Shown here: positions 1 to 40,031 of the stretch, piece after piece
Numbering within the stretch: position 1 is the stretch's first letter
Layout: every line of letters begins with the position of its first letter
NCBI GenBank assembly: GCA_021735245.1
Contig: JAIPHJ010000017.1
Coordinates: forward strand, 1 to 40,031
DNA: 40,031 nucleotides
Source of the DNA: Candidatus Bipolaricaulota bacterium
Lineage (GTDB): Bacteria > Bipolaricaulota > Bipolaricaulia > M55B111
Reading direction: 5' to 3'
Made by a program: the position numbers and the translations under genes
Notes under the pieces: model-generated
Told to the model about the DNA's origin: nothing
Databases searched by the model: none
The model's input: only the letters and a program-made list of their open reading frames with translations

Positions 1-94
1 CGTCGGTTACTTCTATATCGAAGATGGCCATCGTTTTTTCACCCGATTGGTGAAGGTTTTGAGGAAGTTGAATCCCTCATGAACCTATTGTACT

Positions 95-1030
95 CTATGT
101 TTGGTAGTTGTTACAGTAAATTGACGTCACGGATTGAGGAAACTTTTTACTATTCTCAAAAACGGTATTCTGAATTTTATTGAGAGAAGAAATATCTTGT
201 TCTTTTCTTTTCAAATAACCCCACTTTTCCAGTAAGTTATTTAGATGGATTTCTCCAGATATTTCACTAAAGCCATGGTCGGACAATACAAGAACGTTCC
301 ACTCACTTCCTATTGCTTCAAGCAATTCCCCAACTACTGTATCCATAAATCGGTAAATTCTGTTGACCGCTTTTTCCCCATTTATGGTCTCATTCCAGAG
401 GTAGTGCTGAACCCAATCAATACCCATGAACACGGCCCAAAACATATCTAAGTCGTAATCTTGCAATAGGTTTAGAGCAACTTCTAACTGTTTTTGAGTA
501 AGCTCTTCAACTTCTTCAATATATTTCCCGGGAGGGTTATCCTGAGCCCCAAATCTAGGATGTATCCGATAATCTTTTTGTTGAAGCCTTTTTTTGAGTT
601 CCGAGGGATAAGTAAAGTCTCCACTCTCAGGGGAACTTATTCCCGATATAAAAAAAGGTTCGTTCTCGGGGGGAGGATAAGAGAGAGGAAAGTTCATGAC
701 GCCAACCTTCCTTTTCTGCTGGCTGAACAAATCCCAAATGGCAGGAACTTCTAACTCCACTCCGTCGCTCACAATTGGAGTTATTTCGTAGCTACCACTG
801 TCCTGTTGAACGAAATCATAAATCCCGTGTTTCCCCGGATTTACCCCTGTTACGATTGAGTTCCAAGCAAGAGGAGTCATAGGAGGGGTTGTAGATGTTA
901 AATTCCCACTAACCCCTTTTTTCGCTAGGTCTTTCAAATTTGGGAGATCTCCTGATTTCAAAAGTGGTTTCATTATAGACCAGGTAGCTGCATCTAGTCC
1001 AAGTACTATTGTTTTGCTATTCTTTCCCAT
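95..1030 (-). CDS. alkaline phosphatase family / type I phosphodiesterase-nucleotide pyrophosphatase-like protein, short (311 aa), probably C-terminally truncated
   Basis: N-terminus VLGLDAATWSIMKPLL...TPPMTPLAWNSIVTGVNPGKHGIYDF and VLVLSDHGF match the pattern of the 552-aa paralog at 29268..30926; this copy stops about 240 aa earlier. Confidence 0.75.
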   Translation of the reverse strand: MGKNSKTIVLGLDAATWSIMKPLLKSGDLPNLKDLAKKGVSGNLTSTTPPMTPLAWNSIVTGVNPGKHGIYDFVQQDSGSYEITPIVSDGVELEVPAIWDLFSQQKRKVGVMNFPLSYPPPENEPFFISGISSPESGDFTYPSELKKRLQQKDYRIHPRFGAQDNPPGKYIEEVEELTQKQLEVALNLLQDYDLDMFWAVFMGIDWVQHYLWNETINGEKAVNRIYRFMDTVVGELLEAIGSEWNVLVLSDHGFSEISGEIHLNNLLEKWGYLKRKEQDISSLNKIQNTVFENSKKFPQSVTSIYCNNYQT

Positions 1031-1053
1031 TTGCTCCCTCTTTTTGTTTTGTA

Positions 1054-1902
1054 TTAACGTAGCAGATTTTTCATTCTCTTCGCACCCTGGAATAACTTGG
1101 GGCTTAACTTTAACGCTTTTATGAAAAAAGTTTTAGAAACATAAAGACAAAATCTGAACAAAACGATCAATTTTAACTTTAGGGGTACTAAATTAAGGTT
1201 CTTTTGGATCACTTTGCTTCGCCAAAAAATATGACTGTGAGTAGACGCAGAAGACAAACTTTCTCCGGCCGAACGATATGCGACTCCTTCTTCCCTTGTA
1301 AAGTAAAATTCGTGCTGTGCAGCCAGTCTTATTTTGAAATCCCAATCCTCATACAGTTGAAAATTGGGGTCAAAACCACCGGCCTCAATGTATTGCTCTT
1401 TTCTAAAAATTAGATCTCGGGGAACAGGTTTGCTCCTAGTTATCATTGAATAAAGAATATTCCCTTCTGGGGCATTGCATTGGTCAATTCTAGTAGATAT
1501 TTTATCCCCTTTTTTGTCAACTTTAACAATACTAGAATATGGAATTATACTTTCACTTTGTTTACTTTTTTTCTTAATTAACTCTAATTCCTTCTCTAAT
1601 TTCGTGCGAGAGAAATAGAAATCGTCACTATCGAGAGTAGAGATATATTCGTATTTTGCATCCAAAATGGCTTGATGTCTGTTTTTGGCCACTCCCAAAT
1701 TCTGCTCTCGATATATACCACGAATAAAATCGTATTCTTTTTCATAGGTTTTGATAATACTAACTGAACCATCAACAGATGCATCATCCGCAACAATTAC
1801 TTCATCGGGGATGTAAGTTTGGTTCAGCACGCTTTGCAAACAGTCCTCCAGATATTTTTCATTGTTGTAATTGGGAATTATTAATGATAAATTTAGATCC
1901 AT
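1054..1902 (-). CDS. glycosyltransferase family 2 protein
   Basis: NLSLIIPNYNNEKYLEDCLQSVLNQTYIPDEVIVADDASVDGS and STLDSDD typical of GT2. Confidence 0.9.
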   Translation of the reverse strand: MDLNLSLIIPNYNNEKYLEDCLQSVLNQTYIPDEVIVADDASVDGSVSIIKTYEKEYDFIRGIYREQNLGVAKNRHQAILDAKYEYISTLDSDDFYFSRTKLEKELELIKKKSKQSESIIPYSSIVKVDKKGDKISTRIDQCNAPEGNILYSMITRSKPVPRDLIFRKEQYIEAGGFDPNFQLYEDWDFKIRLAAQHEFYFTREEGVAYRSAGESLSSASTHSHIFWRSKVIQKNLNLVPLKLKLIVLFRFCLYVSKTFFIKALKLSPKLFQGAKRMKNLLR

Positions 1903-2044
1903 TTAATGACACAGCCTCTAATTGATATCATTTACGTAGCTATTTGCAACTACTATAAGACTGTAACAAATTTAATTTTTTGACTTAGCCATAACAAATC
2001 TATCGAACAACACTTTATCCTTTTTTATTCGTTTTAGGTATAAA

Positions 2045-3361
2045 TTACCGAAAGATCTGTAAAATAGCTTTAATCTTTGGCTTTAACTCTTTCGGAGAGG
2101 GCACGTGGCGCAGTGGAGGAAAGTACTTTCTGGTTAACCGAACTAACTCTCTCAATATTTTCAAGTCGTTTAGCGGATATTGTTTAATCGGCTCGACCTT
2201 GTTGCTTTTTCCTTCCACCACGTTTTTAAACAAGGATAGCCACTGTTTATTAATTTTCTCGTGAGAAAACTTCTCTTTCACGTACTCTATTCCGTTCTGG
2301 CCATATTCATAAGCTACATCATCATTTTTTAATAAGTACACGATATTATCAACTAAATCCTCGTCTCCTCGGCCGAGCAAACCAGTTTTCTTATGCTCGA
2401 CTGTATCCAGCCAAGCTTTGTAGGCACCAGTAACTACAGGGGTCCCAGCTGATTGAAATTCCACTGCTGATAGACCAAAAGTTTCTGTTTTACCAGTGGG
2501 GTTTACTACGCCAACCTGTGCTCTTTGCATTATTGGTATTTTCTCTCGCCCTAAGACCCCCTTGAATTCCACTGAATCTGCTACCTCCCCATTCTCATTT
2601 GACAAGTATGGCCTAATATATTCTTTTTCATATGTTTCTTCGGCAATTCCCCATCTACCAAGAGATTGGTTTCGGTTGTAAAGTTTACCACTCCCGATTA
2701 CAACCAATTTGGCCTCAGGTACTTCTGTATTAATTCTGGGCCACACTTTTGCTAATTGGTGAAATCCTTTTGCAGGCACCAAACTTCCTAAAAATACCAC
2801 AGTTTTCTGATGCTCTATGATACCCTGTGGCTGGTATGGCGTTGGATCAATTCCATTATATATCTTAGCTGCCTTATTTATAATCCTATGATCTCGAAGT
2901 CCATCCAATTGTTCTTGACCAACACAAACGAATCTCTTAACGTTTTCAGCTTTAAAAAGTTCATTTAAAGTCGCAACATTTGGTGTATTATGAGCCCAAG
3001 CAATAATTTTCAAATTGAACGAATTGATATTATCCAAAAATTCTCTTCCTTCCTCATCATTCGTGGGGCGCCAAACAAATATATCACATTCATCCTCTTC
3101 TGCCTTTTTTGCAGCCTTGGAGGGTGTTGAGGCTCTTTTAGTTCCTATATTATCCGGTAAATTACCAGTCTCATTTGTATACCAGGTAAATTTTACTTTC
3201 TCGTGGACATTTTTTTTAAAGTAATACGGCATACACACAAACATAAACTGTGTACCGCCTACCCCAGGATTACCCTTCTCGGGTTCTGTTAAGTCAACAT
3301 CGGCTATATCACGATTTTCCAGGTAGAGTCCAACTTTCATTCTCATAAAATGCCTACACAA
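2045..3361 (-). CDS. glycosyltransferase family 4-type protein (GT-B)
   Basis: VVFLGSLVPAKGFHQLAKVWPRI and ETFGLSAVEFQSAGTPVVTG motifs. Confidence 0.85.
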   Translation of the reverse strand: MCRHFMRMKVGLYLENRDIADVDLTEPEKGNPGVGGTQFMFVCMPYYFKKNVHEKVKFTWYTNETGNLPDNIGTKRASTPSKAAKKAEEDECDIFVWRPTNDEEGREFLDNINSFNLKIIAWAHNTPNVATLNELFKAENVKRFVCVGQEQLDGLRDHRIINKAAKIYNGIDPTPYQPQGIIEHQKTVVFLGSLVPAKGFHQLAKVWPRINTEVPEAKLVVIGSGKLYNRNQSLGRWGIAEETYEKEYIRPYLSNENGEVADSVEFKGVLGREKIPIMQRAQVGVVNPTGKTETFGLSAVEFQSAGTPVVTGAYKAWLDTVEHKKTGLLGRGDEDLVDNIVYLLKNDDVAYEYGQNGIEYVKEKFSHEKINKQWLSLFKNVVEGKSNKVEPIKQYPLNDLKILRELVRLTRKYFPPLRHVPSPKELKPKIKAILQIFR

Positions 3362-3656
3362 TCTCCTTATACTTTCTTTTTATACTTTGCCTCTAATATA
3401 AGCACTTGCTTTTATAGCTAGTTGGCGCTTCCCCCGAAAAGTCGTACCAGTAGAAGTTGTTTTTTTTGTGGATCTCAGGAATTCTACCTACTCCTACTTC
3501 TAATGATTTTTTGGCCTGCACTTGATTAGAATCCATTTCCGAGCTTCGCTTCAATAAAATCAATTTCCATCAGGTTTTGCAAGCTAGTGTGTCTTCTATC
3601 AGTGTTCCAGTAATCTACAAGATCGAATATATTTTTGTTTTGGAACTCATAGTAAT

Positions 3657-5021
3657 TTATTTAAGAAGATTCCTAACTTCCCTATATACTCTTTTAAAAT
3701 TATATGCTCTCATGTACATAGTAAATAAGCCTCTTGATTCGGAAAAAAGAAGAATACCAAAATAATCCTGAATTGCCACGGATACTAATGTGCTCAGAGC
3801 ACTTCCAACTATACCAATTATTGGAATTAATAAAAAGTTCAAAACGAGATTCATGGAGGAACCTATTATTGTTCGAAAAAGATTAATTTTTGTAAGATTT
3901 TCTGCAACTAAATATTTAGAACTTACAACCCCAGAGAAGTTAAATAAAATTTCTCCCGCCAGAATTGAAAGTATCAGAGAGGATTTTGCGTATTCTGCCC
4001 CGTATAGCAGTCTAATTATAAACGGGGAAAGAAACACTACACCAACAGTAAAACTAATGGCCAACCAAGTTAAGAGATCTAGTAATTTCTGTAATCTTGC
4101 ATGGTATGACTCTTTATTGTTTTCTCTTGTTCGAATCAAAGCGGGAAAGACCGAATTAGATATCACTACTGCAACAAAAGACCATTTTTTTAATCTCGCC
4201 GCAGCTGCATAAATTCCTAAGGCCTCGTCTCCAATCATATTGCCTATCATTACCTGATCTATTCTGTCATGGATCGTAATAGCAGCACCCGACAGTAATA
4301 ACGGCCAGCTATCTTTCAGTAAAGACTTTGCCCATCTTAGACTAAAACTCCAATCTAAAAGCGATACACTTGAATAATTTTGAAAATAAAGTATTAGTCC
4401 TAAGGCAATGAAGAAAAAATTGATAGATATCAACCAAACAAACGCAACCAAAGGAGCTTTCAAAAGGATTAAAACTACACGAAATCCATTAATGATAAAT
4501 CTGCTGCTTAATCGGGCGAATACCGCATATTTCGATTCAACTTGAGACCTAAACCAATATACTATCACGTCGAAGGATTTAAATAAGTAACCGAAGGCAA
4601 CCAGTACAACAAAGAATTTTGATCCCGTTTCCGAGGGATTGATAATAACCACTGCCCCAATTGCAGTTATGTTCATTATAACTGAGCCAATTAATTTTAG
4701 TAAAAAGGTGGTCCCCAGAATTTGTTCTTTCTCTTTGTCGTATTTTACTAGATCCCTTACAACTACCTGATTGAGCCCAAGGGTAGAAAGAAAAGTAAAT
4801 AATGCTACAAAAGATCTAGCATAATTTAGCCTACCATAGTTGGCAGGCCCAAGATAACGGGCCACCCAAGCCCCAATGAAAATACCAAGCGCCATGTTTG
4901 TTAATTTCTCAAAGGTTAACCAGTTTACATTGGAGAAGATGCGTTGCAATGAATCGCTATTAACTACTCGCTCGTAGATGGAAGCTGGAACAAGATTTTT
5001 AAATATATTTTTTAGCATCAT
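3657..5021 (-). CDS. Wzx-like flippase / polysaccharide biosynthesis membrane protein
   Basis: Multi-TM ORF with N-terminal ALGIFIGAWVARYLGPANYGRLNYARSFVALF typical of oligosaccharide flippases; placed among glycosyltransferases. Confidence 0.88.
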   Translation of the reverse strand: MMLKNIFKNLVPASIYERVVNSDSLQRIFSNVNWLTFEKLTNMALGIFIGAWVARYLGPANYGRLNYARSFVALFTFLSTLGLNQVVVRDLVKYDKEKEQILGTTFLLKLIGSVIMNITAIGAVVIINPSETGSKFFVVLVAFGYLFKSFDVIVYWFRSQVESKYAVFARLSSRFIINGFRVVLILLKAPLVAFVWLISINFFFIALGLILYFQNYSSVSLLDWSFSLRWAKSLLKDSWPLLLSGAAITIHDRIDQVMIGNMIGDEALGIYAAAARLKKWSFVAVVISNSVFPALIRTRENNKESYHARLQKLLDLLTWLAISFTVGVVFLSPFIIRLLYGAEYAKSSLILSILAGEILFNFSGVVSSKYLVAENLTKINLFRTIIGSSMNLVLNFLLIPIIGIVGSALSTLVSVAIQDYFGILLFSESRGLFTMYMRAYNFKRVYREVRNLLK

Positions 5022-5221
5022 TAAGTTAAGTGGGTTTCTAATTAATTATTTAAAGGTAATTGGAAGCTCGGAGTCCGTAGTCTGTAATCTGCAAGTAAGT
5101 TTTGTCCGCAACTACTATTTCTAGCCATTACATTCAAAATTCAGGAATCTATCCTTTATTCTGTCGATTATTGATTAGATGCAACATAAGAACTTTTTAT
5201 GTCCTTGACAATTAAAATAAA

Positions 5222-5297
5222 GGAAATCGCTTTGTGCTCCCTATCCCCACTGCAAGTAGTGGGGTCTTACATTGGCACAATAAAACAGGCGATTTCC
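5222..5297. repeat. nested stem-loop element, copy 1
   Basis: ggaaatcgc/gcgatttcc outer arms (5222-5230, 5289-5297), ttgtgc/gcacaa middle (5232-5237, 5275-5280), ccccact/agtgggg inner (5245-5251, 5258-5264). Confidence 0.65.
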
Positions 5298-5578
5298 AAA
5301 AAACCACCTGGTCATAGGGCCACCTGTGAACATTGGTGGAGACCAATCCGATTCATCCCCACAGCAAGCTGTAGGATATTCTCGGTAGTTCTTATAAAAT
5401 CGGGGTCCATAATTTAAAACCTCAGTTGACCACGAAATATCGGCATAGGTAATCGTTACATAACTGGTCTATAAAATCTAGATTTTGTTATTTTGGTTCG
5501 GTGTTTTATGGCCTATGGAACCTCCTCAATCTCAAACCGATGCAAGGCATTTGATATTGGCTACTAGTTGCTCGTTTT

Positions 5579-6700
5579 CTAATGATCCTTTTTCTTATTC
5601 ACGAACCAACCTACAAACCAATCGACCCCTTCTTCAATTGAAACTTCCGGTTGGTAATCCAATAACTCATTAGCTTTTGAAACGTCAGCGTAGGTTATGT
5701 GGACATCACCTAGTTGTTCCGGCTGCTGGTCAATTTTTGGTTCTATTCCCATTTTCTCCCCAATTAAGTGTATTAAATCTTTCAGCTGAATTGTTTCGGA
5801 ATTTCCGAGGTTGAATATTTCAAAGTTATAATCTTCTTCCAATGCGGCCATTATGCCGTCTACTATGTCGTCGACGTAGGTGTAGTCCCTTTCGGAAGTG
5901 CCATCACCGTACATTGGTAACGGCTCACCCTGGCTCATCAGGCGGGCAAATTTGTGAATTGCCATTTCTGGACGCTGGCGGGGGCCATAGACTGTGAAAA
6001 ACCGGAGGGCGGCTATTGGGATATCGTAGAGGTGATTGTAGGTCTTGCAGAACTGTTCGGCGGATTTTTTGGCGGCGGCGTATGGGGATATCTGGAGATC
6101 GGTGACGTGGTCTTCGGAAAAAGGGACCTGGTCGTTTATTCCATAAACTGAGGAAGAAGAGCCGAAGATAAACTTATCGACTTCGTGTTCTTTTGCCATC
6201 TCCAGCAGGTTGAGGGTGCCCTTTACGTCGGTGTCGACGTACTTTGTTGGGGAGACCAACGAAGGTCTTACTCCAGCCAGGGCTGCCAGGTGGGCCACTA
6301 CTTTGGGATCTGGGATTTGGGATCTGGGATCTTGGGGCTGGGATTTAAGATTTAGGATTTGGGATTTTGGGAAATCTATGGGGAGTTCTTCGTAATCTAA
6401 AGACAAACTGCGTACCTTCTCGAAATCACCGGTGAAGATGGCGTCCAGGAGATCCTTGTTTAGTATGTCGCCGGGGATTAATGTGAAATTGGAATTGTCT
6501 AATAGACCAAAAATATTTCTCTTCTTTATCTGTGGGTCGTAAAAATCATTGAAGTTATCGAGACAGATTACTTGGTGGCCCTCTTCTACTAATCTCTCGC
6601 ATAAATGTGAACCAATAAAACCTGCCCCTCCAGTGACGAGGGCACTGGGTACCTGATGCTGGGAACCTGGTACCTGGTACTGGGTACTGGTGTCAGACAT
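5579..6700 (-). CDS. NAD-dependent epimerase/dehydratase (UDP-glucuronate 4-epimerase-like)
   Basis: SALVTGGAGFIGSHLCERL Rossmann motif, SSSVYG, YAAAKKSAE; ATG at 6700 preceded by AAGGTGAGG. Contains two repeat-derived insertions. Confidence 0.9.
   Translation of the reverse strand: MSDTSTQYQVPGSQHQVPSALVTGGAGFIGSHLCERLVEEGHQVICLDNFNDFYDPQIKKRNIFGLLDNSNFTLIPGDILNKDLLDAIFTGDFEKVRSLSLDYEELPIDFPKSQILNLKSQPQDPRSQIPDPKVVAHLAALAGVRPSLVSPTKYVDTDVKGTLNLLEMAKEHEVDKFIFGSSSSVYGINDQVPFSEDHVTDLQISPYAAAKKSAEQFCKTYNHLYDIPIAALRFFTVYGPRQRPEMAIHKFARLMSQGEPLPMYGDGTSERDYTYVDDIVDGIMAALEEDYNFEIFNLGNSETIQLKDLIHLIGEKMGIEPKIDQQPEQLGDVHITYADVSKANELLDYQPEVSIEEGVDWFVGWFVNKKKDH
6302..6371 (+). repeat. degenerate ~7-bp word repeat (GGGATCTGGGATTTG), in frame inside the epimerase
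   Basis: tttgggatctgggatttgggatctgggatcttggggctgggatttaagatttaggatttgggattttggg. Confidence 0.9.
6644..6692 (+). repeat. degenerate GGTACCTGGTACTGG word repeat at the epimerase 5' end
   Basis: actgggtacctgatgctgggaacctggtacctggtactgggtactggtg. Confidence 0.88.
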
Positions 6701-6748
6701 CAATCCTCACCTTGTTTTTCCTTGATGGAGTTGATTAAACCATTACAT

Positions 6749-6781
6749 CTGGGATTTTGGATTTGCGATTTAGGATTTAGG
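6749..6781 (+). repeat. GGGATTTTGGATTT word repeat
   Basis: tgggattttggatttgcgatttaggatttaggg. Confidence 0.85.
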
Positions 6782-6819
6782 GAACAAAACTCTTAACCTA
6801 CTTACTACATCTAGCCTGA

Positions 6820-7065
6820 TTAGTGAGTGGTGACCGTGTTGTCGTACGTAATGACTTCAAATTCAGTTCCCTTTTCTCTAGCCTGGGCCACTGTTTCTTC
6901 TAACTTTGAAGCGATGTCCGGGTCAATCCAGTCTTCTCCGCATTGCGAACAAATTTTTGCAGGTACTTTCCTAACGACTACTAATCCGAATTCTAAATCC
7001 ACAGTGTAGGTTGTAGTACCTTTTTTTAAATTTCCTCCACAAATGGGGCATTTTCTTTTACTCAT
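6820..7065 (-). CDS. YgiT/MqsA-type zinc-finger antitoxin-like protein
   Basis: CPICGG...KICSQCGEDWIDPDIASKLEE, two CxxC motifs; directly downstream of a DUF4258-like gene. Confidence 0.85.
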   Translation of the reverse strand: MSKRKCPICGGNLKKGTTTYTVDLEFGLVVVRKVPAKICSQCGEDWIDPDIASKLEETVAQAREKGTEFEVITYDNTVTTH

Positions 7066-7077
7066 TCTCTCCTCCCT

Positions 7078-7395
7078 CTAGTTTCTTCTGGTCTTGAAGT
7101 CTGATTCGAACTCTTCCGAAGAAGGTTCATAAACAGTAATTATATATGCAAAATTTTCTTTCGAATCCAATGCAACCACAACGTGGATCGGACGCCCATC
7201 AACTTTCTTAAAGGTTAAACAACTTGGATAAGGTGTATCGTCAGGATAATTTTCGACAACTTCTCCTTCTTTTATGACTTCTATAGCCTCTTCCTGATTG
7301 ATACCTCTTTCCGCCAGACGAGTTAAAGCGTGTTTTCTCCAAAGGTATTGTTCCTTATCAATCGCCTTTTTTAAAGCTGATAAATCCATATCCAA
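7078..7395 (-). CDS. DUF4258 domain-containing putative toxin
   Basis: HALTRLAERGINQEEAIEVIKEGEVVENYPDDTPYPSCLTF...VVVALDSKENFAYIITVYEP. Confidence 0.85.
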   Translation of the reverse strand: MDMDLSALKKAIDKEQYLWRKHALTRLAERGINQEEAIEVIKEGEVVENYPDDTPYPSCLTFKKVDGRPIHVVVALDSKENFAYIITVYEPSSEEFESDFKTRRN

Positions 7396-7583
7396 TACAC
7401 CTAATAACTGTGATTTAGTTCCTTCTTATGTATTTAGGAGCCCCGGTGCCTCGTATTTTTAATCAGGATTCAGGATTATTTGGTTTTATGTGTTTATCTT
7501 AGTTTTATTGTTGTTGGGAATCCTATTTAGTCATTGACCTTCCCCTCTAAGGAATTAATCCGTTGAGCATTTTTCCGACAATT

Positions 7584-7643
7584 CTAGGATACGGGATCTG
7601 GGATCTGATATTAGGATTTAGGATTTGGGGTTTAGGATCTAGG
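7584..7643 (+). repeat. GGGATCTGGGATCTG word repeat
   Basis: taggatacgggatctgggatctgatattaggatttaggatttggggtttaggatctagg. Confidence 0.85.
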
Positions 7644-7682
7644 AAACGATAATAAAAACGGTTTACTTCCTAATTGACCTCC

Positions 7683-7914
7683 TCATTTATTCTTTAGCGA
7701 ATTTATAAGGCCATTTAACATTTTACCGACGGAGTCGCAATTATCAATCAAAGATTCGTATACTCTCTGCTCAATATAGTCTAGGTCTGTAGCCAGACGT
7801 AAATGATACTTGGTTTCAGCAAGACTTCCTCTTGCTTGATATAAAAACTGGATATATTCTTTGGTTGTTTGGCGGGCCTGGCCTTCAACAATATTGGCTG
7901 GGACGGAGGATTTA
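7683..7914 (-). pseudogene. C-terminal part of a four-helix-bundle (23S rRNA IVS/S23-type) protein
   Basis: Minus-strand translation SSVPANIVEGQARQTTKEYIQFLYQARGSLAETKYHLRLATDLDYIEQRVYESLIDNCDSVGKMLNGLINSLKNK*; aligns to the C-terminal part of the intact neighbour. Confidence 0.85.
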
Positions 7915-7916
7915 CT

Positions 7917-7949
7917 AGCTATCAGCCATTAGCTATTTGCTCTTAGCTC
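7917..7949. repeat. AGCTATCAGCCATTAGCT word repeat
   Basis: agctatcagccattagctatttgctcttagctc. Confidence 0.75.
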
Positions 7950-7960
7950 AAGCCAAACTT

Positions 7961-8323
7961 CTATTCTATGTCCTCATTAATTTTTGAGATAAGACCGTTA
8001 AGCATTTTTCCCACCTCATTACATTGTTCACGGAGCTCAAGATATCTCTCTTCCTTCAAATAATCTAAATCACTTGCTAATAAGAGGTGGTACTTAGTTT
8101 CCTCGACAGAACCTCTAGATATTTTAAGGAAACGCAGAAATTCTTTTTCTGATCCTCTTCCCCTTCCTTCGGCAATATTTGCGGGTATTGAAGCAACTGA
8201 ACGTCGTAATTGATCCCCTAATCGGTATTTTTCGTTCTTCGGAAAGTCCTTTGTTAATTGGTAAATAGAAAGAGTCAAGTCGTGGGCTTTTTGCCAAACG
8301 TCGAGCTTTGTGAAGCTTTCCAA
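7961..8323 (-). CDS. four-helix bundle protein (23S rRNA-intervening-sequence/S23 family)
   Basis: LDVWQKAHDLTLSIYQLTKDFPKNEKYRLGDQLRRSVASIPANIAEGRGRGSEKEFLRFLKISRGSVEETKYHL. Confidence 0.95.
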   Translation of the reverse strand: MESFTKLDVWQKAHDLTLSIYQLTKDFPKNEKYRLGDQLRRSVASIPANIAEGRGRGSEKEFLRFLKISRGSVEETKYHLLLASDLDYLKEERYLELREQCNEVGKMLNGLISKINEDIE

Positions 8324-8340
8324 GTGTGCCTCCTTCCGGT

Positions 8341-8496
8341 CTAGGTCTTTGGTTTTGGGGGGGTTGGTCTTAGGTTTCTATCTCTGTAATGTTTCAGACG
8401 ATATTGCTCCTCTGAGGGAAATTTCTCGGTCATCTCGTAAATTTTTAGGGTAAGTTTGTGTGCTTTGTTCCAGACGTCGAGGTCTTCGTAATCCAT
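8341..8496 (-). pseudogene. N-terminal fragment of a second four-helix-bundle protein
   Basis: ATG at 8496; MDYEDLDVWNKAHKLTLKIYEMTEKFPSEEQYRL then a non-homologous tail KHYRDRNLRPTPPKPKT* that runs into a word repeat. Confidence 0.85.
8342..8377 (+). repeat. GGTCTTTGGTTTTGGGG word repeat
   Basis: taggtctttggttttgggggggttggtcttaggttt. Confidence 0.65.
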
Positions 8497-8532
8497 TTTC
8501 TTATCTACCTCTAATCTATTAGATTCAATATT

Positions 8533-8562
8533 ACCAGTACCTGGTACCTAATACCAAGTAAC
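8533..8562. repeat. CCAGTACCTGGTACC word repeat
   Basis: accagtacctggtacctaataccaagtaac. Confidence 0.75.
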
Positions 8563-8644
8563 TGTAAGATAGGTTTTGGACGCTTTTGGGCATGTTTTAT
8601 CTAGTTAATAGTAGGTTGCTTGTGGTGAGTGGTTTGTTCTTCCG

Positions 8645-8671
8645 CGTTCCGAGTTGATTAGTTCCGAGTTA
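8645..8671 (+). repeat. TAGTTCCGAGTT word repeat supplying the DUF3368 gene stop codon
   Basis: cgttccgagttgattagttccgagttaa. Confidence 0.75.
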
Positions 8672-9187
8672 ATGGTGGTCGTTTTTCACCTGCTGTATTA
8701 CTTTTTCGCATAGTTCTTCGCTGATCCATATATCGTCTCGGTTGGAAATTTGTTCGAGGTAAAAATCCAGCTCTTCCAAGTCAATGTAGTTCTCTCGAAA
8801 GGCATCAACAAGAATTCCCAAAGTGCCCTTCACTTTTATGTTTCTATTTCTGGATGCGCTCCTAGCATACTCATCGTCCAACAAAACCAGGGAATTTTGC
8901 TGTGCTTCCGCCATTGAGATACACTCCATCTCCCCTCTGTCCAGATTTAACTGGGTTAATTCTTCATCAATTTCTTGTGATTCTACCTCTTGGGGTTTCC
9001 AACCTTGCTTGTTCAAAAAAAGCTCAATAGTTTGAGCGTCTTCGTATCCTCTATTTTTACCCTGAGATACTGATTCATGATAAACTTCTTCGGGAATGCA
9101 CACTTCGCCATATAGTTTCTTCAATAAGGGTAGGAGGTTTAGCTTGGCCAGGGCCATCAAGGGTCCGGAATCGAGAATTACCTTCAT
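8669..9187 (-). CDS. DUF3368 / PIN-like putative toxin
   Basis: MKVILDSGPLMALAKLNLLPLLKKLYGEVCIPEEVYHE...LDRGEMECISMAEAQQNSLVLLDDEYAR. Confidence 0.88.
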   Translation of the reverse strand: MKVILDSGPLMALAKLNLLPLLKKLYGEVCIPEEVYHESVSQGKNRGYEDAQTIELFLNKQGWKPQEVESQEIDEELTQLNLDRGEMECISMAEAQQNSLVLLDDEYARSASRNRNIKVKGTLGILVDAFRENYIDLEELDFYLEQISNRDDIWISEELCEKVIQQVKNDHH

Positions 9188-9456
9188 TGATTTCCCAGTT
9201 CCTCGTCAATTGTTTCCTCGCTAAAAGCCGGTTTAACCCCTTGAGAATAGGCGTATGTTGCCATCTCTTCAGGAGAGACTCCGGCATATTCTGCTCCATA
9301 GCCAATTGAGGCCTGACCCTCTTTCACCCATATAAGAGCCTCTTGCATTTTGAGTTGCTTTAAGCCGAGCGATAAAAGTTGTGATATATACTTTTGATCT
9401 TTTGATTCGAGCTCATCGGCAATATCTTCAGGTATTTCCACTTTAATTTTGCTCAC
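9184..9456 (-). CDS. UPF0175 family antitoxin-like protein
   Basis: KQLKMQEALIWVKEGQASIGYGAEYAGVSPEEMATYAYSQGVKP; overlaps the DUF3368 start. Confidence 0.85.
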   Translation of the reverse strand: MSKIKVEIPEDIADELESKDQKYISQLLSLGLKQLKMQEALIWVKEGQASIGYGAEYAGVSPEEMATYAYSQGVKPAFSEETIDEELGNQ

Positions 9457-9510
9457 TTGTCACACCTCCAGCTTGTAGACATAAGGTAATATAAAAGGCG
9501 TCAAGGACCC

Positions 9511-9720
9511 TCAACGGTTATCTCTCCATTTTCGTATTTCGGAGACGCTATCCCAATCCGTGGAAGAAGTATGTTTATTCCTTAGTTCATCTTGTTTTTC
9601 AATAGCAGCATTTATTTTATCCGTATTCTTCAATCTGGATCCCAGTAGATATCGGACCCTGTTCTCCATGACTGTTAGGTCGTGGTATTTCTCTGAAGCG
9701 GTATTTTTCATTGAAACCAC
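9511..9720 (-). CDS. small hypothetical protein, possible orphan antitoxin
   Basis: 69-aa ORF ending TDWDSVSEIRKWRDNR; adjacent to TA genes; no toxin partner recognised. Confidence 0.45.
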   Translation of the reverse strand: MVSMKNTASEKYHDLTVMENRVRYLLGSRLKNTDKINAAIEKQDELRNKHTSSTDWDSVSEIRKWRDNR

Positions 9721-9798
9721 CTGGAACTTATCAACTCAGCAACCGTAGATGAATGTAATCTGCCAATATTATAAGGTTCTCCGGTGGGAAGTCCAATT

Positions 9799-9829
9799 TA
9801 CTAGTTCCTGGTTCCTGGTTCCGTGTTCC
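9799..9829 (+). repeat. GGTTCCTGGTTCCGTGTTCC word repeat
   Basis: tactagttcctggttcctggttccgtgttcc. Confidence 0.85.
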
Positions 9830-9833
9830 TTGT

Positions 9834-10056
9834 ATGATGTAAACGATCAACCTTAACCTAATACCCGGTTGCGGGAAAGGACTACCAAGTACCTTGAGGC
9901 CTAGACCTCTTAATTTAGATTGTCCCTTCCTGCTCCCGGACAAGCCTTAATACGGTCTCTTGAGGCATTGACCTCTCATACACAAGGCCAGGCTCATGGG
10001 AAGCCGGGAAGTCATCCTGCAATCAATACTAAAGTACGGGAGGAGTCAAAAAATCT
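9834..10056 (+). ncRNA. candidate IS110 non-coding leader (possible bridge-RNA region)
   Basis: About 220 bp untranslated stretch upstream of an IS110 transposase with two similar hairpins, cttgaggcctagacctct and cttgaggcattgacctct; boundaries unknown. Confidence 0.4.
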
Positions 10057-11403
10057 ATGAGTACATACGTCGGTATAGATGTCGGTTCGGAAGAACACGC
10101 CGTCTACGGAATCGAGAAAGGAGAGGATGATCCGGTTTACAAAACCACAGTTACCAACGACAAGGGTGGCTTTGAAAAGCTGGAAGAGTTACTGCGGGAA
10201 CACTCTAGCAGTAGCATACACCTGGGGCTGGAGGCGACCGGAAACTACTGGAAACCCGTGTTCAATCGCCTAATGGAGCTAAAGGAGAAGCTCGACATAA
10301 CCCTCAGCCTAATCAACCCAAACGAGATCCATCAGTTCAAAAGGATGGAACTCTCCCGGGCAAAGACCGATTCAGCCGACGCCAAGGCAATTGCCAGATA
10401 CGTGCTCAGGTTTAAGCCAGAATCAACTCCCAGGACAAACGAGAGGTTGCGCAGTCTGAGGAGACTCTGTCGGTACAGATCTTCCCGGGTGGAAGAAAAA
10501 ACTAGATTAATCCAACAGCTAGACCACGTCTTGGTCGGAGTCTTTCCTGAATACTCCGACTGTTTCGGCAAGCTGTCGGCGGTTAGCTCCCTTGCAATAC
10601 TAACGAAGTATCCCGGGCCAGAGGAGATTGCCAAGCTTGACGTAGATCAGCTTGCCAACTTACGTTACGGTAAGATAAACCACAAACTGGGGGAACAGAA
10701 AGCAAAGAAGCTAATTGAGGGGGCTTCTAGTACCGTAGGCGAAGGCTACGGTCCCGAAGTAAAGGTAACCATAAGACACCTGGCAGAGCAACTTAGCTCA
10801 GTCAAGCGAGAAGTGGAGGATCTCGACGAAAGAATAGAAAAAAGCTTCCGGGAAATTGCCCCCAATAAACTAGGATCGGTGGACGGTATTGGTCCGGTAA
10901 ACGCCGCCGTAATGACCACCGAGATCTGGGATATCAACAGGTTCGCCACCGCGACCAAGCTAAACGGCTACGTCGGTGCCTACCCGGAACTGTCCGAGTC
11001 CGGAAACTATGAAGACCCTCATCCGGATATGACCAAGAAGGGTAATCCCAGGTTAAAACGTGCCGTATTTACCTCCACTTTGTCTGCGGTCAACTGTAAC
11101 CCGGTAATAAAAGGACACTACGAAAAGCAACGGGCAAAAGGCAAGGACAGGATGGTTGCAATCGGATCCTGTATGAGAAAGCTCGTTCACATTATCTACG
11201 GAATACTAACATCCGAGGAAGAGTTTGATCCAAACTACGAGGAGAAAACAAAGGGAGATAATGAAAGCCCAAAAGAGGAGAAGAGAACCCGGAAGCCCCA
11301 AACTGGAAGTTATCCAGAAGATGAGAGGTCATCCGAGCTCTCTCCTAAATCTAATAATGGTAAAGTTGCCCCAAATTATCAACTTGCTGGAGGTGAGACT
11401 TGA
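10057..11403 (+). mobile_element. IS110 family transposase (DEDD plus Transposase_20 type), 448 aa
   Basis: YVGIDVGSEEHAV, LGLEATGNYWKPV, AKTDSADAKAIARYVL and C-terminal GSVDGIGPVNAAVMTTEI...NGYVGAYPELSESG...KKGNPRLKRAVF. Confidence 0.95.
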
Positions 11404-11419
11404 CTTTACCCCATAGTCT

Positions 11420-12727
11420 CTAAACTGCGCGTCCTATTCCCTCATAGTAAAAGCCTAACTTTTGTAACTTGGCTGGGTCATAAATATTTCGGCCATCAAA
11501 AACTGCCGGGTTGGACATAAATTCTTTTATTTTGTCGAAGTTGGGGTTGCGGAATTTTTTCCATTCGGTGACTACCGCCAGGGCATCCGCGTCGTTAAGT
11601 GTCTGATACTGGTCTTCGTTGAACTTTACTTCTTCGGGGAGCTCTTCTTTTGCAGTGTCTATGGCTATTGGGTCGTGGGCTACTACTTTTGCTTCTTGTT
11701 CTAGGAGGTTGTTTATCAGGTTGATTGACGGGGCGTTTCGCATGTCGTCGGTGCCTGGTTTGAAGGAGAGGCCCCAGACGGCAATCTTTTTGTCGGAAAG
11801 CTGGCCGTCAAAGTAGCTATTGATCTTTTCGGCGAGGATTTCCTTCTGCTGCTCGTTTACCCGATGGATAGCTTTTGCCATCTTCATGTCGGTATCTTTT
11901 TTCTCGCCCAGGTTTTTAAGTGCCTGGACGTCTTTGGGGAAGCAGGAACCGCCGTAGCCGGTACCGGCGAAAATGAAGTGAGTTCCTATGCGGTGGTCGT
12001 AACCTATGCCTTTGCGGACGTTTTCGATGTCTGCGCTCAGCTTCTCGGAGAGGTTGGCCAGCTCGTTCATCAACGATACCCGGGAGGCGAGCATTGTATT
12101 GGCGGCGTATTTGACCATCTCCGCGGATCGGTTGTCCATGAACAGTATAGGGTTTCCCGTGGTTCGGACGAACGGTTCGTAGAGGTCCTCGAAGGTTTCT
12201 TCGACTTCCTCGTTTTTGGTTCCTACGACTATTCGGTCCGGCTTCATGAAGTCGTTGACGGCGTTTCCTTCCTTTAAGAACTCCGGGTTTGAGACTACGT
12301 CAAACTGGGCGTCCGCCTTTTCGGCGATCTTATTTCTCACCTTCTGGGCGGTGCCGACGGGTACAGTGCTTTTGTTGACGACTATTTTGTACTCGTTCAT
12401 GGCGGACCCGATTGATTCGGCGACTTTCAGGACGGCCGATAGGTCGGCGGTTCCGTCATCGTCCGGCGGTGTACCGACGGTGATGTAGATTATTTCCGCC
12501 CCGGTGACGGCCGATTCCAGCTCGGTCGTGAACTCCAGCCTGTCTTCGGTTACGTTACGCTCCAGCAGGTCGTCCAAACCCGGTTCGTAGAAGGGTACCT
12601 TGCCTCCGGTTAGCTGGTCTACTACGTCCTGGTCCTTGTCCACGCAGGTTACGTCGTTTCCGGTCTCCGCCAAACATACGCCAACTGTTAGGCCGACGTA
12701 GCCTGTTCCGATTACTGTTATGTCCAT
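11420..12727 (-). CDS. ugd: UDP-glucose 6-dehydrogenase
   Basis: MDITVIGTGYVGLTVGVCLAETGNDVTCVDKD, NPEFLKEGNAVNDFMKPDRIVVG, GYGGSCFPKDVQAL, GLSFKPGTDDMRNAPS. Confidence 0.96.
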   Translation of the reverse strand: MDITVIGTGYVGLTVGVCLAETGNDVTCVDKDQDVVDQLTGGKVPFYEPGLDDLLERNVTEDRLEFTTELESAVTGAEIIYITVGTPPDDDGTADLSAVLKVAESIGSAMNEYKIVVNKSTVPVGTAQKVRNKIAEKADAQFDVVSNPEFLKEGNAVNDFMKPDRIVVGTKNEEVEETFEDLYEPFVRTTGNPILFMDNRSAEMVKYAANTMLASRVSLMNELANLSEKLSADIENVRKGIGYDHRIGTHFIFAGTGYGGSCFPKDVQALKNLGEKKDTDMKMAKAIHRVNEQQKEILAEKINSYFDGQLSDKKIAVWGLSFKPGTDDMRNAPSINLINNLLEQEAKVVAHDPIAIDTAKEELPEEVKFNEDQYQTLNDADALAVVTEWKKFRNPNFDKIKEFMSNPAVFDGRNIYDPAKLQKLGFYYEGIGRAV

Positions 12728-12969
12728 TTTTACCTCCTAATTAAGTGTCCAATGTCCGAAGCCCAAAGCCCAAAAACCCTCAAAGGTCCGGTCAGGAAGT
12801 CCGTCCGAGTAACTGGTCCAATGGTACCAAAATTTGATTAAGTTCCAAGTTGTATAAAAATCCAGGGGGAAATAAATAACTCCGAACTTTGATTTCATTG
12901 CCTAATTGGAGGCTGGTTCCTGTAATCGGGGATTGGTAGCAAGCGACATTCCGGTCCGACAGTGGGAGC

Positions 12970-13056
12970 CGGACCTGCTTTAATAGTTCCGAGTTCCGTG
13001 TTGGTTAGTTCCGGGTTAACAGCGAAAGGCAAAAAGCTTTGAAAAACTAAGCGGCC
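12970..13056 (+). repeat. 87-bp direct repeat X, left copy
   Basis: cggacctgctttaatagttccgagttccgtgttggttagttccgggttaacagcgaaaggcaaaaagctttgaaaaactaagcggcc; matches 14190-14276 with 2 mismatches by eye. Confidence 0.93.
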
Positions 13057-13077
13057 CTCAGTCCCCGCGCTGGGGGA

Positions 13078-13112
13078 ATAGGGACTGGGTACTTGGTATT
13101 TGGTACTGGTTG
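13078..13112 (+). repeat. GGTACTTGGTATTTGGTACTGG word repeat
   Basis: atagggactgggtacttggtatttggtactggttg. Confidence 0.85.
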
Positions 13113-13255
13113 AAAGACATCTAAGGGGTGTCCTTTTTAGCTTCACCCCCGCCTTGGTCCTCCCTATCATAGGGGGAGGAAAAGAGGTTGAATTCAACAT
13201 TTCGGTCGAGGGCGGGGCTCGCCATGCTTTAGGTAAAGGTAGCTCTAAGTACTTT

Positions 13256-13600
13256 TCACAACCATAATAACTGGCTTTCTAATTCTTCGCTACTCCTTTC
13301 AAGCAGGAGACTTGATAGATTATTAACTGCTTTCCCTATTGTTATTTGATCAGAGACGATTATTCCATAATGGTCTTTTCCCTCTCGAATATATTCCTTA
13401 TGGAGTAAAATAAAATCTCTTGGGTCAAAAGTAAATATCGCACTTTCCCTGTTGATAGCAAACTCAAGCTGTTCCTGGTCGGATAAGCCCCAATTTTTCT
13501 CTTCATGGGCGCTAATGACTGAATATCCCCGCAACCTGAGTGAAGAAGCCACTTGTTTATGGACGTTCTCATCTAGATACAGTTTGGGAGAGGCAAGCAT
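13256..13600 (-). CDS. DUF5615 PIN-like putative toxin
   Basis: YLDENVHKQVASSLRLRGYSVISAHEEKNWGLSDQEQLEFAINRESAIFTFDPRDF. Confidence 0.88.
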   Translation of the reverse strand: MLASPKLYLDENVHKQVASSLRLRGYSVISAHEEKNWGLSDQEQLEFAINRESAIFTFDPRDFILLHKEYIREGKDHYGIIVSDQITIGKAVNNLSSLLLERSSEELESQLLWL

Positions 13601-13602
13601 CT

Positions 13603-13920
13603 CTAATTGATCTCCAGAGTACCATCCGATTTTCTTTCCACTCCGAGTTCTTCCTGTATGGTGTCCAGGCTATCCTGATCAAGACTTTCGTTTACCTGAT
13701 CTTTATGATCATGATAGTAGCTGAGGGCGTCGAAGAATTGGGCAGCAGTGATATTGGGAAACCCTTCAAGAATATCCTCTATAGAAACCCCGGAACGGTA
13801 ATGGAATATCAACTGCTTTACTTTAACCCTGGAGCCATCAATGTAAGCTTCTCCTTGCTGATCCAAATTTATGTGCTTGTGATTCGTCCTGGTACTTGAT
13901 TCCTTCATTTTGTTCACCAT
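13603..13920 (-). CDS. DUF433 domain-containing antitoxin-like protein
   Basis: HINLDQQGEAYIDGSRVKVKQLIFHYRSGVSIEDILEGFPNITAAQFFDALSYYHDHK. Confidence 0.88.
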   Translation of the reverse strand: MVNKMKESSTRTNHKHINLDQQGEAYIDGSRVKVKQLIFHYRSGVSIEDILEGFPNITAAQFFDALSYYHDHKDQVNESLDQDSLDTIQEELGVERKSDGTLEIN

Positions 13921-14015
13921 CCAAAAATAATAATCTTATCAATCAACTTATATGTTAGCCTATACCCTGTTATAGTTCAAAGCTCGAGGTTCAAATCTAA
14001 GGGCTTATTGAGTCC

Positions 14016-14101
14016 GCTGGTTCCGGGATACTTCGGGTACTGGGTATTTGGTACTGGGTACCAGGTTTTTTGGTCTTTGGTGTTGGGTTTTAGGGGTTCG
14101 G
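14016..14101 (+). repeat. GGTACTGGGTATTTGGTACTGGGTACC and GGTCTTTGGTGTTGGG word repeat
   Basis: gctggttccgggatacttcgggtactgggtatttggtactgggtaccaggttttttggtctttggtgttgggttttaggggttcgg. Confidence 0.88.
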
Positions 14102-14189
14102 AAAAACAGCAAAAACATCTATGGGGTATCCTTTTTAAGCTTCATGCCCCACCTTATTCCCCCATCAGAAGGTGGAAGAAAACAATTGT

Positions 14190-14276
14190 CGGACCTGCTT
14201 TAATAGTTCCGAGTCCCGTGTTGGTTAGTTCCGAGTTAACAGCGAAAGGCAAAAAGCTTTGAAAAACTAAGCGGCC
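14190..14276 (+). repeat. 87-bp direct repeat X, right copy
   Basis: cggacctgctttaatagttccgagtcccgtgttggttagttccgagttaacagcgaaaggcaaaaagctttgaaaaactaagcggcc. Confidence 0.93.
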
Positions 14277-14352
14277 CGGGCTCCCATGCCCGGGCGGGGG
14301 GTCTCCTTTCAGACTATCGGGCGGGCACGGGGACCCGCCCTGCTAAAAGTAA

Positions 14353-14431
14353 AGAAATCGCTTTAATCGCGCTATCCCCGCCCAGGGGCGGGGCATTTCG
14401 CCCGATTCATGGCTTCGACACCGCGATTTCT
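14353..14431. repeat. nested stem-loop element, copy 2
   Basis: agaaatcgc/gcgatttct outer arms, aatcg/cgatt middle, ccccgcc/ggcgggg inner; shares gaaatcgcttt and ctatcccc with 5222-5297. Confidence 0.65.
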
Positions 14432-14674
14432 ATTTGTTTACAAACTTTCGCATTCATCTCCGGCCATAGGCCGGAGTATTCTGCGTGATTTTGATAATTA
14501 GTTAAGGTTCGGAGACCTGATAATGTTGCGGAAGTAAAGTGGAAGTCTAGAAGGGATTCCTCACAACTCATTACGCTCTTTAATGGAGGAAATAGAGAAT
14601 GAGTCTCGGTTGTTCACATTAAACCCATTAAGTCGCCCGGCGAGGGTTCGGAGGGACAACAAGGAGGCCTACTT

Positions 14675-15697
14675 TTACTCCACCTCTACGTTCATTACTA
14701 TCGTCGGTTTGCCGCCGTTTTTGAGGGACCGTCGAGCCGCGTCGAGAACCTTTAACACTTCCAAACCGTCCTCACCGTCGCTTCTGGGCTCGGTTCCGTT
14801 TTCGAAAGACTCCAGGAAGTGGCGGCACATTTTCTTCATCGGCTCTTCCAGCGACACGTTGGGTATGTGGACGTCTCCGTAACGGACGTTAAAACCGCCC
14901 TCGCCGGACTTTTCGGCACCCTTGTCGAATATCCAAAGCTTGTTCCTGCTCTCCATGTCGTCGAACGTGGCCATTTTTTTGCTCCCCACTACGGTCATTC
15001 TTCGGGTTTTGTGGGGATCGAGCCAGCTTAGATGTGAATGCGCTTTAACGCCGTCTTCGAATTCTACGGTCAGGAAAACCGTGTCTTCCTTGCCCTCGTC
15101 TCGCTCGAGGTATCTTCCCCCGTGAGCCGTAACTTCTTTCGGTTCCTTGTCCACGAGGTAGAGCATAAGTGAGACTTCCTGCGAGCCCAAGCTCCAGAGT
15201 ATGTCTTCCTCTGTCTCCACGTCCTCGAGGTCGAGCCGCTGGCCGTGAACGTAGTATATATCTCCGAGCTCTCCCGAATCTATCTTTTCCCTTAGTACTT
15301 CCACTGCCGAGTGGTATTCGAGCAGGTGATCCACCATAAGAGTAGTGTCTCTATCCCTGGCTAGCTCAACCAATTTCACGGCGTCGCTCACCTTCTGGGT
15401 CAGAGGACGCTCGACCAATACGTGCTTGCCAGCCCTAAGCGCCCGCTCCGTCAGTTCGAAATGCGTAGCCCCCGGTGTCGCTATCACTGTAGCCGGTATC
15501 GATTCGTCGTCGATTACCTCGTCACAGCTTCTCGACGTACATATTTCCTTGTAGTCCCGCTTGACCTCTTCCAGGTGTTCCTGGTCAGAATCGCATACCG
15601 TCACGTTACTCTGGCCGAGGATCTCTGAGAAGTTGCGGACCAGGTATTTGCCCCACTTCCCGGCTCCAATTACAGCAACGTTCTCTACGTTACCCAT
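14675..15697 (-). CDS. Gfo/Idh/MocA family oxidoreductase
   Basis: NVAVIGAGKWGKYLVRNFSEI, VIATPGATHFELTERALRAGKHVLVERPLT. Confidence 0.93.
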   Translation of the reverse strand: MGNVENVAVIGAGKWGKYLVRNFSEILGQSNVTVCDSDQEHLEEVKRDYKEICTSRSCDEVIDDESIPATVIATPGATHFELTERALRAGKHVLVERPLTQKVSDAVKLVELARDRDTTLMVDHLLEYHSAVEVLREKIDSGELGDIYYVHGQRLDLEDVETEEDILWSLGSQEVSLMLYLVDKEPKEVTAHGGRYLERDEGKEDTVFLTVEFEDGVKAHSHLSWLDPHKTRRMTVVGSKKMATFDDMESRNKLWIFDKGAEKSGEGGFNVRYGDVHIPNVSLEEPMKKMCRHFLESFENGTEPRSDGEDGLEVLKVLDAARRSLKNGGKPTIVMNVEVE

Positions 15698-15939
15698 GCT
15701 ATCCTCCTGTATAAACGTTCGTGTATTTTTCCTTTCTACTGTTCGAATTCATAATTAGCTCCCTTTCGTAAATGATGAAGATACAGCAAAGGTACCTGTA
15801 GAACAACGACAGACGTCGCCTCTCTCCGTTATATTGGTCTTTATACCAAGGTAACGTATAACGAACCCATTTCTTGTAAGTTTTAGGTTAAATTTTACAA
15901 CTTCAACAATATAAACACCTATAAACAATTGGTTACAGT

Positions 15940-17007
15940 TTGAACAACACTCACCTGGAGGTTATTGTTAAATTGTTAGTTTCTCTCACCACCATTCAGG
16001 AGGTGGTTACTATTTTATCTGGAGATTTAAAACGAATACTTACCATAAGTTTAGCGGTTGGAGCGCTTATCCTCGCTTTTTCCGTTGTAGGGCTCGGACA
16101 AGATGAAGTCCAAACTCCTTCTGAGCAGGCGAAGATAGGATACGAGAACGTCGGAAGTGTAATGAGCGAAATTACCGGAGCTGAGGAGGACAAAAGCGTT
16201 ATAGTTAAAGGGGCCCTGGCTAACCTGTTCTCAGAGCTGGCTGGCCACCTGGAAGAAAAAGGCGTACCTGACCACGTGGTAGAAAAGTTCAGGAATAGGG
16301 CGGATTCCCTCGCAGCCATTGGAGAGGAATTAACAAAGAACCAAATCGCCTCTGAGGCTTCAAACATGATTCAGAGTGTCGGCCGGAAAGATCCTGGTGG
16401 CGGAGTTCCAGTATCGGTACTGGAAAAAGCAGGTCTGAGTCGAGAAGACGTAAAAGAATTAACGGAAAAAGGACCCAATAAAGAAAAGGCCACCGAAGTA
16501 GTAAGGAAAATGGCCCAGAAGACCGAAAAAGTCCAGGAACAAGATAAAATTCGGAGCCAGGACCAGGCAAGGAACGACAACGGCAAGGGCGAAGGTAAAC
16601 CAGAAGAGGCCGGAAGCCAGGGAAACGCCGACAAAAGGAAAGGAAACGGAAACGACGCAACCGAAGCAGCAGGCGAAGACGAAACTCAAGAGAAAGGCAA
16701 CCAGGGAAACGGTTCCGACAAAGCAGGCCCACCCAGCGTGGAAGAGGACGAAACAGAACAAGGTAATTCCGCAGGGCAGGGTAGCGGCAAAGCCGGACCG
16801 CCCAGCGATGAAGTCGGTCAGGAAGAAGGTAAAGATAGATCGGCCGGGAATAATGGAAACCCTCCTGAAAATCCGGGAAATAAAGATAGAGTGGGAGAAG
16901 AAACCGACGATCGGGGCGGGAATCCCGGTAAAGGAAAAGTAAATCCGGGCAACGGCAAAGATAAGAAAGAAAAAGGGGAAGGAAACGGCCGAAGGCCGGG
17001 GAAGTAA
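15940..17007 (+). CDS. secreted or membrane-anchored low-complexity protein (Gly/Asn/Lys/Glu-rich tail); true start uncertain
   Basis: Hydrophobic segment ILTISLAVGALILAFSVVGLG, then a ~150-aa globular-looking part and a long GNGKDKKEKGEGNG-type tail; aggagg at about 15998 suggests a later start. Confidence 0.7.
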   Translation: MNNTHLEVIVKLLVSLTTIQEVVTILSGDLKRILTISLAVGALILAFSVVGLGQDEVQTPSEQAKIGYENVGSVMSEITGAEEDKSVIVKGALANLFSELAGHLEEKGVPDHVVEKFRNRADSLAAIGEELTKNQIASEASNMIQSVGRKDPGGGVPVSVLEKAGLSREDVKELTEKGPNKEKATEVVRKMAQKTEKVQEQDKIRSQDQARNDNGKGEGKPEEAGSQGNADKRKGNGNDATEAAGEDETQEKGNQGNGSDKAGPPSVEEDETEQGNSAGQGSGKAGPPSDEVGQEEGKDRSAGNNGNPPENPGNKDRVGEETDDRGGNPGKGKVNPGNGKDKKEKGEGNGRRPGK

Positions 17008-17040
17008 CAACAAAAAAGTAAGTAAAGAAATCTAAACCAG

Positions 17041-17068
17041 GCTGGTCGGGTCCCCCCACCCGGCCAGC
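17041..17068 (+). terminator. strong GC hairpin, terminator-like
   Basis: gctggtcgggt-cccccc-acccggccagc, 11-bp stem with one G:U; no clear T-run follows. Confidence 0.45.
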
Positions 17069-17263
17069 TACACTAGTTTAATACCCACCTAAAATTCAAT
17101 TCTCTTTTTCAGACCAATAGCGGGCCAGGCCCCAACACGCTGCACACTAAAGTTTATCTAGCAAGTGAAGATCTACCACAATATATAAATAGCAGAAGGG
17201 GTCTCCGTGCCCGCCCGGAGGGTGGACCCGAACGTCCCGCCCCGGCACGGGGACCGGGGCTGC

Positions 17264-17339
17264 TTGAGTTTTTTAAGAGAGGACCTGGTTTGGTTGAGTT
17301 ATTGAGTTTCTTAAAAGATGACCTAGTTTGGTTGAGTTA
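17264..17339 (+). repeat. two tandem 38-bp units
   Basis: ttgagttttttaagagaggacctggtttggttgagtta / ttgagtttcttaaaagatgacctagtttggttgagtta, 34/38 identical. Confidence 0.88.
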
Positions 17340-17503
17340 ATAAAAACCCTACCTTCCCCTGCCTTTCGGCAATAGCCACCTTTCAAACCCACCTTCAAGG
17401 AAATATATCAGGAACCTAACTTACATTGATCACTTACAGGTGACACACTTTTTTACATTATTCCAATTGGTTAACGATACTCTTTGATACAGAATAGCCT
17501 AAA

Positions 17504-19438
17504 ATGAGTTTTAGACGACGTTTTTACTATATCCATTGCATTCTCGTAATATTCATCGTTTTTAGTCTCGGACTCTTTGGCTTTTCCGAGGAGTCCGGGG
17601 ACCTGGTGATTACTGAAATCGCCTGGATGGGAACCCCGGCCAGCTATAGTGACGAATGGATCGAATTATACAACTCCACGGGTTCTCCAGTAGACGTAAC
17701 CGGATGGTCCCTGTTCGGCGCTTCGTCCGGAGAGTGCCTGAACTTTTCCGCCGCCGACGGTTCGACCACCACCGTAATTGAGCCCTACGACTACCTGATC
17801 TACGGAGCCCACCAAAATGACGTCGTTACTGAAACCGGAACCAGCCTGGTCGATATCTGGGATTCGACCATTTCACTGAACAACAGCTCGCCCGGAGAAC
17901 TGATTCTATACGACTCCGGCAACTGTTCAGGAACCGTCGTAGACAGGATCAACCAACCCGACGGTCCCTGGTTTGCAGGGGACAATTCCGAAACCAGGAC
18001 CATGGAACGAGTTAATTGCTGTGAATCGGGGACGGATCCTGACAACTGGAAGGACAACGAGCCCGCAGTAAACAGCAATGGCCTGGACGAAGACGGGAAC
18101 CAAATCAAGGGCACACCTCGTGAAACAAATTCCGTCCACCAAAATACCCCTCCAGTCCCGGAGATAACCGGGCCCACAGAGTGCTCGCCGGGGGAAGAGA
18201 TTCAGCTGGATGCAGCTAATTCTGAGGATTGCAACGGTTACGTGGAATCATTCCGATGGGATCTGAACGGAGACGGAACTTACGACGACGCAACCGGTGA
18301 ATCAGTTTCCCTGGTTTGTCCGAAGGCGGAACCGGTCAAAGTGAGTTTAAAGGTGACGGATAACGAGGGGGGCACGGGCCTCACGTCTACTTCAATCGAA
18401 CCGGATCCACCACTGGACGTCGACGCTGGGAGGGACAGGAGTATAAAACTCGGGTCGAGTACCCGGCTGAAAGGTGCGATCTCCGGTAACGAATCGGGCA
18501 ATCCCGTCGACACCCGTTGGGAACTGCTGGACGGACCGGGAACTGCGAGCTGGAACGTAGACGATACCGGTAGGGTGGATCCGATCTTCGTCCCCGAGGA
18601 ACCGGGGACTTATAAGCTAAAACTGGTTGTATCCACTGAAGGCGGAATCAGTAGATCCGACGAGGTAACCATTTCGGTCGAGAATAATCCCGCCGTGGAG
18701 GAAGATAAATTCGAAGTGAAATTTATTTCCGGGTCGGACCGCTCCTACGACGGAAAGTCCGAGACAAGGCTTAAAGCGGAAATAGTGGAAAGCGATGACC
18801 GGGTTCGGGGTTCTATTATCGGCTACGAACTGGAAGGCGGCCCCGAATTCAATTTATCCGAGGCAACTCCCCTTTCCTTCAGGGACCTGAAGGTAACTAA
18901 TCTGGAGACGGGGGTAGCGAGGGTTGGCTTTTTCTACGACCCGAACAAACTGGACCCGAGCCAGAGAGAGGAAGACCTCGGACTGTTTTACTACCGGCCC
19001 GAAGAGGGATGGCTCGAAGCGACCGACCTAACCATTCATCCCTCGCAGAACTGCGTCACGGGACGGATTTCGATCTCAGATTTGAAAGGTACTCCTCTAA
19101 CCGCAGCCGTCGAGGATTCGTCCGAAAGTTCGATCGATAACGCGGATGACCTCGTGGTCCACGGGCCCAATCCCGTGTCCGAGGATGGGTGTATTTTCTG
19201 GTTCGACCTCCCGGAAGAGGCAAAGGGAGGAAAGCTAAGAATTTACGCCGTAGACGGGAAATTACTCTACGAGACCGAGATTTCGGAGGACCAGAGGCGG
19301 TTTCCGGTCGATGACAGGTGGAAGCCAGCGGATATTCACGCCAACCAGCTCAACAAGGGTTTATATTTTTACAGATTAATAGTTAATTACCCAGGGGAGA
19401 CCCATTGGACGGAGGTGAAGAAGCTAACGCTAGAATGA
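17504..19438 (+). CDS. lamin-tail-domain and PKD-like surface/secreted protein
   Basis: LVITEIAWMGTPASYSDEWIELYNSTGSPVDVTGWSLFG (LTD), PKD-like FRWDLNGDGTYDDATGESVSLVCP, C-terminal sorting-like KLRIYAVDGKLLYE...NKGLYFYRLIV. Confidence 0.88.
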   Translation: MSFRRRFYYIHCILVIFIVFSLGLFGFSEESGDLVITEIAWMGTPASYSDEWIELYNSTGSPVDVTGWSLFGASSGECLNFSAADGSTTTVIEPYDYLIYGAHQNDVVTETGTSLVDIWDSTISLNNSSPGELILYDSGNCSGTVVDRINQPDGPWFAGDNSETRTMERVNCCESGTDPDNWKDNEPAVNSNGLDEDGNQIKGTPRETNSVHQNTPPVPEITGPTECSPGEEIQLDAANSEDCNGYVESFRWDLNGDGTYDDATGESVSLVCPKAEPVKVSLKVTDNEGGTGLTSTSIEPDPPLDVDAGRDRSIKLGSSTRLKGAISGNESGNPVDTRWELLDGPGTASWNVDDTGRVDPIFVPEEPGTYKLKLVVSTEGGISRSDEVTISVENNPAVEEDKFEVKFISGSDRSYDGKSETRLKAEIVESDDRVRGSIIGYELEGGPEFNLSEATPLSFRDLKVTNLETGVARVGFFYDPNKLDPSQREEDLGLFYYRPEEGWLEATDLTIHPSQNCVTGRISISDLKGTPLTAAVEDSSESSIDNADDLVVHGPNPVSEDGCIFWFDLPEEAKGGKLRIYAVDGKLLYETEISEDQRRFPVDDRWKPADIHANQLNKGLYFYRLIVNYPGETHWTEVKKLTLE

Positions 19439-20322
19439 CCAGCATGAACAGATCTCGTAAACTTTATATCTCGATTATCGTACCTATTTTCCTTTTCTTT
19501 TCAATCAACTTCCAGGCAGGGGGGGCGGGGACGAATTCTCTGTTCGAACTACCTCTGGACGCCCGTAGCCTGGCAATGGGAAAAGTTTCAGTCAGTCTCG
19601 GGGATAGGATTACCGATACTTTCTACAGTCCTGCGGGAAGTAATGAGCCCGGTAAATCGGCGGTATCTTCTCTTTACGCGAATCATTTCGGCGAACTCCA
19701 TTACGCTACCCTCAGTCTTCGAAGCGGGGGCTTCGGCGTCTCCTACCGGAGACTCGGTTCGGGGAAGCTCACGGAACGTGATCTATGGGGTAACCCGACC
19801 GGTAACAGCTTTAGATACTACAGTCAGGGTCTTGTAGGACGTATCGGCAGGTCATTTGGTCGCACGGTACTCGGAATAAAGGGGAGAATTCTCCAGAAAC
19901 AAATCGGGGATGGTTTTCTCGGAGGATCGCTCTCTCCGGAGGTTATTTACGAACTTAGCCCGATTAGATTTGGAGCAGTAATATCAAATCTGGTGGCCCG
20001 GGACATTTCCGGCTCGGAAGGCAATTCGAACGCGTGGAACAGGGAGTTAATCCTCGGTCTTGGGTTTGAGAGGGACAACTTCAGAGCAGGGTTCGACGTG
20101 GAAGCCGAATTTCACGACCGCGGGGTGGAGCCAAACGGATTTCGAGCCGGGGTGGAATGGTGGATAACCAGGTTTGCTGCTCTAAGACTGGGGATCATGG
20201 ACCAGCTAAGACATACTATAGGCTGGGGGATAAGGAGGAAGAATATTCAGATAGATTACGCCTACCTCCGGCACGGCGATCTACCGAACAGTCATTTTGT
20301 TTCCTTCAGCTGGATAATTTAG
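19435..20322 (+). CDS. PorV/PorQ-like outer-membrane beta-barrel protein
   Basis: ELPLDARSLAMGKVSVSLGDRITDTFYSPAGS pattern, alternating strands, C-terminal aromatic FVSFSWII; ATGA overlap with the upstream gene. Confidence 0.75.
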   Translation: MTSMNRSRKLYISIIVPIFLFFSINFQAGGAGTNSLFELPLDARSLAMGKVSVSLGDRITDTFYSPAGSNEPGKSAVSSLYANHFGELHYATLSLRSGGFGVSYRRLGSGKLTERDLWGNPTGNSFRYYSQGLVGRIGRSFGRTVLGIKGRILQKQIGDGFLGGSLSPEVIYELSPIRFGAVISNLVARDISGSEGNSNAWNRELILGLGFERDNFRAGFDVEAEFHDRGVEPNGFRAGVEWWITRFAALRLGIMDQLRHTIGWGIRRKNIQIDYAYLRHGDLPNSHFVSFSWII

Positions 20323-20390
20323 GAGGTATCAGGGGATAGGTACTGGGTATTAGGTTAAATACATCTATGGGGTTTGACTTTGTTAAGAGA

Positions 20391-20674
20391 GGGGTTGGGG
20401 GTTGGGTAAACAACAAAAACATCTATGAATTATCCTTCTTGAGCCTCACCCTCACCTTAATCCTCCCCCGTCGAGGGAGAGGAAATAGTTTACTGACGAG
20501 TCGCAGGGACCGTTTTGCAATGTTTGGTCAGCGACTGCAGCAGACCGGGTCCCTACGCCCGGCCGGTAGGATAGAGGAGAGATAAGATTTGTACTAACGG
20601 GAGCGCGGGGACTCCCTCTGCTATTCAAGCCCATCGGTAATAGCAGCCGGGGCTCCCATGCCGCGGCGATTGGT
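20391..20674 (+). repeat. ~280-bp composite direct repeat, copy 1
   Basis: ggggttgggggttgggtaaac...catctatgaattatccttcttgagcctcaccctcacc...ccgcggcgattggt; matches 22404-22668. Confidence 0.93.
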
Positions 20675-20692
20675 CTGGATACACAACCTTCC

Positions 20693-20714
20693 GGGAGAGC
20701 TCCGGAGCTCTCCC
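20693..20714. repeat. 22-bp perfect palindrome
   Basis: gggagagctccggagctctccc. Confidence 0.85.
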
Positions 20715-20754
20715 TGCCATACAAGGAGAAAAAACGGAAATTTAGCAGGAAAAT

Positions 20755-22173
20755 CTAGGTCTCCGACTTTCGCTTGTCCTCGTACATCCTTCTGTCCGCT
20801 TCCGCTATCTTCTCATCCACGCTGAGTTCTTCCTGAGGATCGAAGTTGCTGGTTCCAACTGCGAGAGTGAGGGGGAAATCGAGGATGTCGTTCTTTTCGT
20901 TCCAGTCTTTCATTTTCATCTTCAACCTCTGGACTACTATCTCGGATCCTTCTCCAGTTTCCGGCAGAAGGATAAGAAATTCATCTCCCCCGTACCTAAC
21001 GACAGTATCAACCTCCCTAATATTATTCTGCAGCAACTTTCCAATCCTTACGAGGACCCTGTCGCCCGTGGAGTGAGAGTATGCATCGTTGACCTCTTTA
21101 AATCCGTTGATATCAATCATCAAAAATGACAGGGTATGGCCGTACCGCTGAGCTCGGTCAACTTCTTTGGTAAGCACTTCCTTCAGGTAGTGCCTGTTGT
21201 ATAAACCGGTCAACTGGTCATGTATTGCCTTGTGCCGGAGATCGTCTTCGACTTCCGCTCTGGCAAGTCGCTCCCCCACGTGGTGGGCCATGATCTGTAA
21301 CAGGTTGACGTCTTCTTCGGAAAAGTAACCCTGGTCAGTAGAGATGACCTGAAGAGTTCCCCTCGTTTTCACCGGTGCGCTGACCAAGGACCGATATTTC
21401 TGTTGAGATAGTTCAAGCCGGGAATATTCGTCGAATTCTTCTCCTCGAACGACCTCGTCCTTCTTCATAGTTAGCGTGGCTAATCCTTCGTAGAGCTCGT
21501 TCGGCAGACTGACTGTATCGTTACCGAGTCCATCTCCTCTGACCATAAGAGTGCAGTCCTCTTCGAGATAGAGCACGCATATATCCGGGTTTAAAACTTT
21601 TTCTGTAACGTTAAGCGTGGTTTCGTAAATGTCTCCTTTGGATTCGGAGTCCTGTAATTTTGCCACTCCTTCTCTGAGTTTGACTATTCTTTTTCCCATC
21701 TCGGCTTCCAACTTCTTTTGAGTACTCTTCTCCAGGCAGCGCCGGACCTGCCATATTATTCCTCCATCCGTAGTTTCTGCTAGTTCCAGGTGATGATAAA
21801 TCCTGGACCCGTCCTTACTTTCTCCCGCCATTTCACCTTTCCAGCTACCTCGCTCGTTTAATTCCGGGAGAATCGTCCGGGTAAACTCCTTAACTTTCTC
21901 GGAAGTATATAGTGACTGCCAGTTCTTGCCCAGAAGTTCCTCGGGATCATCGTAATCGAAAAGATCCGCGAAGGTTTCATCCACGTAGGAAAACAATCCA
22001 TCGCTATCGAGCAGCGCAATGCTTCTTTCTCCTCCTTTTTTAGCCCCTGTAACAGTCGGTTCTTCACTGGTCACGTTAGTCAGATTAGACCCCCCATCCA
22101 CTTCAAATAGCCACTCTTTTAAATCCTCTAAGTTTTTTGACAGTTGTTCGATTTTTTTCTTTTTTTTGGACAT
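20755..22173 (-). CDS. PAS-GAF-GGDEF diguanylate cyclase
   Basis: DQLTGLYNRHYLKEVL and REVDTVVRYGGDEFLILLPETG (active site plus RxxD I-site); GAF-like and PAS-like regions upstream. Confidence 0.93.
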   Translation of the reverse strand: MSKKKKKIEQLSKNLEDLKEWLFEVDGGSNLTNVTSEEPTVTGAKKGGERSIALLDSDGLFSYVDETFADLFDYDDPEELLGKNWQSLYTSEKVKEFTRTILPELNERGSWKGEMAGESKDGSRIYHHLELAETTDGGIIWQVRRCLEKSTQKKLEAEMGKRIVKLREGVAKLQDSESKGDIYETTLNVTEKVLNPDICVLYLEEDCTLMVRGDGLGNDTVSLPNELYEGLATLTMKKDEVVRGEEFDEYSRLELSQQKYRSLVSAPVKTRGTLQVISTDQGYFSEEDVNLLQIMAHHVGERLARAEVEDDLRHKAIHDQLTGLYNRHYLKEVLTKEVDRAQRYGHTLSFLMIDINGFKEVNDAYSHSTGDRVLVRIGKLLQNNIREVDTVVRYGGDEFLILLPETGEGSEIVVQRLKMKMKDWNEKNDILDFPLTLAVGTSNFDPQEELSVDEKIAEADRRMYEDKRKSET

Positions 22174-22395
22174 TGGAAGGTTACCCCACCGTTGGTGAAA
22201 TACTAATTACTAGTATATCGGCGTTATAAATTTAAGTCAAACATATGGCAGCGGGGAAAGGGGTGAGTTGATATATATCGTTGGAAGGGGGTCTAGTTTT
22301 GTTGAACAGTTACGAGCTGACTGGTGGTTCCGGGACCCTGGTTTACTGGTTCCGGTTTAAGATATCTATGGGGTTTCCCATCGATTCTAGGTTTT

Positions 22396-22419
22396 GGGTT
22401 TTAGGGGTTGGGGGTTGGG
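22396..22419 (+). other. G-quadruplex-type motif
   Basis: gggttttaggggttgggggttggg. Confidence 0.55.
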
Positions 22420-22668
22420 TAAACAAAAAAACATCTATGAATTATCCTTCTTGAACCTCACCCTCACCTTAATCCTCCCCCGTCGAGGGGGAGGAAATAG
22501 TTTACTGACGGGGCGCAGGGACCGTTTTGCAATGTTTGGTCAGCGACTGCAGCAGGCCGGTAGTATAGAGGAGAGATAAGATTTGTACTAACGGGAGCGC
22601 GGGGACTCCCTCTGCTATTCGGGGCTATCGGTAATAGCAGCCGGGGCTCCCATGCCGCGGCGATTGGT
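22404..22668 (+). repeat. ~265-bp composite direct repeat, copy 2
   Basis: Near-identical to 20391-20674 except for a ~20-bp internal deletion and scattered changes. Confidence 0.93.
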
Positions 22669-22804
22669 TTCAGGCAAACTTGCAACCCGGCAGTAAACTT
22701 GCTTTAACCTAATGTCCCCTGTTACTCCGATAGGAAGGCTTTTCCAAGCCTGCGGTTTCGATCGGTAGAATTGTAGTACCCTCTTCTTTGGTAGATTTAA
22801 CGGA

Positions 22805-22972
22805 ATTAGTTAACATTCCCGATAGGAGGATGTTTCTAGATCCGGTGTGATGGTTGGTGGAAGTATAATAATTTACCCTTCGGTAAATTCCACGTAGTTC
22901 CTATCGAAGGTGATTAATAAACACTTCGACCAAAGTGTACACCGGGGTTAGAAACCCCCGGCTATCGGGTGT
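22805..22972 (+). repeat. dispersed repeat B (inverted partner at 33268-33440)
   Basis: ttaacattcccgatag..tttctagatccggtg..atggttggt..ggtaaattccacgtag..cacttc..gtgtacaccgggg..agaaac..ccggctatcgg. Confidence 0.8.
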
Positions 22973-23036
22973 AATAAATCATCCAAGCCGGAGACACTGG
23001 GGCCGGGTGGAAGTTTAAGATCAACCAACGTTCGGT

Positions 23037-23052
23037 AGGGCTCCGGAGCCCT
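23037..23052. repeat. 16-bp perfect palindrome
   Basis: agggctccggagccct, related to gggagagctccggagctctccc at 20693. Confidence 0.75.
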
Positions 23053-23260
23053 CCCTGCTACGATGTTTTAGACCAAAAGATTGGTATGGAGGCGTTCTTC
23101 CGGGGGAGTACGGGGACCCGCCCTACTGGGCTTCAGCAATCATTCATAGAAGCCCGGGCCTGTGCCCGGGCGATAGGTCGGTTGACTTGAAGATGTTAAA
23201 CTACTTATTTCCCCTTTGATTGATGGGGAGAAGAAAGAATCTTATTGGATGAAAGCTAAG

Positions 23261-23704
23261 CTATTCTATTTCCAGTTCTTTGAAGTCCCTGGATGCGTGA
23301 GGGTGGTCTTCGTCTTTGTAGGGTTTGAACTTCTTCATCATTTTGTCGGCTAGATTGTTTTTCGGCATCATCCGTCTTACGGCTTCCTCGATCGGAATAA
23401 GGGAATCCTCTTCCAGCAACTCTCCGTAGCTTTTCTCTTTGAGATTTCCCAGGTAGTCCGAATGGCTGTAATACATCTTCTGGTCCGGCTTGTTTCCCGT
23501 GAGCTTTACGTCAGCAGCGTTCACTACAACTACGAAATCCCCCGTATCTACGTGAGGAGTGTAGGTCGGTTTGTGTTTTCCCTGCAGTACTGTGGCTATT
23601 TTCGAAGCCACCCTACCAAGTGCTTTTCCTTTAGCGTCCACGATATACCAGTCTCTATCTTGATCGGTTATTTCCTCTTTTTTCGCCATCCAGGTATTTT
23701 GCAT
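23261..23704 (-). CDS. rplM: 50S ribosomal protein L13
   Basis: WYIVDAKGKALGRVASKIATVLQGKHKPTYTPHVDTGDFVVVVNAADVKLTG. Confidence 0.96.
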   Translation of the reverse strand: MQNTWMAKKEEITDQDRDWYIVDAKGKALGRVASKIATVLQGKHKPTYTPHVDTGDFVVVVNAADVKLTGNKPDQKMYYSHSDYLGNLKEKSYGELLEEDSLIPIEEAVRRMMPKNNLADKMMKKFKPYKDEDHPHASRDFKELEIE

Positions 23705-23809
23705 AATTTACCTCCGAATTTTTACCCAGGAAAGTTAGTTATTTAACAGCCATATTATCTTTATGATTGTGCAGTTCAGGGGTGGAAAATTCAAGGGGAA
23801 GCCTGCGCT

Positions 23810-25075
23810 CTAATCCACCATTATCGTCTGCGACCTCTTCTTCCCTATCGAAACGATCGAAATCGGAACGTCGAGTTCTTTTTCCAGGAAGTCTAGATAT
23901 CCCTGAGCTTCTGACGGCAAATCTTCCAGTGCGCCAGCATGGCTTATGTCCTCGTCCCAGCCCTCGAATGTAATATAGCTGGGCTCGCACTCGCTCAGTT
24001 CTTCTGCGGTCGGAGGAAATTCCGTTATCTTTTCGCCGTCTTTCATGTAGTGATCTGCGACCTTTATTTCGTCGAATCCCGATAACACGTCGAGCTTGGT
24101 CAGGGCAATTTCCGTCACGTCGTTCAGATCCAGGGCGTACTTTAGGCCGACGAGATCCAGAGGACCACAACGCCTGGGCCTTCCGGTAGTCGCACCGTAT
24201 TCGTCCCCGCTCTCTCTGAGTCCTTCTCCCAGATCACCCTCGTCTTCCGTGGGCATGGGACCTTTGCCGACTCGCGTCGTGTATGCCTTTACAACGCCGA
24301 TTCGACGCTCAACTCTGGTCGGAGATACCCCGGCTCCGGTACCAATTCCACCGACAGTCGGGTTGGACGACGTTACGTAGGGATACGTTCCGAAGTCGAT
24401 GTCGAGGAGAGTACCCTGAGCGCCCTCGAATATAACTGATTCTCCTTCGTCTATCGCCTCGTTTAGTACGGGAGACGAATTGATGACCCTGCCGTCGGAG
24501 ACCAGATCTCTCAGTCTTTCGACGACGTCGAAGAACTTGTCCTCCTCGATTCGGTCCAGCTCGGAGGGATCGTCCCAGCGCTCCTTGAGCTTCTCCAACC
24601 TGTTCCGAAATCGGTCCTCGAAATCGGACCGGAAGATGTCATTTATCCGAAAACCGCTGCGGGCGGCCTTGTCCTCGTAAGTCGGACCAATCCCCCGCCC
24701 CGTCGTTCCGACCTCTTCCTTGGCCTTCTCGAGTACCTCTACGATCGGATGATAAGGTGTAATGACGTGGGCCCGCGCTCCAAGAAAGATATCGGGCTGG
24801 ATTCCGCGTTTATCCTGGAGCTGATCCAGTTCCCCAACCAGTCCTTCCGGGTTTATCACCATGCCGGGGCCAAGCAGCACCTTACAGCCCTCGTGGAGGC
24901 TGGCGGACGGAAGGTGGTGGAACTTGAACTCACCCGTGTCGTCAACCACCGTATGTCCCGCGTTTGGACCGCCGTTATATCGGACGACCCAGTCTGCCTC
25001 TTCGCTCAACATGTCAGCTATCTTTCCTTTCCCTTCGTCTCCCCACTGTGAACCAATTATCGTGAGTGTGTTCAT
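23810..25075 (-). CDS. purA: adenylosuccinate synthase
   Basis: IGSQWGDEGKGKIADMLSEEADWVVRYNGGPNAGHTVV, GTTGRGIGPTYEDKAARSGFR, EGAQGTLLDIDFGTYPYVTSSNP. Confidence 0.98.
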   Translation of the reverse strand: MNTLTIIGSQWGDEGKGKIADMLSEEADWVVRYNGGPNAGHTVVDDTGEFKFHHLPSASLHEGCKVLLGPGMVINPEGLVGELDQLQDKRGIQPDIFLGARAHVITPYHPIVEVLEKAKEEVGTTGRGIGPTYEDKAARSGFRINDIFRSDFEDRFRNRLEKLKERWDDPSELDRIEEDKFFDVVERLRDLVSDGRVINSSPVLNEAIDEGESVIFEGAQGTLLDIDFGTYPYVTSSNPTVGGIGTGAGVSPTRVERRIGVVKAYTTRVGKGPMPTEDEGDLGEGLRESGDEYGATTGRPRRCGPLDLVGLKYALDLNDVTEIALTKLDVLSGFDEIKVADHYMKDGEKITEFPPTAEELSECEPSYITFEGWDEDISHAGALEDLPSEAQGYLDFLEKELDVPISIVSIGKKRSQTIMVD

Positions 25076-25102
25076 TGAACCTCCCTTTGAGGTATGATTA
25101 TT

Positions 25103-25672
25103 TTATTGGTCTTGCTCACGGTAAAAATCCTCAAACTTCGCCAGGAAATCTTCTAACAACACGGTCCGATCCACCTCTTCCCCTGCTACCTCTTTCATCG
25201 TGGTCGAATTTTCTCTGACTGCTTCCGGCAGACCTGACGCCTCGTTATTTACGTTTATTCCTATCCCGACTATAAAATTCCTGCCGCTCTCTTCGATAAG
25301 CAGTCCCGCTATTTTTTTATCTCCCGCCACCAGGTCGTTGGGCCGGGATACGCTGGTCTCTACTCCGTACTCGGCTAAAAGAGTCCGAATTAGTTTCAAC
25401 AAATCGACGTATAATTCGGGCGTTGACCGGGACGACAGACCTCCCAGGGAAAACGAAAACCACAATCCTCCCTCGGGCGAATACCACTTCCGAGTTCCCC
25501 TGCCCTGCCCGTGCGTCTGTTTATCCGCAAGCACTACTGTTCCGGGCTCAAGGTCCTCGCTGCTTCTGAGATAGCGGCTCGTGGAATCCAGCTCGGCCCG
25601 ATAAATAAACTCTGTCCAAACGTCCGAACCTTCGACGAAATCCCTAACCGGCTCCCAGTTAGACAACCTCAC
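25103..25672 (-). CDS. birA: biotin--[acetyl-CoA-carboxylase] ligase
   Basis: ADKQTHGQGRGTRKWYSPEGGLWFSFSL, RPNDLVAGDKKIAGLLIEE, GIGINVNN. Confidence 0.9.
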   Translation of the reverse strand: MRLSNWEPVRDFVEGSDVWTEFIYRAELDSTSRYLRSSEDLEPGTVVLADKQTHGQGRGTRKWYSPEGGLWFSFSLGGLSSRSTPELYVDLLKLIRTLLAEYGVETSVSRPNDLVAGDKKIAGLLIEESGRNFIVGIGINVNNEASGLPEAVRENSTTMKEVAGEEVDRTVLLEDFLAKFEDFYREQDQ

Positions 25673-28600
25673 TCAACCCGTTTTATCGCTATCTTTGCTA
25701 TTTTTCCATTCAGGCTTTCTTCCGACTCGATGTCAGCCGTTTCGGGTAATTTTCCGGCACGGAGATCTCGGGTCAGCGTCTCCGATCTAAGGTAATCCGA
25801 GTGTTTTTCGACCGCGCCCTCGATCGATTTATCGGCTTCGTAGTAAAGCTCTATTCTATCGGTGACCTCGAAGCCGGCTTCCTTTCTCAGTTGCTGGATA
25901 CGCCGGATGAGCTCTCTGACGTAACCTTCCTGGCGGAGCCCCTCGTCGAGTTCGACGTTCAACAGTAATACGTAATCGTTGTTCTCTACTCTAACGTACG
26001 ACTGGTTTGGTTCGTAAGTCAGCTCAACTTCCTCTCCGGTAACTTCGAAGGACTCGCCGTCGACCTTTATCTCGACTTTCCCCTGTTCATCAAGTGCAGT
26101 GGCAATTAACTCGCTGTCCTCTTCCTCTATTCTGTCGCCTATCTTCTGGGCGTCGCCGCCGAACTTTGGTCCCAGTTTGCTGAAGTCCGGACTAACCACG
26201 GGAACGTAGTAATCCTCGAGCTCGTCTCTGAAAGATACTTCCTTCACGTTTAGTTCTTCCTTTAACAAAGCGAGGGACTCGCCGGATATCCCGTCAAAAG
26301 ACCGCTTGGGCTGTACTATCAGCTCGCTGAGCGGCTGCCTGACCTTGATCTCGGCCTTGTTTCGGGCCTTTCTACCCAGTGCCGTCAGAGAGCGGACTTC
26401 CTTCACGTGCTCTTCGAGGTCCTCGTCTATCTCCTCGGAATTCACTTCGGGCCAGTCGGCCAGGTGCACGCTATCAGGATCGTCAGCTTTCAAATTTCGA
26501 TAAAGTTCCTCGGCGAGGAACGGAGTAAATGGAGCAAATAACTTACTGAGGGCAAGCAACGAGCTATACAGCGTATAATGAGCCGCCAGCTTGTCTTCGC
26601 CGGATTCGTCGCTCCAGAACCTGTCCCTCGAACAGCGGACGTACCAGTTGCTAAGGTCGTCCACGAAATTCTCTATCGCGGAAGTGGCGGACGGAACATC
26701 GTAATCGTCCAGAGAATCCGTAACTTTTCCGATGGTCCGGTTCAGCTTCGAATTAATCCAGCGGTCCAGCAGGGAAAGGTCCAGGTCGTCCGATTCGACC
26801 TTACCCGGATCGAACTCGTCTATCTCCGCGTACAGGGAAAAGAAATTGTAGGTATTTCGAACCGTATCGAGGAATTTGTAGAGCACTTCTCCGGGACCTT
26901 CTTCTTCCAGGCGTCGCGTCTTCCAGGGTGCGGTGGTCGAATAGAGATACCACCTGATCGCGTCCGCACCGTACCTTTCTATGGTCTCCCAGGGATCGAT
27001 CACGTTGCCCTTGCTCTTGCTCATAGCTTTGCCTTCCGAGTCAAGTCCGTAGCCGGTAACCAGAACGTTCTTGAACGACGACTGGCCGTGGAGCAACGTA
27101 CTGGTCACCAGCAGGGTGTAGAACCAACCCCTGGTTTGATCCTGACCCTCACAGATGAAGTCGGCCGGAAACAACCGCTGAAAGTCCTCCTGGTTCTCGA
27201 AGGGGTAATGAAGCTGGGCCGTATGCATGGAACCCGAGTCAAACCACGTATCGAGCACGTGCTCGACCCGGTCCATCTCCCCGTCGCAGTTCGGACAGGT
27301 CAGCTTGACCTCGTCTATGAACGGTCGATGTAGTTCCACTTCCTCGGCCAGCTCTTTGTCCTCCGCGTGCTCGATCAGCTCCTTTCTGCTGCCGATCGAC
27401 AGCTCGTGCCCGCAATCGTCACACGTCCAGATGTTGAGCGGGGTACCCCAGTAACGGTCCCGGCTCAGCGCCCAGTCCTTCATATTGTCCAGGAAGTCAC
27501 CGAACCGTCCGTCCCGCATGTGTTCGGGGTACCAGTTTATCTGCTGATTGTTTTCTACTATCTCTTCCTTTCTTTCGGTCGTTTCAATGTACCAGGAGTC
27601 CAGTGCGAAGTAGAGAAGTGGCGTATCGCAGCGCCAGCAGAACGGGTACTCGTGCTCGTAACTGGAATGCTTGAGGAGGTAGCCTTTTTCCTCGAGATCC
27701 TCCACTATATCGTCGTCCGCGTCCTTGACAAAATCTCCCTCCGATAGGGGAAATTCCGAAGTAAATTCCCCGTTTAAGTTGAGGGGCTGAACAAATGGTA
27801 TCCCTTCTTTCTCGCCCAGTTCTGCGTCTTCTTCACCAAACGAAGGGGCGACGTGAACGATTCCCGTTCCCTCGTCCAGCGTAACGAAGTCCGCATTGTG
27901 AACGCGATAGGCACCTTCGTCGTCGGAGAGCCTGTAGGGAGGCTCGTAACTCATTCCGATAAGCTCCTCCCCGCTGAACTCCTCTATCATCTCGTAATCG
28001 GGCCCGAGGACCTTATCCAGCAGGGCTTTGGCCATTATCACCTTCTCTCCCTCTAATTCCACCTTTGCGTACCAGAGTTCGTCGCTCACGGCCAGTGCGG
28101 TATTGGATGGGATGGTCCACGGCGTCGTCGTCCAGGCAAGAAGGCTAAGGCCCTCTTCCCCCTCTACCGGAAACTTTACGAAGATGGAAGGGTCTTCCGT
28201 CAGTTCGTAACCCTGAGCTACTTCGTGCGAGGAGAGCCCCGTTCCGCATCGGGGACAGTAAGGTAAAACTTTATGTCCTTTGTATAGCAGGTCCTGCTCC
28301 CAGATGTTCTTTAGTTCCCACCACAGGGTCTCGATGTATTCGTTTTCGTAGGTAATATAGGGATCGTCGAGGTCTATCCAAAACCCCATGCGCTCGATCA
28401 TCCTCTCCCATTCCTGTTTGTATTCCCAGACGCTCTCCTTGCACTTCTCGACGAAGTTTTCTATTCCGTACTCCTCTATCTCTTCCTTGTTTTCCAGGCC
28501 CAGTTCCTTCTCAACCTCGAGCTCCACCGGGAGACCGTGGGTATCCCAGCCACCCTTCCGCTCTACGTGATACCCCTGCATCGTCTTGTAGCGGGGAAAG

Positions 28601-28812
28601 AGGTCCTTGTAAACCCGGGCCATCAGGTGGCCAAAATGGGGCTTTCCGTTTGCCGTCGGAGGACCTTCGTAGAATACCCATTCCTCGTTTTCCTCGGTCC
28701 CTTCCAGGCTCCGCCGAAAGACCTCTTCCTCTTCCCAGAAATCCATCACGTCCCGTTCGCGCTCGAGGGGGTCCTCGCTTAAATCACCGTATGTCGGCAT
28801 AACTACCTCCAA
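25669..28812 (-). CDS. ileS: isoleucine--tRNA ligase
   Basis: FYEGPPTANGKPHFGHLMARVYKD (HIGH region), KAMSKSKGNVIDPWETIERYGADAIRWYL; long 1047-aa form. Confidence 0.97.
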   Translation of the reverse strand: MEVVMPTYGDLSEDPLERERDVMDFWEEEEVFRRSLEGTEENEEWVFYEGPPTANGKPHFGHLMARVYKDLFPRYKTMQGYHVERKGGWDTHGLPVELEVEKELGLENKEEIEEYGIENFVEKCKESVWEYKQEWERMIERMGFWIDLDDPYITYENEYIETLWWELKNIWEQDLLYKGHKVLPYCPRCGTGLSSHEVAQGYELTEDPSIFVKFPVEGEEGLSLLAWTTTPWTIPSNTALAVSDELWYAKVELEGEKVIMAKALLDKVLGPDYEMIEEFSGEELIGMSYEPPYRLSDDEGAYRVHNADFVTLDEGTGIVHVAPSFGEEDAELGEKEGIPFVQPLNLNGEFTSEFPLSEGDFVKDADDDIVEDLEEKGYLLKHSSYEHEYPFCWRCDTPLLYFALDSWYIETTERKEEIVENNQQINWYPEHMRDGRFGDFLDNMKDWALSRDRYWGTPLNIWTCDDCGHELSIGSRKELIEHAEDKELAEEVELHRPFIDEVKLTCPNCDGEMDRVEHVLDTWFDSGSMHTAQLHYPFENQEDFQRLFPADFICEGQDQTRGWFYTLLVTSTLLHGQSSFKNVLVTGYGLDSEGKAMSKSKGNVIDPWETIERYGADAIRWYLYSTTAPWKTRRLEEEGPGEVLYKFLDTVRNTYNFFSLYAEIDEFDPGKVESDDLDLSLLDRWINSKLNRTIGKVTDSLDDYDVPSATSAIENFVDDLSNWYVRCSRDRFWSDESGEDKLAAHYTLYSSLLALSKLFAPFTPFLAEELYRNLKADDPDSVHLADWPEVNSEEIDEDLEEHVKEVRSLTALGRKARNKAEIKVRQPLSELIVQPKRSFDGISGESLALLKEELNVKEVSFRDELEDYYVPVVSPDFSKLGPKFGGDAQKIGDRIEEEDSELIATALDEQGKVEIKVDGESFEVTGEEVELTYEPNQSYVRVENNDYVLLLNVELDEGLRQEGYVRELIRRIQQLRKEAGFEVTDRIELYYEADKSIEGAVEKHSDYLRSETLTRDLRAGKLPETADIESEESLNGKIAKIAIKRVE

Positions 28813-28956
28813 CCTAAGTTTCCCGACTTTCTTAGTTTAAACCAACTCGTAAAACAGAATACAAAATAAAACTTCTACTCTTCCGAATTTTTAATTGCCT
28901 CAACCAGTGGATCACGTTTAAAAGTTAAATAAAACCTACTCTCCCGAAACTTCCAC

Positions 28957-29077
28957 CCGGCACTTAGTTGAGAATAGTTACTTGGTTATGACAAAGCAAA
29001 CTATATTAACTTAGGCTGCCTTACGCCTTTACCGTATGAATCTACGATCCAGGCAACCCATCTCAACTAAGTGCTGG
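28957..29077. repeat. CCAGCAC-terminal inverted-repeat element 1 (121 bp)
   Basis: ccggcacttagttgaga (28957-28973) / tctcaactaagtgctgg (29061-29077). Confidence 0.75.
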
Positions 29078-29267
29078 ACCAATACTCGCCTGTCAAATAC
29101 TTTTCCGGATAACCATGCTATATCAAACTGAAGTAATAAAACCACTCAAACTAGGTCCAAGTATGAAAATCCGAAAAATAATATTAGATTGGAAAATACA
29201 TATCAATCTGATAATCCAGAAGGTAAGCGAGTACCTTTGTCTTCACAGAGAGGTTAAATATCGAGGT

Positions 29268-30926
29268 TCAAGCCAGATATCCCAGACCCTTCAACCGCTC
29301 CACTATCTCCTCGTCGTGATTGTCACTCGACATTTCTCCCCCCGATCCGTTGAGGTTCACTTCCGAGAATTCTGGCCGGTGCTCCCCCCAGAACTCCTCG
29401 GAGAAGACCTCCCGCCTCGGAGAACCGTCTATATAGGAGGGAATCTTCAGCCCCAGAGTATGGAGCAATATGGGAGCCGGGTCAGAAATTTTCATTCCCT
29501 CTATCCTTGACCTTCGACCGTACTTTGGACCATAAGCCGCGAACATGCCGTTCATCCTGTGGGTACCGGTAATGGCGAACGAGGGTATTATCCTGTCCAT
29601 TGTTTTAAATACCGTCAGACCGCCCGTATCGGTCTCCAGGTCCTTGGTCAGGAACAGGATATCCGGACCCCGAAAAGATCTCGGTCCGTCGTAGACCTCC
29701 TCATTCTTCATGACCTCGGCTATGACGCTCTCACCGGTATAGGGGTTCTGGAGGTCCTTCAAGTCCCTCACCAGCTCGTCGCGTAGGTTGGCCGCATCTT
29801 CCGGGTTAATACAGCCGTGCTTTTCGCGTCCCTTTATGTTTAACCTGATAGCCCCGGTAACTCCGCCCCGGGAATAGGCCTTAGTATTTTCCCAGTCGAC
29901 GTCGTTCAGCGATAAGAACATCCTGCCCAAAATATCGTTAAACCCCTCCATCTCCCACTCGTTTCCTTTTGCCAGCGGTCCCAGGAGGTCCCCGATTTTG
30001 TAGAGGTTCTTCTGATTCAAACCGAGCTTCGAAGCCGCCCGTTTTATCCTTACACCGGCCGAGTCTTTCAATTTCATGTAACCTTTCTGGACCAGCCAGC
30101 TATTTACGTTAAAGATCCATTTCAGGGGTCCAAATCCGTGATCCGACACCATCATCACGTGAGTATCCTCACTGGCAGTCGATTCGTAGATATTTTTAAC
30201 CGCTTCCTCAACCCTCTTATATACTTCCAGAACAGGATCTTCGTCCACTGTGACGCCGTCGTTACCCAGGGGAGAATTCTGGTGAAAAAGGTGATGTTTC
30301 ACCGTATCGGTTTCCATAAAGTATACCATGGAAACGTCCCATTCCTGAGTCGAAAGCAGGTGATGGGCAACTTCTTCTTTGTTCGTGATCGAATCCTTTA
30401 ACTCCTCAACCCACTGCTTGTTATTTATAGCCATTTCCGCGTGGGTCGGGGCAAACCTGTAGTTTCCCACTACTTTTTCGATCTCATCCTTTAGGCTCGG
30501 CGGATAGACGTAGTCCTCGGCCTCCTTAGGCGTTAATACCCCCGATGTCATGAAACCGTTAACTTTCCTGGGAGGATAGGTAACCGGAACGCCGATGACG
30601 CCAACTTTTTTGCCTGCCTCGCTGGCTATTTCCCAGAGAGTTTTTGTCTCGATCGAAGTGGAGTCCACCATTCCTTCTCCGTACGTTTCTTCTCCCGAAC
30701 TTCCCCAGTCAAATACACCGTGTTTTCCCGGGTTAACTCCTGTCTGAAAAGTAGACCAGGCTGGTCCGGTCAGTGGGGGAATGGTGCTGGTCATTTCACC
30801 CCGCACGCCCTCGCTGACAATCTTTTCCAGGAAGGGCAATTCTCCCTGATCGAACCAGGGATCCAGAAGGTCGAACGTCGCTCCGTCAAGCCCAAAAATT
30901 AATAATTCTTTATTATTAGCCGTCAT
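29268..30926 (-). CDS. alkaline phosphatase family / type I phosphodiesterase-nucleotide pyrophosphatase-like protein
   Basis: LLIFGLDGATFDLLDPWFDQGELPFLEKI, TIPPLTGPAWSTFQTGVNPGKHGVFDW, VMMVSDHGFGPLKWIFNVNSWLVQKGY. Confidence 0.93.
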   Translation of the reverse strand: MTANNKELLIFGLDGATFDLLDPWFDQGELPFLEKIVSEGVRGEMTSTIPPLTGPAWSTFQTGVNPGKHGVFDWGSSGEETYGEGMVDSTSIETKTLWEIASEAGKKVGVIGVPVTYPPRKVNGFMTSGVLTPKEAEDYVYPPSLKDEIEKVVGNYRFAPTHAEMAINNKQWVEELKDSITNKEEVAHHLLSTQEWDVSMVYFMETDTVKHHLFHQNSPLGNDGVTVDEDPVLEVYKRVEEAVKNIYESTASEDTHVMMVSDHGFGPLKWIFNVNSWLVQKGYMKLKDSAGVRIKRAASKLGLNQKNLYKIGDLLGPLAKGNEWEMEGFNDILGRMFLSLNDVDWENTKAYSRGGVTGAIRLNIKGREKHGCINPEDAANLRDELVRDLKDLQNPYTGESVIAEVMKNEEVYDGPRSFRGPDILFLTKDLETDTGGLTVFKTMDRIIPSFAITGTHRMNGMFAAYGPKYGRRSRIEGMKISDPAPILLHTLGLKIPSYIDGSPRREVFSEEFWGEHRPEFSEVNLNGSGGEMSSDNHDEEIVERLKGLGYLA

Positions 30927-31094
30927 TATACCCCTTTATAATTTCTGAATTCCGGAATTATCGAAAGCATACGTAAGTCCAAGTAAGCTTAACTGGTGAG
31001 TCGGAAACAATCAAAAGCAAAAAGCAGGGAAGTCACATTTACCGCGAACCGGTCCGTAACCGGGCGTACCACCCCGGCACGGGAGCCCGGGCTT

Positions 31095-31197
31095 CCAGCA
31101 CTCAACAGAGCCCAGCACCCTCTAAAGAAAACTAATGGTTTGAGAAATTATACATGGTAACGAAGCGGTAAGGTTTTTCATCTCTGTTGCGTGCTGG
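31095..31197. repeat. CCAGCAC-terminal inverted-repeat element 2 (103 bp)
   Basis: ccagcactcaacagag (31095-31110) / ctctgttgcgtgctgg (31182-31197), 15/16 paired. Confidence 0.75.
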
Positions 31198-31369
31198 ACT
31201 TCGGCTATTACCGCTAACCGGACCAAGCACAGAGAGTCCCTGTGCTCCGTTGGTCGCTATAGCAACAAATCGACCGGGCACAGGAACCCGGTCTGCTATT
31301 GAGAAACGGGTCGACCCTTATAGTACCGTTGTACTGAAAGACCGCAGGGGTTACCCTCATATAGAAAAT

Positions 31370-32005
31370 ATGAACCGCAACGTAATTTTTGACCTCGACG
31401 GAGTCCTTCTCGATTCTGAAACCAACCTGGACTGGCTGGACCGGGCCATGAAAAGAGCTCTGGAAGAGATGGACGTTCTGATAACCCGGAAAAACATAGA
31501 AAGACTTTATCCTGGCGACCTCCAGTATTTCGAAACTGCCGTGAAAGATTTCCCTTTTTCTCCGGACAAAGTCTGGGAAATAAGGGATAAACATTACGTA
31601 GCGGAAAAGCTGGAGATGATCGACAGGGGTGAACTTCGACCATTTTCCGACGTGAGCAGCCTGGACAGGCTCCGTCCCTTATACTCGCTCGGCGTGATAA
31701 GCAACTCGCCCGGCGAAGTGGTCGATCGCTTCGTTAAAGCTTACGACCTCGAAGACCTTTTCGAGACCTGGGTCGGTCGGGATTCCGATTTAGAATCTTT
31801 AGGTGAAATCAAACCCGACCCTCACCTGTTCCATAGGCTTAAGAAGGAAACCGGAGACGGGAAGTTCTGGTACGTCGGGGACAGGGAAGTCGACAGAATG
31901 TTCGCTGAAAACACGGGAATGGAGTTCCTTCACCTTACCAGAAACGGAGAAGGATTCGGAAGTTTCGACGAACTGGTTGATTACCTGCTCGAACTAACGG
32001 AGTAG
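31370..32005 (+). CDS. HAD family hydrolase
   Basis: NVIFDLDGVLLDSE motif I, GVISNSPGEVV, IKPDPHLFHRL, WYVGDREVDRMFA; ATG at 31370, the upstream ORF extension is repeat-derived. Confidence 0.92.
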   Translation: MNRNVIFDLDGVLLDSETNLDWLDRAMKRALEEMDVLITRKNIERLYPGDLQYFETAVKDFPFSPDKVWEIRDKHYVAEKLEMIDRGELRPFSDVSSLDRLRPLYSLGVISNSPGEVVDRFVKAYDLEDLFETWVGRDSDLESLGEIKPDPHLFHRLKKETGDGKFWYVGDREVDRMFAENTGMEFLHLTRNGEGFGSFDELVDYLLELTE

Positions 32006-32055
32006 CCGTTTTTCCCTCCGACCGTGACAGTTCCGGGAGATGCACGGAAATGCCT

Positions 32056-33024
32056 TCAGTCCCAGAGCTCGTATAATTGATCCCTGATGGTCTCCTCAAC
32101 CGTCTCGCGGCCAACCTTTAACCCTGTCACGTCCGAAGCCCTGGCTTCTCCAATTACCGACGCCTTGATCCCGCGATTCCTGACCAGCTCGAGTGCCTCC
32201 TGAACCTCTTCCGCCGGGACGCTCGCGATTAACGCCCCCGAGCCGAATACCTTCAACGGGTCCACTCCCGCGGCTTCACAAATTCTTTGGGTGTCGGAAT
32301 TTACGACGATCGCTTCACGGTCAACCTCGAGAGCCAGGCCGGAAGCCGAAGCCATCTCAAATAACCCGGCCAATACTCCTCCTTCCGTGGGATCGTGCAT
32401 AGCGGTGGCGAACTCATTCAACAGTAATCCCTCGGGAAGGACGCTCAACTGGTTCAGCTTGTCGGCCCCCTTTTTCAGGACTTCATCCGGTACTTTTCCT
32501 TCAAGCTCGCTTCGAAAATCGGTTGCGAGGATGCCCGTGGCCTCTATACCTGCTCCTTTCGTCAGAATTAACTTATCTCCGGGCCGGACTCCTCCGGTAG
32601 GAATATATCTATCCGTAAGACCAAAACAGGTAAGGGAAAGGAAGGGTCTGTCGATACCGGAAATGTATTCCGAGTGGCCACCGACTATCGCTATTCCTAA
32701 ATCCTTCGAGGCAGCGTCCAACTGCCTGGTTATCTTATCGAGATAGTTCTCGTCGCTGTCCGGGAAAAGGTAGGTAACCATCATCCATCCTGGCTCGGCC
32801 CCCGAAGCGGCCAGGTCGTTGGCGGCTATGTTCACGCCCAGCGTCCCTATTCGATCGGCGGCGTAGATTATCGGATCAGAATTGACAACCAGAACCCGAT
32901 CCCCGAGATCAATTGCCGCCGTATCCTCCCCGTAGGCGGGACCGACCATCACGGACTCGTCCACTGCTCCTAACCTGTTGAATACGTACTGGTCGAGTCC
33001 TTCTGGACCGACTTTACCTATCAT
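32056..33024 (-). CDS. AIR synthase-related / HypE-like protein
   Basis: VVNSDPIIYAADRIGTLGVNIAANDLAASGAEPGWMMVTYLFPD, IVGGHSEY, MHDPTEGGVLAGLFEMA. Confidence 0.88.
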   Translation of the reverse strand: MIGKVGPEGLDQYVFNRLGAVDESVMVGPAYGEDTAAIDLGDRVLVVNSDPIIYAADRIGTLGVNIAANDLAASGAEPGWMMVTYLFPDSDENYLDKITRQLDAASKDLGIAIVGGHSEYISGIDRPFLSLTCFGLTDRYIPTGGVRPGDKLILTKGAGIEATGILATDFRSELEGKVPDEVLKKGADKLNQLSVLPEGLLLNEFATAMHDPTEGGVLAGLFEMASASGLALEVDREAIVVNSDTQRICEAAGVDPLKVFGSGALIASVPAEEVQEALELVRNRGIKASVIGEARASDVTGLKVGRETVEETIRDQLYELWD

Positions 33025-33267
33025 CTGTTCATCACCCCGAATGCCCAGCTATGATAGCGGAAGGGAGGTGGATTTAAAAGAGGAGGGAGGTTGTTAGGGC
33101 GAGGGCCCGGCCCGCTGTGGTTATTTCCGGGTTTAATAGTTCCGAGTTCTGGGTTAATTAGGGTGAGTGCATCGGCCGGAGTTGGGAGCTGGATCTCCCA
33201 ACTTATCAAGCAGAGAGGGTCCCCGCGCCCCCGTTAGTACAGTGAGAGGGCTAAAGACTAACCTACC

Positions 33268-33440
33268 GCCTCGATAACCCCGATAGCCGGTGGTTTCTAC
33301 CCCCGGTGTACACTGAGGTTGAAGTGTTCAGTTATTTACTTTGGTAGGATCTACGTGGAATTTACCAAAGAAGAAAGTTCTACATTTTTACCAACCATCC
33401 CACCGGATCTAGAAAGATCCGGCTATCGAGAATGTTAAGG
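33268..33440 (-). repeat. dispersed repeat B, inverted copy
   Basis: Reverse complement ccttaacattctcgatag..tctagatccggtgggatggttggt..ggtaaattccacgtag..gtgtacaccgggggtagaaaccaccggctatcgg matches 22805-22972. Confidence 0.8.
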
Positions 33441-33714
33441 TTGAGGAAGACACCTACCGCCCGGGCGTGGGAGCCCGGGCTGCTATGATGGAGTTACTTA
33501 CTATAGCAGAAGGGGTCCCCGCGCCCAGTTGGATGAAATTTTAACCGACCGGCCGTCAAGGGACCCGGCCTGCTTTATTCGAGGGGAGAATGAGTATCAG
33601 ACTATCCCTGGCCTCCCGGCAAATTTACTTAAACACTAAAGCCGGGGTTTGGATCCCCGGCGTCTAACTTAGTACCCTTATATATTCATGCTCCGCGGCT
33701 TTTTACACCGACCA

Positions 33715-34821
33715 CTAACCTCTTCTAACGTAGTTCGAGGCGTCAGCGATGATGTCCCTGATATCCAGCTCACCGCCGGCTGCGGATATGCATAGTCCGC
33801 ACCCCGAACAACCGTAGTTGCCGAACTCCTCGTAAGCTCTCTGGAATTTATCGTAAAACATTTCCTTCATTCGACTATCGGTCGGGTCGTCCGAGTGGAG
33901 TTCCTGGTGAATATCCTTCAGAGTGCTGGAGTCCCAGACCTTGTCCCTTACAGATCCTCTGTCGCCTTCTTCCTTAATATTGTGCAGGGTAAAGGAGGTA
34001 GGGCAGGCAAGAGTATAAGCCGTACAGTAACGGTTCTTAGTGGAGTACTTTTCCCAGAACGAAGCGTCGCGTGGAACTTCTCCGACCTCGGGTTCGACTT
34101 CGAAATAGGAGTTCTTGTCTTCAATCTTCTTCACCATCTTTTCCCTGTGGTCCTCCCTTATCTCAATCTGTTTCTCCGTAGCTTCGGTAAATAGGTAATC
34201 GTAACGATCTACTATTTCGTGACCCTTCCGGGAATCCTCGCCTACCTCTATCAGCATATCACCGTAATGAGGCAACATAGAAACGTTCAAATCGAAGCCG
34301 GACTCCGGATAGGGCTGCCCTCCGACTTTACTGCAGAAACAGGGATCGGCGATCTCCAGACAGTCGCACGAAATGATTGTCGTTTCCTCTCTCCTTTTTT
34401 TGTAAAAAGGATAAGAAAATTTACCCTGTTCAAAGGCTCTGTCGAGTATTTCCAGGGCATTTATATCGCACGACTTGTAACCCAGCAGTGCTAAACTTTT
34501 TCCTTCTTCTCCGGGCTGGCCTTCAGGGAAAGTATGGAGAATGTTATTTGGGGGAAAGAAGAAATCGTAACAGAGAGCGTCGGTTCTCCGGCAATTCAAC
34601 TGAAAATGGGTTGTTTGGGGATCCCAGCGAACGAACTCCCATCGGCTCCCTGGCCCCTCCCGTTGCTGACAAAAAACCGGAAGAAAGATGTAATTGTTCT
34701 CAGATAAATTGTTGACTAACTTTTTCAGATCCCATTCGGAAAGACTGTAAATTTCCATTGGTCCCCCCCTACGCAGTTCAAGGGAAAATATCCCGCGATC
34801 CGGACAATCTAGGACAATCAA
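33715..34821 (-). CDS. 4Fe-4S protein of the HydB / sulfhydrogenase-beta / anaerobic sulfite reductase A type
   Basis: LGYKSCDINALEILDRAF, CDCLEIADPCFCSKVGGQPYPESGFDL, CTAYTLACPTSF, YGCSGCGLCISAAGGELDIRDII. Confidence 0.82.
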   Translation of the reverse strand: MIVLDCPDRGIFSLELRRGGPMEIYSLSEWDLKKLVNNLSENNYIFLPVFCQQREGPGSRWEFVRWDPQTTHFQLNCRRTDALCYDFFFPPNNILHTFPEGQPGEEGKSLALLGYKSCDINALEILDRAFEQGKFSYPFYKKRREETTIISCDCLEIADPCFCSKVGGQPYPESGFDLNVSMLPHYGDMLIEVGEDSRKGHEIVDRYDYLFTEATEKQIEIREDHREKMVKKIEDKNSYFEVEPEVGEVPRDASFWEKYSTKNRYCTAYTLACPTSFTLHNIKEEGDRGSVRDKVWDSSTLKDIHQELHSDDPTDSRMKEMFYDKFQRAYEEFGNYGCSGCGLCISAAGGELDIRDIIADASNYVRRG

Positions 34822-35138
34822 AGTAAAATATCGAAATCGAAAACGTCATCCGGTTAACCTCTTGTGGACATGTTCACTTTCTCAAATCATTATAGCATAG
34901 TTAAAACCATTTGCCAAATTTTCTCTCCAACTCCCCTGGTTCAACCTAATAATTGAAGAACCATTTCTGGAAGCCTGGATCATCCCGGGGAAAAAGAAGT
35001 TTTACTAAGGCTTTTCCTAACAGCTTGACAAAACTTAGTTTCCCGATAAAATGAAGATAGAAGAAGATGAAGATATTTAAATTTTAGTTTATCTCCGACT
35101 TTTCAAAAAAGATTTAATAATTTTCTGCACCGGGAGAT

Positions 35139-36314
35139 ATGATCAACAGTCAACGACGCAGCAAGCTCCTGAATCAGCTGAGCGTCTTCAGAGAGCTTTA
35201 CCTCGGTTCGGCGATGACAAAAAAGGAACTTACCAAAAGCACCGGCCTCAGCACGCCCACGGTTACCAAAGCTCTATCGGGTCTTAGTGCGAGAAAGCTG
35301 ATAACTGAAAAAGGCAGAAAAGATATACCCACGGGTCGTAAACCCAAAAAATACGGACTTAACAACAATTCAATATACTGCCTGGGAGTAGATCTGGAAA
35401 TCCCCGACCTGAGACTGGCGGTCTACGACCTCTCCCGAAGGATGATAGCGACCAAAGGTAGTTACATGGAAATGGACGACCTTCAGAAGAATCCCGCAGC
35501 CTACATCACCGAAAAGTTATCTCGAGAGTTCAAAGACCTCGTTTATCACGAAGAAATGGCCGAGAACTCGATTGTCGGCGCAGGAATAGCGACTTCCGGT
35601 ATAGTTAAAGACGGAAAGTTTCGACCTTTTAGCAGGTTTGTAAGCTTCAGCGATATCGAGCTGAAAAATCCGCTCGAGAAAAAACTGGGAATACCCACCA
35701 GCTTTGGAAACGACGTAGACCTTCAATTGCTTTCCGAACTGGATCGAATAGGCCCAATAAACGATGAGGGTCACGTGGCAATTTACTTTGGAGCCAGGTT
35801 AAGCGGAAAGAGAAAGCCAATAATCAGAATAGGCGGCAGTATAGCGATTGGAGGGGACATATGCCACGGCGCGGGAGGCAGTGCGGGCGAATTTGGTCAC
35901 ATGTCTATAAGGTCGGAGGATGCGGACGCGGAACTCCCGCCAACTAACTGCGGGAACGACAACTGTCTGGAAAGTTTCGTCAACGCCAGACTGGAAGAAA
36001 ACGGCGGTTTATCGGTTCCTGATTCCATCAGCAGAGCTATTCAGCAAAAGATAAAAGATCTCGTGTTCGTCTTCAGCCCTTCTCTGATAATAGTCGACCT
36101 GGAGGCTTTCCCCGAAATAACGGACGAAGTAATAACGGAACTGGAGTCTTTTACCTCGACACTGGGGCAATCCATGGGTCTGGAAAATATACGAATTAAA
36201 GAACCACTGGACAGGGACCGGTCAGCTACCAGGGGTGCGGTAATAAATCACTTTAATAACCTTTTGCTCGACCCCAGCAATTTCTCCGTATTGATGGAAA
36301 ATTATAAATCCTAG
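35139..36314 (+). CDS. ROK family transcriptional regulator
   Basis: N-terminal winged-helix-like TKKELTKSTGLSTPTVTKALSGL, ROK core GAGIATSGIVKDG, GHGAGGSAGEFGHM-type signature CHGAGGSAGEFGHMSI. Confidence 0.92.
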   Translation: MINSQRRSKLLNQLSVFRELYLGSAMTKKELTKSTGLSTPTVTKALSGLSARKLITEKGRKDIPTGRKPKKYGLNNNSIYCLGVDLEIPDLRLAVYDLSRRMIATKGSYMEMDDLQKNPAAYITEKLSREFKDLVYHEEMAENSIVGAGIATSGIVKDGKFRPFSRFVSFSDIELKNPLEKKLGIPTSFGNDVDLQLLSELDRIGPINDEGHVAIYFGARLSGKRKPIIRIGGSIAIGGDICHGAGGSAGEFGHMSIRSEDADAELPPTNCGNDNCLESFVNARLEENGGLSVPDSISRAIQQKIKDLVFVFSPSLIIVDLEAFPEITDEVITELESFTSTLGQSMGLENIRIKEPLDRDRSATRGAVINHFNNLLLDPSNFSVLMENYKS

Positions 36315-36386
36315 ATCCGGGAGGTGAGAAGTTTAGAGAGAAGTTGGTCTCTTTACCAATAATTTCCCAATAAGAGGAGGGGAAAT

Positions 36387-37664
36387 ATGTTAAATCGTAA
36401 AACTATAATTTTAGTAGTAATCTCAATTCTGGTAGTTGGTTTACTGGGCACTTCACTTTCGGTGGCCGCGGCCTCACACGAAGACGAACTATCGGGTGAA
36501 CTGGAAATTTTCTCCTGGTGGGCAGGAAACGAAGGACCCGCACTCCAGGCTTTAATTGACCTCTATGAAGAAATGCATCCTAACGTAGAAGTCATAAACG
36601 CAACCGTGACCGGGGGATCGGGAGTAAACGCGAAGGCCGTCCTCAAAACTCGGATGCTGGGCGGGAACCCCCCGGACAGCTTTCAGGTTCACGCAGGCCA
36701 GGAACTTATAGGTACCTGGGTCACAGCTGAGAGGATGGAAGATCTCACCTCGCTCTACAAAGAACAGGGCTGGATGGACGCTTTTCCCGACGAACTGATA
36801 GATCTTATCAGCACGGAAGAAGGAATCTGGTCCGTACCTATTACAATTCACCGGTCGAACGTAATGTGGTACGTGCCAGATAATTTGGACAAGTGGGGAG
36901 TGGAAGTTCCAAGCAACTGGGACGAATTTCTGGAAATCGCGCCCAAACTTGAAGATAAGGGAGTAACCCCGCTGGCCCTGGGGACTAACTGGACCGTCAA
37001 TCACCTGTGGGAATCGGTCGCGTTAGACGTCCTCGGCCCGGACAAATGGGAGGCTCTCTGGGAAGGCGAACTGGCATTCGACAGCGAAGAAGGAATTGCC
37101 GTCTGGGAAAAACTGGACAAGATCCTGGAATATGTAAACGATGATTATTCTTCGCTCTCCTGGCAACAGGCTACGGATCTGGTAGTGGAAGGAGACGCGG
37201 CATTCAACGTAATGGGAGACTGGGCCGCCGGTTACATGTCCACCGTCCTGGAACTCGAACCAAAGGAAGAATTTGGCTGGGCGCCTTCACCGGGTACGGA
37301 CGGAGTCTTCATGCTCCTCTCCGATTCGTTCGGCCTGCCCAAAGGAGCTCCGAACAGGGAAAATACGATGGCTTTCCTGAAACTGCTGGGGTCGAAAGAA
37401 GGATCGGATACGTTCAACCCTCTCAAGGGCTCGATCTCGCCGAGACTGGACAGTGACCTTTCCAAGTACAACGTCTACTCGCAGTCGGCGGCAGAGGACT
37501 TCAGTTCCGATAGATTGGTCGGTAGTTTGGCTCACGGCGCAGTCGCAAACGAAGGGTTCATGAATAGCTTTGCCGATGTTATGGAAATTTTCCTGAACAG
37601 CAGAAACCCGGAAAAGGCAGCTACTGCAGCCCAGGCAATTGCCAAACAGAACGGCATTCAATAA
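36387..37664 (+). CDS. extracellular sugar-binding protein, ABC transporter family 1
   Basis: Signal-peptide-like N-terminus, LEIFSWWAGNEGPALQALIDLYEEMHPNVEVINATV, FNVMGDWAAGYM. Confidence 0.94.
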   Translation: MLNRKTIILVVISILVVGLLGTSLSVAAASHEDELSGELEIFSWWAGNEGPALQALIDLYEEMHPNVEVINATVTGGSGVNAKAVLKTRMLGGNPPDSFQVHAGQELIGTWVTAERMEDLTSLYKEQGWMDAFPDELIDLISTEEGIWSVPITIHRSNVMWYVPDNLDKWGVEVPSNWDEFLEIAPKLEDKGVTPLALGTNWTVNHLWESVALDVLGPDKWEALWEGELAFDSEEGIAVWEKLDKILEYVNDDYSSLSWQQATDLVVEGDAAFNVMGDWAAGYMSTVLELEPKEEFGWAPSPGTDGVFMLLSDSFGLPKGAPNRENTMAFLKLLGSKEGSDTFNPLKGSISPRLDSDLSKYNVYSQSAAEDFSSDRLVGSLAHGAVANEGFMNSFADVMEIFLNSRNPEKAATAAQAIAKQNGIQ

Positions 37665-37677
37665 AACTGTTTTCACC

Positions 37678-37705
37678 GGAAGCCCGGGGAGGTCCTCGGG
37701 CTTCC
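37678..37705 (+). terminator. hairpin with T-rich tail between binding-protein and permease genes
   Basis: ggaagcccg-gggaggtcct-cgggcttcc followed by ttttccttttat. Confidence 0.75.
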
Positions 37706-37731
37706 TTTTCCTTTTATAAGGGTGTTGATTA

Positions 37732-38844
37732 ATGCAGTTCAAAAGTGACAAGATTATCGCCCTGCTGATCCTTCTGCCCTCCTTGGTCCTAATTGGTATT
37801 TTCGTCTACGGTTTCATAGGTCAGACCGTATACGTATCTCTGACTGACTGGGGACAAGGTGCAGCTCTAGCGAAGAACCCGGAAATAAACTTAATCGGAT
37901 TTAAAAACTACGGAGACTTGTTCTCCGGGTTTCTGAATTCGAGATTCAGGCAGGATCTGGTAAATGCCGTCTTCTATACTCTGTTCCTGGTTTCCGGTGC
38001 ACTTGGTATCGGGCTAATTCTGGCCATATTGCTGGACAGGGGGCCGAAAGGGGAGAGCGTATTCAGAACGATATTCCTTTACCCCATGTCTCTTTCCTTT
38101 ATCGTTACGGGAACCATCTGGCGTTGGCTCCTCGCTCCAAGAGGTGGAATCAACAGGTTACCGACAATGGCCGGCCTTCCCGCAATTGGTTTCCGATGGT
38201 TGAACAGCAGACAATCCATTCTGAACTTCAACTGGCAAAACCTGCCGCAAATCACGGCAATAGTCGTCGGGATGGTCTTTTTCTATATTGCTTTTCGGCA
38301 ATGGAGAAGTGGATCGAAGAGGAAAGGGTTACTTAGTCTAGCCCCGACCGGGATACTTTTTCTCTGGGCGCTCTGGGGCGCCAGATTTACCCCGGCAATC
38401 CTCCCAACGCCCGAGCAGCACGGCTTCAATCTGGCCACGATAGGTATAATAATAACCGCTATCTGGCAGTATTCCGGCTATACCATGGCGCTATACCTCG
38501 CTGGCCTTCGGGGGATATCCGAGGACTTGAGGGAAGCTGCCCGCCTGGACGGCGCGAACCAGTTCCAGTACTACCTCAACGTGGCGATACCGATTCTTAA
38601 ACCGATGACGATGAGCGCTATCATTATACTGGCCCATATTTCGCTGAAGATGTTTGCCTTAATCTTCGCCATGACCGGGCCCGATAACGCGGCAACCAGT
38701 CACCCCGCCGTTTTGATGTACCTGACCACCTTCCGAGCTAACAATTTCGCCAAAGGAGCGGCAATTGCGGTCGTCCTGTTCGTTATGGTCGCGGTATTTA
38801 TCGTACCTTACCTCGTCAGCGCGTACAGGGAGAGGAGGGTATAA
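37732..38844 (+). CDS. sugar ABC transporter permease (MalF/UgpA type)
   Basis: TM protein with EAA loop LREAARLDGANQFQYYLNVAIPILKP. Confidence 0.94.
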   Translation: MQFKSDKIIALLILLPSLVLIGIFVYGFIGQTVYVSLTDWGQGAALAKNPEINLIGFKNYGDLFSGFLNSRFRQDLVNAVFYTLFLVSGALGIGLILAILLDRGPKGESVFRTIFLYPMSLSFIVTGTIWRWLLAPRGGINRLPTMAGLPAIGFRWLNSRQSILNFNWQNLPQITAIVVGMVFFYIAFRQWRSGSKRKGLLSLAPTGILFLWALWGARFTPAILPTPEQHGFNLATIGIIITAIWQYSGYTMALYLAGLRGISEDLREAARLDGANQFQYYLNVAIPILKPMTMSAIIILAHISLKMFALIFAMTGPDNAATSHPAVLMYLTTFRANNFAKGAAIAVVLFVMVAVFIVPYLVSAYRERRV

Positions 38845-39669
38845 ATGTTAAAGAAACTAGACTGGGGTAAACTGGTAGTATACTTGGCTCTCTTTCTCTT
38901 TTCCCTCCTGTATCTGATGCCAATCTACATGACGATAATCACGGCTCTTAAACACCCGGTAAATATAAGCCTGGCCACCGCCTGGCAGCCACCGGGAAAT
39001 ATAAACTGGGGCAGCTTCGTCGAGGCATACAATACGCTTGGTCCCAACTTTATGAACAGCCTCTATCTTGCTGTTTCCGCTACAATAATCTCCGCAATTA
39101 TAGGATCTTTGAATGGTTACGTGTTTTCTAAATGGGAACTCCCCGGCAACGAACTCATCTTTACTCTGGTATTATTCGGCATGTTTATTCCTTATCAGAT
39201 TATCCTTATCCCACTGTTCCGGGTCCTGAGACAGCTAGGACTTTACGGAGGAATACCGGGACTTGCTCTTGCCCATATAGTCTACGGAATACCGATAACT
39301 TCCCTGATATTTCGGAACTTCTACGCCCGGATACCGGAATCGATGATCGAGTCTGCTCAAATGGACGGGGCGGGATTCTTCGGAATATACCGGCGAATAA
39401 TACTTCCGCTTTCGGCTCCAGGGTTTGTCGTAGTAGTAATATGGCAGTTTACCCAGATCTGGAACGAATTCCTGTGGGGAATCACCCTGACCAGACACTC
39501 CGCCAACCCGATAACCGTCGGTCTGGCCCAGCTGGCCGGGGGACAGGCAGTAAGCTGGAACTTACCGATGGCCGGGTCGCTTCTGGCTGCTTTTCCGGTT
39601 TTGATTATCTATATACTGATGGGACGTTACTTCATCAGGGGTTTGCTCGCGGGTTCGGTCAAAGGCTAG
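38845..39669 (+). CDS. carbohydrate ABC transporter permease (MalG/UgpE type)
   Basis: EAA loop [27 protein letters not shown], 6-TM pattern. Confidence 0.94.
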
Positions 39670-39900
39670 CAGCTTTTATTAGTATAAAAGTCGTGGAAGG
39701 CTAAAGCATTCCGCTACACCCAGATCATCGGGTAAGGTGGTTTTCATCGTAATAGATATAGAGGTCTTAGACCTTCACGGGGCGGGAAAACTTAAAGGTT
39801 TCCTATCCAAAATTGCTACGACCAAAATTGTGCGGTTTTGATTTGTTAAATTAACAGGGAAGAGTTAACCGAAAAACTTATTTGATAACCAAGAGTTGGT

Positions 39901-40009
39901 CCAGCACCCAGTTTAATATGGACTTCAAAAATGAAACCAGTTTACAGACGAGGTTTTTTGGTGAAAGTATTTTTCACCGTCCGGTAATCGATATCAAACT
40001 GGGTGCTGG
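39901..40009. repeat. CCAGCAC-terminal inverted-repeat element 3 (109 bp)
   Basis: ccagcacccagttt (39901-39914) / aaactgggtgctgg (39996-40009), perfect 14 bp; internal hairpin ggtgaaa..tttcacc. Confidence 0.75.
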
Positions 40010-40031
40010 TTGAAAGCCCTGGAAGAGGGAC

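Follow-up and report, generated by a model that had tools for sequence, protein, structure and literature searches.

In-frame heptamer arrays in a Bipolaricaulota sugar epimerase gene and a possible origin in the inverted arms of S23 elements

The window analyzed here (a 40,031-nt stretch of DNA from a Candidatus Bipolaricaulota bacterium, contig JAIPHJ010000017.1) carries a gene for a sugar epimerase (Pfam Epimerase match, 4e-58) that contains two arrays of degenerate heptamers and, 1-2 kb upstream of it, the only S23/IVP (PF05635) genes found in the genome. The features of this region are as follows:

5579..6703, minus strand: epimerase gene (NAD-dependent SDR sugar epimerase/dehydratase), carrying both arrays
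6302..6372, minus strand: second epimerase array, coding-strand word NN-AATCC (also written GGGATNN), an in-frame insert before beta-4 (VVAHLAALAG)
6644..6700, minus strand: N-terminal array of degenerate heptamers, coding-strand word NN-GTACC, encoding epimerase residues 2-18
6743..6787, minus strand: array upstream of the epimerase start, word NN-AATCC
7587..7648, minus strand: 3' arm, downstream of the broken S23 gene, word NN-AATCC, as in the epimerase loop array
7695..7916, minus strand: C-terminal fragment of the broken (outer) S23 gene
7910..7952, minus strand: array where the 3' end of the inner S23 gene meets the broken S23 gene, word GCTAANN/TAGCTNN
7961..8323, minus strand: intact (inner) S23/IVP gene (PF05635, 1.1e-44), lying within the broken S23 gene
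8338..8379, minus strand: weak array at the 5' end of the inner S23 gene, NN-ARACC, found by reading the sequence and under the array threshold
8389..8493, minus strand: N-terminal fragment of the broken (outer) S23/IVP four-helix-bundle gene
8533..8566, minus strand: 5' arm, upstream of the broken S23 gene, word GGTAC-NN, of the family of the epimerase N-terminal array

Read from the ATG at 6700, the 5' end of the epimerase gene runs ATG TCT GAC ACC AGT ACC CAG TAC CAG GTA and continues CCA GGT TCC CAG CAT CAG GTA CCC AGT GCC CTC GTC ACT GGA, translated as MSDTSTQYQVPGSQHQVPSALVTGG; CAAGGTGAGG lies immediately 5' of the ATTG-ATG at the start. The units of the N-terminal array are CAGTACC-CAGTACC-AGGTACC-AGGTTCC-CAGCATC-AGGTACC-CAGTGCC; TRF calls it at 6644-6690 (period 14) and 6648-6691 (period 21), and at lag 7 it shows 21 of 28 matches, compared with a maximum of mostly 16-18 in 200 dinucleotide shuffles of the whole window. 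The initial annotation had argued that the in-frame presence of a second word family right at the beginning of the coding sequence was not due to chance; the observation was confirmed and this interpretation is supported. It had also named two findings that would refute it. The first, translation starting downstream of the repeat, is ruled out: an in-frame ATG, GTG or TTG was sought between the ATG at 6700 and the GxxGxxG (Rossmann) motif and none is present, so that a functional epimerase must contain the N-terminal array. The second, conservation of the extension in relatives without the repeat, was not found, as epimerase homologues without repeats begin straight at beta-1 and carry neither the extension nor the internal insert. 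That the array is translated, provided the epimerase gene works, is an inference from sequence alone, as is the peptide TSTQYQVPGSQHQVPS that would then be expected at the N-terminus.

The array at 6302-6372 is genuine, in frame, and located in a surface loop of the epimerase. An AlphaFold model (pTM 0.90) predicts that the core fold is kept, with residues 6-14 at pLDDT <50 and residues 108-131 forming a low-confidence loop directly before beta-4 (residues 134-137); block means across residues 101-130 were 56-69. The epimerase of the congener G003 is 80% identical and has its own array at the same site; its internal insert is 12 residues long as opposed to 24 in the window, is in frame as in the window, and is built of a different word (AAGACCT). 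Heptamer arrays also occupy this SDR loop in G014, in a paralogous SDR gene of G003, and in a dTDP-glucose dehydratase-like gene of G047; the loop before beta-4 is a site that tolerates insertions. Although G003 has arrays in the same epimerase gene, no S23 gene was detected in its genome, which is only 84% complete.

Period 7, with its multiples 14 and 21, is the sole enriched short period in the window: stretches with at least 20 of 28 matches numbered 101 at lag 7, 15 at lag 14, 11 at lag 21, and 0 at all other lags from 3 to 24. The window holds 10 period-7 arrays, compared with a mean of 0.01 in 200 dinucleotide shuffles, and the density of arrays is about 30 times higher here (10 in 40 kb) than elsewhere in the genome (4 in 518 kb), the latter figure coming from sampled stretches that total 518 kb, supplemented by pattern searches. 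A strict unit of five fixed and two free letters was considered for all arrays and rejected, as it is clear only for the TCAGC-NN family; mismatches fell in two phases in 65% of cases overall vs. 56% at random, with nothing to be seen before the array edges were trimmed.

Other repeats were observed in the window as well. At 12970-14277, both GGTAC arrays and 98%-identical direct repeats of 88 nt enclose a DUF5615/DUF433-like toxin-antitoxin pair (13256-13920); GC-rich palindromic repeat families (e.g., CGGGCGGGCACGGGGACCCGCCCTGCT) are scattered in REP-like fashion through the intergenic regions of 14270-33526; and direct repeats of 157 and 114 nt, 91-96% identical, flank a GGDEF-type gene (20392-20674 and 22404-22668).

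The arrangement at 7695-8493 is a nested insertion, in which one S23 copy interrupts another and a few codons are lost at the junction. The intact S23 protein also matches the NCBIfam model DivGenRetAVD (4e-14), and there was no rRNA match in the window by Rfam, so the S23 copies do not lie within a 23S rRNA gene. The words of the two epimerase arrays recur beside the broken S23 gene: the array at 7587..7648 shares 5-mers with the epimerase loop array at 0.56, and the epimerase N-terminal array shares 0.25 with the arm at 8533..8566, where the 95th percentile for foreign arrays is 0.135. Both S23 copies have arrays on either side, but the words of the two sides differ, and a clean arm-to-arm match, sought for these two copies, was not found. 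With the arms mismatched, which of them became the N-terminus of the epimerase cannot be read directly; further, the orientation of the N-terminal word carries little weight (0.25 sharing either way) because the word is nearly palindromic (GGTACC).

A relative provides the more direct case. In G014 an S23 element sits between the genes for UDP-glucose dehydrogenase and the epimerase, and the 3' arm of this element (CTCCCAC CTCCCTA ...) encodes the epimerase N-terminus MNPIPDTPLPPPTPTSLPPTSLPPTSPHQPS-RALITGAAGFIG, i.e., the arm supplies the N-terminal codons of this same epimerase. The gene order in the window is the same, with extra material inserted in between.

Heptamer arrays flank S23 genes in many phyla, and within an element the second arm repeats the word of the first in inverted orientation. 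We scanned 84,980 species genomes and obtained 80 S23 loci (from Bacteroidota, Chloroflexota, Nitrospirota, Cyanobacteriota, Acidobacteriota, Patescibacteria, an archaeon, and others). A strong array was present within 250 nt upstream of S23 in 37 of 78 loci (0 of 77 in the control interval from -500 to -250) and within 240 nt downstream in 47 of 79 (1 of 77 in the control interval from +600 to +860). With a more sensitive detector, arrays were found on both sides in 50 of 80 loci, compared with 0-1 of about 65 at each of six control anchors at 1.2-3 kb. The upstream arm and the reverse-complemented downstream arm shared 5-mers at 0.51, vs. 0.12 for shuffled loci (maximum of 1000 shuffles, 0.226), and the arms were inverted copies of one word in 43 of the 50 two-sided loci. 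Inverted same-word pairs 330-480 nt apart had an S23 gene inside in 62 of 67 cases; the 80 loci had been picked by S23 similarity, so that statistics on the content between inverted arrays are ascertained.

The arm words themselves vary widely among loci (TCAGC, TAAGT, TCAGT, TACGT, TTAGAC, GGTGTCA, ATTCGCA, and others), and similar S23 proteins have similar arm words even across phyla: protein similarity and word sharing were correlated (r=0.58), and for inter-phylum pairs with at least 60% S23 identity word sharing was 0.37, vs. a background of about 0.1. In both elements tested, the arms are predicted to pair as a stem in the folded RNA (z = -8.2 and -4.2). No Rfam family was matched in the window or in loci L040, L213, L230, or L212. 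The initial annotation had called the two word families in the epimerase gene unrelated, and this held only at the level of the letters, since both recur, 1 kb upstream, in the arrays beside the broken S23 gene, and since period-7 arrays are inverted S23 arms in many phyla.

Among 100 genomes of the phylum, the word family AGYNNTM (x3) had at least 10 hits in 12, and S23 was present in all 12 of these vs. 49 of 100 overall (Fisher 9e-5, uncorrected for relatedness); one genome (G055) had six hits of the pattern without S23. Some arrays flank non-S23 genes (HdrC in G044, G056, and G059) or nothing at all, as in short hairpins; as some inverted pairs enclose HdrC or nothing, S23 is not required for every array. 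Separately, we observed a heterodisulfide-reductase-C-like gene in three genera (L134, L136, and L143, at about 1800-2300), both of whose ends bear inverted heptamer arrays that translate into VTRHPSRVTRH-like tails. Further inverted same-word pairs 375-425 nt apart were seen in L024 (3839-4296), L025 (2953-3389), and L050 (6274-6735), as well as in L080 (3344-3826) and L047 (6540-7113); such pairs are apparently second S23 elements.

Arm, S23 gene and arm are present or absent as one unit at otherwise identical plasmid sites. All 10 plasmid S23 genes examined had inverted heptamer arms. At one site in a Nostoc plasmid operon, relatives with the empty site have GGTTCTAGGTTATGCAAATC, and two plasmids have the filled site GGTTCTA-[ AATCAGGAGTCAGAAGTC ... 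S23 ... GACTTCTGACTCCTGACTTCTGGATTCTA ]-GTTATGCAAATC; the next intergenic site reads GAGGTAATGGGATTTG in relatives and is occupied, in another plasmid, by a different S23 whose arms are made of GGGAAAA. Filled and empty sites with less exact junctions were also found beside a TraM-like gene (L214 and L225 vs. L220 and L221) and between ribonucleotide-reductase subunits (L213 vs. L228). The target-site duplications seen, TTCTA (site B) and ATG (site C), are too few for a rule, and no transposase or reverse transcriptase was found within the arm-S23-arm units at these sites. Carriage of the S23 element by phage was considered and rejected, as no S23 was found in the phage collection.

Two further plasmid arrangements were observed. 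In Nostoc N6 plasmid pNPM1 (L230, 589-1150) an S23 gene is broken by a hairpin with same-word heptamer arms that holds other cargo, a short IS200/605-like remnant (a likeness judged by eye), and in the type I-D cas operons of L216 and L218 (plasmids of Anabaena sp. 90 and Pseudanabaena galeata) long-armed S23 elements lie between cas6 and cas4.

The closest known system is the intervening sequence (IVS) of 23S rRNA with an S23 ORF, as in Coxiella and Leptospira. In Coxiella the S23 ORF lies in a 428-nt stem-forming element in 23S rRNA, preceded by 2-3 tandem heptamers (GACAGAT) whose number differs among strains (PMC4990558). The S23 elements described here resemble such an IVS in being units of about 430 nt with an S23/IVP ORF and in having inverted, stem-forming termini, a feature clear in most of the 50 two-sided loci and in the RNA folds, whereas the arms of the two window copies are mismatched; they differ in lying between or inside protein genes and not in 23S rRNA helices, and in having as termini long degenerate heptamer arrays with a word that changes from element to element. 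The STRR and G-rich heptamers of Nostoc and Xanthomonas are, like the arms, 7-nt tandem repeats, mostly intergenic and with many words (PMC4692102), and the Nostoc-type words GGGAACA and GGGAGTA occur as arms of plasmid S23 genes; these repeats, however, have been described as stand-alone, and a link with S23 is unreported in the literature searched. The name STRR and the 1990 work on it are general background (the work is also cited in PMC4692102). The TAACTGA repeats of marine Beggiatoaceae are likewise direct heptamer repeats with occasional coding insertions, mostly at protein termini (PMC4679880), and have the same letters as the AACTGAN arm family, but they consist of a single fixed word, were proposed as a translational regulator, and are not connected with S23 in PMC4679880. 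The DGR accessory protein Avd belongs to the same protein superfamily as S23; unlike a DGR, the genome of the window (85% complete) has no reverse transcriptase match (PF00078), and a DGR-like origin driven by reverse transcriptase was rejected on this ground. We found no literature linking non-rRNA S23 genes to heptamer arrays, although most subscription journals and preprints were outside the search.

It is very likely that the array at 6644-6700 belongs to the class of heptamers tied to S23 elements. As to how it came to be there, the account that we favor, by a modest margin, derives it from an S23 element, one arm of which (or a local offshoot of such an arm) was fused in frame to the epimerase. 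The putative element would consist of a 5' arm, an S23 gene of about 360 nt, and an inverted 3' arm, and would have no transposase or reverse transcriptase of its own. In this scenario, the 5' end of the epimerase gene received an S23 element, and the arm, or an array seeded from it, would have replaced the original start region; the fusion would have stayed in frame as only in-frame outcomes preserve the enzyme, and the loop insert may have arisen likewise, at a site tolerating extra residues. S23, with its RNA/DNA-binding Avd-like fold, would probably bind its own arms, and replication slippage together with template switching in the hairpin may expand and equalize the words. For this window the in-frame fusion step is only inferred, because its own arms are mismatched and GGTACC is palindromic.

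Four other explanations were weighed. The best of them, though unlikely, is that these are ordinary microsatellites, formed by slippage anywhere in the genome, and that both epimerase arrays are neutral passengers unrelated to S23. In many bacterial genomes heptanucleotides are indeed the most frequent of the repeats of 5-11 nt, and a polymerase slippage mechanism with a footprint of 7 nt has been put forward (work cited in PMC4679880). Against this stand the enrichment of period 7 alone, the roughly 30-fold denser arrays in the S23-bearing window than in the rest of the sampled genome, the single inverted word shared by S23 arms, and the empty sites without arrays.

Two functional explanations are very unlikely. 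The first is a phase-variable contingency locus, in which slipped-strand mispairing would add or remove heptamers and the resulting frameshifts would switch the epimerase on or off. A 7-nt unit just past the ATG is in the classic position for this, and Coxiella strains differ in heptamer copy number upstream of S23p (PMC4990558). However, the degenerate units (CAGTACC, AGGTACC, AGGTTCC, CAGCATC) suppress slippage, and the near-identity of units that such a locus calls for is lacking; the internal-site difference between congeners keeps the frame and changes the word, not the count; and the arrays are concentrated around S23 rather than marking surface genes. The second is that the repeats are regulatory or protein-binding (translation control or G-quadruplex) and selected near start codons. 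In Beggiatoaceae, TAACTGA repeats closely precede starts (PMC4679880), quadruplexes are formed in vitro by G-rich heptamers (PMC4692102), and the array at 6644-6700 abuts the start codon; yet the words change freely among loci while the flanking of S23 persists, the N-terminal array follows the ATG and would be translated from a working gene, and the second array is deep in the coding sequence. Finally, an assembly or binning artefact, with the array-rich contig foreign or misassembled, could be suspected in a draft genome of 83 contigs with 4.39% contamination and few arrays on the other sampled contigs, but is all but excluded by the array at the same site in the epimerase of the same-genus G003 and by the GGTAC array string of contig C36 of G000, which was found identical in the congener G002.

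Returning to the S23-arm account, a bolder reading is possible, which taken as a whole we consider slightly more apt to be wrong than right. It holds jointly that S23/IVP genes with inverted heptamer arms would be minimal mobile elements without a known transposase, spread throughout the bacteria; that S23 would recognize its own arm word, driving both spread and array growth; and that STRR, TAACTGA, and G-rich heptamers would be arms, solo arms, or offshoots of these elements, remodeling the ends and loops of proteins whenever they insert into genes.

There is no agreed origin for the heptamer arrays so far described from cyanobacteria, Xanthomonas, Beggiatoaceae, and other bacteria. If the reading is true, S23 arms would give these arrays an origin, with filled and empty sites to go with it, and as a by-product would account for the odd 7-residue-periodic tails and loops in metagenomic proteins. 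It would also mean that IVS elements reach far beyond rRNA, and that the unknown function of S23 becomes testable.

Follow-up and report, generated by a model that had tools for sequence, protein, structure and literature searches.

The window (the whole stretch of DNA analysed here, 40,031 nucleotides) carries an intact gene of the 23S rRNA intervening sequence protein (IVP) family of small four-helix bundles (Pfam 23S_rRNA_IVP, PF05635). The gene lies on the minus strand at 7961..8323, starts with TTG and encodes 120 amino acids; its Pfam match (E = 1.1e-44 to 1.8e-44) spans 7994-8308 on that strand in the profile search and, at 151.5 bits against a cut-off of 33.8, places the product within the family. 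The nearest solved structure is 2gsc (XCC0516; E = 1.4e-19). Flanking the gene, also on the minus strand, are an N-terminal fragment (8389..8496, profile positions 1-33) and a C-terminal fragment (7683..7916, positions 39-106) of an outer IVP gene, each of which exceeds the PF05635 cut-off when scanned alone with Pfam. The PF05635 matches run from 8392 to 8487 for the N-fragment (minus strand; positions 1-32, E = 9.6e-8) and from 7710 to 7916 for the C-fragment (minus strand; positions 38-106, E = 1.2e-22). A purpose-built IVP model aligns 8389-8487 with positions 1-33 and 7713-7913 with positions 39-105, leaving about 5 profile positions absent between the two. The initial annotation, made from the letters of this stretch alone, had proposed such a nested arrangement, and PF05635 now matches all three pieces; the near-complete fit of the fragments also stands, although the 7-8 residues then thought to be missing come down to about 5. 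These three matches are the only ones in the source genome (1.95 Mb).

Between the fragments lies a block of 475 bp (7914..8388), presumably an inserted unit, comparable to the 465-475 nt units of Maribacter described below. It sits in an IVP gene with protein-coding neighbours and not in a 23S rRNA gene; Rfam gave no match in positions 5000-10500 of the window, and a phage search gave no match. At the amino acid level the two fragments share 63% and 51% identity with the inner IVP, and are therefore taken to be old. Had they come from separate four-helix lineages, they could not have formed one gene; the inner gene, L009 and L055 head the list of nearest relatives for both. The rank correlation between their relatives, 0.10, is within the range of real genes and of artificial chimeras alike. 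A probable third C-terminal scrap, too short to be more than that, is found at 7548..7580 on the minus strand (IVGKMLNGLIP followed by a stop), suggesting more than one event in the window.

Word-like repeats accompany these genes, and we scored them by identity at lag 7 against shuffles. Array A (7585..7652; GGATTTA/GGATCTG words on the plus strand, p = 0.0002) and array D (8525..8566; p = 0.004) lie where the downstream and upstream arms of an outer unit would be, and array B (7913..7951; TAGCTAT words on the plus strand, p = 0.0002) follows the intact gene on its downstream side. Of the four word repeats in the initial annotation, three are thus significant period-7 arrays; the fourth, given as 8342-8377 and here delimited as stretch C (8339..8380), upstream of the intact gene, is not (p = 0.19). 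Arrays A and D are mutually complementary: their RNA duplex has an energy of -21.7 kcal/mol (p = 0.016 against shuffles), which fits a single outer unit, now broken, with these two arrays as its arms. For the inner unit, the weak upstream stretch C has no complementarity to downstream array B.

Ten strong arrays occur in the window, all of period 7 and none of period 5, 6, 8, 9, 10 or 11; Markov shuffles of the window yield about one, at a looser threshold, and the remainder of the source genome has 5 strong arrays in the 403 kb examined. Chance as the origin of the arrays was ruled out by shuffles, sliding and swapped controls. One array (6297..6376; GGGATTT/GGGATCT) runs in frame inside an epimerase gene (5579-6703), where it encodes about 25 residues (SQILNLKSQPQDPRSQIPDPK...); solved homologues align on either side of these residues and not through them. 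Most of the arrays fall within positions 1-10000, which are an island: G+C is 0.34-0.46 there against about 0.5 in the rest of the window, polysaccharide genes and toxin-antitoxin-like genes are present, and an IS110-type transposase gene follows at 10057-11403.

An older unit, with arms at 8525-8566 and 7585-7652, probably received the 475-bp unit within its IVP gene; this we favour because the block is unit-sized and the outermost arrays pair. The insertion of one unit into another, as first suggested, gains from the shared relatives of the fragments and from the pairing of the outer arms; against it stand the unpaired inner arms, the weakness of stretch C and the absence of an uninterrupted outer gene from four genus mates and one family mate, where such a gene was looked for. 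A somewhat unlikely alternative is that the nested look arose from a tandem IVP cluster, shaped by recombination at array words that duplicated or deleted parts of it, with no insertion into a gene. Clustered IVP genes exist (for example, L040 and L041), the third scrap at 7548-7580 would fit such a history, and at L059 and L101 a partial tandem duplication of the array and the 5′ part of the gene has left a near-identical N-terminal fragment; the search for further nested cases turned up partial tandem duplications there, not insertions. A cluster, however, implies two independent deletions with ends at nearly one codon; fragments that join with only 5 positions missing, a block with the length of one unit and the pairing of the outermost arrays with each other also speak against it.

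Other interruptions of IVP genes have a different cause. In several relatives the gene is broken near profile position 47, at the motif IP(A/S)NI and before the following V, by an insert bounded by TTCACCCCGTGAAATA / TATTTCACGGGG-type ends (L037:2200-3150, L038:650-1600, L039:1351-2251 and L041:2600-3350). These were rejected as nested IVP units, being GIY-YIG insertions: the ORF inserted at L041 encodes a GIY-YIG protein (PF01541, E = 2.6e-17), L037 and L039 have similar ORFs, and L040 has only a short, ORF-less hairpin form. The GIY-YIG insert is a second mobile element that targets the IVP gene.

Insertion into the older unit presupposes a unit, and the evidence for one extends far beyond the window. 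Scanning species-representative genomes yielded 80 IVP loci, spread over many phyla, and both flanks were available for 76. In these flanks, self-match exceeds that of controls at lags 7, 14 and 21 (upstream, 0.39, 0.36 and 0.35, respectively, against about 0.26-0.29), a signal reproduced by the 28 loci from the window's own phylum, in which nearly every inspected IVP gene has word arrays 5′ and reverse-complement words 3′. Arrays were found within 170 nt upstream at 53 of the 76 loci and downstream at 42, compared with 3.9% of random pieces; no array was detectable upstream at 23 and downstream at 34. Arrays cover 28.5% of bases up to 60 nt from the ORF and less than 1% beyond 300 nt. At the same loci, 69 of 100 IVP-adjacent gaps contain arrays against 49 of 215 other gaps (p = 9e-15), an enrichment of repeats beside IVP genes of the kind that the initial annotation had called for.

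The two arms carry related words. An exact inverted 7-mer is common to both at 31 of the 38 loci with two arms, the downstream array being the reverse complement of the upstream words; with loci swapped the figure is 12%, and in direct orientation 6/38. The duplex energy of the arms as RNA beats shuffles at p ≤ 0.05 in 44 of 76 loci. The dominant words are locus specific (78 distinct ones among 95 arrays). At an orthologous site they differ between species groups, and arms mostly match best the partners of their own group; thus, both arms change in concert. Taken together, a single unit, made up of an IVP gene and two complementary heptamer arms, occupies gene junctions, and the repeat-gene-repeat organization first proposed for the window is borne out across many phyla by period-7 flanks and inverted shared words. 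The unit is a widespread element that seems undescribed as such. IVP matches occur in 49 of 100 genomes of the window's phylum, with up to 11 per genome; the unit, being this common, has therefore left its mark on many intergenic regions and on some coding genes.

The boundaries of the unit follow those of its neighbours. Lag-7 identity is about 0.25-0.30 in the upstream coding sequence, rises to 0.53 in the heptamer from the stop codon and reaches 0.60 beyond it; the upstream array begins at the neighbouring gene's stop codon, and the downstream array fades about 7 nt ahead of the next start codon. TAG serves as the stop upstream of 24 of 53 IVP units compared with 113 of 497 other genes (p = 7e-4; L057-L136), and it is often in register with the array words, as though the stop came from the array. 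The IVP gene is co-directional with the upstream gene in 58 of 67 cases and with the downstream gene in 60 of 69; for neighbouring genes in general the proportion is 69%.

Arrays and genes do not always go together. Inverted heptamer arrays with no gene between them are seen at L190 (Maribacter leuA-leuB), L061:2653-2736 and L095:6059-6142, and resemble non-autonomous versions of the IVP unit. In a comparison of two genomes of one genus, G009 (no IVP) and G010 (four IVP matches) had 1 and 2 arrays per 400 kb, respectively, with no clear difference, and a Maribacter genome with six IVP matches (G122) has only 1.3 arrays per 100 kb. Another Maribacter genome, with one strong IVP match, contains a perfect GTTGGTT heptamer array of more than 550 nt (G107:C1:569396-569970). 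At L105, the arms (3660-3700 and 4380-4410) are complementary over a long stretch outside the heptamers as well, GGGCGGGACACCCGCACCCGAT / ATCGGGTGCGGGTGTCCCGCCC; this stretch recurs upstream of the N-fragment.

A mobile unit, as the initial annotation had suggested, should leave empty as well as full sites, and both exist at the junction of leuA and leuB in Maribacter. Among 30 genomes, this junction holds full units of 465-475 nt, arrays only upstream, arrays only downstream, a gene-less array pair of a different word family or an empty spacer of just 16 or 24 nt; the states were read side by side, and each may stand for a gain or a loss. For one word family, the 4 Maribacter genomes without a strong IVP match have 0-2 copies, and the 32 others have a median of 28 (p = 0.004, with kinship ignored and overlapping matches counted). 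From this correlation we infer that the IVP may help the repeats to spread. A search for near-identical units at more than one site found none; most Maribacter IVP copies are inherited at shared sites, and two Calothrix plasmid copies share neighbouring genes too and so look like parts of a larger duplicated region. The IVP gene has a dN/dS mostly of 0.04-0.2; the protein is under purifying selection and is therefore used.

We favour, with moderate confidence, a reading in which a widespread IVP unit with convergent complementary heptamer arms, one that would form an IVS-like stem in operons, is present in the window as a broken copy, the 475-bp unit most likely having inserted into an older one. 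We imagine that the unit rides in host operons between the cistrons of an mRNA, as an IVS-like stem whose loop contains the ORF, and that gene junctions may tolerate it because the paired arms would isolate it within the transcript. The IVP, as a pentamer, may act on its own arms. Local slippage or template switching could make the arrays longer and more diverse, with both arms keeping pace. By analogy with 23S rRNA, the arms would pair in the transcript and might also be trimmed by RNase III (PMC4990558).

One can also envision that the unit is not mobile and that its arms regulate a resident operon gene, as a terminator, an attenuator or a site for autoregulatory binding. Purifying selection, co-directional placement in operons and stable inheritance at shared Maribacter sites would all suit such a role; we nevertheless consider it unlikely, given the presence and absence of the unit with partial remnants between leuA and leuB, the paired arrays that lack a gene, the 78 different words in 95 arrays and the arrays within a coding gene. 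A different machinery might instead move the unit. Were it a retroelement like the diversity-generating ones (DGRs), the IVP would act as Avd and a reverse transcriptase would be supplied in trans. Avd resembles PF05635 (PMC10053308), one IVP unit (L328) is close to a reverse transcriptase gene, and the bAvd profile gives the inner protein 37.4 bits, below its cut-off of 40; yet RVT_1 is missing from the window's genome (85% complete) and, of the phylum's 49 genomes with IVP genes, 35 lack it, among them G010, which is a single contig and 99% complete. With RVT_1 absent from most IVP-bearing genomes, a general dependence on reverse transcriptase was rejected, and we regard this reading as very improbable.

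Equally remote is the idea that a Y1 transposase, REP-associated and RAYT-like, spreads the arrays with the IVP gene as a passenger. The window's genome has one Y1_Tnp gene, and such genes are commoner in IVP-bearing genomes of the phylum (33/49 versus 20/51); that one gene, however, is on another contig amid its own, different palindromic repeats, and several IVP-bearing genomes more than 90% complete (G022, G026, G028 and G032) have neither Y1_Tnp nor RVT_1. Dependence on Y1/RAYT was rejected on these grounds; both the reverse transcriptase and the Y1 transposase are dispensable for the unit. The one Y1_Tnp gene of the window's genome lies at L292 (G000:C76, 11700-13200), where a palindromic G+C-rich repeat (CAGGC.GGGTCCC.GTGCCCGGCCGGT-like) occurs many times around it, in what looks like a REP/RAYT locus.

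Beyond the broken IVP unit of the window, we tentatively put forward, as a possibility, that IVP genes and degenerate heptamer arrays make up one element class across phyla, spreading without a recombinase of its own, with ends that would be self-generated, locus specific and diversifying in step. The rRNA IVS, the heptamers of Xanthomonas and cyanobacteria and the gene-less arrays might then be variants, and units could invade each other. The structure of an IVP/S23 protein has been solved since 2006, and we know of no function for it; nor, to our knowledge, do degenerate heptamer repeats in bacteria have a known cause. Linking the two gives each a testable partner, the arms as a candidate substrate of the IVP and the unit as a candidate source of the arrays.

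Several known systems share features with this unit. The DGR accessory protein Avd belongs to a related four-helix bundle fold family; unlike a DGR, the unit is found in a genome without a reverse transcriptase, and its protein falls below the bAvd cut-off. REPIN/RAYT systems (PMC3116915) offer an analogy: their repeats occur genome-wide, in part as inverted pairs with no gene between them, and one associated gene has inverted copies on both sides. The IVP, unlike a RAYT, is not a Y1 transposase, and heptamer arrays take the place of REP palindromes. In the open-access literature, as far as its accessible text goes, we found no link between IVP genes outside rRNA and heptamer arms; subscription papers and preprints lay outside this search, so priority is not certain. 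A figure legend in PMC10910872 mentions the 23S rRNA IVP among associations of the CRISPR adaptation module. Degenerate heptamers base-pair into an RNA hairpin in P6b of the Nostoc tRNA-Leu intron (PMC3488679); that hairpin differs in being within a group I intron and having no gene inside. Heptameric repeats are known from Xanthomonas (GGGAATC) and Nostoc; they are likewise intergenic and of period 7, Xcc has 70 inverted pairs of them, and their degenerate words are near the GGGATTT/GGGATCT of the window. PMC4692102 connects them with neither S23 nor a four-helix protein, whereas the arrays here flank IVP genes and their words vary by locus. The 23S rRNA IVS with its S23p gene, as in Coxiella burnetii, has the same protein family, a sporadic distribution and an ORF within complementary ends that form a stem, as proposed for the unit; in Coxiella, heptamer repeats lie directly upstream of the ORF (PMC4990558). 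Unlike that IVS, the unit of the window is placed between protein-coding genes or in an IVP gene, and its arms are locus-specific heptamer arrays.
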